Positions 1-57,802 of a DNA stretch of 57,802 bases are shown piece after piece (the stretch's first letter is position 1; every line of letters begins with the position of its first letter). The notes under the pieces are model-generated. The model was not told the origin of the DNA. It worked only from the letters and a program-made list of their open reading frames with translations, and made no database searches. Source of the DNA: Pseudomonadota bacterium. GTDB taxonomy: Bacteria > Desulfobacterota > Desulfovibrionia > Desulfovibrionales > Desulfovibrionaceae. Both the position numbers and the translations under genes were made by a program. The DNA is taken from the NCBI GenBank assembly GCA_018817515.1, contig JAHIUD010000031.1, forward strand, positions 1 through 57,802. The letters run 5' to 3'.

Positions 1-2
1 AA

Positions 3-1178
3 ACCTTCGTGGTCAGCGAGGCTCAAACTCTGCGCGAAGCTGGTCTGCCTCTCACCGTACACAGCCTTTACGGCCCTATCAACGCCGGGCTGACCATGCA
101 ACCGGAAGGCATGACCGTGGAGCGCCTGGGCTTGGGGCACGCACCGCGCATCATCCTGGCTTTTCTGCTAAGCCTCGTGGCCCAGCCCGTGACCACGCTG
201 TCGCTCTTGGGCCGCGCTTTGTGCTCTCCCGGCGGCGGGCTTGAAAAATACGGTGAGAACCTGCTGGCAGTACTTTGCGGCGTATGTCTGGCGCGCCGGT
301 TCAAAGAACTTGGTGTGGAGCACGTGCACGCAGCCTGGGCCAACGGCTCGGCAACCGCAGCTTGGTGCGCAGCGGAACTCAATGGCCTGACCTTTAGCTT
401 TTCATCCCGCGCGGGCGACGTGCATCCGCCGGACGGGTTGCTGGGCCACAAGCTCGCCAAGACATCCTTCGCCCTGTGCGAGTCCTCCTTCCTGTTGCCG
501 CACCTGCGCAAGTACATTCCCCACACGCCGGACAAGGTTTGCCTGCTCTACGACGTGCTGACCCTGCCACCGGCTGCAGAGGCCCCGGTGCGCATGAATA
601 CTCCGGTTAAAATCTGCGCCGTCGGTCGATTCGTGAAGACTAAGGGTTTCCAGCATCTGGTGGAGGCGCTGTCCCTGGTGCGGGCGCGCGGGCTAGACGC
701 TCGGCTGACCCTGGCGGGTGATGGTCCCTGGATGAAGCCCCTCAGCACGCTGGTGGACCGGCTGAACCTGCGTGAGTCCGTGCGTTTCACCGGGTTTCTG
801 CCCCATAGTCAGGTGCCCACGCTGTTGCTGGAGTCAGACATGCTGGCCATGCCGAGCATCCGCAAACCCAACGGCGATTCCGACGGCCTGCCCACCGTCA
901 TTATAGAGGCGCTGCTGCACCGCGTACCCGTGGTCGCTACGTCCATCGCTGGCATTCCCGATCTGGTCATCGACGGCCAGACCGGGCTACTCACCTCGGA
1001 GGGCGACAGCGAGGCACTGGCCCAGGCCATCATGCGCTATGCGAATGACCGTGAGGGCGCCATCGCTATGGCAGCGCGCGGCCGCGAATTGGCCATGACC
1101 ATGTTCGCGCCGAGGCGCTACGTTAAAACATTTTTCGAGCTGCTTGCAACGCACAGGCAGACCGCAGGGAAGCGCTAG
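3..1178 (+). CDS. GT4-family glycosyltransferase, 5' end cut by window
   Basis: Transfers a sugar from an activated donor to a growing glycan in the cytoplasm; donor and acceptor cannot be read. The frame is open to the window edge and already reads TFVVSEAQTLREAG, which matches the start of GT4 enzymes shortly after their N-terminus, so the true start lies upstream and only a few residues are missing. The C-terminal Rossmann half is clear: KICAVGRFVKTKGFQHL, then a loop with LAGDGPW, then the donor-binding stretch GLPTVIIEALLHRVPVV and IPDLVIDGQTGLL. Two bases separate its stop from the amidotransferase gene, so they are probably co-transcribed. With the WbaP-type transferase at the other end of the region it suggests an exopolysaccharide or glycolipid locus. 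Confidence 0.9.
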   Translation, partial: TFVVSEAQTLREAGLPLTVHSLYGPINAGLTMQPEGMTVERLGLGHAPRIILAFLLSLVAQPVTTLSLLGRALCSPGGGLEKYGENLLAVLCGVCLARRFKELGVEHVHAAWANGSATAAWCAAELNGLTFSFSSRAGDVHPPDGLLGHKLAKTSFALCESSFLLPHLRKYIPHTPDKVCLLYDVLTLPPAAEAPVRMNTPVKICAVGRFVKTKGFQHLVEALSLVRARGLDARLTLAGDGPWMKPLSTLVDRLNLRESVRFTGFLPHSQVPTLLLESDMLAMPSIRKPNGDSDGLPTVIIEALLHRVPVVATSIAGIPDLVIDGQTGLLTSEGDSEALAQAIMRYANDREGAIAMAARGRELAMTMFAPRRYVKTFFELLATHRQTAGKR

Positions 1179-1180
1179 CC

Positions 1181-3097
1181 ATGTGCGGCATCGCGGGCTT
1201 CGTACTTGGCGAGGAGCACGGCACAGGCCTTCCCGCCAACGCCGAAGCGGCTCGGGCGCAGCTTACGGCCATGACTGACACCATGGCCACGCGCGGGCCG
1301 GACGGCCAGGGCCAGTGGATCGAAGGCCCTGTGGCCCTAGGCCACCGCAGGCTGTCCATCATCGACCTGGCAACCGGGGCCCAGCCTATGCAAACCGCGA
1401 GCGGCCGCGTGGTGGTGACCTTCAACGGCGAGATATACAACTTCCGCGAACTGCGCGCCGAGTTGGAGGCCAAAGGTTATCCCTTCGCCACCAACTCCGA
1501 CACCGAGGTGATTTTAAACGGCTGGCTGGCCTGGGGTGAAGCCTGCCTGGATCGCTTCGAGGGCATGTTTGCTTTCGCCCTGTGGGACCGAGGTACGCGT
1601 ACGCTTTTCGCCGCGCGCGACCGTTACGGCAAAAAACCTTTTTTCTACACCCTGCAGAACGGAACCCTAGCCTTCGCCTCGGAGCTCTGCGCCTTGCGTG
1701 TCCTGCCTTTTCTGCACTTCTCCACCACGCACGCGGCCCTGGCCCGCTTTCTCACCTACGAATACTGCCCCACGCCGGAGAGCATCTATAAGGAGGTGCT
1801 GAAACTTCCACCTGCGCACTTCCTCATCTTCAAGCACGGCGCAGTGCACACAGCATCCTACTGGACCCTACCCGTACCGAACGAGACTGCCCAGGCCTCG
1901 GAAGCGGAACTGTCCGAACGGTTGCTGGAGCTTTTGGACAAGGCCGTGGCCCGGCGCTTGGTGAGCGACGTGCCCCTGGGTGTATTTCTGAGCGGCGGGC
2001 TGGACTCATCCCTGGTGGCAGCGCTCATGGCCCGGCACTCGGACCGGGTCAAGACCTTCAGCATAGGCTTCACTGAGGGCAGCTACGACGAATCCAGTTA
2101 TGCGCGACTGGTTGCGAAGCGCCTGGGTACAGACCACTACGAGCGCATCCTCTCCGCACGCGACTGCGGTGCGCTTTTGCCCGACATCGTGTCACGCTTC
2201 GACGAGCCCATGAGTGACCCATCCATCGTGCCGACGTACTTGCTCTCGGCCCTGACGCGGGAGCGGGTCACAGTGGCACTCAGTGGGGATGGCGGCGACG
2301 AGCTCTTCGCCGGCTATGAGACCTTTTACGCGCTGCGCCTGGCCGAGTGGTACAACCGGCTACCAGGTTTCTTGCGCACCGGCGTGGTCGAGCCCCTGGC
2401 CCGGCACCTGCCCATGTCTTCGGGCTATGTGAATCCTAGGCTTGCGGTGCAGACGTTCCTCGACGGTGCAGGTGCCACGCCCTGGCAGCGGGTGCAACGC
2501 TGGCAGACTCCCTTCCGGCCCGAGCTGCTACGCCAAGTCATGACCGATACACCGGGCCTGAACCTTTCGCCCGAGGTGGTTTTGTCCACCACACGGCGCA
2601 TCTACGACGCTTACCCGGCGACCACGCTCCTGGGCAAATGCTTCGCCATGTATGCACGCCAGTTCCTGTTGGACTACATACTGGTGAAGGTGGACCGCTG
2701 TTCCATGATGCATTCCCTTGAGGTACGCGCGCCGCTGCTGGACCGCGACGTGGCAGAATTCGTTTGGCGGTTGCCGCTGGACATGAAGCTGCGGGGGATG
2801 ACCGGTAAGTATTTACTGCGCAAGGCCGCGGCCGGGTTAGTGCCGGATGAGGTGCTGCGCAGGCCCAAGCGGGGCTTTCTCATCCCCGTGGCCGAGTGGC
2901 TGCGCAACGTACTGCGCCCGCTGATGGAGGACCTGCTGAGCGAAGCGGCGCTCAGGCGGCAGGGGATCTTCGAGCCCAAGGCCGTGGCGCGGCTCATGGA
3001 TGAGCACCTTCGCGGCCAGGCGGACCACCGGCGGCCCCTATGGACGCTCCTAGTGCTACAGCTGTGGCTGCGCAAGAACACGCCGACCATAGTTTGA
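1181..3097 (+). CDS. asnB: Asparagine synthase (glutamine-hydrolysing) / amidotransferase
   Basis: Class-II glutamine amidotransferase joined to an ATP-dependent asparagine-synthetase domain, 638 residues, the usual family length. Met-Cys-Gly-Ile places the nucleophile Cys at residue 2, exposed once Met is removed. RRLSIIDL and FNGEIYNF mark the glutaminase fold (about 2-215). SGGLDSS (about 271-277) is the PP-loop that binds ATP, and SGDGGDELFAGYE follows further on. Family members either make asparagine or, in exopolysaccharide and exosortase loci, amidate sugars or other acceptors. The start two bases after a glycosyltransferase favours the second role, but the sequence cannot decide. Confidence 0.9.
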   Translation: MCGIAGFVLGEEHGTGLPANAEAARAQLTAMTDTMATRGPDGQGQWIEGPVALGHRRLSIIDLATGAQPMQTASGRVVVTFNGEIYNFRELRAELEAKGYPFATNSDTEVILNGWLAWGEACLDRFEGMFAFALWDRGTRTLFAARDRYGKKPFFYTLQNGTLAFASELCALRVLPFLHFSTTHAALARFLTYEYCPTPESIYKEVLKLPPAHFLIFKHGAVHTASYWTLPVPNETAQASEAELSERLLELLDKAVARRLVSDVPLGVFLSGGLDSSLVAALMARHSDRVKTFSIGFTEGSYDESSYARLVAKRLGTDHYERILSARDCGALLPDIVSRFDEPMSDPSIVPTYLLSALTRERVTVALSGDGGDELFAGYETFYALRLAEWYNRLPGFLRTGVVEPLARHLPMSSGYVNPRLAVQTFLDGAGATPWQRVQRWQTPFRPELLRQVMTDTPGLNLSPEVVLSTTRRIYDAYPATTLLGKCFAMYARQFLLDYILVKVDRCSMMHSLEVRAPLLDRDVAEFVWRLPLDMKLRGMTGKYLLRKAAAGLVPDEVLRRPKRGFLIPVAEWLRNVLRPLMEDLLSEAALRRQGIFEPKAVARLMDEHLRGQADHRRPLWTLLVLQLWLRKNTPTIV

Positions 3098-3102
3098 ATG
3101 CA

Positions 3103-3123
3103 CCTAGCAAGGGTGACGCTAGG
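3103..3123. terminator. Short hairpin between convergent genes
   Basis: CCTAGC at 3103-3108 pairs with GCTAGG at 3118-3123 across a 9-base loop, in the 27-base gap between the convergent asnB-like and SDR genes. The position suits a bidirectional terminator. The stem is only 6 bp and lacks a T-tract, so this is weak. Confidence 0.35.
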
Positions 3124-3124
3124 C

Positions 3125-4111
3125 TCAACCGGGCAATAGACCCTTTTCACGGCACCAGTCGATGGTCTCGGCTGCGCCTTGCGCAAGCCCGCGCCTGGGC
3201 GTGAAGCCGATGGCGCTCTCCGTCCGAGTGCAGTCCAACAGCCAGCCGGGGGCTAAGGCCTCGCGGCATTTGTCAAAGGTCAGATGTGAGGTAGGCAGGC
3301 CCAGCATGTTTAGCAGGGTGTTGCTTAGGGCCACAATATATAGCGCCGGGGCAGGGGGGTGCAGCACGCGCACACGCCGTCCCAAGGCCGAGCCGAATAC
3401 CTCGGCGTAGTCTTCCCATATGAGTTTTTGCGGCCCGGCGAAATGCAGCACACTCCCGCCTGGCTTCCTGCCCGCAATATTCGCCAGTACCAGGCACAGG
3501 CCGTCAACCAGATCGTCCACGTGCACAATGCTGAAGCGCTGCCCCGCAGGGCCGGAAGTGGGCAAGATCCCTTTGACCATACAACGGTAGAGCGGTACAA
3601 AGGCCGTGTCACCTGGGCCGTAAACCATGGCCGGACGCGCCACCACCACCGGACGATGGCCGGCCAGCTCCAGCACGGTGCGTTCGCCCAGCAGCTTGGA
3701 GAATCCGTACCGCGACATCGGCGCGGGCTGGTCCGTTTCCCGCAGGCCTGGCAGCTCGTTGCTGGGCCCGACCGCCGCTTGGCTCGAAACATATAGCAAG
3801 GCCGTGTGCTTCGGTGCATAGCGGTCCACCGCGTCGGCCACGGCCTGGGTGAGGACCTCGTTCACGCGCAGAAATCCCCGCGCAGTGAAGGCCTTAGTCT
3901 GCCCGGCCACATGGACCACAGCGTCGGCTCCGGCGACGGCTTGGCGCAGGAACTGCCCGTCGGACAGTTCGCCCTGGCGGCGTACCACTGCGGCAGAAAG
4001 CAGCGGAGCCTCGCGCCGCACCAGAGCTGTAACGATGTGATTGGCTGCCGCCAGGCGGTTGGCCAATCGCGTGCCAATGAACCCCGTGGCCCCGGTAATG
4101 ACGATGTTCAC
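3125..4111 (-). CDS. NAD(P)-dependent epimerase/dehydratase (extended SDR)
   Basis: A 328-residue extended short-chain dehydrogenase. The N-terminus MNIVITGATGFIGTRLANRL holds the GxxGxxG cofactor loop, and YGFSKLLGE carries the catalytic Tyr-xxx-Lys. Relatives act on nucleotide sugars, dihydroflavonols or 3-beta-hydroxysteroid-like substrates. It is the last gene of the leftward operon, nine bases after the GNAT-like gene, so it may reduce or epimerise a product linked to the giant synthase. The substrate is unknown. Confidence 0.85.
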   Translation of the reverse strand: MNIVITGATGFIGTRLANRLAAANHIVTALVRREAPLLSAAVVRRQGELSDGQFLRQAVAGADAVVHVAGQTKAFTARGFLRVNEVLTQAVADAVDRYAPKHTALLYVSSQAAVGPSNELPGLRETDQPAPMSRYGFSKLLGERTVLELAGHRPVVVARPAMVYGPGDTAFVPLYRCMVKGILPTSGPAGQRFSIVHVDDLVDGLCLVLANIAGRKPGGSVLHFAGPQKLIWEDYAEVFGSALGRRVRVLHPPAPALYIVALSNTLLNMLGLPTSHLTFDKCREALAPGWLLDCTRTESAIGFTPRRGLAQGAAETIDWCREKGLLPG

Positions 4112-4120
4112 GACGTCCGC

Positions 4121-5239
4121 CTACAGGTCCTGACGGTAAATGCGGTAGCGCTTATTCTGCCTGCCGCCGAAGTCCTTAAGCAGCAGGTTGATGGAGTCGT
4201 TGTCCTCCAGGGTCCAGCCCGCCTCAAGGTAGTGGTACTGCTGCTTCTTGTTCTGCAATTCCATCACGTAGTCCAGCAGCACGAGGGGCAGGCCCAACTG
4301 CCGGAACTCCGGCTTGATGCCGAAGAGTAGCGCGCGCGTGCCGCGTATTTCGTTCTTGTACAGCAGATATTTCACCACCCCGGTGAGGCCCAGAGAACCA
4401 TCGAACCGTTTAAGCAGTGGATTCACGTCAGGCAGCACCAGGGATATGGCCACGGGCTCACCCTCAACGTTGATGAAGAAGGCCATGTCCTCGTCGAGGA
4501 TGGGCATGAGGCTTTCGGCCATGAGGGACACTTCATCCGGACTCATGGGTGTGAAGCCCCAGTTCTGCCCCCAGGATTCCTCGTACAGTCGGCACATGAG
4601 CTCCACATCCGCGTGTAGGTCCTTCTTGCTGGCGTGGCGGATGGTTATCTCGCCCTTTTCGCGCAGGCGCCGAGCGGTATTGGTCAGAACATCCGGTGCA
4701 TTGTGCCCGCTCAAAAACATAAATGTCAGAAGGTCCTTCTCCTTGACCTGCCCGCAGTCCTCTACCAAGAGCGGGTACCAGGGAGGATTGTAGGGCATCA
4801 TGATGGTAGGAGGAGTGTCGAAACCCTCGACCAGCATGCCTATCTCATAATTCGTAGAAGGGTTGAACGGCCCGCGCATGCAAGCCAGACCTTTGGACAA
4901 GCACCATTGGCGCGCTGCGTCGAAAAGCGCCGTAGCGACCTCCTGGTCCTTCTCGCACTCGAAAAATCCCCAAGCCCCGGCAAGCTCGCCTTGGTACTCA
5001 ATGAAGGCCATATCCATGATGGCCGCGATGCGGCCCACCACCGTGCCCCCACGGTCAGCCAGAAAGAGCTCGCGCTCGGCCTTGGCCCACACGGGGTGCC
5101 CGGCCGAAAGCAGGGTGCGTACTTCCTTGCGAAGCGGTGCAACCCAGTTGGGATCATTTTTCTGCACGCTCCAAGCCACATCGATGAACGCGGTCAGATC
5201 CGCATCGGTGCAAACGGTTCGCACGCGTAAATCACTCAT
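4121..5239 (-). CDS. GNAT-fold N-acetyltransferase-like protein (YghO type)
   Basis: A 372-residue cytoplasmic protein resembling E. coli YghO-type proteins, which carry a GNAT-like acyl-CoA fold. Visible hallmarks are an N-terminal DPNWVAPLRKEVRTLL, the strand FLADRGGTVVGRIAAI, the conserved GPFNPSTNYEIGMLVEGFD, and a C-terminal half with EESWGQNWGFTPMS and FGIKPEFRQLGLPLVLLDY. This group is often found with polyketide or lipid loci, but no reaction is established. Its ATG overlaps the stop of the phosphopantetheinyl transferase gene (ATGA), indicating translational coupling. Acyl transfer onto the lipid or polyketide product is plausible but inferred. Confidence 0.75.
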   Translation of the reverse strand: MSDLRVRTVCTDADLTAFIDVAWSVQKNDPNWVAPLRKEVRTLLSAGHPVWAKAERELFLADRGGTVVGRIAAIMDMAFIEYQGELAGAWGFFECEKDQEVATALFDAARQWCLSKGLACMRGPFNPSTNYEIGMLVEGFDTPPTIMMPYNPPWYPLLVEDCGQVKEKDLLTFMFLSGHNAPDVLTNTARRLREKGEITIRHASKKDLHADVELMCRLYEESWGQNWGFTPMSPDEVSLMAESLMPILDEDMAFFINVEGEPVAISLVLPDVNPLLKRFDGSLGLTGVVKYLLYKNEIRGTRALLFGIKPEFRQLGLPLVLLDYVMELQNKKQQYHYLEAGWTLEDNDSINLLLKDFGGRQNKRYRIYRQDL

Positions 5240-5898
5240 TGCTCGACTCCATAATGCTCCGGCTTTAGCCCACCTGCAACGGCCACGGAAATCCAGCCGT
5301 TAGGCAGGCGTTCAGCAAGGGCTGGCAGGATCAAGGCTGGGGCGCGCACCTCACAGGCGAAGCCTTGGAGGGTTGGTTGAAATACGGCGGCGGTGAGCTC
5401 GATGGGCTCCACGCGGTTGAACCCGATGCCCAGTGCCTTGGCCGCGGCCTCCTTGAGGCTCCAGAGCAAGCTCAAAGCATCGGGGACTTCGGGACAAAAG
5501 GCAAGCGCGGCCCGGCGCTCCTCGGGGGTGAACACGCGGTCTTCGGGATAGGGTGGGACAAATTCAGCGGCGCTAGCCGCGTCCACACCAAGGCCCGGCG
5601 CGGCGGATACCGCCGCCCAAAGCTGCCCGGCGAGGCTGGTGTAAGAGACGCTAAAGCCAAGTGGTGTGCCGTCTACGGCTAGCAGCAGAGGCCGGCCCAG
5701 GCTCGAGCGGCCAAGCTTCAGACCCAGTGTAGCTGGGTCGGTTGAGGTCAAGCCCAACTCAGCCAAGCCCAGCCCGGCCAGGGCCGCCCGGTCAAAGGCA
5801 AGACTCCCAACTCGGCCGATCCAGATGTCACATCCAGCAAGGGTTCTAAACCGCGCCTTTTCCGCCAGCATCACGCGCGCCGTCCTATTTGCGGTCAA
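5236..5898 (-). CDS. 4'-phosphopantetheinyl transferase
   Basis: Moves the phosphopantetheine arm from coenzyme A onto the serine of acyl carrier proteins. The 220-residue protein has the Sfp-type signature pair: LGVDAASAAEF (GVD magnesium motif) and WSLKEAAAKALGIGF (WSxKEAxxK). It overlaps the 3' end of the synthase gene by 14 bases, so the obvious target is the tandem ACPs of that synthase. The arrangement parallels PfaE beside Pfa polyunsaturated-fatty-acid synthases. The N-terminal half is divergent, as is usual in the family. Confidence 0.88.
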   Translation of the reverse strand: MTANRTARVMLAEKARFRTLAGCDIWIGRVGSLAFDRAALAGLGLAELGLTSTDPATLGLKLGRSSLGRPLLLAVDGTPLGFSVSYTSLAGQLWAAVSAAPGLGVDAASAAEFVPPYPEDRVFTPEERRAALAFCPEVPDALSLLWSLKEAAAKALGIGFNRVEPIELTAAVFQPTLQGFACEVRAPALILPALAERLPNGWISVAVAGGLKPEHYGVEQ

Positions 5899-8800
5899 TG
5901 AAACGCATGGCCAGTCCCTCGACGCACATGAGCGGTTCGCCGCCCGCGCTGAAGCCGCAAGCGTCCCACAACTGGTGTCCTAGATTGTCCTCGCGCAGGC
6001 TGGCCTCAAGGCGCAGGGGCTCGCCGTCGACGCAGCGCCGGGCCACGGCCAGCTTCCCGATGCCCACGGGCAATGGCTGCACGCGCTCAGCTCCGCCGCA
6101 AACTAGGCGCTGCATGAACACTAGCTGCATGAGCGCCTCCAGAAGGTAAGGTGAATATGCGAAGGGTGCGGAGGTGCCGGCCACGTCCTGAGAGATGCGG
6201 TAGGTCATAGTCGCGGCAATGCGCTCCGGCGTGGCGCCCAAGAGCTCGTCGATCATCCTGTAGCGCTCGGTCTGTCCGGTATTGGCCTCGTAGATAGCTA
6301 GCACCTCAGGTTTGGACAGCGCCACGCCTACGATCGGGGCGTTCGCGTCGAATCCCACAGGCGGGCTCAAGAGCGCGCGCGCGCCCGCCAGCACAACGCG
6401 TCCCTCGTAATTGGTAGTCCAGCGGCCTAGCTGGCGGCCCTTGGGCGAGATATCTTCACTCTCGAACCGAACCTCGGCCCGCAACTGCGGCCCGTTCGGA
6501 TCGGCCAGACCAGCCTTGATGCGCACGTTGCGAGTCAGGCCTGGCGCGCAGGGCAGCATGTCAAGTAGGCGCAGGTTTTCCATACCCACGGGCACAAGAT
6601 GAGGCGCTAGGGTCAGCGCCGCCTCGAAGAAAGTCTCCACCACCATGACGGCGGAGAAGATGGGCGCGGGCAGGGATTTGAACGGCCGGTGGTCCTGGAG
6701 CCAAAAGTCTCGTTTATGCGACACCTGGCGGGCGCACACTGCCGCCACGGGCGCCAGGGACGTCAAACGCGCGGCGTCGAGCATAGGCGCATGGGCCACA
6801 CCGAGCACGCGTCCGGCATCGGCCTCGCTGACGGGTGCGGCCAGAGGGGCCACGGTGAGGGCGCCGAGCATTCGTCGGGCGAAGAGCACGTTAGGCGTGG
6901 CGGCGTCAAAGACCGAAAACTCCCGTGTGAAGAGCGCGGCCAACTCGTCGACCTCCACATAGGCCTGACCCATGCCTTTGCGGTCCATGAGTTTGCGAAT
7001 CTCCGCGCCGGAGGCCATGCCAACGCCGCCCACGGGTGGCAGCCAGAATGTTTTAACCGCCACGCCCACGCGCGCAAGCCCGGCCAGATGCGAGGCCATG
7101 GCGCGGTTGCCACAGCAGTAGTTGGCCTGGCCAACGTTACCGTGCCAGGCCGCCACAGAGGAAAAGGCCATGACGTAGCGCAGGCCCGGGCCAGCGGCCG
7201 CAGTCAGATTACGCAGTCCGCCGAGCTTCACAGCCAAGACGTCCGCAAACTCGCTCTCGCTCATCATAGCCAGGAATTTATCGCGCAGAAAGCCCGCGCC
7301 ATGGATCACGCCGTCGATGCAACCGTGGGCCTTGGTTACCTCGGCCAGCACCCGCGCCACTGTTTTGGCGTCGGTCACATCGCAGGGGCGGTATTCGGCC
7401 CGGGAACCCAGGCGCTGTAGACGCTCCATGGTCTCGCGCTCGATTTTACCCTCCGATCCGCGCCCCAGGAGCACCAGCCGCACGTCCAACGGCGCGAGGC
7501 ATTCCAGCAGCCGGGCGGTGACGCCCTTGGCCCCGCCGGAGGCCACCACAACATCACCGGAGCGCACGGTCATGTCCCCTTCACCAGGCAATTGTCCAGG
7601 CAGTGGACCGGGGATAAACTGCGGCGTCAGCACCGCGCCGGCGCATACAAGGCGCTCCACCGGGCCCTGTTGGACCAAGGCGTCCAGCGTTGCCTGGGCC
7701 GGGTCCGCACCCTTGGCTACGCGCAGACACAGGCAGCGCACGGCCTTGTACTCCTGTGCCAGTGTGAGCAGCATGCCGAGCACGCCCTCGAAATACAGGC
7801 GTAGCGGCTCACCGTGATACGCATCCTCAACCAACACGACACAAAACTTGCGCTCCGGGCTAGTGACGAACTCCTTCAGCCGGGCGAAGGTCTGCGCCAA
7901 AAGCGCGTCCAGATTGGCGCTGCTCACCTGCCTGAACCCGGCCGTCAGAAGCAGTCCTGCGGGCTTCGCCTCCTTGTCCAGATGCCGGGCCACATCGGCC
8001 GTTGCGGACCTCATGCCCAAGCCCTCCGCCAGCGCGTCCGCCAGGGCCGAAACGCCATCCCCTGCGGGGCTTGCGGCTAGCAGGGTCTTGCCTTCAAGCC
8101 CTTCTGGTAAGGCGCAGGGGGACAGGGCGCAAGGCGCGTCCTCGGCGTGGTAACGCGCCACAGGCTGGAAGCCGCCCGTACCCGTCTCGACTTCGCCGCC
8201 CTTGACTTCCCCGCTCAGGGTTTCGCTGTTGACAACGTCGGTCACGGTCGCGCCGTTTACGACAAAGCCGGAGCTAGCTGCGGCCGAACGCTCGGAAATC
8301 CGCTCGGCCAACTCCCGCACGGTCTGCACGCCCACAAAGTCCTCAATGCGCAGCTCGATGCCGAAGGTCTGCTCAGCTTGCTCCATGATCACCGGAAGTC
8401 GGCTGGAGCGGATGGCCAGATCCTGACGGATGTCCATGCCCGGCTCGATCTCTTCGCGTTCGTAGCCTGTGGCTTCCATGATGATGCGGATGATGCCTTC
8501 AAGGTGGTCGGTGGTCTCATCGTGGCCGGCTGCACCGCCGGCATTGCCGCTTGCGGTGGCGACAGCGTTGGCGGGTCTGACGATGTCGGTCATTGTTTCG
8601 CCACGGGCAACACCGGGCGCGCCTGTTCCATTCACTAATGTGCGGGGAACAGTATCGTCAACGCGTCCGCTTATGCACGCGGCAAGCTGGCGCACGGTCT
8701 GCACGCCAACAAAGTCCTCAATGCGCAGTTCGATGCCGAAGGTCTGCTCAGCCTGCTCCATGATCACCGGAAGTCGGCTGGAACGGATGGCCAGATCTTG

Positions 8801-11800
8801 TCGGATGTCCATGTCTGGCTCAATCTCGTCACGCTCGTAGCCCGTGGCCTCCATGATGATGCGGATGACGCCTTCCAGGTGTTCAACACCCGCGCCGGCT
8901 GTGGCCGGACTCGGAGACGTTTGCCCCGAAGGTGCCTGTCCCGCTGTAACACCTGCAGGGGCGTCCGCTGGGCCTAGGTCAAGAACGCCCGGCTGCTCCG
9001 CCGGGGTCAGCGCACCGTAGGAATACAGCGCTGCGAGGCAGGAGCCGAACGCTGCGGCCTCGTCCTTCTTGGTCGCAGTGTGCAAGGTCTGTGCGGCCTC
9101 GCAGATGTCGGTCACCAGACCGGAGAGTACATCGCCGGGACCGACCTCGACAAACCGCCGGATGCCCAACTCACACCAAAGATAGTTGACGTTCTGCATC
9201 CAGTGCACCGGCGTTTCCAAGTGCGCCACCATGATCGTGCGGATGGCGGAAGGGTCGTCCGGAAAGGGGCCTTTGACCACGTTGGACATAATGGGGATGG
9301 TCGGGCTGTGGAATTCGACGCCGTCCAGGAAGGCTGAAAATTCGTCGCGAATGCCCCGCATCACCAACGAGTGGAAGGCCATGCTGACCCTGAGCAATGT
9401 GGCTCGATGGTTCTGAGCCTTCAGGCTCTCCACCAAGGAAGTCACGGCTCCGGCCTCGCCGCCAACCACCACCTGCCTCGGCCCGTTAAAATTGGTGATG
9501 GACAGGGTGGGGAACTTCGCCAGCTTCCACTCCAGAATATCCACCGGTAGAGCCACGGCGGCCATGGCGCTTGGAGTAGCCGCCGTGCGCGCAGCATTAT
9601 CCATAAGTTCTGCACGCTTGTCCACCGTGCGGAAGGCGTCCTCTGGCGAGAGCACCCCGGCGGCACATAGGGCCGAGAATTCGCCCAGGCTGTGCCCGGC
9701 CACGGCCTGGGGCGCAAGGCCTAGGTCCATCAACTGACGTGAAACCGCGTACTCCAGAGCAAAGAGCGCGGGCTGCTGCCAGCGGGTTTCGCGCAGGGTG
9801 GCCTCGTCGGCCTCAAACAGCAATTGCCGCAGGTCATAGTCCGCGCAGGCGCACAGCCGCGCCAACGCCCGTTCGATGGCTGAGTGGCGGCGGGCCAATG
9901 CGCGGCCCATGCCCTGGTAGAAGAGCCCTTGGCCGGAGAAGATGAGAGCCAGGGGTGCGGCGGATTCAGCATCCTCGTCAATCGGTGTGGCGAATACACC
10001 CTTACGCGCTAGCCGAGTTAGGGCAGTGGGGCTCAAGCTATCGGCAACCTGCGCGGACAGCAAGGCCTTGGCCGAGTCCACAGAGCCGTTTATGCCAACG
10101 CGGTAGCCGCGCCCGTCGATTTCCGCCGTGTGGAACGAAGCGCCAAGGCCAGATGTCATACCTGCGGACGCGTCGCCAGCGGCAATGCAGCCTTGCGGCA
10201 GGTCGCAGGGGAGGTCGGGCTCATTGTCCGGGCCTTCCAGGTGGATTACCACGCAGGCACCGCCGAAGCCGAAGGCGTTGACCTGCATGCGCCGGGGGCG
10301 GCCCTGGGGCGCGGGCCAGGGCGCGGGCTCACGCAATACGCGGAAGCCGGCCTCCTCAAGCCCGATTGCCGGGTCGCTGTTCTCGTAATTCAGGGTGGGC
10401 GGGAACAGGCCGCGGCGCATGGCCCCGATGCCCCGGATCATGCTGGAGATGCCGGACGCGCCAAGGGTATGGCCGATCTGCGACTTGAACGAGGCGAGCA
10501 CGGTCTGCCCGCCCTTGCCCGGAAACATAGTCTTGAGCGCACGCACCTCTTCGCGGTCGCCCTGCACCGTGCTGGTGCCGTGGCACTCCACCAGGTCCAC
10601 TTCGCCCAGGCTATAGCCCGCGTCGTCCTTGGCGGCGCGCAGGGCCACCAGTTGCGACTGCGCCACGGACTCCACAATGCCTTGGTGGTTCGTGCATGCG
10701 CCCACGCCGGTGAGGAAGGCGTGGATGGGCGCGCCGTGCGCCCGGGCCACGGATTCGCGCTCGATGACCACCACCGCGCCGCCCTCGCCCAGGACGAAGC
10801 CGCCCCGGTCGCGGTCGAAGGGGCGGCTGTGCTGGCTGGCGGTCCAGCCCTTGACGCTCACTCCGGCCAGAGCCCGCAGGGCCGAAAACTCGCAGTAGTG
10901 CACCGGAGTCAAGAGCTCCTCGCCGCCACCCACCACCGCCGCATCGATGACGCCCGCCCGCACGAGCTGCACGGCGTTGTACAGGGCGATGAGGCTGGAG
11001 GCGCAGGCCGCGCCCACGGAATAGCTGGGCCCGCCGAAGCCGTACATGTTGCACACGTGCCCAGAGGCCGTGCAATTGAGCCGCCCGATGAGAGTGGTGT
11101 CGTCCACATGCATGCCCGACTCGCGCATGCCCTTGACGATGGCCGCCCGTTGCTCCGCGCTCAGCGCGGCGGAACGCCAGGCGATCTCGCCCAGGTCATC
11201 GGCGTGGACGTGGAAGACCACAGGCCGGATGGTGCTGGCGGCCTCGGCCGAGTTCTGGGAGGTGAGCACCGCCACCCGCGCCCCGGGCACGCGCGCGGCC
11301 AGGCCGGATTCCTCCACCGCGCGCCGGGCCAAAAGCAGCGTCAGCCGGGTGGAGTGCGACATGGTGCGGAAGTCCTGCGGGCTCACGCCCAGGTCCTTGC
11401 GCGTGCACTGTAGTCCCATGAACGCGCCAACGTCAGTATAGGAGAAGCCGGAGCCCACCTGATTCGGGCGGTGGTAGACCGCGTGGTTCCAGCGCTCCTT
11501 GGGCACGGTGCCTATGCCGGTCTTTCCAGAAAGGGAGGCCTCGATGATGCCCACGGTGTCGTTGCCGAGCGAATTGGCCATGGCCATACCAGTGACGGCG
11601 ATGCGCTCCCGGCCACCTGTGCCAACGACCGCGCCTGAAGGTGAGCCCGCGAGTGCTGTGGACGTGGACGCAGGTGCGGCCACGGGGCGCGCGTCGGCGA
11701 GACTCGCATGGATCTGCTCCAGGGTGCGCACGCGGGCGACATTGCCCGCCACGGCCCCGCTCATGAACTGGCCCTCGGCCCGGCAGACCTCCACGGGCAG

Positions 11801-13663
11801 CGCCGCGCCGCCGGGAGTGCGCACACCCTTGGCGGCGATCAGAAGCGACCTCGTGCTCATGGCCTCCAGCTCGTGTCGAAAAACATCCTCGGCCTTGGTC
11901 CCGGCGGCCTTCTCGCGCTCCAGCGCACAGATGGCGCAGACCTTCGGCGTATCCAGCGCACGCACGCGCAGGCCCACGCTCTCGCCGGTGATGCGCGTGC
12001 ACGCTGCCCCAGCGGCTAAAATCTCCTGCTGGTACAACGCGCTCAGCGCACCCGTCGCGACGATCTCCCGCGCGCTCAAGTACACAGTACCCATCTGCAC
12101 GGCGTCGGCACCGAGCATGGCCGCGCGCAGAGTCCCCGCGCCGTTGCAGATGCCGCCCGCTAGCACCAGCCGCACGTCCTTCATGAGCTCTGGCTCGGTG
12201 CGGCGCAGCTCAAGCGCCGCCTGGGCCAGGGCCAAGCCGGTCTGCCGACCCACGTGGCCACCCGCCTCGCAGCCCTCAAGCACGATGAACCGGATGCCCG
12301 CCTTGGCCGCCATTCGCAAAAGGCCGATGTCTGCGGCGAGGTAGATGACCTCGTGCCCCTTGGCGCGCAAGCCTGCGGCGAAAACCGGCGAACCTGCGGC
12401 CACGACCACGAAGGGCGGCTTGTGCGCCTCCAGCCAGGCCAGCTGGCCATCGCGCCGGAGGTTCTCGTCCAGCACCAGCACGTTCATGGCATAGGGAAGA
12501 TCGCCCATGACCGTGGCTGCGGGGGCGAAGTCGCGGTCCATCTGTTCCGGGGTGCGCATGCCCGTGGCCAGGGTGGGCAGCGCGCCCGCCGTAGCCACGG
12601 CTTTGGCGAAATCGAGCGAATCGCTGATCCAAGACATGGCACCCTGGATGAAGGGGAAGCGCACGCCGAGCTCACCGCTGGCCGGGCCTTCCAGAAATTT
12701 GCGAAAGGTTTGCGGGGCCTGGGTCCACAGGGCGAGGGTCTGCTCGGCGAAACGCTCCAGGGCCGGGCCGGTCTGCGCGCCGAAGCGCTCAACAAACCCA
12801 GCGGCAAAGGCCGCGTCCACGCCAAGATAGGTCAGCTCGGTGGCGGACAGGCTGCTTGCGGCCAGCCCGCGCGCCTGCGCCCGGACGGTCTGCGCGGCCT
12901 CGGCCTGCAGCACGCCCGCGCCGGTCACGGCGGTCAGTTTGCGCAGCTCGCGCACGGCCTGGGAATTGCCCTTGTCGAAAAAGCGCCACTGCAGGCCAGG
13001 CGCGGCGTCCACCACGGAGCCGGACTCCTGTTTAAGCCCGCGCAGGCGGTCCGCCACGGCCGGGTCGAGGCCCATGGCATCGGTGAGCCAGTGGGCGTGC
13101 TCCACGACGACGAAAGACGCGCCGGTGGCGAGCAGCGCCGCCGCGGCCTCCGGCGTGGCGATGCCGCCCCAAAGGCCCAAGGGCAGGGCCTGCGGCCCGA
13201 GGCGGCGCAGGGCATGATCCAGCAGCACGCCCGCCGTCTCCGTGCTGCCGAGACCGCCAGCCTCGGCACATTTGAGCACCAGGGCGTCCGGCGCGCCCGC
13301 CTCGCCCAGCAGGGAAAAGGCGAATTCCAGGTCGCCCGTGACCAGGGTCAGCTTGCCACGCGCGTCGCACCGGGCGAGCCCCGCGCGAAAGTCCCCGGCG
13401 CTCGGTGCGTCCAGGCCGGGATGATACTCCACAAACAGCGGCGCGTTTGCAACGACGGTGGGATCAAGAGCGAGAAAGGTCGCGGCGTCGAGCAGCAGGG
13501 CAGCGCCCTCGGCCGGGACGAAACCGGCGCCAGGCTTGGCATCGGACTCGGCCCGGCGGCCATCCACAAGGAGGCCTGCGGGCTGGTGGGAACAGGGAAG
13601 GACGTTTTGCGCCGCGACTGGAACAACGAAGATGACCGGATTCAGCATGGGATCGGTGCTCAC
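5885..13663 (-). CDS. Single-chain polyketide / secondary-lipid synthase (ER-KS-AT-ACP-ACP-KR-DH)
   Basis: A 2592-residue multidomain synthase, cytoplasmic, with no signal peptide. Domains in order: a degenerate TIM-barrel half (about 1-310); a PfaD/nitronate-monooxygenase-like enoyl reductase (330-620, FPFIQGAMSWISD, GCEAGGHVGRQ); ketosynthase (686-1145) with Cys887 in GAACASS, His1028 and His1065; acyltransferase (1235-1545) with Ser1325 in GHSLGE and His1431; two ACPs (1592-1668 and 1718-1792); ketoreductase (2034-2250) with GGAKGVTA, Ser2169 and Tyr2182; and C-terminal hotdog dehydratase-like sequence (2310-2592) with DHRPFKSLPAP. The arrangement resembles Pfa/secondary-lipid synthases collapsed into one chain. 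Each ACP has RSS where DSL/DSI is usual; Ser1628 and Ser1753 align with the pantetheine site. The start is GTG at 13663 or ATG at 13648; neither has a good ribosome site. Confidence 0.88.
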   Translation of the reverse strand: MSTDPMLNPVIFVVPVAAQNVLPCSHQPAGLLVDGRRAESDAKPGAGFVPAEGAALLLDAATFLALDPTVVANAPLFVEYHPGLDAPSAGDFRAGLARCDARGKLTLVTGDLEFAFSLLGEAGAPDALVLKCAEAGGLGSTETAGVLLDHALRRLGPQALPLGLWGGIATPEAAAALLATGASFVVVEHAHWLTDAMGLDPAVADRLRGLKQESGSVVDAAPGLQWRFFDKGNSQAVRELRKLTAVTGAGVLQAEAAQTVRAQARGLAASSLSATELTYLGVDAAFAAGFVERFGAQTGPALERFAEQTLALWTQAPQTFRKFLEGPASGELGVRFPFIQGAMSWISDSLDFAKAVATAGALPTLATGMRTPEQMDRDFAPAATVMGDLPYAMNVLVLDENLRRDGQLAWLEAHKPPFVVVAAGSPVFAAGLRAKGHEVIYLAADIGLLRMAAKAGIRFIVLEGCEAGGHVGRQTGLALAQAALELRRTEPELMKDVRLVLAGGICNGAGTLRAAMLGADAVQMGTVYLSAREIVATGALSALYQQEILAAGAACTRITGESVGLRVRALDTPKVCAICALEREKAAGTKAEDVFRHELEAMSTRSLLIAAKGVRTPGGAALPVEVCRAEGQFMSGAVAGNVARVRTLEQIHASLADARPVAAPASTSTALAGSPSGAVVGTGGRERIAVTGMAMANSLGNDTVGIIEASLSGKTGIGTVPKERWNHAVYHRPNQVGSGFSYTDVGAFMGLQCTRKDLGVSPQDFRTMSHSTRLTLLLARRAVEESGLAARVPGARVAVLTSQNSAEAASTIRPVVFHVHADDLGEIAWRSAALSAEQRAAIVKGMRESGMHVDDTTLIGRLNCTASGHVCNMYGFGGPSYSVGAACASSLIALYNAVQLVRAGVIDAAVVGGGEELLTPVHYCEFSALRALAGVSVKGWTASQHSRPFDRDRGGFVLGEGGAVVVIERESVARAHGAPIHAFLTGVGACTNHQGIVESVAQSQLVALRAAKDDAGYSLGEVDLVECHGTSTVQGDREEVRALKTMFPGKGGQTVLASFKSQIGHTLGASGISSMIRGIGAMRRGLFPPTLNYENSDPAIGLEEAGFRVLREPAPWPAPQGRPRRMQVNAFGFGGACVVIHLEGPDNEPDLPCDLPQGCIAAGDASAGMTSGLGASFHTAEIDGRGYRVGINGSVDSAKALLSAQVADSLSPTALTRLARKGVFATPIDEDAESAAPLALIFSGQGLFYQGMGRALARRHSAIERALARLCACADYDLRQLLFEADEATLRETRWQQPALFALEYAVSRQLMDLGLAPQAVAGHSLGEFSALCAAGVLSPEDAFRTVDKRAELMDNAARTAATPSAMAAVALPVDILEWKLAKFPTLSITNFNGPRQVVVGGEAGAVTSLVESLKAQNHRATLLRVSMAFHSLVMRGIRDEFSAFLDGVEFHSPTIPIMSNVVKGPFPDDPSAIRTIMVAHLETPVHWMQNVNYLWCELGIRRFVEVGPGDVLSGLVTDICEAAQTLHTATKKDEAAAFGSCLAALYSYGALTPAEQPGVLDLGPADAPAGVTAGQAPSGQTSPSPATAGAGVEHLEGVIRIIMEATGYERDEIEPDMDIRQDLAIRSSRLPVIMEQAEQTFGIELRIEDFVGVQTVRQLAACISGRVDDTVPRTLVNGTGAPGVARGETMTDIVRPANAVATASGNAGGAAGHDETTDHLEGIIRIIMEATGYEREEIEPGMDIRQDLAIRSSRLPVIMEQAEQTFGIELRIEDFVGVQTVRELAERISERSAAASSGFVVNGATVTDVVNSETLSGEVKGGEVETGTGGFQPVARYHAEDAPCALSPCALPEGLEGKTLLAASPAGDGVSALADALAEGLGMRSATADVARHLDKEAKPAGLLLTAGFRQVSSANLDALLAQTFARLKEFVTSPERKFCVVLVEDAYHGEPLRLYFEGVLGMLLTLAQEYKAVRCLCLRVAKGADPAQATLDALVQQGPVERLVCAGAVLTPQFIPGPLPGQLPGEGDMTVRSGDVVVASGGAKGVTARLLECLAPLDVRLVLLGRGSEGKIERETMERLQRLGSRAEYRPCDVTDAKTVARVLAEVTKAHGCIDGVIHGAGFLRDKFLAMMSESEFADVLAVKLGGLRNLTAAAGPGLRYVMAFSSVAAWHGNVGQANYCCGNRAMASHLAGLARVGVAVKTFWLPPVGGVGMASGAEIRKLMDRKGMGQAYVEVDELAALFTREFSVFDAATPNVLFARRMLGALTVAPLAAPVSEADAGRVLGVAHAPMLDAARLTSLAPVAAVCARQVSHKRDFWLQDHRPFKSLPAPIFSAVMVVETFFEAALTLAPHLVPVGMENLRLLDMLPCAPGLTRNVRIKAGLADPNGPQLRAEVRFESEDISPKGRQLGRWTTNYEGRVVLAGARALLSPPVGFDANAPIVGVALSKPEVLAIYEANTGQTERYRMIDELLGATPERIAATMTYRISQDVAGTSAPFAYSPYLLEALMQLVFMQRLVCGGAERVQPLPVGIGKLAVARRCVDGEPLRLEASLREDNLGHQLWDACGFSAGGEPLMCVEGLAMRFIDRK
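8280..8890 (-). repeat. Tandem duplicated ACP coding unit
   Basis: Two copies of an ACP-coding stretch lie about 375 bases apart within the synthase gene (about 8300-8510 and 8680-8890). Their translations are almost identical, and the DNA differs mainly at scattered third positions. The linkers between them are Gly/Ala/Thr-rich. This indicates a fairly recent in-gene duplication or ongoing gene conversion. Confidence 0.8.
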
Positions 13664-13694
13664 TTGTTAGCTTGTAGTCCGCAGGCCGGGGGGA

Positions 13695-13711
13695 AGCATC
13701 CGACGTGCCGC
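13695..13711 (-). promoter_or_regulatory. Candidate sigma-54 promoter of the synthase operon
   Basis: Read on the minus strand, CGGCACGTCGGATGCTT has GGCACG and TGCT with correct -24/-12 spacing (consensus TGGCACG-N4-TTGCW). Mismatches are the first T and one T of TTGC. Transcription would start near 13684, about 20 bases before the GTG. This is inferred from sequence only. Two other sigma-54 systems lie in the window. Confidence 0.45.
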
Positions 13712-13951
13712 ACAAAATACACAAACGTCCGGGAAGGGAAAAGCCTCCCCCGAAATGCGCCGCAGCCTCGCTACGCCAGGCCTTCACAGCGCTGGCGGGC
13801 AAAATGGATGCGGCATATTTTCCCTTGTCCGTTTCCCCCTTCTGATGCACCACCCCGCGCAAATTGGCAAACCGCCAGGGGTGCTCGCCCCCAGCAACGA
13901 CTCCCCGCGCCAGAATGATTCCACCACAGGTCCTTCCTTCGCCACCGTCGG

Positions 13952-15388
13952 CTATTGCGCATCAGAGCATTTAAAAACCGCAAGGGGGGTTTTCAACAAG
14001 ATATACATATCGAGCCAGAAGGACCAGTTTTTGATATAGTAGGCGTCGAGCTCCACCCTCTCCGCATAGGTCAGGCGGCTGCGGCCGGAGACTTGCCACA
14101 GGCCGGTCATGCCCGGGCGCACCTTGGACACCATCTTGTAGCTCTCGCCGTACTTCTCGATCTCCGCCTGCACGATGGGCCGCGGCCCGATAAGGCTCAT
14201 CTCACCCCGAATAACGTTGAACAGCTGTGGCAATTCATCCAGGCTGGTGTTGCGCAGGAAGCGGCCCACCGGCGTGATGCGAGGGTCCTTCGCCAGCTTG
14301 TGGCAGTTCTCCCATGCATTGAGCATCTCCGGGGACCTAGACAGCATGTCCTTGAGCACGGCGTCGGCGTTGGCCACCATGGTTCTGAACTTCCAGGCCT
14401 TGAACGGCTTGCCGCCGCGCCCCAGCCGCCCGTGGCGGAAGAACACCGGCCCGGGGGTGCTCAGGGTGATGATAAGCGCCAACAGGACAAACACTGGGAG
14501 CAGCACGACCAGCAGGAACAGGGCTAGCAGCACGTCCACACAGCGTTTCGCAGCCAAGCGCTTCGTGTCCAGCAGCCGCTGCATCACCTCAAGGCCAAGG
14601 TGCTGCCCCAGGTCCACGGGCTTGGCCCATTGGTTCCCGAAGTTCAGGCTCTCGTGCAGGATGATGGTTCTGGAGAAGCGGTTCTCGGCCTTGCGCAGCA
14701 CCGTCCTTGCGCCGGAGCCCAAATGTGGATAGCCAAGGAAAATGAAGATGCTGTCCACACGCGGACATTTTTCAAAGAGAAAATCAGGCCCGTCGAGAAT
14801 CGGAACGCCCTGCACAATCTCGCCGTCGAGCAAGTCGGAGCGGTGCCGCAACACCAGCACGGGACGGAGGCTAAAATGAAGCCGTTCGATCATCAGCCGA
14901 ATAAAATGCACTTCCTTCTTCTCAAAGACGTAGAAGATCGTGCGGTATCCCCACCAACTGAACCGGGAAAAGAAGCTCTTGACGCAGAAATGCGTCGCCG
15001 GAAGCAGCACCATCAGCATCAGGCCAGCGAACAGAATCACCACGCGCGAGTGAACGAGGGGCAGACGCACCCAAAACGTCAGGGAGGAGAAAGCGCCGAC
15101 GATCAGCACCGTGGCCAAGCTGCAGGCGCGCATCTCCTGCGCCGGCGTGATAAGTGCGTCATAGCCGCCGAAGCTGGCGAGCACCAGGGCGTAAAGCAGC
15201 ACCACCGGCCACTGCGCCCAGTAGAACTCAAGGTCGAAGCTGCCGCCGGCCCAGTGACGCACATACACGCTCACAGCGAAGGTGGCTGCGACGATGAGAA
15301 TGTCAAACAATACGAGTACGACCGCCATCAGCGAGGACGTCCGACCCGAGAACAGGTTTCTGTATATATCTGCGTGTCGGAGATCCAT
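13952..15388 (-). CDS. Polyprenyl-phosphate glycosyl-1-phosphate transferase (WbaP/exopolysaccharide type)
   Basis: Starts exopolysaccharide or O-unit synthesis by moving a sugar-1-phosphate from a nucleotide sugar to undecaprenyl phosphate at the inner membrane. The 478-residue protein has four to five N-terminal hydrophobic helices, a central CoA-binding-like domain, another helix (about 285-310), and the diagnostic C-terminal catalytic domain: KAWKFRTM, DPRITPVGRFLRNTSLDELP, GEMSLIGPRP and RPGMTGLWQVSGRS. The length matches WbaP/CpsE-type enzymes. It is transcribed toward the synthase operon but separated from it by 288 bases with the candidate promoter, so it is a separate unit. The sugar is unknown. 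Confidence 0.92.
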   Translation of the reverse strand: MDLRHADIYRNLFSGRTSSLMAVVLVLFDILIVAATFAVSVYVRHWAGGSFDLEFYWAQWPVVLLYALVLASFGGYDALITPAQEMRACSLATVLIVGAFSSLTFWVRLPLVHSRVVILFAGLMLMVLLPATHFCVKSFFSRFSWWGYRTIFYVFEKKEVHFIRLMIERLHFSLRPVLVLRHRSDLLDGEIVQGVPILDGPDFLFEKCPRVDSIFIFLGYPHLGSGARTVLRKAENRFSRTIILHESLNFGNQWAKPVDLGQHLGLEVMQRLLDTKRLAAKRCVDVLLALFLLVVLLPVFVLLALIITLSTPGPVFFRHGRLGRGGKPFKAWKFRTMVANADAVLKDMLSRSPEMLNAWENCHKLAKDPRITPVGRFLRNTSLDELPQLFNVIRGEMSLIGPRPIVQAEIEKYGESYKMVSKVRPGMTGLWQVSGRSRLTYAERVELDAYYIKNWSFWLDMYILLKTPLAVFKCSDAQ

Positions 15389-15525
15389 GGACTCTCACTT
15401 GCCCTGACGGCGGTCACTATACTAAATTAAGACTTTATCAGAAACACCATCTGGAATCAATCACAGTTCCGCACGGCCATGCCGCGCAGTCCCATGCCGA
15501 AAACCCGCGTTGAGCATGGAGCTAC

Positions 15526-15576
15526 TGACCCTACCCCGGCGAAAATACGTAAAGGCTGCAAGCGGGCAAGCAAAAA
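15526..15576 (-). mobile_element. IS3-type element end remnant
   Basis: TGACCCTACCCCGGCGA at 15526 matches TGACCCTACCCCGCCGA at 16946, where it is followed by a clear IS3 transposase C-terminus. Here only the outermost end survives. It supplies the stop codon and last residues (FSPG, compared with YSAG at the other copy) of the MORN reading frame. The inner limit is a guess. Confidence 0.45.
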
Positions 15577-15857
15577 GATTTTACCTCGTCCCCTGGCCAA
15601 TCCTTCTTGTCATCCTTGATCTCCCCAACGTATTTCCAGCCATCGGGGAAAGTCCGCTCGCCCTGGCCGTTCGGCTTGTCGTCCTTGAACTCCCCGGCGA
15701 ATTTCCCTCCACCGGAGAAAGTCTGCGTCCCCTGGCCGTTAACGCAGTCCCCAGAAACGCATCGACTCGTAATGGCACATCCGAAGCAGGCAAGGACGCA
15801 AATCAATAGTGAAACGCAGAAAGTTGGCGCATGGAACACCTCACTACGTAGGGCCAT
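15531..15857 (-). pseudogene. Truncated MORN-repeat protein with N-terminal hydrophobic segment
   Basis: Two MORN-type units are visible, GQGTQTFSGGGKFAGEFKDD and GQGERTFPDGWKYVGEIKDD, separated by KPN. They follow a hydrophobic N-terminal stretch ending in VLACFGC that could be a signal peptide or lipobox. MORN repeats usually occur in longer surface or membrane-linked proteins. After the second unit the frame runs into unrelated sequence and ends inside the IS remnant, so the gene has lost its 3' part. The start is placed at ATG 15857; an ORF start 48 bases upstream adds unlikely residues. Confidence 0.55.
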
Positions 15858-15866
15858 GCCTGACAT

Positions 15867-16163
15867 GTGGTGAAGAATGCAATGACGCGGCATTGTGGCT
15901 CCCACCGGGTCATCGTGCCCGGACCGGACGACAAACCCATCGCCGCCGATCCGCTACCGCCCACAGGTGATGAACTTGCCGCTGCCATCCGCACCGATCG
16001 CAACGCCAGGCTTTCGGCCAGCGACTGGACGCAGCTACCAGACGCGCAGCTGACCGCCGAGGCCAAGGCGGCCTGGGCCGCCTACCGCCAGGCGCTGCGG
16101 GACATCACAGAGCAGGCGGGCTTTCCGCAGGTGGTGGGATGGCCGGAACAGCGGGGGGGCTAA
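15867..16163 (+). CDS. Phage tail-assembly-chaperone-like fragment
   Basis: The C-terminal part (RNARLSASDWTQLPDAQLTA, then a stretch ending in AYRQALRDI, then QAGFPQVVGWPEQ) matches the pattern of phage tail assembly chaperones. These proteins normally carry this as the end of a longer chain next to tail fibre genes. Here there are no tail genes and only about 90 residues, so this is probably an orphan 3' remnant of a prophage. A start at ATG 15882 is equally possible. The gene is divergent from the MORN remnant. Confidence 0.5.
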   Translation: MVKNAMTRHCGSHRVIVPGPDDKPIAADPLPPTGDELAAAIRTDRNARLSASDWTQLPDAQLTAEAKAAWAAYRQALRDITEQAGFPQVVGWPEQRGG

Positions 16164-16577
16164 CTAACGCTTGAGGGCGTTGCACAGGTCCGGGATGGAC
16201 CGGGAGATGGTCAGGCAAGAGCCTTCGATCATGGCATTGGCTATGGAATGCGGGGTGTCTCCGCTTTGGCGGGAATCCGTACGGAGAGCGTGAATAGGTT
16301 TGCCCTTGGCGTAAGCGTAGCCGACTTCCCAGGCCGTGCCGTCATCCACCTGAGCGCCGTCAATCCAGGCCACAACGTGGCTGCATTTGTCCAGGGCGTC
16401 CTTGCAGCGCTCCATGATGCGGCGCGGCGCGATTGGACCCCAATCGGAAATTTGACCATCTTTGAAAAGATCAAAGGGCCAGCACACCTCATTCCCCTGT
16501 TCGAGCAGCGTGGCCTTGAGGCTGCGCAGCCAAGCTTGTTCAGCGCCGGTAAAGAGCGGTCCAGCAAGGTAGATCAT
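16164..16577 (-). CDS. Nucleoside 2-deoxyribosyltransferase-like protein
   Basis: The family cleaves or exchanges the base of 2'-deoxynucleosides and is found in nucleotide salvage and in phages. The 137-residue chain has the N-terminal IYLAGPLF loop, the EQAWLRSLKATL helix, the aspartate-rich VVAWIDGAQVDDGT, and GTAWEVGYAYAKGK holding the presumed catalytic Glu. The length fits the family. It is convergent with the tail-chaperone fragment, with the two stop codons adjoining. Phage-type cargo is likely. Confidence 0.8.
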   Translation of the reverse strand: MIYLAGPLFTGAEQAWLRSLKATLLEQGNEVCWPFDLFKDGQISDWGPIAPRRIMERCKDALDKCSHVVAWIDGAQVDDGTAWEVGYAYAKGKPIHALRTDSRQSGDTPHSIANAMIEGSCLTISRSIPDLCNALKR

Positions 16578-16789
16578 GCACGGTTCCTTTTGAGAGCAAG
16601 GACTTTTTCAGGCGGTGCGGCCATTTGAGCCGCCCCGCGCCTAAGTGAGTCGAGAGGCGGGGGAGGGTCATGAGGCCCCCCCCACTAGCCGGATACAGGC
16701 CCTATCCGACCACGGCCCAAGCCGCTCTCTGGCCCTAATCAGGGGTGACGGAGAAGTAGCAGGCAAAGGCGCAATCGTAAAGGATCAGG

Positions 16790-16948
16790 GTGCAGAAGGA
16801 GATCAGGTGCGGCAACTGTAACCGGCTTCTGGCCAGGGGCGAGGACTACGTGCTCCAGGCGGCCCTGGCCAGCGTACCGCACATCGACGTTGGCCCCGGC
16901 CCGCTCTACCTGGACGGAGTGGCCTGCTGCCGGAGCTGCCAGTATTGA
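16790..16948 (+). CDS. Com-like zinc-ribbon protein cut by an IS end
   Basis: A 52-residue frame below the usual size cut-off. It begins MQKEIRCGNCNRLLARGED and ends VACCRSCQY. Paired CxxC knuckles at residues 7/10 and 47/50 resemble the Mu Com family, small RNA-binding zinc proteins that activate translation of the phage DNA modification gene mom. AAGGAG lies just inside the frame, so a start other than GTG 16790 cannot be excluded. Its stop codon TGA is the first three bases of the neighbouring IS end (TGACCCTACC), so the true C-terminus may have been replaced on insertion. Confidence 0.45.
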   Translation: MQKEIRCGNCNRLLARGEDYVLQAALASVPHIDVGPGPLYLDGVACCRSCQY

Positions 16949-17109
16949 CCCTACCCCGCCGAGTATACCACCCGTAAGTTTGGACTCTGGGCAGTCAGGT
17001 TTTCCTCATTTATGGCTCTTCTGTATTCCTTTGGGGCTAACCCGCCAAGTGCGCTGTGTGGCCGGGCCGTGTTGTAGTCCTGCCGCCAGGCCTCAATGAT
17101 GGCCCTGGC
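16946..17109 (-). mobile_element. IS3-family transposase C-terminal remnant with one IS end
   Basis: On the minus strand 53 codons read through WRQDYNTARPHSALGGLAPK and EYRRAINEENLTAQSPN to RVVYSAG and a stop. This is the typical end of the DDE (OrfB) transposase of IS3-family elements. The terminal bases TGACCCTACCCCG at 16946 form the outer end. The inner part is missing from 17110 on, so the element is dead. It disrupts the Com-like gene. Confidence 0.85.
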
Positions 17110-17416
17110 CTAGGACATAGACCGCAACCATAAATGTCCGGCTAAGAGCCATTGGTCTCCGCATGAGCGTATCTTTTGCGAATGAGTGCCGTTCTATGGA
17201 CATATTTGACAGGCTTCAAAAAGAAAAATGCACAAAAACTCCCATGGATTCGCCCAACCCAGCATGCGTCTCAATCTTACGCAGACATTATGATGACGAA
17301 GCGGTAAACTCTTTGGTTTGGCAGCACTTCCGCCGACCATCGTTGCGGCTCCGGCGTTCAGATATCTCTGAGTGGGGCACGACACCTTTTCAACAAATAA
17401 CCAAGACCGCCAAACC
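17110..17416. other. 307-base gap without recognisable gene
   Basis: Lies between the transposase remnant and the formylglycine-enzyme-like gene. A plus-strand frame from 17163 runs through it and on over the neighbouring gene, but its translation shows no recognisable domain and looks like a shadow. I see no RNA gene or promoter that I can support. Confidence 0.5.
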
Positions 17417-18192
17417 TCAATTGGATCTCGCGTGGCGGAAGCCCACGATGAAATTCCCGGAGCCGGGAGCGGCATCGTTACGGCTGGTTGTGCGCACGAA
17501 CCGCTGCCCACCGCGCCAAGCGCCGCCACGGGTTACCCTGGCTGACTTCTCGTTGGTCGCATACACAGGGTTGTCTCTTTGATGGGACGAATAAGCACTC
17601 CCGCTGTAAACATCCTCGCACCATTCCCAGACATTGCCGGACATGTCATACAGTCCAATACCGTTCGGTGCCTTGGTGCCAACCGCATGCGTGCCGTTGC
17701 CGCTGTTGCCATCATACCAAGCCACCCTGTCAACATCGTTTCCGCCTGCATAGTTTTCTAGATTCCCGCCGCTACGCGCCGCGTATTCCCACTCCGCCTC
17801 GGTCGGCAGGCGGAACTTCGCAGAGTTCAGGGCGTTCAACTTGGAAATGAATATCTTCGCATCGTTCCAAGACACCGACTCCACAGGATAGTTGTCGCCC
17901 TTCTTGAGGCGGGAAGGGTTGTTGCCCATGACCTTCTTCCATTGCCCTTGTGTTACCTCAAACTTGCCCAACCAGAACCCGTTCACGCGTACCGTGTGGA
18001 CCGCTTCTCCTCATCATAGCACTCGCTCGCCCAGGAACCGCACCCCATCTCAAACAAGCCACCTGGCAACCATACGAACTCCATTCCTGTCACTGAATCG
18101 CGCCAGACGTCGCCCTTTTTCGACTCTGCGCTCGCAGGGGCGGAGCAGAGCAACACAAGCACGACGACCCAGAATGTCAGCATCCGTTGCAT
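17417..18192 (-). pseudogene. Secreted SUMF1/formylglycine-generating-enzyme-like protein, one-base frameshift
   Basis: The reading frame starts at ATG 18192 after GGGAGGG, with a signal peptide (FWVVVLVLLCSAPASA), then FVWLPGGLFEMGCGSW, and stops early. The next frame continues without a break as VNGFWLGKFEVTQGQWKKVM, through RLPTEAEWEYAARSGG, LYDMSGNVWEWCEDVY, VTRGGAWRGG and GFRHARSN. Restoring one base near 18002 (CCG to CCGG) gives a continuous ~259-residue exported protein. SUMF1-domain proteins include formylglycine-generating enzymes and many secreted relatives of unknown role; catalytic competence is not shown. It may be a real pseudogene or a sequencing slip. Confidence 0.75.
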
Positions 18193-18944
18193 ACACCCTC
18201 CCATGATATTGGCTCTGCGTATTTGCGCAATCAGTACATGATCGAGGGTTGTTTGCGCAAGTGGCTGAGCAGCCTTGCGGACGCTCACATTTCACAATAC
18301 AAGGGAAGAGGCTGCCCCAGCGCGGGGGGAATCATTGCCCCCCGTTCTCTCCCTAGCGGAACGTTTCAAACCAGCCCCCCACCTCAACGCAACATGCTAA
18401 ACTAATTCAGCTTTTCTTGAAGATCTTGCGCCGCGGATTTTCCCTGTGGCAAAGTTGTTCCTTTCGCCAATACGCAGGACGTTCTTTGCCTATCTCCTTG
18501 TGTAATTTCCTGATGGCTACGACAGGGCGAATGTCCAGCGGCGGAACTCACGCGGCGCTTCTCTCATCTTCTTCGACCAGGGCCGAATTCTCTTCCTGGC
18601 CTAGTCGCCACTCCGCCCGGTCGACGAATATACGCGCGATGTCCAGCTTGTCTGAAGGGGCCGAAGGGCCCTGCTCGACGATCCTCCACTGCCTGCCATT
18701 GCTCCACAGCTAGCCCTTCGTTCGCCCCTTGTAGTGCCGAATATACAGCAAGAGAATCACCGGGCCCTCCCCGTGCATAGCGAGTAACCGTAACGCCCTG
18801 CGGCACAGCGAATGGGCCACCCCCGGAGCCGACCGAATGACATCACACGACTCCATGTTCACTACAACAACGTGCGACCCACAAATGGTTGCATTAATGC
18901 ATTAACTCTCAGTAATAACTAATATAAAAATATCACCACTGGTA
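18193..18944. other. Gap with decayed coding traces
   Basis: No intact gene is seen. On the minus strand, between about 18420 and 18690, one frame reads protein-like segments (SDKLDIARIFVDRAEWRLGQ and, after an in-frame stop, VVAIRKLHKEIGKERPAYWR). This suggests an old gene of unknown family broken by a stop. The rest is AT-richer and featureless. Confidence 0.35.
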
Positions 18945-18972
18945 TTGACTTTGCATATTAATATGATATAAT
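18945..18972 (+). promoter_or_regulatory. Strong sigma-70-type promoter
   Basis: TTGACT at 18945-18950 and TATAAT at 18967-18972 are separated by 16 bases. This is close to the ideal -35/-10 pair and lies in locally AT-rich DNA, unlike the surrounding high-GC sequence. The start would be near 18980 and would drive the phage-type gene run to the right. Confidence 0.6.
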
Positions 18973-19225
18973 TTTTGAACGATTTGCCGAAATCGCGCCG
19001 GAGGCAAAGAAGGACGCAGCAGCATTCATCGCGAGCCTGCCCACGATACGCAAGTGGGCAAAGACGAACCGGGCATTCATACAATGGTTGCAGGCCTGGG
19101 CCAGGCGCGAGGGCGTAGACGCTGAAACTCTCATGAGTCTCATGTTTCTGAACGCCTTGGACGTGATCGACAGTACACGGACTTTCCGCAAACACCTCGA
19201 CCTCGCCGAGGAGGTTCTGCCCTAG
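18962..19225 (+). CDS. Small phage-type protein without a normal start codon
   Basis: A convincing protein-like frame (EIAPEAKKDAAAFIASLPTI, then WLQAWARREGVDAETLMSL, ending KHLDLAEEVLP) runs to a TAG at 19223. The upstream TAA at 18959 leaves no in-frame ATG, GTG or TTG before the body, and the promoter above overlaps the frame's 5' end. Either a rare ATT/ATA start is used, the gene lost its 5' end, or a base is missing. I do not recognise the family. Confidence 0.35.
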   Translation, partial: YDIIFERFAEIAPEAKKDAAAFIASLPTIRKWAKTNRAFIQWLQAWARREGVDAETLMSLMFLNALDVIDSTRTFRKHLDLAEEVLP

Positions 19226-19395
19226 GCTAAAACTGTCCAAAACGAAGCCCCCGAGGCTGGCTCCGGCAAGCGATGATGGCAACAATAGACAGGCTGAAAA
19301 GCAAGTGGATCACAAGCCGCGGCGAGTTTCAGCTCGCTTCGGAGAAGAACTGCACAAGCTCTGGCATCGAAACAATCAACATACAAGGATACGAC

Positions 19396-19785
19396 ATGAA
19401 CCCCCTCTCAACAATGTCCACCGAAGAACTCACAAATTTGCAAGCGCAGATAGCCGAAGAGATTGAACAGCGCACGAACACGAGCCGCCCACAGCGCATC
19501 GCGGTTCCCTTCGGAAGCTACAACGCGAGACGTTACAGCAAGCCTTGGCTCGCTAAGGTCGTCTCGTGGACCGTCGGACACCGCCCGGAACTTCTCTTCG
19601 GCAGCTACATCGGCACTGACGAGGGCGGCGAAGCGGAGATCATGGCACGCCCCGGCGATATCGTGCGCTTCGGGCAAAAGGATAACCGCAGGAACGCCTC
19701 TGAGAACGACTGGGGCGTTGTGCAGGACGACGGAACCATCCGAAAAATCACCCAGGTAGAAGCTCGTGCTCTCTTTGATGCCTAG
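19396..19785 (+). CDS. Hypothetical phage-type protein
   Basis: About 129 residues starting MNPLSTMSTEELTNLQAQIA, a short helical N-terminus followed by mixed sequence with WLAKVVSWTVGHRPELLFGS and FGQKDNRRNASENDWGVVQD. An in-frame ATG at 19273 would add 41 residues that look non-coding and span a GCGAG/CTCGC hairpin, so the later start is chosen. It belongs to a compact run of small genes ahead of the integrase. No family recognised. Confidence 0.5.
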   Translation: MNPLSTMSTEELTNLQAQIAEEIEQRTNTSRPQRIAVPFGSYNARRYSKPWLAKVVSWTVGHRPELLFGSYIGTDEGGEAEIMARPGDIVRFGQKDNRRNASENDWGVVQDDGTIRKITQVEARALFDA

Positions 19786-19884
19786 CATCTCATCAGCCGC
19801 CCCGAGGTTCATGCTTCGTGGCGGCGAGAGGAGGCGCTAGCGTGGTCACCAGTGCCAACAACCTCTAACGACAAGGGCAAGACA

Positions 19885-20289
19885 ATGGAATGGACTGAAA
19901 TGGTTCGGCTCGGAAAGACGTATATCAGCAAGAACATGTATCAGACGCACTGGCGCCTCCACGATCGTGAGTCTAACACGCCCCTCAAGGAGTTCGACTT
20001 CGCACAGCCCACAAGCATTGACGACGCCTGGGACGCCATCGACAAGCAGGCACAGGAAGAGGCGGGAGCGGAATGGGTCGGCATCAACTTCAGGACCTTC
20101 TCCCGCATCACCACCAGGACCGTGGCCATGCGCGAGAACTGCCGTTGCGTCTACGAGCCTTTCACCGACCGGCCCAAGTTGTCGCTCGTGAGGGGATGGG
20201 TCTGCGTGCACGGTGCCACTAGCATCGACGATGGCATCCGCATCGGTCGCGAGTTCTTCGCTGAACTGGAAAAGGAGGCCTATGCATGA
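19885..20289 (+). CDS. Hypothetical phage-type protein
   Basis: A 134-residue frame from ATG 19885 (MEWTEMVRLGKTYISKNMYQ) with a charged, soluble sequence and the central stretch FDFAQPTSIDDAWDAIDKQA. A GTG 33 bases earlier is less likely because its first residues look like leader. Its stop overlaps the next start (ATGA at 20286), showing tight coupling. No known domain recognised. Confidence 0.55.
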   Translation: MEWTEMVRLGKTYISKNMYQTHWRLHDRESNTPLKEFDFAQPTSIDDAWDAIDKQAQEEAGAEWVGINFRTFSRITTRTVAMRENCRCVYEPFTDRPKLSLVRGWVCVHGATSIDDGIRIGREFFAELEKEAYA

Positions 20290-20401
20290 TCGATATCCTG
20301 AAGCGGTTCTTGTTTACGGACGGCATCTCCGACACGAGCCACGACGCGTTCTGCCAGACGACCCGCAGAGCATCCGCGACAACTTCGTGAGCAACGAATG
20401 A
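20286..20401 (+). pseudogene. Tiny phage-type gene split by a one-base deletion
   Basis: Frame one reads MIDILKRFLFTDGISDTSHD from an ATG that overlaps the preceding stop and sits 7 bases after GGAGG. The second frame ends PDDPQSIRDNFVSNE at a TGA overlapping the next ATG. Adding one C near 20355 joins them into a single 38-residue protein with ATGA junctions on both sides. As printed, frame one stops at 20390. Function unknown. Confidence 0.5.
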
Positions 20402-20695
20402 CGAAACATATTCTCACTGACCAACTCCCCGTTCGTGAAGGCCTGGCGGACTACGAGACGGCCTTGATCGCCTTAAGTCGCCCTGGCTGTGGGACCGCTC
20501 GACAAGAACACGTACGACGCCGTGCAGTGCATGCAGGTAGGCCTCCACGACGTTCTCTTCGAATATGAGGGCTTCAACCCCTCGCTTGACTCCGCCGAGG
20601 ACCAAGTCGTGCGCATCAAGCAACTCGAAGGCGACATCTTGACTGCGGCTCTTGAGCACATGATGTTCAACTACATCCTGTCAGTACTGTTCTAG
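20398..20695 (+). pseudogene. Phage-type gene with one-base insertion
   Basis: Begins MTKHILTDQLPVREGLADYE and continues ETALIALSR. After one extra C in the run at 20481-20483 the sense frame shifts and continues as VGPLDKNTYDAVQCMQVGLH, then EDQVVRIKQLEGDIL and FNYILSVLF. Removing that C gives one ~98-residue acidic protein. As printed, only the 3' part from GTG 20489 is a clean frame. Family unknown. Confidence 0.5.
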
Positions 20696-20720
20696 CATCA
20701 ACACGACAAGGAGCATGCAC

Positions 20721-20891
20721 ATGAAGATCACCAACAAGCAGATCGACGCCCTCATCGCCGAGAACGTCCGGAGCAAGCGCCTGCTCAACCCCGGCAAGTG
20801 GGAAATTTTCACGGCGCCGCTCAACGACCCGTTCGAGGCTCCAGAGGGCGGACCGGAGTTGGATATCTTCGGAAAGCGCGTCAAAGACTAA
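20721..20891 (+). CDS. Small hypothetical protein
   Basis: A 56-residue frame preceded by AAGGAG seven bases upstream of the ATG. It reads MKITNKQIDALIAENVRSKR and ends DIFGKRVKD. Helical N-terminus, Pro/Gly-rich C-terminus, no known motif. The good ribosome site and its place in the small-gene run support it as real. Confidence 0.5.
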   Translation: MKITNKQIDALIAENVRSKRLLNPGKWEIFTAPLNDPFEAPEGGPELDIFGKRVKD

Positions 20892-20991
20892 GACGACTAG
20901 CATAGTCCCTTGCATGTTTCACGAGCGCGGCCCTGGTTCGTGGGACACATCAGGCGATTGTGCCTCTACATACAAACCAAGGAGATACTAC

Positions 20992-21372
20992 ATGTTTTTC
21001 CCACATAATGCGAAAGCAGCGTTGAAGATTTACGAACTGCACAAGATGCTCCCGGAGACGTACCCCGAGTTTTACCGGGTATTTATGACCCTCGGGGCAT
21101 CTCCAGGCCAAGCTCTGGACTTCACTGACGTTCAGGATCGGACTGCCACAGCGGCTACCACGGCCGCCCGCATCCTCTACCAGATGAGCGACTACGGCAT
21201 AGTCTCTGTCGAGATGTCGCCTCGTGACCGACGAAGGAAACGCGCTTCGATGACGCAGAAGGGCAAGCGCTTGTTAGGAGAAATCATGCGTCAGTTTCTC
21301 GAAACCGCCATCGAAACTTCGAGGGTATATCACAATGGCAATACGCAGGCACAAGGACCGCTGGTTGATTGA
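20992..21372 (+). CDS. Winged-helix (MarR-like) small regulator, phage type
   Basis: Starts at ATG 20992 after AAGGAGA; an in-frame ATG at 20914 lacks a site. The 126-residue chain has a helix-turn-helix-like core (ALDFTDVQDRTATAATTAAR, then ILYQMSDYGIVSVEMSPRD) and a wing-like RRRKRASMTQKGKRL, as in MarR/PadR-like winged helices. It overlaps the integrase start by 38 bases, so it may control integration or excision. The domain call is by pattern only. Confidence 0.5.
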   Translation: MFFPHNAKAALKIYELHKMLPETYPEFYRVFMTLGASPGQALDFTDVQDRTATAATTAARILYQMSDYGIVSVEMSPRDRRRKRASMTQKGKRLLGEIMRQFLETAIETSRVYHNGNTQAQGPLVD

Positions 21373-22399
21373 TGTTTCGGTCGACGGCAAACGCAAGACA
21401 TCAGTGCTGCCGTTCGAGACGGCGCCGGAAGACTTGGAACTTGTCGAGACCCGCCTGAAGCTTGAACTGATGGAAGAGCGGGCGTCAGCGATGCGTCAGT
21501 CAGCTGACGAAAAATCGAACAAGGGCTGGAACCTCGAGCAAGCTTACAGGCACTGCCTGCGAGTGCGTCCAAAGTGGAAGTCCGACGAACAACGCAAAAA
21601 CGTGGAGAAGCAGTGGCGCGTCGTCTCTGCTTACATCCCCGGCACGACCTTGCTCGCCGAGATTGACACAGATCGGCTGGACGAGTTCGTGCAAGAAGCT
21701 GAAGAAGAACGGCACGTCTGCGGAGCGACAATCAACAGATACTTGTCGTTCATCTCGGCCATCCTCACCGAAGCCGGGCGCCGTGGAAAGCTCAAGGCCA
21801 TGCCGTTTCTCCCTAAACAAGAGGAAGGCCTCGGACGTATCCGCTGGCTGAACGACTCCGAAGAGGAACTCCTGCTCGCCAACGCGTTGCGCATGGAATA
21901 CAAGGACATCGCCGAGGCAATCTGCGTATTCATCGACACGGGGATGCGGATGGGCGAACTGTGGCAAATCGAAGCGCACCAAATCGACTTCGACCGCGGC
22001 GTGCTGACCATCGAAGCAGACCAGACGAAGACGAAACGCATCAGAGTGCTGCCGATTACTGACCGCATGGCCGCCATCCTGCGGCCCCGATGCACCTCGC
22101 CGTCAGCCTTTGTCTTCCCCAACTTCTCGTCCGAAGGCTTCTACCGCAAGTTCGTCAAGATTGCGAAGACCGCTGCACTCGAAAAGGTCATTCCTTACAC
22201 CCTGCGGCACACCTGCTGCTCACGCCTGGTCCAGCGCGGGGTCCCCTTGGTGCACGTCGCGGAACACATGGGCCACAGCAACCTGCAGACCACGAGGCGC
22301 TATGCCCATCTGGCGCCGCAGGACAAGGACACCCTGCGCGCGGTCATCCAGGGTGCCGAATGGGGTCAGGCCAGAGCGCAGGGGATTATTCCGCAGTAG
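21335..22399 (+). CDS. int: Tyrosine recombinase / integrase
   Basis: A 354-residue site-specific recombinase. The N-terminal SAM-like core-binding region (about 70-160) precedes a catalytic domain with Arg in DTGMRMGELWQIE, Lys in QTKTKRIRVLPI, YTLRHTCCSRLVQRG (HxxR box), AEHMGHSNLQTTRRYAHLAP (second His and nucleophile Tyr). All catalytic residues are present, so it should be active. It lies 56 bases from an intact tRNA-Leu, the usual place for an integrase next to its attachment site. It is the only integrase in the window and may serve the tRNA-derived repeats to the right. Confidence 0.92.
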   Translation: MAIRRHKDRWLIDVSVDGKRKTSVLPFETAPEDLELVETRLKLELMEERASAMRQSADEKSNKGWNLEQAYRHCLRVRPKWKSDEQRKNVEKQWRVVSAYIPGTTLLAEIDTDRLDEFVQEAEEERHVCGATINRYLSFISAILTEAGRRGKLKAMPFLPKQEEGLGRIRWLNDSEEELLLANALRMEYKDIAEAICVFIDTGMRMGELWQIEAHQIDFDRGVLTIEADQTKTKRIRVLPITDRMAAILRPRCTSPSAFVFPNFSSEGFYRKFVKIAKTAALEKVIPYTLRHTCCSRLVQRGVPLVHVAEHMGHSNLQTTRRYAHLAPQDKDTLRAVIQGAEWGQARAQGIIPQ

Positions 22400-22455
22400 T
22401 CCCCTGCACGAATTTCGGTTGCACCGGGGTTGCGGAAAGTGTAGCAAATGGGCTC

Positions 22456-22543
22456 GCCGGGGTGGTGGAATGGTCTACACATGAGACTTAAAATCTCACG
22501 GCCTTTCAAGGCCTTGCGGGTTCAAATCCCGCCCCCGGCACCA
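22456..22543 (+). tRNA. tRNA-Leu (anticodon UAA)
   Basis: Acceptor GCCGGGG pairs with CCCCGGC before ACCA at the 3' end (CCA is encoded). The anticodon arm TGAGA-CTTAAAA-TCTCA gives UAA. A long variable arm and the T arm GCGGGTTCAAATCCCGC follow. The class-II tRNA is complete. It lies between the integrase and a displaced tRNA half, so its 5' half could have been supplied by the integrated element. Confidence 0.93.
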
Positions 22544-22552
22544 CTTTCCCAT

Positions 22553-22611
22553 GGGACTTAAAATCCCTCAATCTTCGGATTATGCGGGTTCGAGCCCCGC
22601 CCTGGGCACCA
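22553..22611 (+). repeat. tRNA-Leu 3' half, probable attachment-site remnant
   Basis: Begins in the anticodon stem (GGGACTTAAAATCCC), continues with a variable arm, T arm (GCGGGTTCGAGCCCCGC) and CCTGGGC-ACCA. No matching GCCCAGG 5' half lies upstream. It starts 9 bases after the intact tRNA-Leu. It is the same kind of fragment as in the three large repeats further right, but with a different variable and T arm. Confidence 0.8.
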
Positions 22612-22735
22612 AGGAAGCCTTTCCAGCGCATGCGCCCGGAGGGCTTTTGTTGCGTTCTTCGGCACGACGCTGCATGCCCTATCTCAGCCGAGCACGCAAT
22701 GGAGTTGCCCCGCCCTGCGCGGCACGGCAAAAGGC

Positions 22736-24127
22736 TCAGGTCAACGCATATTCCTTCAACAGGGCATACAGCCGCGCGCGGGACAATCCGGACATGGCGC
22801 AGGCCTTCGGGATATCGCCGCCACACGCGGCCAGCAGTTCCCGCAAATAGCGCGACTCCACCTCGGCCACGGCCTGAAGCCGGACCTGGCGTAATGGCTG
22901 CAGGGGCTGGCCAACCCGCAGACCTTCTTCCACACGAGGTGGCTCCCGGGCAGGGAGGGCGGACCGCGCCAGGTTGACACGAATGTTCGTGGGCAGGTGG
23001 GCGGCCACGAGCACCGGGTCGTTCATGGCCGCAGCCAGGGAATGCTCCACGGCATGGATGAGCTCTCGCACGTTGCCCGGCCAGCCGTAGGTCTCCAGGG
23101 CGTCCAGGTAATCGGGCGAGACACGCTTGGCCGCAAGCCCTTGCTGGCGGCATTGCCGGGCCACGAAATGGCGGCACAGCCGGGCAATGTCGCCGCCCCG
23201 CTCCTTGAGCCTTGGCAGGTCTATGGTCATGGTCCGGATGCGGAAGAGCAGATCCTGGCGGAAGGTCCCGGCGTCGGCCAGGGCTTCAAGGTTGCGATTG
23301 GTGGCCACCAGCAGACGGAAGTCGCTCTGCAGCTCCTTGAGCCCACCCACCGGCCGGTAGCGGCCATCCTGGAGCACGCGCAGGAAGGCCTTCTGCACAG
23401 TCATGGGCAGCTCCCCGATCTCGTCCAGAAACAGCGTCCCCCGGTGGGCCTGGTGGACCATGCCCTCAAAGCGACGGTCGGCCCCGGTGAAGGCGCCGCG
23501 CTCGTAGCCGAACAGCTCGCTCTCCACGAGCTTTTCCGGCAGGGCCGCGCAGTCCACCACCACGAAGGGGTTGTCGGCCCGGGCGCTGTTGTCGTGAATG
23601 GCCCGGGCGAAGAGCTCCTTGCCCGTGCCGGTCTCGCCGGTGATGAGCACGCTGGCCTCCGTGGCCGCGGCTTGGGCCACGAGATCCATGCAGGCGTGCA
23701 GGGCCCGGCTCTCGCCTATGATGCCGCTGCGTTTGAGCCCCAGCGGCAGGACCTTCTGCTTGCCCCGGTGGTGCTCCATGGCGCGCTGGATGGGCAGGCG
23801 GATGGTGTTCAGGGTCGGCGGCTTGGCGATGTAGCTCCAGGCTCCGCTGCGGATGGCCAGTTCCGCGCCGTCCGGGTCGCCCGCACCGGTGAGTATGATG
23901 ACCTCCGGCGCCGAGGGGCATTCCTGGAACCCCGGCAGGCTGTCGAGCCCGCTGCCGTCAGGCATGCGCACGTCCAGCACGACCACGTCGAAGTCTCCGG
24001 CGCGGGCCTTGCGCAGGCCGTCTTTCAGGGTTCCGGCCGTGTTCGCCTCATAGCCCATCTGCTGCACGGCAAGGGCAAGGGCCTCGCAGAGCATGGGGTC
24101 GTCGTCCACGATAAGCACGCGCGACAT
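22736..24127 (-). CDS. Sigma-54-dependent response regulator (NtrC family)
   Basis: Activates sigma-54 promoters on phosphorylation. The 463-residue chain has a receiver (1-118, VLIVDDD and phosphoacceptor Asp52 in LDVRMP), an AAA+ domain (about 135-365) with Walker A GETGTGKE (164-171), the sigma-54 contact loop GAFTGA (211-216), LDEIGEL and WPGNVRELIHAVEHS, and a Fis-type helix-turn-helix at 428-460 (CGGDIPKACAMSGLSRARLY). It lies three bases downstream of the hybrid sensor kinase gene and divergent from the Hdr operon, whose upstream region has a sigma-54-like element; that operon is the likely target. Confidence 0.92.
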   Translation of the reverse strand: MSRVLIVDDDPMLCEALALAVQQMGYEANTAGTLKDGLRKARAGDFDVVVLDVRMPDGSGLDSLPGFQECPSAPEVIILTGAGDPDGAELAIRSGAWSYIAKPPTLNTIRLPIQRAMEHHRGKQKVLPLGLKRSGIIGESRALHACMDLVAQAAATEASVLITGETGTGKELFARAIHDNSARADNPFVVVDCAALPEKLVESELFGYERGAFTGADRRFEGMVHQAHRGTLFLDEIGELPMTVQKAFLRVLQDGRYRPVGGLKELQSDFRLLVATNRNLEALADAGTFRQDLLFRIRTMTIDLPRLKERGGDIARLCRHFVARQCRQQGLAAKRVSPDYLDALETYGWPGNVRELIHAVEHSLAAAMNDPVLVAAHLPTNIRVNLARSALPAREPPRVEEGLRVGQPLQPLRQVRLQAVAEVESRYLRELLAACGGDIPKACAMSGLSRARLYALLKEYALT

Positions 24128-24130
24128 GGC

Positions 24131-26080
24131 TCAGACCTCCTGTGCGGCAGAGCCTCTGCGTTTGCCGGGAATCAGCTTGCGCAGCAAGGCGGCCAGTTCG
24201 TCCATGCGGAAAGGCTTGGCGAGAAATTCCAGTGCGCCGATGCGCCACGCCTTCTCCCTGTTGACCAGGTCGCTGTGCCCCGTGGTCAGGATCACCGGCA
24301 GGTGGGGATCAATCTTGAGCAGTTCCCGGACCAGATCCGGACCGGCCAGGCCAGGCATGGTCGTGTCGCTCAGCACCACGTCAATCATCCCCGGACTCGC
24401 GCGAAACAACTCCAGCGCTTCCTCGCCGCGCAGGCAGGTGCTGACCTCGTAGCCATAGGCGTTGAGACCCATGACGCAGGCGGCCAGGATGTCCGGCTCG
24501 TCATCCACCACGAGCACATGCCCGGTGCCCCTGAAATCCATGCGGGGCTCCAGGGCTTGGGCCTGCTGATCCACGGGCGGAAGGTCCGAGCGCGGCAGCA
24601 GGATTTCAAAACAGGTCCCCTGCCCTTCACCGCTGCGCACCTGGATGGTCCCGCGCAGCCGTGTGACGATGTTCATGACCACGGCTAGGCCGAGCCCAGT
24701 GCCCGAGCCGTCTGCCTTGGTGGTGAAAAAGGGATCGAAGATGCGCTCCATGTGCTCCGGGATGATGCCGTGTCCGCTGTCCTGCACGCTGAAGAGCACA
24801 TAGCTCCCCGGCTGCGCATCGGGAAACACGGCATCGCCCCTTGCGCCCACACCGCGTTCCTGAACGCGCAGATCAAGCGTTCCGCCGGAGCCGCGCATGG
24901 CCCACGCTGCGTTGGTGCAGAGGTTCATGAGCAGTTGATGCACCTGGGCGGGGTCGGCCAGGACCACGTCGCGCTGCGTTTCCGTGGCCAGGGAGATGTC
25001 GATGGTGCTGGGCAGGCTGGGCCGCAAGAGAGTCAGACACTCCAGGATGATGTCCGAGAGGCGCAGAGGGACTGGCTGCTCGGACTCGTGTCTCCGGCTC
25101 AGGCTCAAGATCTGGCGCACCAGGGCCTCGGCGCGCTTGGCGGACTTGAGGATGCTTTTGAGGGAACCGCGCAGGGGGTCGTCCTGGGCAAGCTGGGAGA
25201 GGCCGAGGTCCGCCATGAGCACGATGGGCGAGAGAATGTTGTTGAAGTCGTGGGCTATGCCGCCAGCCAGGGTGCCCAGGGCCTCCATCTTCTGCGCCTG
25301 GCGGAGCTGCCGCTCCAGAGCCTCCATGGCGGCCATGTCGCGCCAGACACTGACGTAACCCAGGATGCAGCCGCCCTTGCCGCGGATGGGCGAGACCGTC
25401 TTGTGGCAGCAGATGACGCTGCCGTCCTTGCAGGTGTTGCAGGTCTTGCCGGTCCATGCGTCGCCGCTGGCCAGGGTCTCCAGTATCTGGTTCAGGCAGG
25501 CCTGCTGCTCCAGTCCCTGATAGAACGTCGCCACGGGCCTGCCGCGCACCTCGTGCAGCGGGTAGCCGGTCATGGCCTCGAAGGCCTGGTTGATGTAGGC
25601 CACGCGCATCATCTCGTCATACAGAATCACGGGGTCGGCGGTCTGCTCCAGAGCCGAGGCCAGGCGGGTGCGCTCCCGCTCCGCCGCCTTCTGCGCGGTG
25701 ATGTCCCGGCAGAACACCGCCACCCGGTCCACAGCCCCGCCCTCCGTGGACACGGGATGCACGCGCACCTCAAGAGCGCGGCCAGGGAAAAACGACTCCT
25801 CGAAGCACGAGGGCTGGCCTGATTCCACTGCATGTTGCACGGCCTTGGCCCACGTTCTGACCACAACGGAAGGAAAGAAGTCGTAGAGGCGTTCGTCGAC
25901 CAGACGCTCCGGCGGCAGGCGAAAGAGCCCGGCCATGGAGACATTGGCCACGAGCACCGTGCTGTCCAGGCGCATCAGCAAGGCATGCTCCGGGCAGGCG
26001 TCCAGCAAGACGCCGACCATGTCGGCCTCGCATCGCCTTGCCTCCAGAGAGCCAGTCGCTTTACGGTGCATAGTCCGCAT
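24131..26080 (-). CDS. Hybrid sensor histidine kinase, soluble, PAS-PAS-HisKA-HATPase-REC
   Basis: 649 residues without transmembrane segments, so it senses a cytoplasmic signal. PAS domains lie at about 23-130 and 142-250. The phosphorylated His277 is in [13 protein letters not shown]. ATPase boxes [10 protein letters not shown] and [15 protein letters not shown] follow, and a C-terminal receiver (520-640) has Asp572 in LSDTTMPG. The second PAS carries four close cysteines (214, 217, 224, 225, CNTC and CC) where most PAS domains have none, which could form a thiol or metal redox switch. It feeds the NtrC-type regulator three bases downstream. Control of the adjacent Hdr operon is inferred from divergence. 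Confidence 0.9.
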
Positions 26081-26094
26081 GCATCCCGCCTCAT

Positions 26095-26280
26095 TTGCAA
26101 GTCATTCGATTGCACATCGAGTTTACAGCCACTATTTCCAATCTTACTGTGCAAGATTATGTCTCGTGTCGCAATACTTTAATGCAGAGCAGCAAAGCCA
26201 TACCTCACGCATAGCAATTACACATTATATTAATATTACAAATTAAATGCGCAATGCTGAGTTGCGGCACAATTTTTGAG
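26095..26280 (+). promoter_or_regulatory. Candidate sigma-54 promoter and upstream sites of the Hdr operon
   Basis: CGGCACAATTTTTGAG at 26265-26280 has GGCAC and TTG with exact -24/-12 spacing; the final C of TTGC is A. The start would be near 26292, leaving an ~82-base leader. CGCAA-N7-TTGCG overlaps the -24 box. Upstream, TTGCAA (26095), TTGCAC (26110) and GTGCAA (26149) recur and could be activator half-sites. The region is AT-rich for this genome. It is the divergent intergenic region between the sensor kinase and hdrA. Confidence 0.45.
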
Positions 26281-26373
26281 TAAGACGCGGCAAGATGATC
26301 CTTCGCGTACATCCTGACGCGGAGGAGGCAACCGCCCTCCACAAGGAGCGGCAACAGACCCGGGGAGGCCGCC

Positions 26374-28380
26374 ATGCCCAGCAGGATCGGAGTGTACGTC
26401 TGCCACTGCGGCACCAACATTGCCGGACGCGTGGACTCGGAAGGCGTGGCCCGCCATGCCAGCGGGCTGAAGAACGTGGCCGTGGCCAGGGACTACAAGT
26501 TCATGTGCTCCGACCCCGGCCAGGACATGATCATCAAGGACATCCGCGAGATGGGCCTGACCCGCGTGGTGGTGGCGTCCTGCTCGCCCCGGCTGCACGA
26601 GAAGACCTTTCAGAAGGCCTGCCAACGCGGCGGCCTGAACCCCTTCCTGTTCCAGATGACCTGCATCCGCGAGCACTGCTCCTGGGTCGTGGCCGACCCG
26701 GCCGAGGCCACGGCCAAGGCCAAGACCCTGGTGGCCGCAGCGGTTTCGCGCGTGAATGAGCACGAGGAGCTCTACTCGCGCGTGGAGGCCGTGCACCCGG
26801 ACGTGCTGGTGGTGGGCGGCGGCATCGCAGGCATCCAGGCGGCGCTCGACATCGCCCGGTCCGGGCACAAGGTGCACATGGTGGAGCGCGGGCCGTCCAT
26901 CGGCGGGCACATGACCCAGTTCGACAAGACCTTCCCTACGCTGGACTGCGCCGCCTGCATCTCCACCCCGAAGATGGTGGCCGTGGCCCAGGAGCCCAAC
27001 ATCAACCTCATGACCATGAGCGAGGTGGTGGAGGTCAAGGGCTATGTGGGCAACTACACGGCGCGCATCCGCACCAAGCCGCGCTACATCAACCAGGACC
27101 GCTGCACGGGCTGCGGCCTGTGCATGGAGAAGTGCCCCAAGAGCGTGCCCAGCGAGTTCGAGGAGGGCCTGGGCAAGCGCAAGGCCGTGCACCGCAACTC
27201 GCCCCAGAGCGTGCCCAACACGCCGGTCATCGACCCGGCCAGCTGCATCTACCTGGTCAAGGGCAAGTGCGGGGCCTGTAAGCAGAACTGCCCGTCGGAT
27301 GCCATCGACTTCGAGCAGCAGGAGAGCTTCCTGGACGTGCAGGTGGGGACCATCGTTCTGGCCACCGGCTTTGACATCCTCGACCCCACGCCTCTGTCGC
27401 AATACGGCTTCGGTCGATATCCGGAGGTCTACACGGGCCTGCAGTTCGAGCGCCTGAACAACGCCGTGGGCCCCACCGGCGGCAAGATCCGCATGAAGAA
27501 CGGAGAGGCCCCGGAGAGCGTGGCCATCATCCACTGCGTGGGCAGCCGCGACAAGAACCAGCACGAATACTGCTCGCGAGTGTGCTGCATGTACGCGCTG
27601 AAGTACGACCACCTGATCAAGGACAAGGTGGGCCACCACGCGCGGGTCTATAATTTCTACATCGACATGCGCTGCTTCGGAAAGGGCTACGAGGAGTTCT
27701 ACCGTCGAGTCCAGGAGGAGGGCGTCACCTTCATCCGGGGCCGCCCGGCGGAGGTCACGGACCAGGCTCGCAGCGAGGATGAGCAAGGCAAGCTCGTCGT
27801 CGTGGCCGAGGACACCCTGCTCGGACGCCCAGTGCGCGTGGCCGTGGACATGGTGGTGCTCTGCACGGCCATGCAGGCCCGCAAGGACGCCTCCGAGGTG
27901 GCGAGGGTCTTCGGCGTCAGCTGCGGCCAGGACGGCTTCTTCCTGGAGGAGCACCCCAAGCTCGGGCCGGTGTCCACGGCCACCGACGGCATCTTCCTGG
28001 CCGGAACCTGCCAGGGCCCCAAGGACATCCCCGACGCCGTGGCCCACGCCTCGGGCGGGGCGGGCCAGGCCCTCAGCCTGGCCGCGCGGGGCGAGGTCAG
28101 CATCTCGCCCACGGTGTCCTGGATCAACCCGGACATCTGCATCGGCTGCAAGATGTGCGTCGGCCTGTGCGCCTACTCGGCCATCGAGTTCGACGAACGC
28201 CGCCGCGTCTGCGTCATCAACGAGGCCATGTGCAAGGGCTGCGGCAGCTGCGCCGGGCATTGCCCCAGCGGCGCGGCCCAGATCCGCCACTTCAATGAGA
28301 AGCAGGTCTTTGCCGAGCTGGAAGGACTGACCCAGCGCATAGTGCCGGTCCGGCAGCCAGCCGCAGCGGACCTCACCTGA
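26374..28380 (+). CDS. hdrA: HdrA-like FAD / iron-sulfur subunit
   Basis: Electron-transfer flavoprotein of heterodisulfide-reductase-type complexes; in methanogen-type enzymes HdrA is the site of flavin-based electron bifurcation. The 668 residues match full-length HdrA: an N-terminal domain with YVCHCGTNI, a Rossmann FAD site VVGGGIAGIQAA (146-157), ferredoxin cysteines at 244-254 and 291-306, IIHCVGSRDKNQHEYCSRVC (386-404), and a C-terminal two-cluster ferredoxin (589-599, 620-630). GGGGAGG lies before the ATG. It is the first gene of a nine-gene operon with mvhD, hdrB and hdrC. No hydrogenase subunits lie beside it, so the electron donor may be the FrhB/FdhB-like protein two genes on. Confidence 0.9.
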   Translation: MPSRIGVYVCHCGTNIAGRVDSEGVARHASGLKNVAVARDYKFMCSDPGQDMIIKDIREMGLTRVVVASCSPRLHEKTFQKACQRGGLNPFLFQMTCIREHCSWVVADPAEATAKAKTLVAAAVSRVNEHEELYSRVEAVHPDVLVVGGGIAGIQAALDIARSGHKVHMVERGPSIGGHMTQFDKTFPTLDCAACISTPKMVAVAQEPNINLMTMSEVVEVKGYVGNYTARIRTKPRYINQDRCTGCGLCMEKCPKSVPSEFEEGLGKRKAVHRNSPQSVPNTPVIDPASCIYLVKGKCGACKQNCPSDAIDFEQQESFLDVQVGTIVLATGFDILDPTPLSQYGFGRYPEVYTGLQFERLNNAVGPTGGKIRMKNGEAPESVAIIHCVGSRDKNQHEYCSRVCCMYALKYDHLIKDKVGHHARVYNFYIDMRCFGKGYEEFYRRVQEEGVTFIRGRPAEVTDQARSEDEQGKLVVVAEDTLLGRPVRVAVDMVVLCTAMQARKDASEVARVFGVSCGQDGFFLEEHPKLGPVSTATDGIFLAGTCQGPKDIPDAVAHASGGAGQALSLAARGEVSISPTVSWINPDICIGCKMCVGLCAYSAIEFDERRRVCVINEAMCKGCGSCAGHCPSGAAQIRHFNEKQVFAELEGLTQRIVPVRQPAAADLT

Positions 28381-28404
28381 TAAATATTGCCGAGGGAGGA
28401 GCAC

Positions 28405-28875
28405 ATGCAAGAACTCATCGTCACCCCAGAAGCACAGGGCGAGCCCATGCCCGGCGCGGCCTTCGAGCCCGCCATCGTGGCCTTTGTCTGCAACTGGTGC
28501 ACCTACACGGCTGCGGACCTGGCCGGAACCTCGCGCATGGTCCAGTCGCCCAACGTCCGGCTGGTGCGCATGATGTGCACCGGCATGGTGGACCCCAAGT
28601 ACATCATCAAGGCGCTACTCGGCGGGGCCGACGCGGTGCTGATCTCGGGCTGCCACCCGGGCGACTGCCACTACATCAACGGCAACTACAAGGCCCGGCG
28701 GCGCGTGAAGCTGCTCATGGAGATCTTGCCGCGCTTCGGCATCGACAGCCGCCGGATCAAGCTGACCTGGGTGGGCGCAAGCGAAGGCAACGAGTTTGCC
28801 GCCACGGTGAACAGCTTCGCGGCGGAGATCAAGGAGCTGGGACCCATCGACACCCGGCGCTTGCCGCTCCTTTGA
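28405..28875 (+). CDS. mvhD: MvhD-type hydrogenase/Hdr iron-sulfur linker subunit
   Basis: A small [2Fe-2S] protein that carries electrons between a hydrogenase or formate dehydrogenase and HdrA. The 156 residues have the family pattern FVCNWCTYTAADLAG, VRMMCTGMVDPKYI, and GCHPGDCHYINGNYKA, with conserved cysteines. ATG 28405 follows GGGAGGAG; an upstream TTG is rejected. Its place right after hdrA is the normal one. Confidence 0.9.
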   Translation: MQELIVTPEAQGEPMPGAAFEPAIVAFVCNWCTYTAADLAGTSRMVQSPNVRLVRMMCTGMVDPKYIIKALLGGADAVLISGCHPGDCHYINGNYKARRRVKLLMEILPRFGIDSRRIKLTWVGASEGNEFAATVNSFAAEIKELGPIDTRRLPLL

Positions 28876-28900
28876 ACCTTAGTATTTGCGGAGGCACGTC

Positions 28901-30043
28901 ATGGGAAGCATCGCACGAATCGAGGTCAAGGACGCAAACCCGGTAGCCGCGCTCCAGGGCTTCTGCGCCCGGCTGCTGGCGGACGGCGAAATCTCCGCCG
29001 TGCTCGCGCCCCGGCGTCTGCCCGGCAATGGCGGCACCATGCCCGCCCTGGTGGCCGACCCGGCGGAATTGCGCGACGTGGACCCCCTGGCCCCGTCCTT
29101 CCGCCTGAACGCGGCACGCATGCTCACCCGGCTGACCCGGGGCACGGACGAGGGCGGCCTGGTGGCCGCGCTGCTCCGGCCCTGCGAGGTCCGGGCCTTC
29201 ATCGAATTGTGCAAGCTCAACCAGGGCAGCCTGGAGAACACGCTGCTCGTGAGCATGGACTGCCCCGGCGCCTTCACCAACGTCGACTCCGCCAGATTTT
29301 CCGGCAACCGGGGTGACCTGGACGCCCTGCTCGGGTTCCTGCGCGCGGACGGGCGCGGCGCCTTCGACGGCGTTGAGGTCGCCCGGGCCTGCCGCACCTG
29401 CGAGCACGCAACCGGTGCCGAGGCGGACCTGACCATCGGCCTGTTCGGCCAGGATGTGGAGAACGGCCTGCTGCTCATGGCCAATACCCCCAGGGGCGAG
29501 GGCTTCATAACCCGCCTGGGCCTGCCCGAAGCCTCGGACGACGGCTCACGCGGCAGTGCCCTGGAGGCTCTGCTCGCCGAGCGCAGGGCCACGCAGGAGA
29601 AGCTGTTCGCCGAGACCACCGCAGCCACCTCGGACATGACCAAGCTATCCACGTTCCTCTCGGCCTGCGTCAACTGTTACAACTGCCGCGCTGCCTGCCC
29701 GGTCTGCTACTGCAAGGAGTGCGTCTTCTTGACCGATGTTTTCGAGCACAGGCCCTGGCAATACTTGTCCTGGGCCCGCCAGCGCGGCGCCCTCAAGATG
29801 CCCACGGACACGGTGTTCTTCCATCTCACGCGGCTGGCCCACATGAGCACCGCCTGTGTGGGCTGCGGCCAGTGCTCCAACGCCTGCCCCAACGACGTGC
29901 CGGTGATGGAGCTGTTCAAGACCATCGCCGCCAGCACACAGAAGGCCTTCGAGTACGAGGCGGGCAGGGACCCCGGCGAAGCGCCGCCGCTGTCCGTGTT
30001 CCGGGAGCGGGAATTCCCAGAGCTCACCGGAGGACTGGACTAG
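28901..30043 (+). CDS. FrhB/FdhB-like flavin-iron-sulfur oxidoreductase subunit
   Basis: A 380-residue protein combining a coenzyme F420 hydrogenase/dehydrogenase beta-subunit-like part (ALLRPCEVRAFIELCKLNQG, VSMDCPGAFTN) with C-terminal ferredoxin clusters (CVNCYNCRAACPVCYCKEC and CVGCGQCSNACPN). FrhB-like domains bind FAD and exchange electrons with F420, NAD(P)H or ferredoxin partners. The electron donor here is not readable; NADH or formate-linked use would fit a sulfate reducer. The start is ATG 28901 after GCGGAGG; the TTG 15 bases earlier overlaps that site. In this operon it takes the place of a hydrogenase. Confidence 0.8.
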   Translation: MGSIARIEVKDANPVAALQGFCARLLADGEISAVLAPRRLPGNGGTMPALVADPAELRDVDPLAPSFRLNAARMLTRLTRGTDEGGLVAALLRPCEVRAFIELCKLNQGSLENTLLVSMDCPGAFTNVDSARFSGNRGDLDALLGFLRADGRGAFDGVEVARACRTCEHATGAEADLTIGLFGQDVENGLLLMANTPRGEGFITRLGLPEASDDGSRGSALEALLAERRATQEKLFAETTAATSDMTKLSTFLSACVNCYNCRAACPVCYCKECVFLTDVFEHRPWQYLSWARQRGALKMPTDTVFFHLTRLAHMSTACVGCGQCSNACPNDVPVMELFKTIAASTQKAFEYEAGRDPGEAPPLSVFREREFPELTGGLD

Positions 30044-30103
30044 CGGGTCCGCCCGAGCGGGCTTGCTTGACGCTGGCGGACGCATTGAACGCGGGAGGCT
30101 CAG

Positions 30104-33100
30104 ATGAAGAAGGAATACGGAGCACTGGTAGTCGGGGCTGGCATCGGCGGCATCCGGTCCGCCCTGGACCTGGCCGAGACCGGCCTCAAGGTTGCCCTCA
30201 TCGACGCCCGGCCCAGCCTGGGCGGCATCCTGACGCAACTGGACCACCAGTTCCCCTCCGACCACTGCGGCATGTGCAAGATGCTGCCGCTGACCCAGCG
30301 CGACCAGTCCAGCCAATACTGCCTGCGCAAGGGCCTGTTCCACAAGAACATCGACATCTACCTGCACACCGAGCTCACCGGCCTGGAAGGCGACCCAGGC
30401 AAGTTCCAGGCCACCCTGCGCCGCCGCTCGACCTTCGTCGACCCCACGCGCTGCGTGAGTTGCGGGCTGTGCGCGGAGGTCTGCCCGGCGCGGGTGCCCA
30501 GCGAGTTCAACGCCGGCCTGGCCCCGCGCACGGCCGTGTACCTGCCCGTGCCGCACAACATTCCCAACCACTACGTGGTGGACCTGGACAACTGCCAGCG
30601 CTGCTGGCGCTGCTATGAGGCCTGCCCGACAAAGGCCATCGACTTCAAGTTCGAGCAACGCAAGGATTTCCACATCATAGTGGCCACGCCGGACGAACGG
30701 ATCACCCAGGATCTTCCCCTCTGGTTCAAGGACGAGAACTTCCCGCTACACCCCACCGCCACCGGCGAAAAGGCCCTGGAGCTCCTGGCAGGCGGCCTGG
30801 AGTGCGGCCTGATGCTGCTGGACCTGGACCTGCCGGAGGCCGAGGTCGAACGCACCCTGCGCCGGGCGCTGGAGCTGCGCCCGAATCTCGCCGTGGTGCT
30901 GCTGGTTTCCAAGGACAAGGATGGGGCCAAGAACGAGGACGAGGGCAAGGACAAGGCCGTGGCCGCGCTCTTCAAGCAGGGCGCGCGCGAGGTCCTGGCC
31001 AAGCCGCTCAAGCAGGCCCAGGCCGTGCCCTGGCTGGACAAGCTGTTCATGCGCCTGGTCTCGGACGAGAGCTTCAGCCTTGAAGTGGGCGCGGTGATCC
31101 TTGCCGCCGGGTTCGAGTGCTACAACCCCGGCGACAATCCGAATGGCTGCGCGGACCTCATGCTCTACGGCAGCCACCCCGGCGTGCTCACCTCGCTGGA
31201 GTTTGAGCGCTTGGCCAGCCCCACCGGGCCGAGCCAGGGCCTGCTCACGCGACCCGGCGACGGCAAGCCGCTTCACCGCATCGCCTGGCTCCAGTGCGTG
31301 GGCTCGCGCGATGTGAAGAAGCAGGCCGACTTCTGCTCCTCCTTCTGCTGCATGATCTCCATCAAGCAGGCCCTGCTGGCCAAGCGCCGCAGCTGCGGCG
31401 AGGCCGAGGCCACCATCTTCTACATGGACATGCGCACCAATGGCCGCGACTACCAGCGCTACCGCGACGAGGCCGAAAACACGGCCGGGGTGCGCTTCAT
31501 TCCCGCCCGTCCGCACAGCATCCTGCCCGGCCCGGACGGGGACCTGCTGATCCAGTACTATGACTATTCCGGGGAGCTGCGCGAGGAGGTCTTCGATGCC
31601 CTGGTCCTGGCCGTTGGCGCGCGCCCGCCCAAGTCCATGGAGCGCCTTGCCCTGGCCGCCGGCATCGAGGTCAACGACAGCGGCTTCTGCGCCACCAGGT
31701 ATCTTTCCCCGAACCGCACCAGCCGCCTGGGCGTGTTCGCCGCCGGGGCCTTCGGCGAACCTGCCGACATCCGGGGCTCGATGATCCAGGCCGGAGCTGC
31801 GGCCATGGGCGCCTCGCGCATGATCCGGGTCTATCACGGCCCGCGCGACGAGACCCCGGAAGCCGAGCCGGAGTATACGGACGTGTCCCGGCAGGTGCCG
31901 CGCGTGCTCATGGCCCTGTGCTCCTCCTGCCCGACCCTTGAACTCAACGTGAATGCGGACGCCCTGCGCCAGCGCATGGCCATCCTGCCAGGGGTGGTCA
32001 AGGTGGTGGACGTGAAACGCGCCTGCACCCGCGAGGGCTGGGACACCCTGCGCCAGGAGGCCGAGGCTACCGCGCCCAACCGCGTGCTCATCGGCGCCTG
32101 CCTGCCCTATATGCATGTGCCCCGGCTGCGCGAACTGGGCGAGGACCTGAAGCTCAACCCGGCCCTCATGGACGTGGTGGACATCCACACCGCCAGCCTT
32201 GCCGGGCGGGCCACCAGCTTTGGCGGCCACGCCGCGTGCCGGGCCAGTTGCGCCGCCGGTCGTGGTGAGGAACCGGGCGCCAGCCCAGGCGTCTGCGATT
32301 GCGGCGAGACCGCCCGCACAGACGAAATGAGTTCGCTTCTGGCCATGGCAGCGGCCAAGCTCCTGGGCGCGGACCCCTCAAGCCTGCCGCAGGCCACGCC
32401 GGTCTCGCCCCAGGCCTTGGTGGTGGGCGGCGGCCTGGCGGGCATGACCGCGGCCATGGGCATCGCCGACCAGGGCTTCAAGGTGGTCCTGGTGGAGGAG
32501 GCCGAGCAGCTGGGCGGCCAGGCCATGAACCTGCGCTACACCCTGGGGGGCGACGATCCTGCCCGCTTCATGGAGGACCTGATCGAACAGGTGGAGAAGA
32601 ACCCCAACATCCGCGTACTCAAGGACTCGCGGGTGGTGCTCTCGCGCGGCAAGGCCGGGCGGTTCGTCACCGTCGTGGCCACGGGCGAGGGAATGGCCCA
32701 CACCCTGCACCACGGCGCCACCATCCTGGCCACCGGTGGCCACGAGGCCAAGGTCTACGAGTATGGCAATCGCGTGCGCAAGTGCGTCCTCACGCAGCTG
32801 GAATTGGAGCAACGCCTGGCCGCAGGCTCTGTGGACGCCTCCAGCCTCTCGGGCGTGGCCATGATCCAGTGCTGGCGCTCGCGCGAGGAGTCCCGCAACT
32901 ACTGCAGCCGGGTCTGCTGCCAGGGCGCGCTCAAGAACATCCTGATGCTCAAGAAGCGCAACCCGGGCCTGCCGGTCTATGTCTTCTACCGTGACATCAT
33001 GACCACCGGCTTCGCCGAGCACTACTACACCGAGGCGCGTCGCAGCGGGGCCATCTTCATCCGCTACACCCCGGACACCAGGCCCAAGGTGGAGTTCAAG

Positions 33101-33679
33101 GACGACAAGCCGGTGATCACCGCGCTGGACCCGGTGCTGAGCGCGCAGATCGAACTGCACCCGGACCTGCTGGTGCTCTCCAGCGGCGTGGAGCCCAACG
33201 ACTCCGCCGAAATCGCCGACCTCTTCGGGGTGAGCCTCACAGACAACGGCTTCTACCAGGAGGCCGAGAGCAAGTGGCGGCCCGTGGACTTCCTCAAGCA
33301 CGGCGTCTTCGCCTGCGGCCTGGGCCTGGGCCCCGCCACCATGCGCGAGACCCTGCTCTCGGCCAAGGCAGCGGCCCAGCGCGCCGTGCGCATCTTAAGC
33401 GAAAAGCAGCTGTCCTGCGGCAACGTGGTGGCCGAGATCCGCGACACCCTCTGCTCGCGCTGCGGGCGGTGCATCTCCGTATGCCCGTATGGCGCGCGCG
33501 CGCTCGACCTGGACCGCGACAAGATCGTGGTGGACGAGCTTTTGTGCCAGGGCTGCGGCTCGTGCATGGCCGCCTGCCCCAACAGCGCCACCGTGCTGCG
33601 GGGCTTCCGCGACGAGCAGGTCATGGCCGTCATCGACGCGGCCCTGGCCGTACAACCCGCCGCCGCAGCCGGGCTCTGA
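30104..33679 (+). CDS. Double HdrA-like flavoprotein with embedded receiver-like domain
   Basis: 1191 residues, about twice a normal HdrA. First module: FAD loop VVGAGIGGIRSA (8-19), ferredoxin CVSCGLCAEVCP (117-128) and CQRCWRCYEACP (164-175), then, inserted before the second FAD half (AVILAAGFECY, 330-340), a CheY-like segment at 188-318. In that segment Asp240 (LMLLDLDLP), Ser269 (VVLLVS) and Lys300 (VLAKPL) match the phosphorylation Asp, Thr/Ser and Lys; the N-terminal acidic pair is weak (TPDE). A charged linker DKDGAKNEDEGKDK lies within it. The first module also has LQCVGSRDVKKQADFCSSFC. Second module: VVGGGLAGMTAAMG (773-786), QCWRSREESRNYCSRVCC (922-939) and a final ferredoxin (CSRCGRCISVCP, CQGCGSCMAACP). 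It starts after GGGAGG and leads into hdrC. Confidence 0.88.
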   Translation: MKKEYGALVVGAGIGGIRSALDLAETGLKVALIDARPSLGGILTQLDHQFPSDHCGMCKMLPLTQRDQSSQYCLRKGLFHKNIDIYLHTELTGLEGDPGKFQATLRRRSTFVDPTRCVSCGLCAEVCPARVPSEFNAGLAPRTAVYLPVPHNIPNHYVVDLDNCQRCWRCYEACPTKAIDFKFEQRKDFHIIVATPDERITQDLPLWFKDENFPLHPTATGEKALELLAGGLECGLMLLDLDLPEAEVERTLRRALELRPNLAVVLLVSKDKDGAKNEDEGKDKAVAALFKQGAREVLAKPLKQAQAVPWLDKLFMRLVSDESFSLEVGAVILAAGFECYNPGDNPNGCADLMLYGSHPGVLTSLEFERLASPTGPSQGLLTRPGDGKPLHRIAWLQCVGSRDVKKQADFCSSFCCMISIKQALLAKRRSCGEAEATIFYMDMRTNGRDYQRYRDEAENTAGVRFIPARPHSILPGPDGDLLIQYYDYSGELREEVFDALVLAVGARPPKSMERLALAAGIEVNDSGFCATRYLSPNRTSRLGVFAAGAFGEPADIRGSMIQAGAAAMGASRMIRVYHGPRDETPEAEPEYTDVSRQVPRVLMALCSSCPTLELNVNADALRQRMAILPGVVKVVDVKRACTREGWDTLRQEAEATAPNRVLIGACLPYMHVPRLRELGEDLKLNPALMDVVDIHTASLAGRATSFGGHAACRASCAAGRGEEPGASPGVCDCGETARTDEMSSLLAMAAAKLLGADPSSLPQATPVSPQALVVGGGLAGMTAAMGIADQGFKVVLVEEAEQLGGQAMNLRYTLGGDDPARFMEDLIEQVEKNPNIRVLKDSRVVLSRGKAGRFVTVVATGEGMAHTLHHGATILATGGHEAKVYEYGNRVRKCVLTQLELEQRLAAGSVDASSLSGVAMIQCWRSREESRNYCSRVCCQGALKNILMLKKRNPGLPVYVFYRDIMTTGFAEHYYTEARRSGAIFIRYTPDTRPKVEFKDDKPVITALDPVLSAQIELHPDLLVLSSGVEPNDSAEIADLFGVSLTDNGFYQEAESKWRPVDFLKHGVFACGLGLGPATMRETLLSAKAAAQRAVRILSEKQLSCGNVVAEIRDTLCSRCGRCISVCPYGARALDLDRDKIVVDELLCQGCGSCMAACPNSATVLRGFRDEQVMAVIDAALAVQPAAAAGL

Positions 33680-33695
33680 AAGTGAGGAGACAGCC

Positions 33696-34271
33696 ATGAA
33701 GAACACGCACAAGCCCATCGCCTTCGTCCCAGCCCCGCTGGTCTTCCAGGACGAGACGCTGGTCGAGGTCCAGAACATGGTCCGCGCCTGCATGCAGTGC
33801 GGCACCTGCACGGCCTCCTGCCCCAACGCCTTCGCCATGGACCTGACCCCGCGCCAGATGTGGCGGATGCTGCTCTTCGGCCTGAAGCAGGAGGTTTTGC
33901 AGAGCCGCACCTTCTGGCTCTGCTCGGCGTGCTACTCCTGCACATTGCGCTGCCCGCGCGACCTGCCCCTGACCGCAGCCATGGCCGCGCTCAAGCGCAT
34001 GGCTGCGGCCGAAGGCGATTCCGCCAACAGGAAGAAGGCCCTGTTCTACCAGGAGTTCATGCACAACGTGGAGCAGAACGGGCGCATCCAGGAGATGGGC
34101 TTCATGTGCCACTACTTCCTGGCCATGCACGACCCGCTGCTGCCGATGGAATACGGGCCGCTGGGCCTGAAGCTTTTGGCCAAGGGCAAGCTGCACCTGG
34201 GCGGCAGCGGCCAGCGCGGCAGGCTCGGCCCGCTCTTCGCCAAGGTCCGCAGCATGGAGGGGGCATCATGA
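33696..34271 (+). CDS. hdrC: HdrC-like iron-sulfur subunit
   Basis: Passes electrons from HdrA to HdrB. The 191 residues carry two [4Fe-4S] motifs, CMQCGTCTASCP and CSACYSCTLRCP, then a helical tail. The frame is open far upstream, but ATG 33696 is preceded by TGAGGAG and starts just after the previous stop, so it is chosen. Its stop overlaps the hdrB start (ATGA), showing coupling. No membrane segments, as expected for soluble HdrABC. Confidence 0.9.
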   Translation: MKNTHKPIAFVPAPLVFQDETLVEVQNMVRACMQCGTCTASCPNAFAMDLTPRQMWRMLLFGLKQEVLQSRTFWLCSACYSCTLRCPRDLPLTAAMAALKRMAAAEGDSANRKKALFYQEFMHNVEQNGRIQEMGFMCHYFLAMHDPLLPMEYGPLGLKLLAKGKLHLGGSGQRGRLGPLFAKVRSMEGAS

Positions 34272-35143
34272 AGTACGCATACTATCCCGGCTGTTCTCTT
34301 GGAACCAGCGCCGAGGAGTACGATGTCTCCAGCCGCGAGGTGCTGAAGCGCCTCGGCGTGGAACTCTCCGAGATACCGGACTGGACCTGCTGCGGCGCCA
34401 GCGCGGTGGAGCCCGTGAGCAGCCTTTTGACCCTGGCCCTGCCCGCGCGCAACCTGGCCCTGACCGAACGCGAGTGCCCGGGCCTGGACATGCTCGTGCC
34501 ATGCAGCGCCTGCTATCTGAACCACCTGCGGGTGGGCCGCGAATGTGCGGCGGACCGCGCCCTGCCGGGCCGGATCAACGAGGCCCTGGGCACCGAGGGC
34601 CTGAGCTACGCCGGCAAGGTCCGGGTGCGGCACCTGCTGGACGTGCTGGCGGGGGACATCGGGCCGGAGGCCGTGGCCGCCCAGGTCAGCCGCCGCCTGG
34701 AAGGGCTCATTGTGGCCTCGTACTACGGCTGCCAGGCTCTGCGGCCCTATGCCCTGTTCGACGACCCCGAGCGCCCCCGGTCCATGGAGCCGCTCATCAG
34801 CGCCCTGGGCGCAACGGCATTTCGCTGGGATATGGGCGGGCGTTGTTGCGGGGCCTCGCTCATGGCCACCAGGCGTGACGTGGCCCTGGTCTCCGTGGCC
34901 GCCATATTGGACGCCGCTGCCGGGGCCGACGCCATCGTCACGGTCTGCCCCATGTGCCAGATGAACCTGGAGGCGTACCAGAGCCAGGCGCACCAAGCGG
35001 ACACGATCTCGGTCCTGTACCTGCCCCAGCTTCTGGGGCTGGCTTTCGGGCTTTCGGACGAGCAGACGCTTTTGGACAAGAACCTGGCGGTGACGGATGC
35101 GCTCAAGGGCAAGCTTCGCGCCTGCGAAACCGCTAGTGCTTGA
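34268..35143 (+). CDS. hdrB: HdrB-like CCG-domain subunit
   Basis: Disulfide-reducing subunit type with two cysteine-rich (CCG) domains, which in methanogen HdrB hold unusual [4Fe-4S] clusters at the active site. The 291 residues begin MKYAYYPGCSLGTSAEEYDV. The first domain has CCGASAVEP and VPCSACYLNHL, and the second YYGCQALRP, GGRCCGASL and VCPMCQMNLE. All key cysteines are present, so catalysis on a disulfide or thiol is likely; the natural substrate (for example DsrC trisulfide) is not shown. The start overlaps the hdrC stop. Confidence 0.9.
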   Translation: MKYAYYPGCSLGTSAEEYDVSSREVLKRLGVELSEIPDWTCCGASAVEPVSSLLTLALPARNLALTERECPGLDMLVPCSACYLNHLRVGRECAADRALPGRINEALGTEGLSYAGKVRVRHLLDVLAGDIGPEAVAAQVSRRLEGLIVASYYGCQALRPYALFDDPERPRSMEPLISALGATAFRWDMGGRCCGASLMATRRDVALVSVAAILDAAAGADAIVTVCPMCQMNLEAYQSQAHQADTISVLYLPQLLGLAFGLSDEQTLLDKNLAVTDALKGKLRACETASA

Positions 35144-35176
35144 CAGGTAAGGACAATCCAACCGGAGGGTAGGCAC

Positions 35177-36139
35177 ATGTTCAAGGACATTCTTCTCGCC
35201 ATCACACCGTCGGAGTTGTGCGACTGCGCTGCCGAGGCGGCTTTCCACTTCGCGCAGCGCTTCGAGTCCCGCCTGGTCATCGCGCACGTCTGCGGCATGG
35301 CCCAGGGCTGGGGTGAAATGGAGTTTCTGGAGTCCTCCGGCGAGGTGGCCAAGATCAAGGCCTCGGTGGAGGAATACTACAAGGAAAAGCTGCGGGGGCT
35401 GGACAACTACGAGGTCAAGGTCGTGCCTGGCGTGCCGCACGTGGAGATCCTGCGCATCGCCCGCAAGATGAATGCGGACCTCGTGGTCATGGGCCCCCAC
35501 ACCAAGGAATACGCCGAACAGCGCTCGCGCATGTGGGGCATGACCGGCAGCACCCTGGAGCAGGTCAGCCAGAAGGCCGCCTGCCCGGTGATGATCGTGG
35601 CCAAGTCCACCCCATACGGCGAGCACAACTTCCTGAACATCGTGGCGGCCACGGACTTCTCCGACCAGGCCGACTGCGCGGTGCACTACGGCGGGCAGAT
35701 CGCCCGGCACTACAAGGCCGGCCTCACCGTATTCCACTGCGTGGACTTAAGCGGCGAGAATGGCCGCGTGTCCCTCGGGCATGACGAGGTCAAGCGCGCC
35801 ATCGCCCAGAGCAAGGCCAACTTGGAGGAGCGCTACGGCGACAAGCTTCGCGGCATCAAGAGCAGCACCTTCGAAGCCTGGGAAGGGATGCCCGCCATGG
35901 AGATCCTGAAGCTCGCCCGCATGCGCGAGGCCAACCTGATCCTCATGGCCCACCACACCCGCGAGCGAGACCCGGAAAAGGCGTTCCTGGGCTCCACCGT
36001 GATCCAGGTGGCGCTGAACTCACCCTGCCCGACCATCAGCGTGAACCGCCACTTCGACCTGCGCTGCGGCCTGATGTACGACCAGACCGGCGAAGCCGTC
36101 GAGACATCGCACAAGGCCGCCGCCGAAGCCGGAGGGTGA
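35177..36139 (+). CDS. Tandem universal stress protein (two Usp domains)
   Basis: 320 residues made of two Usp folds (about 1-150 and 155-300). Each begins with a strand (MFKDILLAITPSELC; NFLNIVAATDFSDQ) and has the ATP-binding-like loop near its end (GMTGSTLEQVSQKAACPVMI; FLGSTVIQVALNSPCPTISV). GGAGGG lies nine bases before the ATG. Usp proteins modulate stress survival, sometimes by binding ATP near enzymes. Its place inside an Hdr operon suggests a regulatory or chaperone role on that complex; this is inference. Confidence 0.88.
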   Translation: MFKDILLAITPSELCDCAAEAAFHFAQRFESRLVIAHVCGMAQGWGEMEFLESSGEVAKIKASVEEYYKEKLRGLDNYEVKVVPGVPHVEILRIARKMNADLVVMGPHTKEYAEQRSRMWGMTGSTLEQVSQKAACPVMIVAKSTPYGEHNFLNIVAATDFSDQADCAVHYGGQIARHYKAGLTVFHCVDLSGENGRVSLGHDEVKRAIAQSKANLEERYGDKLRGIKSSTFEAWEGMPAMEILKLARMREANLILMAHHTRERDPEKAFLGSTVIQVALNSPCPTISVNRHFDLRCGLMYDQTGEAVETSHKAAAEAGG

Positions 36140-36143
36140 GGTC

Positions 36144-36536
36144 ATGTCCGAGCCGACCAAGGTGCTTGTGGTGGACGACGAGAAGCGCTTCGCCGACAAC
36201 ATGGCCAAGCTGCTGGAGGTGAACGGCCTCGTCGCCGGGAAGGTATACAGCGGCGAGGAGGCCCTGGAAGAGCTGCGCAGGAACGACTACGACGTCGTGC
36301 TCCTGGACATGCGCCTGCCGGGGCTCACCGGCAAAGGCACCCTGGAGCGCCTGCGCGAGGCCAAGGTGGCGGCCAAGGCCATCGTGGTCACCGGGCACGC
36401 CTCCACCGACGATGCCGTTGAACTCATCCGCCTTGGGGCCTTCGATTATATTCTCAAGCCCTGCAAGACCGAGCGGGTCCTGGAGATCATCGACAAGGCG
36501 CACAAGAAGAAGTTGGAGGAGGAGCGCGCCGGTTAG
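36144..36536 (+). CDS. Single-domain response regulator (CheY-like)
   Basis: 130 residues, receiver only: KVLVVDDEKRFADN, phosphoacceptor Asp55 in VVLLDMRLPG, Thr in AIVVTGHAS and Lys in YILKPCKT. There is no output domain, so it must act by protein contact. It starts five bases after the Usp stop. Together with the receiver-like insert in the double HdrA, it hints at phospho-signalling directed at the electron-transfer complex. Confidence 0.9.
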   Translation: MSEPTKVLVVDDEKRFADNMAKLLEVNGLVAGKVYSGEEALEELRRNDYDVVLLDMRLPGLTGKGTLERLREAKVAAKAIVVTGHASTDDAVELIRLGAFDYILKPCKTERVLEIIDKAHKKKLEEERAG

Positions 36537-36572
36537 CCCCTGAGGCGGCGCGCCCCTTCCAAGGGGGACATC

Positions 36573-37922
36573 ATGGAGACCGTTGTGAGCACGCCGGGCG
36601 TGATGCAGCCCGTTATCCCCAGGAGCCTGGCGGACGAGATCCGCCAGCACCTGGCCAAGTTCGACTTCAGCGCCTGCATGGCCTGCGGGGCGTGCAGCAG
36701 CGGCTGCCCCACCACCAACGCCCCGGACAACGAGGGCTGGAACATCCGCAAGGTGCTGCGCATGCTGGCCTACGGCATGGTCGACGAGGTTATGAACTCC
36801 AACTTTCCCTGGCTCTGCACCGGCTGCGGGCGCTGCGCCTACGCCTGCCCCATGGGCATCGACATCGTGCCGGTGATGCTGCACATGAAGCACCTGCGCC
36901 CGCGTGACCAGGTGCCCGGAGTGCTGCAAAAGGGCACAACCAACAACCTGGAGTCCGGCAACAACATGGCCATCCCCAGGGACGACTACCTCCAGGGCAT
37001 GGCCGAACTGGGGCAGCAGCTCTCCGATGAGGACTGCCCTGGCTTCTATGTGCCCGTGGACCGGAAGGAAGCAGACATCCTGTTTTTCCCCAACTCCAAG
37101 GAAGTCTACGGCGACTTCGAGGACCAGTTCTGGTGGTGGAAGATCTTCTATGCCGCCCACGAGAACTGGACCGTGCCCTCCGAGGGCTGGGAGGCCGTGG
37201 ACTGGGCGCTCTTCACCGGAAACTACGAGGGCATCCGCGCCCTGGCCGAGCGCAAGATCAGCTACATCAAGCGCCAGGGCATCAAGCGCATGATCATGCC
37301 GGACTGCGGTGGCGGCTCATACGGCTGCCGCACGGGCATGAAGTCCTGCGTGGAGCTGAACGAGGAGAACCGCGTCAATTTCATCTACCTCTACGAATAC
37401 CTCCAGGAGATCATCCAGCAGGGCCGCATCCGGCTTGACAAGAGCGTGCACGCGGGCAAGCGCTTCACCTGGCACGACTCCTGTAAGCATGGCCGCGAAC
37501 TTTTGAAGCACTATGGCCAGGCCTTCTTTGACGAGCCGCGCTGGATCCTCTCCCAGTGCGTGGACGAATTCGTGGAGATGACGCCCAACCGAGAGGCCAA
37601 CTACTGCTGCGGCGCGGGCGGCGGCAACTGGCCGGGGCCGTTTGAGAAGCAGTCGGCCTTTCACGGGCGCTACAAGGCGGACCAGATCCGGCGCAGCGGC
37701 GCGGACGTGGTGGTGGTGGGCTGCTCCAACTGCCGCGACCAGATCATGAAGCGGCTGCCCAAGTACTACAAGGATCTCAAGTATGAGGTGAAGTACCTCT
37801 GGCAGGTGGTGGCCGAGGCGCTGGTCATCGAGCCCTGGCCTGACGAGGAGGTCGAACGGGCCGCTGCTGAGGCCAGCGCCCAGTGGAAGACCTTTGGAAT
37901 CGACCCCGACGCTGGTCTGTGA
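36573..37922 (+). CDS. HdrD-like ferredoxin-CCG iron-sulfur protein
   Basis: 449 residues combining an HdrC-like ferredoxin (CMACGACSSGCP at 35-46 and CTGCGRCAYACP at 82-93) and HdrB-like CCG domains, the HdrD arrangement. The second CCG domain is intact (WHDSCKHG, NYCCGAGGG, VGCSNCRDQIMKR). The first is degenerate (PDCGGGSYGCRTG). AGGGGGACATC precedes the ATG. It ends the operon; the first direct repeat with its tRNA half starts 49 bases later. Likely a further disulfide-reducing or electron-acceptor module, substrate unknown. Confidence 0.88.
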   Translation: METVVSTPGVMQPVIPRSLADEIRQHLAKFDFSACMACGACSSGCPTTNAPDNEGWNIRKVLRMLAYGMVDEVMNSNFPWLCTGCGRCAYACPMGIDIVPVMLHMKHLRPRDQVPGVLQKGTTNNLESGNNMAIPRDDYLQGMAELGQQLSDEDCPGFYVPVDRKEADILFFPNSKEVYGDFEDQFWWWKIFYAAHENWTVPSEGWEAVDWALFTGNYEGIRALAERKISYIKRQGIKRMIMPDCGGGSYGCRTGMKSCVELNEENRVNFIYLYEYLQEIIQQGRIRLDKSVHAGKRFTWHDSCKHGRELLKHYGQAFFDEPRWILSQCVDEFVEMTPNREANYCCGAGGGNWPGPFEKQSAFHGRYKADQIRRSGADVVVVGCSNCRDQIMKRLPKYYKDLKYEVKYLWQVVAEALVIEPWPDEEVERAAAEASAQWKTFGIDPDAGL

Positions 37923-37970
37923 AACACTGTCTGCGTAAGCATCATGCGTGAAGCAAGTGAGGTACAAACC

Positions 37971-38154
37971 TTGCTCCAATTTTGCTCCACTGCGAGTGCA
38001 AACCAGTGATCATTCGTGAATACGCATGCGTACGCAACCGTCAGGAATCATTCACAGTGCATTCATAATACACTGTAATAATTAGCATAAAATAGAGACT
38101 TAAAATCCCTCAACCTTCGGGTTATGTCGGTTCGATTCCGACCCTGGGCACCAA
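37971..38154 (+). repeat. Direct repeat copy A, with tRNA-Leu 3' half
   Basis: A ~184-base unit starting TTGCTCCAATTTTGCTCC, containing the palindrome ACGCATGCGT and ACAGTG/CACTGT arms. It ends with the 3' half of a tRNA-Leu: anticodon loop CTTAAAA, variable arm, T arm GTCGGTTCGATTCCGAC, and CCTGGGC-ACCA. Copies B (45440) and C (51229) are in the same orientation and highly similar along the whole unit. No 5' tRNA half is nearby. It closes the Hdr module. Confidence 0.85.
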
Positions 38155-38169
38155 GCATATCAACAAGTT

Positions 38170-38200
38170 AAAAGGACGGCTCGACGTGGGCCGTCCTTTT
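38170..38200 (+). terminator. Rho-independent terminator after repeat A
   Basis: AAAAGGACGGC at 38170-38180 pairs with GCCGTCCTTTT at 38190-38200, an 11-bp stem with 9-base loop and a T-tract. It lies 17 bases after the tRNA-half CCA, so it may be the old terminator of the tRNA gene. It would also stop transcription running out of the Hdr operon. Confidence 0.75.
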
Positions 38201-38740
38201 CCATTCCCCAGCATTCTACTGAATCGTAGCCATTCATACGTTTGCCATCGTATTCCTGGAAATATCATTGGAAGTGCTCCCTAATGTACGCATGCGGCAT
38301 GCGGCATCATGCAACAGAACTGGGCATTATGCTCACGACTTGTACAAAGCAAATCCTTCCTCACAGGATATTCCGCTCTTATGAGCGGCACCGCACCGAC
38401 ACATCCACCACTCCCTGCAATTGTCACTATACCGAGACCTCGCAAACTCGCGTGTTACGGGATGCATTGGGAGATCATCATGGAAAGGCCTTTAACAAAA
38501 GGCCAGGGCAATAGCCGCACAGCCCCTATCGCCAACCCCGCCCACGTTCGGCACCGCGAGACTATCGCCGAAACGGTTCTTCCCCCCCACTGCCCCCAAA
38601 GAAGCGTTCAGGGTGCTGACCATCCCGTAAGCATAGCTTGATTCAATGCGCTCAGCGCAGGCGAACTCGGCGTTACGCCTCACGGAAGCAGCAGACCGAA
38701 GCCCACTCGCAACACATCTCTTACCCTTTGGAGCCACACC
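38201..38740. other. 540-base gap without supported gene
   Basis: Two short plus-strand frames occur (from 38242 and from 38309), but their translations are unlike proteins and lack ribosome sites. The promoter of the BON gene probably lies near its right end. Nothing else is seen. Confidence 0.5.
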
Positions 38741-39574
38741 ATGCATCCGCATTCCCGCAAACTGATCCTCATCACAAGCCTTGTGCTTGCCATGGCGGCA
38801 CCAAACGGCGTGGCCGCCGCGGACACCGTGTCTCAGGAGATCGTCGACGCGCGGCAGGAGACCCAGATATGGACGACCTATGCCCTGAGCCCCTATCTGC
38901 GCGCCAACAACCTGAGCGTGTCCGTGCAGAACAACAAGGCCACCCTGACCGGCACCGTTGAAGAGGATGTCAGCAAGGAACTGGCCACGGAGATCGCCCT
39001 GGGCGTGGGCGGCATCAAGGAAGTGGACAACCAGATCGCGGTCCAGGCCGATTACACGCCCGTCAAACCGTCTGCGGACCGCAGTTATGGCGAGGTTGTC
39101 GACGATGCAATCATCACCTCCGCAGTCAAGTCGAAGCTTGCGTGGAGCAAGAACACGGATGGCCTCAACGTCAAGGTCGACACCAAGTTTGGCCGGGTGC
39201 TGCTACGCGGCACCGCCGACAGCGCCGCAAGCAAGGAACTCGCCGGGCGCCTGGCCCTCAACACCCGAGGCGTGGCGTCCGTGGACAACCAGTTGGCGGT
39301 CGCCCCCATGAAGCCAACGGCTGTGCAGAGCGCCAAGGCCTCTGCGCATGAGGCCAGGCAAGACCTCGCCGACAGCTGGATAACCACCAAGGTGAAGTCT
39401 ACTTTCCTTTACTCCAGCAACGTGTCTGGCTCAGACATCACCGTCAACACCAACCAGGGCGTCGTCACCCTGAATGGGAAGCTCAAGAGCGGAGCCGAAC
39501 GCGCCTTGGCCATCGAACTTGCGCAGAACGTGCGCGGCGTGAGGAGCGTCCAGGCCAAGGGCCTCAGGTTTTAA
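38741..39574 (+). CDS. Periplasmic protein with three BON domains
   Basis: 277 residues: a signal peptide (LILITSLVLAMAAPNGVAAA) followed by three BON repeats, each ending in the pattern of a strand plus GV.SVDNQ: LSVSVQNNKATLTGTV, LNVKVDTKFGRVLLRGTADS, ITVNTNQGVVTLNGKLKSG. BON domains bind phospholipid or peptidoglycan surfaces, as in OsmY, and are induced by osmotic or envelope stress. TTTGGAG lies eight bases before the ATG. It opens the envelope-stress module. Confidence 0.88.
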   Translation: MHPHSRKLILITSLVLAMAAPNGVAAADTVSQEIVDARQETQIWTTYALSPYLRANNLSVSVQNNKATLTGTVEEDVSKELATEIALGVGGIKEVDNQIAVQADYTPVKPSADRSYGEVVDDAIITSAVKSKLAWSKNTDGLNVKVDTKFGRVLLRGTADSAASKELAGRLALNTRGVASVDNQLAVAPMKPTAVQSAKASAHEARQDLADSWITTKVKSTFLYSSNVSGSDITVNTNQGVVTLNGKLKSGAERALAIELAQNVRGVRSVQAKGLRF

Positions 39575-39738
39575 GGCGAACGAAGACAAGCGGGAAGAGA
39601 TTCCAGGTATTGCCCATGGCGCGCCAGGACAAACTCCGGAGCAGTTGTCGTTTGAAAAACGCTCCCGGCTCCTCCTCCTTCTTGGTGTCGGACAGGGCCT
39701 TGCACACAGGCAGTAACAACAGTCCATGGAGAACGTCG

Positions 39739-40191
39739 ATGAAATTCAAGGCAACGACCATCCTGACCATAGCGACAGCGCTTCTTCTGACTGCCTCACT
39801 TGCGGTTGCCGAAATGGTGCAAGACTCAGACGGGATACGCAGCCCTCCGCCCATGAACCAGGTGGGCCCCATGGGGGGGAACAGCATGGGCAACATGGTC
39901 ATTCCGCCCGAGAAACTGGAGGCCATACGGATAATCCAGAGCCATTACGCGGAACAGCTGTTCAGCCTGCGCCAGGACATCCGCGCAAAGCAGGTTGAGC
40001 TCAATGCCATCATGCTCAAACCTCAGCCCGACACGGCCAAGGCCAAGAATACGTTCAGGCAGATCGCCGCCCTACAGATTAAGGAAACCGACACCCTCAT
40101 CGACATGCTCGCCAGGATCTCCATAGAAACGGACGTGCGCCTGCCCATGCTGCACACGGGCCAGGGTGGAGTCCAAGCGAAGAGAGAGTGA
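39739..40191 (+). CDS. Spy/CpxP/ZraP-like periplasmic protein
   Basis: 150 residues with a signal peptide (ILTIATALLLTASLAVA) and a long helical region (LEAIRIIQSHYAEQLFSLRQ, then KQVELNAIMLKPQPDTAKAK) typical of periplasmic chaperone-like Spy/CpxP/ZraP proteins, where a length of about 150 is usual. A Met/Pro-rich segment (PPPMNQVGPMGGNSMGNM) may bind metals such as copper. ATG 39739 follows GGAG; the in-frame start at 39610 adds non-signal residues and is rejected. Confidence 0.75.
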   Translation: MKFKATTILTIATALLLTASLAVAEMVQDSDGIRSPPPMNQVGPMGGNSMGNMVIPPEKLEAIRIIQSHYAEQLFSLRQDIRAKQVELNAIMLKPQPDTAKAKNTFRQIAALQIKETDTLIDMLARISIETDVRLPMLHTGQGGVQAKRE

Positions 40192-40365
40192 AGAGAAAGT
40201 GTAAAGATCGCGGAATCAACCTGGCTTGCTTAGCGAGGAGGACCCAGTGATTGCCCCGTCAACGCACGCATTTTGAACACGTGTCCACTGAAACCCCGTA
40301 GGCCGCAGATCCTCTCACGATGTGGCCAGCGCCTGCACACACTGTAATTTCAAGGAGATTAGTTT

Positions 40366-41427
40366 ATGAACACAGGCAAGCGTCTTCTCTCCATCGTCCT
40401 GTTGACCGCCCTCGCGGTGTTCGGCATGGCCTTCGCGGCCCAGGCCGAGACCCTGCGCCCCAAGGTCGACAACTTCATCCTCTTCTTTGACCACTCCGGC
40501 TCCATGGTTCAGGACAACGAGATGTTCAAAGCCCACAAGCTGGTGCTGGCCAAGGCCCTTGCGCTCAAGATGAACGACGAAATCCCCCTGCTTGGTTACC
40601 AGAGCGGCGTGAACACCTTCGCGCCCTTTGATACCCAGCTGACCCCCAGAACGTACACCCGGCCTGCGGTCGCCTCTGCCGTGACCGCCATCGACACCAA
40701 GTACGACATCTACGGCCGCAACACCCCCATGGGCTTTGGCCTGGACAAGATCGACCCGGTGCTGGCCAGCATGAAGGGCCGCACCGCGCTCATCCTGTTC
40801 ACTGACGGCAACTCCAACTACGGCAACGATCCTGTGGCCGAGGCCAAGGCCTTGTACGCCAAGTACCCGAACCTGTGCATCCACATCGTCAGCTATGCCG
40901 ACAAGGCCCACGGCAAGGAAGTCGTTGCGCAGATCCGCGCTCTGAAGGGCTGCACCGTCGTGGGCGACCCCATGGTCATGACCAGCGCCGCCGGCATGAA
41001 GCAGTTCGTGCGCGACGTGTTCTACGAGACGGCGCCCGAGCAGGCAGCCGCCCCGCGCGCCATGACCCCGGCCCCGGCCCCGGCTGGCACCTGCGAGAGC
41101 ATCACCCTGGGCAACATGAACTTCGCCTTTGACAAGTACATGATCGTCCCGGACATGGTTCCCGCCCTGGAGCAGGCCTTGAGCGTGCTCAAGAACTCCA
41201 GCTGCAGCAAGTTCACCGTCACCGGCCATACTGACAGCGTCGGTCCTGTTGACTACAACCAGAAGCTCTCCGAGCGCCGCGCCAACGCCGTGACCAAGTG
41301 GCTCATGGAGAAGGGCTTCCAGGGCAAGCTCAGCACCGAGGGCAAGGGCAAGCTTGAGCCCAAGTTCGACAACACGACCGCTGATGGCCGCCACCTGAAC
41401 CGCCGCGTGGAAATCTCCACCAACTAG
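40366..41427 (+). CDS. VWA-OmpA fusion envelope protein
   Basis: 353 residues: signal peptide, a von Willebrand A domain (about 35-225) with MIDAS residues in FDHSGSM (Asp42, Ser44, Ser46) and LILFTDGNSNYG, an Ala/Pro linker (AAPRAMTPAPAPAG), then an OmpA C-terminal peptidoglycan-binding domain (FTVTGHTDSVGPVDYNQKLS, RRVEIS). It should be held at the peptidoglycan with an extracytoplasmic metal-dependent adhesion domain. AAGGAG precedes the ATG, and a strong terminator follows. The partner bound by VWA is unknown. Confidence 0.88.
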   Translation: MNTGKRLLSIVLLTALAVFGMAFAAQAETLRPKVDNFILFFDHSGSMVQDNEMFKAHKLVLAKALALKMNDEIPLLGYQSGVNTFAPFDTQLTPRTYTRPAVASAVTAIDTKYDIYGRNTPMGFGLDKIDPVLASMKGRTALILFTDGNSNYGNDPVAEAKALYAKYPNLCIHIVSYADKAHGKEVVAQIRALKGCTVVGDPMVMTSAAGMKQFVRDVFYETAPEQAAAPRAMTPAPAPAGTCESITLGNMNFAFDKYMIVPDMVPALEQALSVLKNSSCSKFTVTGHTDSVGPVDYNQKLSERRANAVTKWLMEKGFQGKLSTEGKGKLEPKFDNTTADGRHLNRRVEISTN

Positions 41428-41451
41428 ACCAGTGCGCGACTAATACAGCAA

Positions 41452-41483
41452 GGGGCTGCGAGACCAAACGGTTTCGCAGCCCC
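41452..41483 (+). terminator. Rho-independent-type terminator after VWA-OmpA gene
   Basis: GGGGCTGCGAGACC at 41452-41465 pairs with GGTTTCGCAGCCCC at 41470-41483 around AAAC, a 14-bp stem with one G-T pair. The T-tract is weak (TCTCACATT). It lies 24 bases after the stop codon. Confidence 0.75.
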
Positions 41484-41561
41484 TCTCACATTCAACGGGT
41501 GTCGTTCAAGCGGGTGTCGTTACGCAGAGCGATTATGCCACCTTGCGCCCCGCCATTCCCT

Positions 41562-42290
41562 TTACTTGCCCTTGCGCGGCGGCAGGTAGGGCAGCAGGCG
41601 GTCGGTTTCCTTCTTGACCACAGCGTAGCACTCACAGCACAGCGCCTCCAGCTTGGGCCTGTCCAGCACCGTGATATGACCGCGGCTGTAAGAGATGACC
41701 CCGAGGTCTTGCAACTTGCCCGCAGCCTCGGTGACGCCTTCGCGGCGCACGCCGAGCATGTTGGCGATGAGCTCCTGGGTCATGATCAATTGGTTGCCTG
41801 GCAGGCGGTCGAGCGACAGCAGGAGCCAGCGGCAGAGCTGCTGGTCGATGGAGTGGTGGCGGTTGCACACCGCTGTCTGGGCCATCTGCGTGATCATGGA
41901 CTGCAGGTAGTGCAGCATCAGCACCGTCAGCTGGGAGTGCCGGTTGCACTCGTCCATGAACCTTTGTCCCAGCAGCTTGTATGCCCAGCCGGCGCTCTGA
42001 ACAACGCTCCGGCTCGTGGTGCTCCCGCCGCCCATGAACAGGGACACGCCGATGAAGCCCTCGTTGCCCACCACGGAAATCTCCGCCGAGGCGCCGTCTT
42101 CCATCACGTACAGCAACGACACAATGGAGTCTGTGGGAAAATAGATGTGGGTCACGGTGTCCCCGGACTCGTACAAGACCTTGCCCAGGGGCATTTCCAC
42201 CAGCTTGAGGTCAGGGAACAGGCGCTTCTGAACCTCCGCCGGCAAGGCGGCCAAAAGATGGTTTTGCCAAGGCGTTGGTGTTTCTTGCAT
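41562..42290 (-). CDS. Crp/Fnr-family transcription regulator
   Basis: 242 residues: N-terminal cyclic-nucleotide-binding fold (EMPLGKVLYESGDTVTHIYF, VGNEGFIGVSLFM), a dimer helix, and a C-terminal winged helix (MTQELIANMLGVRREGVTEA). ATG 42290 follows AGGAGG; an in-frame start 213 bases upstream is rejected. There is no FNR-type N-terminal cysteine cluster. Relatives lacking the cAMP-binding arginine respond to other signals. It is divergent from the lmo0937/DUF3309 genes and may control the stress module. Confidence 0.88.
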   Translation of the reverse strand: MQETPTPWQNHLLAALPAEVQKRLFPDLKLVEMPLGKVLYESGDTVTHIYFPTDSIVSLLYVMEDGASAEISVVGNEGFIGVSLFMGGGSTTSRSVVQSAGWAYKLLGQRFMDECNRHSQLTVLMLHYLQSMITQMAQTAVCNRHHSIDQQLCRWLLLSLDRLPGNQLIMTQELIANMLGVRREGVTEAAGKLQDLGVISYSRGHITVLDRPKLEALCCECYAVVKKETDRLLPYLPPRKGK

Positions 42291-42514
42291 GCGGGCCTCC
42301 TTCGTTGGGCTCGGAATCCAGCACGGGCTCTTCCAGAGATCACGCCATCCGTACGCTAGCACACATATGGACACAAGATATTTTTTTTTGCGCCGTGCCT
42401 GCGCATACAAAAATGTTGCAAAATATAATCCCTTACGTGCACTATCGCACAGACGCATTTCGGCTGTCAGGATAGTACTTACATCGTGAGGATTCCCCCT
42501 CATGCAGCATGAGG
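42291..42514 (+). promoter_or_regulatory. Divergent control region with ribosome-site hairpin
   Basis: The 234-base region between the Crp/Fnr gene and the lmo0937-type gene is AT-rich. Near its right end CCTCATG (42498-42504) and CATGAGG (42508-42514) form a perfect 7-bp hairpin with a 3-base loop. Its right arm overlaps the ribosome-binding GAGGAG of the small membrane protein gene, so folding would hide the site. Confidence 0.5.
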
Positions 42515-42524
42515 AGACAGCGTT

Positions 42525-42671
42525 ATGCTCGAAATTATTGCAATAACATTTATTGTCCTATGGGCACTCGGACTTGTTTCGTCATACTCCATGGGTGGAT
42601 TCATTCATATCCTCTTGGTCGTGGCAATTGTCATGATCCTGCTCCGGCTCATTCGCGGCAGACGGCTGTAG
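42525..42671 (+). CDS. lmo0937-family mini membrane protein
   Basis: 48 residues, too short for usual gene tracks: two hydrophobic helices (IIAITFIVLWALGLVSSY and IHILLVVAIVMILLRLIRG) joined by SMGGF, ending RGRRL. This is the pattern of the widespread lmo0937 family, stress-linked inner-membrane peptides of unknown role. GAGGAG precedes the ATG by eight bases. Confidence 0.8.
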   Translation: MLEIIAITFIVLWALGLVSSYSMGGFIHILLVVAIVMILLRLIRGRRL

Positions 42672-42785
42672 CACCACCGGCTTCGCGCACTTTCCGCAGC
42701 AAAAGGTTGTGGACAGGCAGGACAGCGTTCCGCGGAAGTTCCCCCCGAGATTCTCTCCGACACAACCAACCCTCTGGAGAAGCAC

Positions 42786-42944
42786 ATGTCACTTGGCTCA
42801 ATACTCTTGCTGCTGATCATTCTGATGATTCTGGGCATCATCCCGACATGGCCGCACAGTAGGGCCTGGGGCTACCGGCCGAGCGGCGTCCTGGGAGTGG
42901 TGCTCGTGGTGGTGCTGGTCCTGTTTATGATGGGCAGAATATAA
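42786..42944 (+). CDS. DUF3309 small membrane protein
   Basis: 52 residues with two transmembrane helices (LGSILLLLIILMILGIIPTW and GVLGVVLVVVLVLFMMGRI) around the conserved WPHSRAWGYRPSG loop, the DUF3309 signature. GGAGAAGC lies before the ATG. It often accompanies lmo0937-type and BON proteins in stress loci; the role is unknown. Confidence 0.85.
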   Translation: MSLGSILLLLIILMILGIIPTWPHSRAWGYRPSGVLGVVLVVVLVLFMMGRI

Positions 42945-43106
42945 CGAAACGGTTTTCCCCTCTCTGTTTCCTGGAGCCTGGCAAAAGGCCAAGCATGGCG
43001 CATGAACACCTCGTACAACAACCCGCGAAGCGCAAAGCCCTCGCCCTCATGAAGCGTTGAACAGAGCGGTCGGCTTGGCCTCGTCACACCTCCGGAGAAT
43101 ATCATA

Positions 43107-43418
43107 ATGAAGAAACGCAACCGCATTATGGCCTTTATCCTGACCGCCCTGATGGCCCTTTCCCTGGGCTGCGCCTCCACGGCAAAGCACGAGGGCACGG
43201 GTGAATACATCGACGACAGCGTCATCACCACTAAGGTCAAGGCCATGATCTTCGACGAGCCCACCCTGAAATCCGGTGAGATCAACGTCGAAACATTCAA
43301 GGGCGTGGTCCAGTTGAGTGGTTTTGTCAGCTCTCAGGCCAACATCAACAAGGCCGTGGAAGTCGCGCGCAAGGTCAATGGCGTGAAGATGGTCAATCAG
43401 GACATGCGGGTCAAATAG
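43107..43418 (+). CDS. BON-domain lipoprotein
   Basis: 103 residues: a lipoprotein signal with lipobox LSLGC (Cys near 22), then a single BON domain (YIDDSVITTKVKAMIF, INVETFKGVVQLSGFV, ARKVNGVKMVNQDMRVK). It should be anchored to a membrane on the periplasmic side. CTCCGGAG precedes the ATG at a fair distance. Resembles DolP/OsmY-type envelope proteins. Confidence 0.88.
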   Translation: MKKRNRIMAFILTALMALSLGCASTAKHEGTGEYIDDSVITTKVKAMIFDEPTLKSGEINVETFKGVVQLSGFVSSQANINKAVEVARKVNGVKMVNQDMRVK

Positions 43419-43518
43419 CCAAGACGTAAGCGCGCAAACGCCGTGACGGGCGGCTGGATTCAATGCCGCCCACTGTCACGGCTTCATCACCCAACCAACC
43501 CCGACATGGGAGAGAATC

Positions 43519-43896
43519 ATGAAAAAGTTCAACATACTGGCAATAACGCTGGTCGCAGGGCTGCTGTTCTTCGCGGTCAGCCCGGGCAGAACCCAGTCCA
43601 CGCAGATTTCACCCGAACTGGACGGCAATATCTGGCTGGACTCCTCCTCGGCTGAGAAGCGCGCCTTCCTGTACGGCGTGGGCAGCGCCACGGTGCTGGA
43701 ATTCCACATCCGCACCAAACACGACGAGCAGCCCTCCAGGTTCGTTTCCGGCTGGGTGGAGGTCTTCAAGGACCAGACCTGGGCCGACGTGGAGAAGGCA
43801 GTGGACAAGTACTACGCCAACAACCCCGGCAAGCTCGATGAGAATGTTCTGAAGGTCATCTGGCAGAACATGATCAAGCCGAACCTGAAGAACTAA
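43519..43896 (+). CDS. Uncharacterised exported protein
   Basis: 125 residues with a signal peptide (ILAITLVAGLLFFAVSPGRT) and a compact domain with SSSAEKRAFLYGVGSATVLE and KYYANNPGKLDENVLKVIWQ, resembling small periplasmic proteins of the Rap1a/Tai type. That likeness is only general. GGGAGAG lies before the ATG. It sits in a run of small stress-linked envelope genes. Confidence 0.6.
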   Translation: MKKFNILAITLVAGLLFFAVSPGRTQSTQISPELDGNIWLDSSSAEKRAFLYGVGSATVLEFHIRTKHDEQPSRFVSGWVEVFKDQTWADVEKAVDKYYANNPGKLDENVLKVIWQNMIKPNLKN

Positions 43897-43906
43897 GGAG
43901 TCAAAC

Positions 43907-44143
43907 ATGAGAAAGATACTCGCACCGCTTATGATCGTGGCGTTTCTCGGCCTTGGCAGCTTTGGCTGCACAAACATGAGCCGCACCCAGCAGGGCGCTG
44001 TGTCCGGCGGCGCCATCGGCGCCGGCGTGGGCGCGGGCTTTGGCCTGCTCACGGGCGGCAGTCTTGTCACCGGCGCCCTGGTGGGCGGCGCCCTGGGCGC
44101 CGTTGGCGGCGGCCTCTACGGCGACTCCAAGGAAAAGAAGTAA
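43907..44143 (+). CDS. Glycine-zipper lipoprotein
   Basis: 78 residues: lipoprotein signal with LGSFGC, then a glycine-zipper segment (GAIGAGVGAGFGLLTGGS, GALVGGALGAVGGGLYGD) of the kind that inserts into the outer membrane, and a Lys tail. AAGGAG precedes the ATG. Ten bases separate it from the previous gene. Confidence 0.85.
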   Translation: MRKILAPLMIVAFLGLGSFGCTNMSRTQQGAVSGGAIGAGVGAGFGLLTGGSLVTGALVGGALGAVGGGLYGDSKEKK

Positions 44144-44198
44144 ACGTAAAGCACCGACGGCAAGGGTTCGGGCAATCCGATCCCTGCCAGGCACTTCT

Positions 44199-44227
44199 TC
44201 CGGCAGGCTGCAAGCCAGTCTGCCGGA
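44199..44227 (+). terminator. Possible hairpin downstream of glycine-zipper gene
   Basis: TCCGGCAG at 44199-44206 pairs with CTGCCGGA at 44220-44227. There is no T-tract, so it may be an mRNA structure or a factor-dependent stop in the 208-base gap. Confidence 0.35.
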
Positions 44228-44351
44228 GGCAGTGAACCCGACAAGACTCTCCTTTCCGGCAACTGGGCACCCCAGCGCACTTCCCTGACACCTGCCGACC
44301 CCACCACCAACAGCGCCTCGGACGACGTTCCGAGCCCGCAGGGAGCTTCCT

Positions 44352-44792
44352 ATGAACCGCAAAGCCCTCAAGACCATCTTCGCTGCCGTATTGTGCCTGG
44401 GCGTGATGGCAACGCCAGCCCTGGCGCAGATGAGCATCAGCATCGACATCGGCCGTGCGCCGCCGCCGCCGCGCCATGAGGAAGTCCACGTCGCGCCCCA
44501 CGGATACTTCTGGCTGCCCGGCTACTGGCTATGGGATGGCGGCCGCCACCAGTGGAACGAGGGCCGCATGGAGCGCTCCCGTCCAGGCCAGCACTGGAGG
44601 CAGGCGCAGTGGGAGGACCGGGGCCAGGTGCACCACTTCGAGCCCGGCCGCTGGGAACGTGATCAGAAGCAGTACAAGGGCAAGAGCAAGTACAAGAAGG
44701 AAAGCACGGCAGGGGCAATGGCAGGGGGAACGGCAACGGTAATCGCGACGATTCCCGTGGTGGCCATGGCCGAGGCAACTAATCAGGTCTGA
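44352..44792 (+). CDS. YXWGXW-type exported protein, C-terminus probably frameshifted
   Basis: A signal peptide (LKTIFAAVLCLGVMATPALA) precedes a Trp/Gly/His-rich body: GYFWLPGYWLWDGGRHQWNE, GQHWRQAQWEDRGQVHHFEP, GRWERDQ. This is the YXWGXW/WXXGXW repeat style of small secreted proteins of unknown role. After KSKYKK the printed frame turns hydrophobic and atypical (ATVIATIPVVAMAEATNQV). Another frame continues as GNGRGNGNGNRDDSRGGHGR and stops at 44782, which fits the family better, so one G is probably missing near 44704. GGGAGC precedes the ATG. Confidence 0.65.
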   Translation: MNRKALKTIFAAVLCLGVMATPALAQMSISIDIGRAPPPPRHEEVHVAPHGYFWLPGYWLWDGGRHQWNEGRMERSRPGQHWRQAQWEDRGQVHHFEPGRWERDQKQYKGKSKYKKESTAGAMAGGTATVIATIPVVAMAEATNQV

Positions 44793-44896
44793 AGATCATC
44801 TGGCCTGAAGGGTCCGGATCAACGGCCCCATTGCATTCACCAACACACCATAGTCCGCGCCCCAACCACTGGTCCGGGCAAGCAAGGAGACGCACC

Positions 44897-45340
44897 ATGA
44901 AGCGCATCGCCCTTAAGACACTCTTCACAACCCTGCTCTGCGTGGGAGCCCTGGCCTCACCTGCCCTGGCGCAGTTGAATGGCGGCTTCGAACTGTGCAT
45001 GGGGCAGTCCCCCCAGCGCTATGATGGGAACCGGGACCACCGCGGACCGGACCGGCCCGGCCACCACTGGCAGGAAGGACGCTGGGAGCGCCAGGGCCAG
45101 AACAACCACGACGGGCCGGACCGCTGGACGCCGGGGCGCTGGGAGCCGGACCACAGGGACAACATGATGGACCGGCGCGACGACAACAGGCGCAATGACA
45201 ATCGACGCGACGACTCCCACATGGACAACAATCGCATGGATAACAATCGGCGCGAGGATCCCCGCAAGGACTCGAACCAGCGCGACAGCCAAGGCGATGA
45301 ACGAAAGAATGATTCCCGCTGGGGCAATGGGCGAAGCTAG
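44897..45340 (+). CDS. YXWGXW-related exported protein with Asp/Asn/Arg-rich tail
   Basis: 147 residues, a paralogue of the previous gene: near-identical signal peptide layout (ALKTLFTTLLCVGALASPALA), then GHHWQEGRWERQGQNNHDGP and RWTPGRWEPDH. The C-terminal third is low-complexity (RRDDNRRNDNRRDDSHMDNN) built from repeated short codon units. ATG 44897 follows AAGGAGA; the in-frame upstream start is rejected. Function unknown; the tail is probably disordered. Confidence 0.7.
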   Translation: MKRIALKTLFTTLLCVGALASPALAQLNGGFELCMGQSPQRYDGNRDHRGPDRPGHHWQEGRWERQGQNNHDGPDRWTPGRWEPDHRDNMMDRRDDNRRNDNRRDDSHMDNNRMDNNRREDPRKDSNQRDSQGDERKNDSRWGNGRS

Positions 45341-45439
45341 TCCCCAATGCGGCAAGCAAAAGGGGAGAGGCAACGTCCCGCTTACCCCCTTTTGCACCAC
45401 ATGGGGCGCCCAGCGCCAGGAGCAACATTCTCCAAATGT

Positions 45440-45622
45440 TTGCTCCAATTTTGCTCCACTGCGAGTGCAAACTGGTGATCATTCGTGAATGCACATGCGT
45501 ACGCAACCGTCAGAAATCATTCACAGTGCATTCGCAACATGCTGTAATAGTTAGCATAAACAGAGATTTAAAATCCCTCAACCTTCGGGTTATGTCGGTT
45601 CGACTCCGACCCTGGGCACCAA
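45440..45622 (+). repeat. Direct repeat copy B, with tRNA-Leu 3' half
   Basis: Same unit and orientation as copy A: TTGCTCCAATTTTGCTCC start, ACATGCGTACGC core, then TTTAAAATCCC, variable arm, T arm GTCGGTTCGACTCCGAC and CCTGGGC-ACCA. It separates the envelope-stress module from the molybdoenzyme module. Confidence 0.85.
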
Positions 45623-45788
45623 TTATATCAGCGCGTTATAATGACAGCGGCCTGCCCCTTAACATTCGCCAGAGATTGTTAATCTCTGAGCCATGGCGGT
45701 AACGACCGAGGCCGATCGTTGGCTTCAATGTCTGGTCGCGCGAACGATGCATGCACAGAACAGGCGTCTGGACCAAGGCATGAACACC

Positions 45789-46562
45789 TTAGCCTGAGCC
45801 CCGGTCGTTCTCCAAGACTAGGCGAGCCTCGGCAAAATGCTGGAACGTGAGCACAATTCCCCCCAGAAGCATGAGCCAGAGCCCGGCCTGGTAGCACGGC
45901 ACAAACAGGGCCCGCAGCCCCATGAGCACGGCGGCCAGCACGCACAGCCCCAGCCCCAGCATCTCCAGGCGGCCTTGGTGCAGCCCCAGGCACAGGGGGC
46001 AATCCTCACCCTCGGGCGGGGGATAGGTAAACCAGACCCGGTTCCAGGCCAGGGCGCAGAGCACGGCGATGACCGCGCCCCAGGCCATATGCAGGGGCAG
46101 CAGCAGGGGCGCCACGGGCAGAGGCAGGATCACCGGGATGGCCGCCGTGGCTGCGGCGGGTGGATGGTCGGCATCGAAAATCTGCATAAATACTGCGGCC
46201 AGCCCCACGGCCAGCCCCAGCTTAAACGGAATAATGCTTGCTTCGGGCAACGTCTGGACAAGCGCGTCGCCTGCCAGAACAGCCAGCAATCCGGCCACGC
46301 TGGACACCAGATGCCCTACGACCACCTGCCGGGGCCGGGCCACGCGCAGGTACACGCAGGTGGCGTTGATGAAGCAGGTGGCGGCCAGCGGCGGATAGAG
46401 CACTCCCACCCCACTGGCCCGGGAACATAGGGCGATGACGGCCAGCGTCAGTCCGCCCCCAAGGGAGCCCCAAACCAGGCGCGAGAGCGAAATGACCCCC
46501 GGCCTGTAGACATCCTTCTCGAATTCCCGCCTGCACGGCGCCCTTAACCGTATCTGGATCAT
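45789..46562 (-). CDS. HPP-family inner-membrane protein
   Basis: 258 residues with about six transmembrane helices and the namesake motif in FDADHPPAAATAAIPVIL. The N-terminus is MIQIRLRAPCRREFEKDVYR; ATG 46562 follows GGAGGG, and the longer frame to 46868 is rejected because it overlaps the Fe-S subunit gene. HPP proteins are integral membrane proteins; cyanobacterial members have been linked to nitrite transport, but others are unknown. The C-terminal part adds further helices with FVPCYQAGLWLMLLGG. It follows the molybdoenzyme genes and may transport their substrate or product. Confidence 0.82.
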   Translation of the reverse strand: MIQIRLRAPCRREFEKDVYRPGVISLSRLVWGSLGGGLTLAVIALCSRASGVGVLYPPLAATCFINATCVYLRVARPRQVVVGHLVSSVAGLLAVLAGDALVQTLPEASIIPFKLGLAVGLAAVFMQIFDADHPPAAATAAIPVILPLPVAPLLLPLHMAWGAVIAVLCALAWNRVWFTYPPPEGEDCPLCLGLHQGRLEMLGLGLCVLAAVLMGLRALFVPCYQAGLWLMLLGGIVLTFQHFAEARLVLENDRGSG

Positions 46563-46639
46563 GGCGCCCTCCAAGCGAACCGCTCGTTGGCCGGGCAGCG
46601 CCGCAAGAACGCCACCCGGCCCAGTTTTTCGCCTCAGCT

Positions 46640-47191
46640 TCAGCTCTTGACGTAGAGAATGGACTGGGTGCTCTTCTTCTTCACGACCTTCTTGCCTGCA
46701 GCGTCGGCCTGCATCAGCAGGATCTCCTTCTCGCCAAAGGAGAGGGCGTCGGCCAGGCAGACCTCCACGCAGACGGGCTCCAGTCCGTGGATGACCCGGT
46801 CGTAGCACATGCTGCACTTGTGGGCGAACTTGCCCGGCGCGTCGAACTGGATGACGTCGTAGGGGCACTTCTCAATGCACTTCTTGGCCCCCACGCACTT
46901 TTTCTTATCGATGAGCACGATGCCCGTCTGCACGTCCTTGGTGATGGCCCCATTCTCGCAGGCCCTGATGCAGGGCGGTTTCTTGCAGTGCTGGCACATG
47001 ACCACCCAGTAATCTTCCTTGAGGTCCGGGTAGCTGCCCGTGCACTCGCTCTCCACCCGCAGGTAGTGGCTCATGGTGCCGGGCATGGACTTCTCGTGGT
47101 CCACCAGCCCGTAGTGGTTGCGGCAGGCCACGATGCAGGTCTTGCAGCCGATGCAGCGGTCGAGGTCGACCATTATGCTGAGTTGTTTCAT
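46640..47191 (-). CDS. Ferredoxin-type electron-transfer subunit of molybdoenzyme (NrfC/DmsB-like)
   Basis: 183 residues with four cysteine clusters: CIGCKTCIVAC (13-23), CQHCKKPPCIRAC (66-78), CVGAKKCIEKCP (99-110), CSMCYDRVIHGLEPVCVEVC (126-145). In the third, the second cysteine is Ala102, so that cluster may be [3Fe-4S] or absent. There is no Tat signal, so it is cytoplasmic. GGAGGG precedes the ATG, 12 bases after the large-subunit stop. It should carry electrons to or from the molybdenum subunit. Confidence 0.9.
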   Translation of the reverse strand: MKQLSIMVDLDRCIGCKTCIVACRNHYGLVDHEKSMPGTMSHYLRVESECTGSYPDLKEDYWVVMCQHCKKPPCIRACENGAITKDVQTGIVLIDKKKCVGAKKCIEKCPYDVIQFDAPGKFAHKCSMCYDRVIHGLEPVCVEVCLADALSFGEKEILLMQADAAGKKVVKKKSTQSILYVKS

Positions 47192-47203
47192 GTCCGCCCT
47201 CCT

Positions 47204-49339
47204 TTACTTCACGATCCGGACACGGGTGGAGACATGAGCCTCGCCGCCGCGCAGATCCTGTTCGTCCAGATGCGAACCCGCGTCAGCGATGAGTTCGTTG
47301 TCGCCAACCCACTTGCCGCGCGAGGCAACCTTGCCCATGGTCTGACCGAAGCCGTGGATGAGCCCCGCGCAGCCAGGCTTGATCTTCTCGGTGAACAGGA
47401 CCGGAATACGCACCTTGCCGGTGCTCGACTCCACGGTCACGGTGTCGCCGCTGGCAATGCCCAGCTTGGCCGCATCGATGGGGTTGAGCAGCAGCGGATT
47501 GGCGTCCAGGCCGGAGACGGAGTCGCGCAGCTGGGCGTTGTTCTGGGACCATGCCCCGGTATTGTTCAGGAAGATGGTGCGGAAGTTCACCAGGATGAAC
47601 GGATACTTGTCCGCGCCACGACGGAACTCCAGGGGCAGTTCCGGGCTGGGCCACTCCTGCCCGATGTCCTTGTACATCTTCCACTCCAGTTCGATCTTGC
47701 CGCTGCCGGTATTGAACTTGCCTGCGTCCTCATATTTGCGGAACCCCACCGTGCCGGGCGACCAAAGGGCGCCACCATCGAGCACCTTCTGCATGCTCAT
47801 GCCCACGCCCGAGAGTTCGATGTCGTAGTACTCCACATCGTCCTTGAAGGCGAAGTACTCCGGGAACATGCGCTTGCCGAGATCGATCATCACGCGGTTG
47901 GCGTGGCGCGACTCGCCGATGGGTTTGACCACGGGCTGGCAGACCGCCGCCGTGTGCCCGAAGTTGTACCACCAAGGCATGTACAGAAGCTCCCAGCGCT
48001 CGAAGTTGGTCTGGTCGGGCAGGACCAGGTCCGCCCACTTCATGGTTTCCGAGGGCAATATCTCCGTGACCACGAAGAGCTCCAGCAGGTAGTTGCCCTT
48101 CTTGTCCTTCATGGTCATGGCCTTGCGCCACTCGCCGGAACCCATCTCGCTGAGTGCCGGGTTGCATTCCGAGGCGAAGAAGACCTTGAGGTTGCCTTCC
48201 TTCACGGCCTGGGCAGCGTACCAGGTGGGCTCCAGGATGAAGTTGTAGTGGTTGAACTTGTCGCGGTTTGGCCCGGTGCGGTGGTAGCCCAACTCCTTCA
48301 GGTTCGGAGCCGGGGGTGCTGGCGCGACCGCAGCCATGGGCGCGATCTCCGGCATGGGCTGTCCGCCAGGGTTGTCCAGGTTGCCGGTGATGACCAGGAA
48401 GATGGACCAGGCGTGGCCCCAGTCCATGGCGTTGCCGTACATGATGGACTTGAAGGCGTCGACGCTGACGCTGGGGGCCTTGGCGCACATTTCGGCCAAT
48501 TTGACGATATCCTTGGCCGGGACCTCGCAGATCTTGCTCATGGCCTCCGGGGTCTTGTCCTTGAGGAAGGCCGCAAGACCCTCCATGTCGCCCTCGCGCA
48601 CCCACTTGTCGCAGAAAGCCTTGTTGTGGATGCCCTTCTTGAGCATATGGCTGGCCATGCCCAGGAACAGGGCCGCGTCGCCACCGGGCTTGATGGGGAT
48701 CCACCAGTCGGCCTTTGCCGCCTCGGTGCGGAAGATGGGGTCGATGACGATGAGCTTAGCCCCACGCTCCTTGGCGTCAAGGATGTGCTTCGGCACGCAG
48801 GCATCGTCCAGACAGCCGAAAGGATGACGTCCTGAGAGGATCATGATGCCGCCCCTGGGCACCGTGTAGTACATGGGCGCGATGTGGTGGTTGGGAAAAC
48901 AGCCGAAGGTGTGCAGGTGGGCCATGATCTTTGCCGAGTCGCAGTGCGGCAGACCCGTGCTGATGAACCCGCCCACGGCGTTGACGAAGCGCCACTTGGG
49001 ATCCGTGGTGGAGTGCGGGAACATGGAGTAGGTGAACTTGTGCGCCTCGCCGCGCTTGATCAGCTCACGCAGCTTCTTCTCCATGATGTTCATGGCCTCG
49101 TCCCAGCCGATGTCCACGAACTTGCCCTCGCCGCGCTCGCCCACCCGCTTCATGGGGTGCTTGAGCCGTTCCTGAGAATAGAGCGTGGTGATCCCGGCCA
49201 TGCCCTTGACGCACATCTTGCCGCGCGCCAGGGGATTGCCCTTGACCTCCTTGACCACCCCGTTCTCCACGCGAGCCAGGATGGCGCACTCAGCCTTGCA
49301 TTGATAGCAGACCGTGGGAATCCATTTGTTCTCGTGCAT
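47204..49339 (-). CDS. Molybdopterin oxidoreductase catalytic subunit (DMSO-reductase superfamily), cytoplasmic type
   Basis: 711 residues. The N-terminal [4Fe-4S] motif has Cys11, Cys14, Cys18 and Cys43 (CYQCKAEC, KMCVKG), followed by the pterin-binding body (WDEAMNIMEKKL, GAKLIVIDP, KPGGDAALFLGM) and a C-terminal MoCo domain (DAAKLGIASGDTVTVESSTG). Cys147 in HTFGCFPNHH is a candidate molybdenum ligand; Cys176 (PFGCLDDAC) is another. No Tat signal. Relatives include polysulfide, thiosulfate, arsenate and formate enzymes; the Ala/Pro insert (MAAVAPAPPAP) and missing signal fit none clearly, so the substrate is unknown. GGAGGGC precedes the ATG. Confidence 0.85.
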   Translation of the reverse strand: MHENKWIPTVCYQCKAECAILARVENGVVKEVKGNPLARGKMCVKGMAGITTLYSQERLKHPMKRVGERGEGKFVDIGWDEAMNIMEKKLRELIKRGEAHKFTYSMFPHSTTDPKWRFVNAVGGFISTGLPHCDSAKIMAHLHTFGCFPNHHIAPMYYTVPRGGIMILSGRHPFGCLDDACVPKHILDAKERGAKLIVIDPIFRTEAAKADWWIPIKPGGDAALFLGMASHMLKKGIHNKAFCDKWVREGDMEGLAAFLKDKTPEAMSKICEVPAKDIVKLAEMCAKAPSVSVDAFKSIMYGNAMDWGHAWSIFLVITGNLDNPGGQPMPEIAPMAAVAPAPPAPNLKELGYHRTGPNRDKFNHYNFILEPTWYAAQAVKEGNLKVFFASECNPALSEMGSGEWRKAMTMKDKKGNYLLELFVVTEILPSETMKWADLVLPDQTNFERWELLYMPWWYNFGHTAAVCQPVVKPIGESRHANRVMIDLGKRMFPEYFAFKDDVEYYDIELSGVGMSMQKVLDGGALWSPGTVGFRKYEDAGKFNTGSGKIELEWKMYKDIGQEWPSPELPLEFRRGADKYPFILVNFRTIFLNNTGAWSQNNAQLRDSVSGLDANPLLLNPIDAAKLGIASGDTVTVESSTGKVRIPVLFTEKIKPGCAGLIHGFGQTMGKVASRGKWVGDNELIADAGSHLDEQDLRGGEAHVSTRVRIVK

Positions 49340-49471
49340 TCTGCTGCCCTCCGTTCAAGGTGTGGCACTCCATCGAGCGCCGCTAACGCCCGCTGGTGTC
49401 CCTATCATGGTAGAGCATCCAACAGAGAAATTAGTTCCCAGAATAGGAATGGAAATTGGAATATTCGTGAC

Positions 49472-50896
49472 TCAGGCCGAGGCCTGGGCGAAGAATTCCG
49501 TCCGGGCAAAACCGCTGGCGCAGCAACTCTCCGGCAAGACGCCAGCCTGCCGGGCCAGATGCGCGAATGTGTCGAGACGTCCCTGCTCCGGGTCCAGGTC
49601 GTCGAAACTGATGATCCTTTCGTCCAACACCTTGCGGGCCACGTCCGCCTCGATGCTGCTGTAGGCGGCCTGCACCGAGGCCGCAAAGGCCGTATCCCGG
49701 CGCACGCGGTCCCTGGCGGCGAGCAGCAGGCGCACGTAGTCGGTGAGCACCTGGCCCTGGCGCTGGGCGAATTCCTCGCGCACGGCCAGGATACAGCAAA
49801 GATGGCCGGGGCTGATGTCGCGCGAGCGCAGCAGCGTTTCCCCCAACCCCTCGTGCGCGCACTTGGCGCTCCAGGGCTCGCCGCAGAAGAAGGATCCGAT
49901 CACGTTCTGCCGCAAGGAGGAGATGGTTGAGGACGGATTCACCACCATGGTCGGCAGCTCCGAGAGCTCGGGCCGCTCCTGCACAAGGCGATGCAGCAGC
50001 ACGCGGTGGGTCGAGCATTCGCCGGGCAGGCCCATGCGCCAGCGCCTCGCCGCATGCTTGGACAGCGACAGGGAACTGCCGTCGTGGTGGCCGTCCATGA
50101 CGTACACAAGCGGGGTTCCGGCCTGGCGCAGGCTGAGCGCCAGGGGGGCCATGATGAAGGCCGCGTCCAGCCTGCCGCGCCGGAGGTCGCCCGCCAGGGC
50201 GGCCCAAGAGAGGTAGCGTTTTGAGCAGAGCGGCAGGCCGCGCCCTTGGCTCAGGTGGTCGGCGCACATGGCCAGAAGATGGTCGCTGATGGGCATGTAA
50301 CCCACTCGGAAGATTGTCTCGCAATGGAAACGCGACAGGCGCGCCTGGAGCAGGGGCCGAGCCGTGAACAGCCGCTTCTTGACCGTTCCCTCAGGTAGGC
50401 AGCAGGCCAGGGCGGCCTCCGGCACGGACAGGCCGCGCCGGTAGTGCAGGCGGCAGACATCACGCAGATGCCCGGGTAGTTCCTCTATGGCCGCATCACA
50501 GGCTGCAAGCAGCTGCATGGTGCATAGGGCGTCCTCCGGGTCTCCTCCCTGCATTGGCGGCAAAAGACCACAGAGCTCCAACTGGTCGAGGGAGACCTCC
50601 GCAAACCCACTCACCCCCAGGCGCGCGCACTGCGAGACGATGATCGACGCCAGCCAGGCGGGAAAGGCCGCTGGCTCGCGCAGTTGATCCAGCTTGGCAT
50701 AGGCGATGAGGAAGGACTCCTGAACGGCGTCCTCGGGCGCGACACCATGTGGCAGGCGGCGGCGGGCCAGACGCAAGGCCCAGGGATACAGTCGTTCCAC
50801 CAGTTGCCGCCAGACAGCCGTATCACCGGCAAGGGCTCGGGCTGCAAGCGCGTTGAGTGAAATGCGACCGGCCACAAGCGCACCGCCTTCTATCAA
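49472..50896 (-). CDS. Sigma-70/ECF-type factor fused to NrtA/SsuA-like ligand-binding domain
   Basis: 474 residues, no signal peptide. Sigma region 2 (about 25-95) reads APEDAVQESFLIAYAKLDQL and AFPAWLASIIVSQCARL. Region 4 (about 128-185) has IEELPGHLRDVCRLHYRRGL and LPEGTVKKRLFTARPLL. From about 192 the chain becomes a periplasmic-binding-like domain of the nitrate/sulfonate type (FRVGYMPISDHLLAMCADHL, RRGRLDAAFIMAPLALSLRQ, GSFFCGEPWSAKCAHEGLGE). Such a chain could be a sigma factor gated directly by a cytosolic small molecule. The ligand is unknown, though the adjacent molybdoenzyme operon suggests a link. The start is TTG 50896 or GTG 50875. Confidence 0.85.
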   Translation of the reverse strand: MIEGGALVAGRISLNALAARALAGDTAVWRQLVERLYPWALRLARRRLPHGVAPEDAVQESFLIAYAKLDQLREPAAFPAWLASIIVSQCARLGVSGFAEVSLDQLELCGLLPPMQGGDPEDALCTMQLLAACDAAIEELPGHLRDVCRLHYRRGLSVPEAALACCLPEGTVKKRLFTARPLLQARLSRFHCETIFRVGYMPISDHLLAMCADHLSQGRGLPLCSKRYLSWAALAGDLRRGRLDAAFIMAPLALSLRQAGTPLVYVMDGHHDGSSLSLSKHAARRWRMGLPGECSTHRVLLHRLVQERPELSELPTMVVNPSSTISSLRQNVIGSFFCGEPWSAKCAHEGLGETLLRSRDISPGHLCCILAVREEFAQRQGQVLTDYVRLLLAARDRVRRDTAFAASVQAAYSSIEADVARKVLDERIISFDDLDPEQGRLDTFAHLARQAGVLPESCCASGFARTEFFAQASA

Positions 50897-51228
50897 TATA
50901 ATGGAGAAGCCACCCTGTGAATATTATCACAAGGCGCAGTGTCGTCAATATGTTAGGATAAGCATAATTGACGGCCTGGGCGTATGGTCAAAGAATATAA
51001 TTCACCACAAACACCCATGATCAAATGGCTTGATACGCAGATGATGCTGTGGCCAACCCGGAAACAGCGAGAGTCACTTCTCTCAGACCCATGATGTGGC
51101 CTTGTAAGCATGTCCGATAGATACACTATACAACAGAGAGCCACACGGCTTGGGTGACCCGCTCCCAAATATTTGGTCCAGTTTTGGGAGGCAGGTCAGG
51201 CTTAGCTGGGCGGTTTGACCTGAAAAGC
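50897..51228. other. Gap upstream of sigma-fusion gene
   Basis: Contains the promoter given separately at its left end. The rest, up to the repeat, has no gene I can support. A few short frames lack ribosome sites and protein-like sequence. Confidence 0.5.
50921..50948 (-). promoter_or_regulatory. Candidate sigma-70 promoter of the sigma-fusion gene
   Basis: On the minus strand TTGACG (50948-50943) and TAATAT (50926-50921) are 16 bases apart, in an AT-rich stretch. Transcription would start near 50914, about 18 bases before TTG 50896. The -10 matches TATAAT at only four of six positions. Confidence 0.45.
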
Positions 51229-51411
51229 TTGCTCCAATTTTGCTCCACCGCGAGTGCAAACCAGTGATCACTCGTGAGTGCGCATGCGTACGCAACCGTC
51301 AGAAATCGTTACAGTGTCTTCGCAACATACTGTAATAATACCCACAAAGTAGAGATTTAAAAAACCCTCAACCTTCGGGTTATGTCGGTTCGATTCCGAC
51401 CCTGGGCACCA
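51229..51411 (+). repeat. Direct repeat copy C, with tRNA-Leu 3' half
   Basis: Third copy of the ~183-base unit, same orientation: TTGCTCCAATTTTGCTCC start, GCATGCGTACGC core, tRNA half with T arm GTCGGTTCGATTCCGAC and CCTGGGC-ACCA. The anticodon-loop region has drifted (TTTAAAAAACCC), so this is the most degraded copy at the presumed crossover. It separates the molybdoenzyme module from the YeiH module. Confidence 0.85.
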
Positions 51412-51589
51412 ACTATATCAGCACAGCATAAGGCGCGATCTCTCGCGTTTTTGCTTTTTGGCTTAACTGCAGTGGGACGTCCTCGTCTGGACATACTGGC
51501 GCAGTATGAGAAGGCATCAAGACACAGCCTGGCGTGGAGGACAGAACTCCCGCATCCGGGCCTCAGGCTTGGTCCCGGGCACCGGACGG

Positions 51590-52990
<1,401 letters not shown>

Positions 52991-55408
52991 CTACTTCACC
53001 TCCCCCATGTTCTGGGTCTCCGGCCCGTCCGCAGGCAGGCGCACTGTGAATGCCGCGCCGCCTTCAGGCGTGTTCTCAACCGCCAGGGCCCCGCCGAGTT
53101 CGTGTACCAGCCCATAGACCACGGCCAGGCCCAGGCCCGTGCCCTTGCCCACCTCCTTGGTGGTGAAAAAGGGGTCGAACACACGGTCCAGGTGCTCCTC
53201 CGCGATGCCCGGGCCGTTATCGCTCACGGTCAGCCGCACGAAGCGGCCATCCGGCTCGGCCACGATATCCACGCGCACCCTGCCCGACCCCTCAGGCATT
53301 ACGTCCAGGGCGTTCAGCAGCAGGTTCGACAGGATATGCTCCAGGGCATCGGCCCCGGCGCAAACCAAGGGCAGGTCGGGCGGTGCGCCCAGCGACACCT
53401 CGACCTTGGCGGCCTTGGCTCTTGGCCGCAGCACCTCGATGATGGAGGCGGCCACGTCGGCGGCCGAACTGGGGCCGGTGGAGGCGGGCCGGGGCCGCGC
53501 GAAGTCGAGCAGGTCGCGTACCACCCGCTGGGCCTGACCCGTGTGGCGCAGGATGACGTCCAGATCTGCCTGGGGACCAGGACCGGACAAGGCCGGGCGC
53601 AGGAGCTCGGCATAGCAGAGGATGACGCCGAGGGGGTTGTTGATCTCGTGCGCGAGGCCTGCGGCAAGCTGACCCACGGCCACCAGGCGTTCGTTCTGGC
53701 GCATGCGGCCCTCCATGCGGCGCTGGGCCGTGACCTCCCGCAGGTAGGCCACGCTGCGCCTGCCGCCGGGGCTTTCCAGCTGGTACAGGCTGGCCTCGAA
53801 GATGCGGTCGTCCGGGAGCTCGAACTCGCCCGGACCGCCCTCGCCCGTGGCCGTGGCGATGAGCGCGGGAAGCGTCGATGCCCCCCCTGCGGCAATTTCT
53901 GCGGCCAGGCGCTGGGCCGTTGTGTTTGCCAGAAGCACCGAGGCGCTGGCGTCAAGGAGCAGAAGCGGATCAGCAATGCCCTCGAAGATGGATGACAGGG
54001 TTTCGTTCTGGCGCAGCAGGCCGTCCAGAGCGTCCAGGTTCTCCATGGCGATGCCCAACTGCTGACCGATGGCCTGGGCCAAATCAGCCTGGCGGTCGCT
54101 CGACTCCTGTTCGGCGTCCCAGAACAGGCAGAGGATGCCCCGGCTGGTGCCATTTGTCTGCACGGGGATGTACCAGGCCAGGGGGGTGAAGCGCGGCCGC
54201 TCGGCGGAGACCAGCTCGTGCCAATCCGCTGGCAGCTCGGGCCTGGCCTTTGGGTCGGGCCAGGCGGCGTAGTCCGAGGCCGAGAGGACACAGACGTAGG
54301 CCGCCCGGGCCGCCTTGAAGCGCCCGGCCACAAGGGCCAGGGCCGCCGCCAGGAGCTGAGGCTTGGCCTGGCTCTCGTTCAGGCTGTTGAGGAGCGAGAC
54401 AAACAGGGCCACGTCGGCGCGGCGCTCCTCGGCCTGCCGGGTCAGCTCCACGGTGCGGTCGGCCACCTTGTCTTCCAAGGTCGCGGCATAGTCCTTGAGA
54501 TCCTGCCTGGCCTGACGCAGATGCTCCGCAAATGCCTCGAAACCGTGCAGGATGTCCTCGATCTCGTCCTCACGCGCATGAAGGCTGGCAGGTGGCGCGC
54601 CGACGGGAGGCCCCTCCGCCGGAGCCTCCTCAGGGAAGATGCGGTGCATCACGCCCGTAACACGCCGCAGGCTCTGCACCACCAGGCGGTGGAAAAAGCC
54701 CTGAATAACCAGGAACAACACCAGAATGCCCACGGCGAAGAACGTCGCGAAGGAAAGGGTGGCGTCGCGGATGCCGCCCACGTCGCGCTCCACCTTGAGG
54801 CGCACCAGGTCGATGCCCGCCAGCTCACCGACTTTGCGACCAAAGCCGCGCACGGCCCCGTAGCGTTCGAGGAGTTCCTTCGGGGCCTGCTTCGGGTCGC
54901 CGTGGCAATGCAGACAGGAGGCTTCAAAACGCTGGGGCCGGGCGGTGACGAAATGCCGTTCGCCATCGAGCTTGACGAACTCCTCCACACGCACAAGGGA
55001 GTGGTCCGCCTCGAAACGATGGATGATCTCCTGTTCCAGGTGGTTGGCTTCGTAGTCCGGGTTGCGCGCGCCTATGCCCACGCGCCTGTAGGTAAAGGAA
55101 TCCTTGGCCAGATTCAGATCGCTCATCACCGAACGGGTGACGTAGGAAGTGCTCATGGCCTCCAGAACGAACTGGCTCTCGGGCAGCACTCGGTACATGG
55201 CGGGTCTGAGCTGGGTGCGTACGAAGCGCTGTACTGCCTCCACCTGGGAAAGGATGAGCGCGGCCTTCTCCCGGGCCTCGCTCTCCATGAGCCTGCCCAG
55301 GTGCATGCTGAGCGTGACGGCAAAGAAGGCCACCATGGCGGCCATGACCAGCCCCAGCCCGGCCAGGAATTTGTTCTGTAGCGAATGTGGTTTCAGGCGC
55401 ATCGGCAT
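52991..55408 (-). CDS. Membrane sensor histidine kinase with DUF3365 heme domain
   Basis: About 805 residues from ATG 55408; a longer open frame to 55975 adds non-protein-like residues and is rejected. Helix one at 14-36, then a periplasmic DUF3365-type domain (about 45-215) with the c-type heme motif CLHCH at 165-169 ([13 protein letters not shown]), helix two about 218-240, a linker or HAMP-like region, GAF-like (325-455) and PAS (470-565) regions, His587 in [11 protein letters not shown], and ATPase boxes NLLLNALDV and [15 protein letters not shown]. It should sense redox state or a gas ligand such as NO or CO outside the cytoplasm and phosphorylate the next regulator. Confidence 0.9.
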
Positions 55409-55572
55409 AGCCCCTTTTGCGGCTACCATAAGCACAGTCGGCAGCCCTGGCAACTTTCGTTTGCATCCATGCTTCCTTAAATTTGCAAGGTGCAAACTAA
55501 AGTTAGCACATGCAGCCCCGCGCCATGGTAAATTGTTTAAATATTTTAGTATGTTGTTGAAATTCAGAATGC

Positions 55573-55588
55573 TGGCACTGTCCTTGCT
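55573..55588 (+). promoter_or_regulatory. Sigma-54 (-24/-12) promoter of the YeiH operon
   Basis: TGGCACTGTCCTTGCT matches the TGGCACG-N4-TTGCW consensus at every key base except the G at position 7. It predicts a start near 55599 and a 65-base leader before yeiH. The divergent two-component system encodes a sigma-54 activator, which makes this the best-supported promoter in the window. Confidence 0.85.
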
Positions 55589-55611
55589 CAAGGCCAAACT
55601 AATCGTAACGG

Positions 55612-55633
55612 GAACCGCCACGGGTGGCGGTTC
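55612..55633 (+). promoter_or_regulatory. Leader-RNA hairpin before yeiH
   Basis: GAACCGCCA at 55612-55620 and TGGCGGTTC at 55625-55633 form a perfect 9-bp stem with CGGG loop, within the predicted 5' untranslated leader and about 30 bases before the start codon. It may protect the mRNA 5' end or bind a regulator. There is no T-tract, so it is not a terminator. Confidence 0.6.
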
Positions 55634-55663
55634 AAGCAAGACCGAGATACCTGGAGGAGTCAC

Positions 55664-56791
55664 ATGGAAGAAAGAAAAGGCATGGCGCAGATTCTGGCCA
55701 TCATCCCTGGCCTGGCCGTCATGGTCGGTACGCTGTACCTGCTGCGCACCTTTGTCGAGCCCTGGATGAAGGATGCCGTCGTATTTGGCCAAAAGGGATG
55801 GCTCGTTCAGGTTCTGAGCCTGAACTACATCCTGTTGTCCATCATCGCGGGCATCATCTACCGCAACGTCTTCTTCGGCGGCAAGATCCCTGACTGGGCC
55901 GAGGCTGGCTTCCGCACCACGCGCCTGTTCATCAAATCCGGCGTCATAATGCTGGGCTGCCTGTACACCTTGCAAAAGCTGGCCAAGGTGGGCGGCATCG
56001 CCATCACCCTCATCTCCGTCTTCGTGTTCGGCACCGTGCTCTTCGTCATCTGGTACGGCAAGCGCATCGGCATGGAGCGTTCCATGGTCGGCGTCATGGC
56101 CGCGGCTTGCGGCGTGTGCGGCGTGTCCGCCGCCGTGGCCACCAGCCCCGGCGTCAAGGCCAAGCCCTCCGAGGTCGCCCTGGCCATCGCTACAATCCTG
56201 GGCTTCGGCATCATGACCATGTTCATCAGCCCCTTCATCGGCAAGGCGCTTTCCATGAGCGACTACCAGTTCGGCGCCTGGGTGGGCACCGGCATCCTGA
56301 ACTCCGGCCAGGTGCTGGCCACCTGCCTGGCCTTCAACCCCACCTTCGCTCCCGGCACGGCAGTGGCCTATGGCGAGATATGGAACGTGGTGCGCGTCAT
56401 CTCCATCCCCTTCGTGGTCTTCATCGTCACCACCTGGGCCTGCAAGGCCGAGGCTGCCGAGAGCTGCGCCACCGGCGCCGATAAGATGAGCCTGGGCAAG
56501 GTCTTTAAGGACCGCTTCCCGGTGTTCGTACTGGGCTTCTTCGGCATGACGGCCTTGTCCTCCCTAGGCTGGCTCGGGGCCGAGGGGTCAAACACCCTGC
56601 ACCTCATCCGCGACGTCATGAGCTGGATCTTCGGCATCGGCCTTGTGGGCCAGGGCGCGTACATCGACTTCCGCGAGCTCAAGACCGCGGGCGGCAAACC
56701 GCTCAAGGTCGGCCTGGTCGCAGGCACGCTCAAGTACGTCGTGGCCCTCTTAGTCATCATGTTCTTCGTGTCCAAGGACGCGAGCTTCTAA
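55664..56791 (+). CDS. yeiH: YeiH-type putative sulfate-exporter-family transporter
   Basis: 375 residues with about ten transmembrane helices, an integral inner-membrane protein of the YeiH/PSE family. Visible markers are FIKSGVIMLGCLYTLQKLAK, MAAACGVCGVSAAVATSPGV, WVGTGILNSGQVLATCLAFN and GLVGQGAYIDFRELK. GGAGGAG precedes the ATG. Family members are proposed to export sulfite or related anions, but experimental evidence is limited. It is first in a sigma-54 operon with a lipoyl-like membrane protein and Usp. Confidence 0.85.
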   Translation: MEERKGMAQILAIIPGLAVMVGTLYLLRTFVEPWMKDAVVFGQKGWLVQVLSLNYILLSIIAGIIYRNVFFGGKIPDWAEAGFRTTRLFIKSGVIMLGCLYTLQKLAKVGGIAITLISVFVFGTVLFVIWYGKRIGMERSMVGVMAAACGVCGVSAAVATSPGVKAKPSEVALAIATILGFGIMTMFISPFIGKALSMSDYQFGAWVGTGILNSGQVLATCLAFNPTFAPGTAVAYGEIWNVVRVISIPFVVFIVTTWACKAEAAESCATGADKMSLGKVFKDRFPVFVLGFFGMTALSSLGWLGAEGSNTLHLIRDVMSWIFGIGLVGQGAYIDFRELKTAGGKPLKVGLVAGTLKYVVALLVIMFFVSKDASF

Positions 56792-56803
56792 CCGGAGGTT
56801 CCC

Positions 56804-57193
56804 ATGTCAAAAGGAAAGATGACCGTCTTCAAGACTGATCGCCACGAGGACATGGCGGCCATGGTCTTCGTCAGCCTCGTCACTGTAGCCGTGCTGCTCT
56901 ACATGGCGTACATCGTCCCAAACATCACCATCACCCCGACCCAGGACGGAAAGCTTGTGGCCCTGAAGGTCGCCCCCGACCAGGAAATCAAGAAGGGCGA
57001 CCTGCTCTACACCTTCGAGTACAAAGACAAGAAGTTCGTTGACGGCAAGCTTGAAGAGAAACTGGCCACCAAGGACGTGAAGGCTTCCACCAACGGCAAA
57101 GTGCTCTCCGTCGATGTCAAGGAAGGCGACACGCTGAAGAAGGGCAAGACCAAGATGCTGGTCCTGGACCACGAGAAGGGAACCCTGCCGTAA
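56804..57193 (+). CDS. Membrane-anchored biotinyl/lipoyl-like domain protein
   Basis: 129 residues: one N-terminal transmembrane helix (MVFVSLVTVAVLLYMAYIV) and a beta-rich domain with two half-repeats (LVALKVAPDQEIKKGDLLYT and ASTNGKVLSVDVKEGDTLKK), the biotinyl-lipoyl/HlyD-barrel pattern. No modifiable MKM lysine motif is evident, so it is more likely a structural adaptor domain. It starts 13 bases after yeiH, and may work with that transporter. Confidence 0.75.
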   Translation: MSKGKMTVFKTDRHEDMAAMVFVSLVTVAVLLYMAYIVPNITITPTQDGKLVALKVAPDQEIKKGDLLYTFEYKDKKFVDGKLEEKLATKDVKASTNGKVLSVDVKEGDTLKKGKTKMLVLDHEKGTLP

Positions 57194-57633
57194 TGAGGAT
57201 CCTGCTGGCCCTGGATGACTCGGCCCAGGCCATGGACGCGGCGGTCAGACTCGCCTCCGAACGGGGGGCGGGCCTGACGGCCCTGTTTGTCCTGGACACC
57301 GGCTGGAGCGTATACATCGGCTCGGATTTCCTGCTGGGAAGCCACGCCCGGGGCGATTTCCTGGAGTACACACGCGACGACGAGTATTCGCAGGAACACA
57401 AGGCCCTGGCCGAGATCAAGAAGCGTGCCCAGGTTGCCGGCGTGGCCTGCGAGGTCAAGACGGTGGCCAGCAGGCACATCGCAGATGAAATCATCAAGGA
57501 AGCGGCTCAGGGCTATGACCTGCTGGTCATGGCCGCGCCCTTCCGCCGCGGCCTTGAGGTCATGCGCGACGCCCCCTCCGCCATCCTCAAGGCCGCGCCT
57601 TGCGATGTCCTCTTCGTGCGTGGCGGCGAGTAA
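57193..57633 (+). CDS. Universal stress protein
   Basis: 146 residues, single Usp domain: MRILLALDDSAQAMDAAVRL at the start, and a C-terminal GLEVMRDAPSAILKAAPCDV where the ATP-binding loop would be; the usual GxxGS series is poorly kept, so ATP binding is doubtful. Its ATG overlaps the preceding stop (TAATG), showing coupling in the yeiH operon. Probably a stress modulator of the transporter system. Confidence 0.85.
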   Translation: MRILLALDDSAQAMDAAVRLASERGAGLTALFVLDTGWSVYIGSDFLLGSHARGDFLEYTRDDEYSQEHKALAEIKKRAQVAGVACEVKTVASRHIADEIIKEAAQGYDLLVMAAPFRRGLEVMRDAPSAILKAAPCDVLFVRGGE

Positions 57634-57690
57634 AAACCGAGAGCGATCGTGTCTCATGCTCCTGACCTGCCTGCCCCTTTTCGGACCAGC

Positions 57691-57802
57691 TGAAACTTGA
57701 GAGAGTGACCCCCAGAGAAGAAGGGGGAGCCATGAGGAAGGGAAGATTTTCCGAGGAGCAGATGGTGGGCATCCTGCGCGAGGCTGACCGCGATCCGGTG
57801 AC
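57691..57802 (+). mobile_element. IS3-family insertion sequence, left end (cut by window)
   Basis: The coding pattern at 57732 is that of an IS3-family OrfA start, and upstream TGACCCCCAGAGAAG with the GGGGG-rich stretch looks like a terminal repeat. The exact tip is TG at 57691 or 57706. The right part lies outside the window. Confidence 0.75.
57732..57802 (+). CDS. IS3-family transposase OrfA, N-terminus only
   Basis: Reads MRKGRFSEEQMVGILREADR and DPV to the window edge, the standard N-terminal helix-turn-helix of OrfA in IS3-family (IS407-like) elements. GGGGGAGC precedes the ATG. The rest is outside the window. Confidence 0.85.
   Translation, partial: MRKGRFSEEQMVGILREADRDPV

Follow-up and report, generated by a model that had tools for sequence, protein, structure and literature searches.

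What is a receiver domain, the phosphorylated part of two-component response regulators, doing inside a heterodisulfide reductase-type flavoprotein? The question is raised by an open reading frame that starts with ATG and stays open for 1191 codons in the window, by which we mean the whole stretch of 57,802 nucleotides analysed here (features in the table). The first-pass annotation described its product as a double HdrA of 1191 residues with a receiver fold at 188-318 and suggested that phosphorylation or receiver-receiver contact tunes the enzyme directly.

The identity of the enzyme is indeed well founded, since HdrA matches cover both halves (NF040770, 616 bits), although the scores stay below the NCBIfam cutoffs for HdrA2 and HdrA (616 against 1100 and 498 against 1400 bits). 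A sequence search against PDB chains 8RVU and 5ODC returns E values of about 1e-100, and the protein has the FAD domain with inserted ferredoxin and the C-terminal ferredoxin that define HdrA. The same layout is found in HdrA of the soluble HdrABC complexes (5ODC, 7BKB, 8RVU; sequence E 1e-86 to 1e-100, Foldseek E about 1e-42 to 1e-44), but there HdrA is single and has no receiver, and the match breaks at that point. Two fused halves are shared with HdrA3/HdrA4 of ANME archaea and HdrA of the Moorella MetFV-HdrABC-MvhD complex (PMC9012536). According to that source, fused HdrAs have undergone complementary loss of the N-terminal domain and of Cys197: the first half lacks the N-terminal Fe-S domain but has the Cys197 equivalent, and the second half is the reverse. 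The window protein, inspected by eye alone, has Cys55/58 in its first half and, within the middle region, Cys606/641/666 (all three invariant), and shows no Cys at the second-half site; an inserted ferredoxin was not seen in the second half (residues 768-1166). What sets the window protein apart from these fused enzymes is the receiver, a word that occurs zero times in the PMC9012536 text.

Table. Features of the locus (positions in the window)
Feature	Position	Strand	Basis
NtrC-type sigma-54 response regulator	22736..24127	-	profile searches
Hybrid histidine kinase, PAS-PAS-HisKA-HATPase-REC	24131..26080	-	Pfam
HdrA, 668 aa	26374..28380	+	NCBIfam-type profile search
MvhD-like subunit	28405..28875	+	conserved in homologous clusters
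FrhB/FdhB-type Fe-S protein	28901..30043	+	PF04432 (23.0 bits, cutoff 23.3) and Fer4
Double HdrA with receiver insert, 1191 aa	30104..33679	+	profile, PDB sequence and structure matches
First half, FAD-binding part, residues 1-105, with Cys55/Cys58	30104..30418	+	domain search, PDB alignment
Inserted ferredoxin domain, residues ~106-183, two 4Fe-4S motifs	30419..30652	+	aligns with 5ODC up to chain residue 313
Receiver-fold insert, degenerate, residues 189-320	30668..31063	+	Pfam, relatives' alignment, predicted structure, Foldseek
Acidic-pair columns, Thr195-Pro196, lost	30686..30691	+	alignment with relatives
Phospho-acceptor column, Asp240, kept	30821..30823	+	alignment with relatives
Thr/Ser column, Val268, lost	30905..30907	+	alignment with relatives
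Lys300, kept	31001..31003	+	alignment with relatives
Remainder of first thioredoxin-reductase-like FAD domain, residues 322-590	31067..31873	+	domain search, PDB alignment, model
Middle region, residues 600-760, like HdrA N-terminal Fe-S domain	31901..32383	+	by-eye comparison with upstream HdrA
Second HdrA half and C-terminal ferredoxin domain, residues 768-1166	32405..33601	+	domain search
HdrC-like	33696..34271	+	TIGR03290, E 8e-27, below its cutoff
HdrB-like, two CCG domains	34268..35143	+	profile searches
Double universal stress protein	35177..36139	+	Pfam
Stand-alone receiver, canonical residues (read by eye)	36144..36536	+	PF00072, 98.8 bits
HmcF/TmcB/DsrK-like Fe-S protein	36573..37922	+	profile search

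Residues ~189-320 are a receiver fold that follows the inserted ferredoxin and precedes what remains of the first FAD domain. The match to PF00072 is modest, 17.3 bits (E 0.0055) in the whole protein and 24.2 bits (E 4e-5) for the insert alone, both below the gathering cutoff of 30.2 bits. Structure prediction, named beforehand as the test, recovered the fold: the AlphaFold model of the insert (pLDDT 89.6, pTM 0.85) has the (beta-alpha)5 order, and its best PDB matches are receivers (Foldseek, probability 1.00). HdrA of known structure aligns with residues 7-184, ending at chain residue 313 (5ODC), and the alignment resumes at residue 322, chain residue 323 of 8RVU. In the full-length model (pLDDT 85.8, pTM 0.86) helix 304-320 is followed directly by strand 322-333. 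We considered a chance match to receivers and reject it: PF00072 is hit at E<=0.001 by 47 of the 48 inserts aligned (out of 61 available), and one core aligns across the relatives. Three canonical full-length relatives reach 109-111 bits; L046 scores 52.5 bits, and L016 and L048 give no match at E<=0.001.

The active site tells a different story from the one proposed. Asp240, Ser269 and Lys300 had been listed as kept and the acidic pair as weak; Asp240 and Lys300 are kept, here and in the seven nearest relatives (L009-L015), but the Thr/Ser column is Val268, one position before Ser269, and the acidic pair is absent altogether. The quintet DD, D, T/S, K thus reads T, P, D, V, K. A pseudo-receiver is a receiver by sequence or fold that is without key catalytic residues (PMC12632262), and, judged by its sequence and predicted model, the window insert is one. 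It is receiver-like but has neither DD nor T; what differs from the pseudo-receivers of that source is that most of the relatives found here are full receivers.

The search for further homologues with the insert, which the annotation had called for, made 61 insert-bearing rows available, and the relatives bear the receiver at the same site of HdrA. A search for its junctions located the insert in 15 genomes among the 395 sampled from the phylum. Taken together, the sequence, the structure alignment and the tree indicate that the receiver was probably inserted once into a double HdrA, at the exit of the inserted ferredoxin, within a gene set HdrA-MvhD-FrhB-HdrA-HdrC-HdrB. The expected conservation of Asp, Ser and Lys holds for one part of the family and fails for the other: 45 of the 61 rows have the full DD/D/T/K quintet, while the remaining 16, all Desulfovibrionales-type and including the window, are degenerate. 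None of these 16 has the second acidic residue, 14 have lost Thr and 2 Lys, and 6 are without the phospho-acceptor Asp, two of the 6 being identical copies from one MAG. In the tree all 45 canonical rows lie outside the degenerate clade and all 14 degenerate rows used lie inside it; the branching order of this clade and two canonical clades is not settled by the tree.

Constraint divides along the same line. In 42 canonical full-length rows the insert has a mean identity of 0.68, above five of the six other regions (the first FAD part is higher, 0.76), and pooled dN/dS over 13 canonical pairs is 0.09 for the insert against 0.16 for the rest. Over 14 degenerate rows its mean identity is the lowest among the seven regions (0.51; others 0.62-0.81), and over 28 pairs near the window dN/dS is 0.40 against 0.21. 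Other residues are fixed in the degenerate clade: R254, L258, R295, D312, K313 and R317, in 14 of 14 rows.

Because conservation of the quintet splits by clade, direct tuning by phosphorylation is well supported as a trait of the family and poorly for the window protein. In our opinion the family is best explained by phosphorylation control, whose ordinary form is unlikely for the window protein. We give even chances to an explanation in which the receiver is switched by phosphorylation outside the window clade and this control was lost or replaced within it. Outside the clade a histidine kinase, often encoded downstream, would phosphorylate the conserved Asp; as the last helix of the receiver runs directly into the FAD domain, movement of the receiver may alter docking of the inserted ferredoxin domain or passage of low-potential electrons through it, and electron branching would thereby be set after translation. 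It counts against the proposed ferredoxin movement that the published mobile arm consists of the N- and C-terminal HdrA domains, not of the inserted ferredoxin. In the window clade phosphorylation control would have been lost or replaced, with the fold kept and most of the quintet gone; constraint on the insert there is relaxed yet still purifying, with the other residues fixed, and its most likely role is that of a fixed module for structure or docking.

It could be argued that in every member the receiver serves for docking or dimer contact and that phosphorylation is incidental. The fold outlasts its active site in the window clade, where other residues are fixed, and the receiver is seated without linkers in the full-length model, both of which would fit. 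But 45 of 45 inserts outside the degenerate clade retain all five catalytic residues, and in canonical members dN/dS is lower for the insert than for the remaining enzyme; we consider this generalisation unlikely.

Histidine kinases lie within 4 kb downstream at 23 of the 30 canonical loci with enough DNA, at 0 of 11 degenerate loci and at 4 of 15 others; 7 of the 30 canonical loci have none in that range, and the association weakens to p = 0.057 when only same-strand kinases are counted, in statistics that ignore kinship. At L031 a HAMP-PAS-HisKA-HATPase frame starts 67 bp past the HdrA frame (stop to stop) and is followed by REC-HATPase; a domain scan found no DNA-binding domain in either. 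Receiver-bearing NtrC-like frames without a kinase module lie near HdrA at L023, L044 and L055 and upstream at L040, L043 and L070, so kinases at those loci may serve transcription. The flow of information could even be reversed: the redox state of HdrA would change the receiver, which would bind or drain the kinase and so report electron pressure to a sigma-54 regulator. Such regulators are present near several clusters, and in the window a sigma-54 two-component pair is encoded divergently from the gene set; the L054 regulator, the only one from a canonical locus scanned with Pfam, shows no receiver, and we find reporting of this kind rather improbable.

In the window itself, profile searches bore out both the lone receiver (36144-36536) and the divergent two-component system of hybrid kinase and NtrC-type regulator. 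Could the window protein then be tuned through Asp240 after all, by the hybrid kinase (24131-26080) or via the lone receiver? Both genes lie close to the double HdrA, and Asp240 and Lys300 persist in the window and L009-L015. Against this stand the loss of the acidic pair and Thr/Ser, the relaxed constraint on the insert, the loss of Asp in 6 of 16 degenerate rows and the fact that the kinase has a receiver of its own and an adjacent NtrC-type partner, and we regard such tuning as very unlikely. The window has the lone receiver gene, and so do its closest relatives at 5 of 5 loci with coverage; in the rest of the degenerate clade the count is 0 of 6 covering loci (L016, L017, L018, L037, L046, L048). 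These six also hold a degenerate insert, so the idea that the lone receiver stands in for a decayed fused one is unsupported as a rule.

Regarding the other genes, the frame at 28405..28875 is presumably MvhD-like, and the L022 counterpart of the 668-aa HdrA, which was scanned, has an extra NAD(P)-binding insert. The sigma-54 promoter pattern matches 61 times in the window, below the mean of 88.5 for shuffled sequence, and the match at 26265-26279 therefore does not count as evidence for such a promoter. Fragments of tRNA flank the window cluster, and tRNA-Ala copies flank that of L010. A genomic island was considered and set aside: five further clusters (in G040, G391 and G277 and two in G395) have no tRNA or shared repeats within 4 kb by ARAGORN, which can miss tRNA fragments, and repeat search.

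As for precedents, HdrL/HdrA-NfnB fusions are among the closest known systems, and hdr locus VIII of D. autotrophicum HRM2 has a similar operon, in which tandem hdrL/hdrA are joined by hdrB/hdrC and a gene for formate dehydrogenase subunit B (PMC2702500). Response regulator, histidine kinase and CheY-like genes are also named in the legend to the whole figure; a receiver within HdrA is not mentioned in the part of the article considered. Fusions of receivers with metabolic enzymes are an established class, to which a metagenomic thioredoxin reductase fusion belongs (PMC5847659); in that text on enzymatic output domains "heterodisulfide" occurs zero times, and the window receiver differs in sitting inside the enzyme. 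Our search, limited to open-licence PMC papers, found no Hdr with a receiver, nor do the parts of PMC12142623 and PMC1183210 considered here contain such a fusion.

A receiver fused at the ferredoxin exit would be a direct, fast and testable control point. Sulfate reducers have little thermodynamic room to spare, and what governs their division of electrons between low- and high-potential carriers is, to our knowledge, an open question. We tentatively propose that two-component phosphorylation of a built-in receiver switches the electron branching of an Hdr-type complex post-translationally, and that in one lineage this switch has degenerated into a fixed part. If true, we know of no earlier post-translational two-component switch in flavin-based electron bifurcation. 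Receivers that look intact in many relatives and worn in the window make a natural experiment on the possible control of such electron-transfer enzymes, and two named strains allow a comparison: Desulfoferrobacter suflitae DRH4 (L076) has the intact quintet, and Solidesulfovibrio alcoholivorans DSM 5433 (L016) a decayed insert in which Asp has become Ser.

A first-pass annotation read this ORF as a 1191-residue double HdrA with a receiver fold at about residues 188-318, and both readings are borne out. Structure prediction gives residues 189-320 a receiver fold of alternating strands and helices (pLDDT 89.6, pTM 0.85), and the top Foldseek matches of the insert in the PDB are two receivers, that of LuxO (3CFY) and a CheY-like one (3CRN), both with probability 1.00. 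With a profile from 48 inserts, 315 distinct PDB sequences match (E <= 0.001); the best 60 begin with a designed protein, followed by FleR, CheY-like, Spo0F and NtrC receivers. With Pfam, the window's insert stays below the cutoff of 30.2 bits, scoring 17.3 within the whole protein and 24.2 by itself. Full-length Pfam scans of seven relatives' loci (L-numbers) gave 109.2-111.3 bits for L022, L031 and L076, which are canonical (full active-site quintet DD/D/T/K), and 52.5 bits for L046 of the window's own clade; L016 and L048 of that clade had no receiver match at E <= 0.001, and L069, without the insert, had none among the best 25 of 30 families.

The match to HdrA of known structure stops at query residue 184 (chain residue 313, 5ODC) and restarts at 322 (residue 323 of a different chain, 8RVU), thus the insert comes straight after the inserted ferredoxin domain. 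Helix 304-320 runs directly into strand 322-333 in the model of the whole protein (pLDDT 85.8, pTM 0.86). The FAD start, Cys55/58 and the inserted ferredoxin are found in the first HdrA half; the ferredoxin's cysteines 117, 123, 127, 164, 167, 170 and 174 are invariant in 48 aligned proteins, and no such inserted domain was seen in the second HdrA half. According to PMC12350162, the mobile arm that seemingly gates electron transfer consists of other subunits and the N- and C-terminal HdrA domains. The double HdrA as such is not new, since it resembles the fused HdrA of ANME archaea and Moorella (PMC9012536). Given that receivers fused to metabolic enzymes (PMC5847659) and HdrA with other inserts (PMC2702500, PMC9012536) are known, and that no publication on a receiver-bearing Hdr turned up in open-licence PMC text, what appears new is the Hdr-receiver combination.

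Other homologues with the insert do exist: it is present in 61 of 80 aligned rows, namely the window and 79 loci representing the best 80 of 113 matches of a genome scan whose patterns derive from the window, one of them from inside the insert, so these proportions are not prevalences. Among the 19 rows without visible insert, L056 and L058 end at contig edges, L073 has no residues there and L082 is masked; the remaining 15 have 7-16 residues at this position. All 60 insert-bearing loci carry record titles of Deltaproteobacteria, 'Proteobacteria' or sulfate-reducer/syntroph groups, with phyla beyond the window's own covered by the pattern-based scan only. A 253-residue junction query against 395 genomes of the phylum matched over the whole junction in at least 15, including the window's own; the others among the best matches listed cover one flank only. 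In a quick 77-row tree (SH-aLRT only, insert columns excluded; L066, L068 and L073 omitted as too short) the carriers form one clade with support 99. The only 'no insert' rows inside it are the truncated L056 and L058, hence the simplest reading of these alignments is that the insert arose once.

Does the receiver keep its active site? In 45 of the 61 insert-bearing rows it does, with DDDTKP in the columns DD, D, T, K and P, so the conservation expected at first pass holds there; the other 16, the window included, have all lost the second acidic residue. Asp, Ser and Lys had been called kept in the window, with a weak acidic pair; Asp and Lys stand, the Thr/Ser column is Val, and the pair is in fact Thr-Pro (TPDVKP, shared with the close relative L010). 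The other degenerate rows read TPDAKP (three), DRGAKP (two), DAGAKP (two, L018 and L037, identical copies from one MAG) and, once each, SADTKP, SADAKP, SPDTKP, DPSGHP, AGDITP, DPDDKP and DTGAKP, with Gly or Ser at the phospho-acceptor in 6/16. The 14 degenerate rows in the tree (titles Desulfovibrio, Pseudodesulfovibrio, Solidesulfovibrio, Desulfomicrobium and MAGs) form one clade with support 100 and all 45 canonical rows fall outside, the branching order of this clade and two canonical clades being left open.

Selective constraint follows the active site. Mean pairwise identity of the insert is 0.68 in 42 canonical full-length rows (first FAD part 0.76, the two ferredoxin domains 0.65 and 0.63, other FAD parts 0.58 and 0.57, middle 0.39) and 0.51, the lowest of seven regions, in the 14 degenerate rows. 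For 13 chosen canonical pairs the pooled Nei-Gojobori dN/dS of the insert is 0.09, versus 0.16 for the rest of the enzyme; near the window (28 pairs of eight rows) the two values are 0.40 and 0.21, and in three additional degenerate pairs the insert is saturated. Constraint on the receiver is thus strong in rows that retain the active site; in the window's group it is relaxed, yet still purifying.

The window's gene order is HdrA, MvhD-like, FrhB/FdhB-like, double HdrA, HdrC, HdrB, universal stress protein, lone receiver and an HmcF/TmcB/DsrK-like protein; the hybrid kinase and NtrC-type regulator are divergent from this row, so the lone receiver and the divergent sigma-54 two-component genes noticed earlier are both there. 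Among degenerate loci reaching far enough upstream, the divergent NtrC-type gene is present in 13/13, with a kinase adjoining in 9. Kinase ORFs were called by BLAST to five kinase cores at loci with at least 4 kb beyond the HdrA ORF. A histidine kinase lies within 4 kb downstream in 23 of 30 countable canonical loci (of 45), in 0/11 degenerate loci and in 4/15 without a seen insert, a group including L073 of unknown insert state (canonical versus the last group, Fisher p = 0.003; same-strand kinases only, 18/30 versus 4/15, p = 0.057; kinship ignored in both). Single-linkage clustering of 25 receiver-less downstream kinases from canonical and no-insert loci puts 18 in the same family, 16 of them from canonical loci and the other two from L058 and L087. 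When ten proteins from relatives' loci were scanned with Pfam (E <= 1e-5), no DNA-binding domain came up in the kinase or REC-HATPase proteins paired in L031, L039 and L063, and no receiver in the L054 sigma-54 activator. On the other side, receiver-bearing NtrC-like ORFs occur near HdrA in L023, L044 and L055; in L040, L043 and L070 such ORFs lie upstream. The HdrA receiver is a natural candidate target of the neighbouring kinases. Outside the window's clade it would be, if phosphorylated as we infer, a working switch at the low-potential exit of a putatively bifurcating enzyme, in whichever direction phosphorylation may act. In the window, it is best read as a pseudo-receiver, probably retained as a structural module, with remaining control, if any, handed to other parts.

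A Cys-x2-Cys-Pro-Val motif occurs in the sensor part of kinases encoded next to canonical HdrA (L042:12870-14747, L061:12895-14757, L031:5265-7556, L049:5089-7470 and others) and was found as C-x2-C-P-V-x2-T in 12 of the 25 receiver-less kinases; it might serve metal binding or redox sensing.

Features of the window (~, position reckoned from a sequence match)
Feature	Position	Strand
Polyketide/fatty-acid-synthase-like protein, 2592 aa (KS, AT, ACP, KR, dehydratase-like, nitronate monooxygenase domains)	5885-13663	-
tRNA-Leu(UAA), intact	22456-22543	
tRNA-Leu-like 3'-half fragment, following the intact gene	22555-22611	
Double HdrA	30104-33679	+
~121-bp repeat, just before tRNA fragment	37971-38091	
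tRNA-Leu-like 3'-half fragment, downstream	38097-38153	
~121-bp repeat, just before tRNA fragment	45440-45560	
tRNA-Leu-like 3'-half fragment, downstream	~45565-45621	
~121-bp repeat, just before tRNA fragment	51229-51349	
tRNA-Leu-like 3'-half fragment, downstream	~51355-51411	
Second sigma-54 response regulator and large kinase with Tll0287-like domain	51590-55975	-

The tRNA-Leu and its 3'-half fragments form att-like repeats around the regulator-Hdr cluster (22.6-38.1 kb) and around two more segments; no integrase was noticed among the subset of window ORFs searched. The ~121-bp repeat region had no Rfam match at E <= 0.1 (window 36000-53000), and part of a fourth copy is present on a different contig. 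Five other clusters read had no flanking tRNA repeats. In L010 the same cluster sits between two tRNA-Ala(GGC) copies, a ~113-bp direct repeat (L010:26-138 and L010:16356-16468), and one MAG (genome G395) holds two diverged copies of the cluster, L009 and L011.
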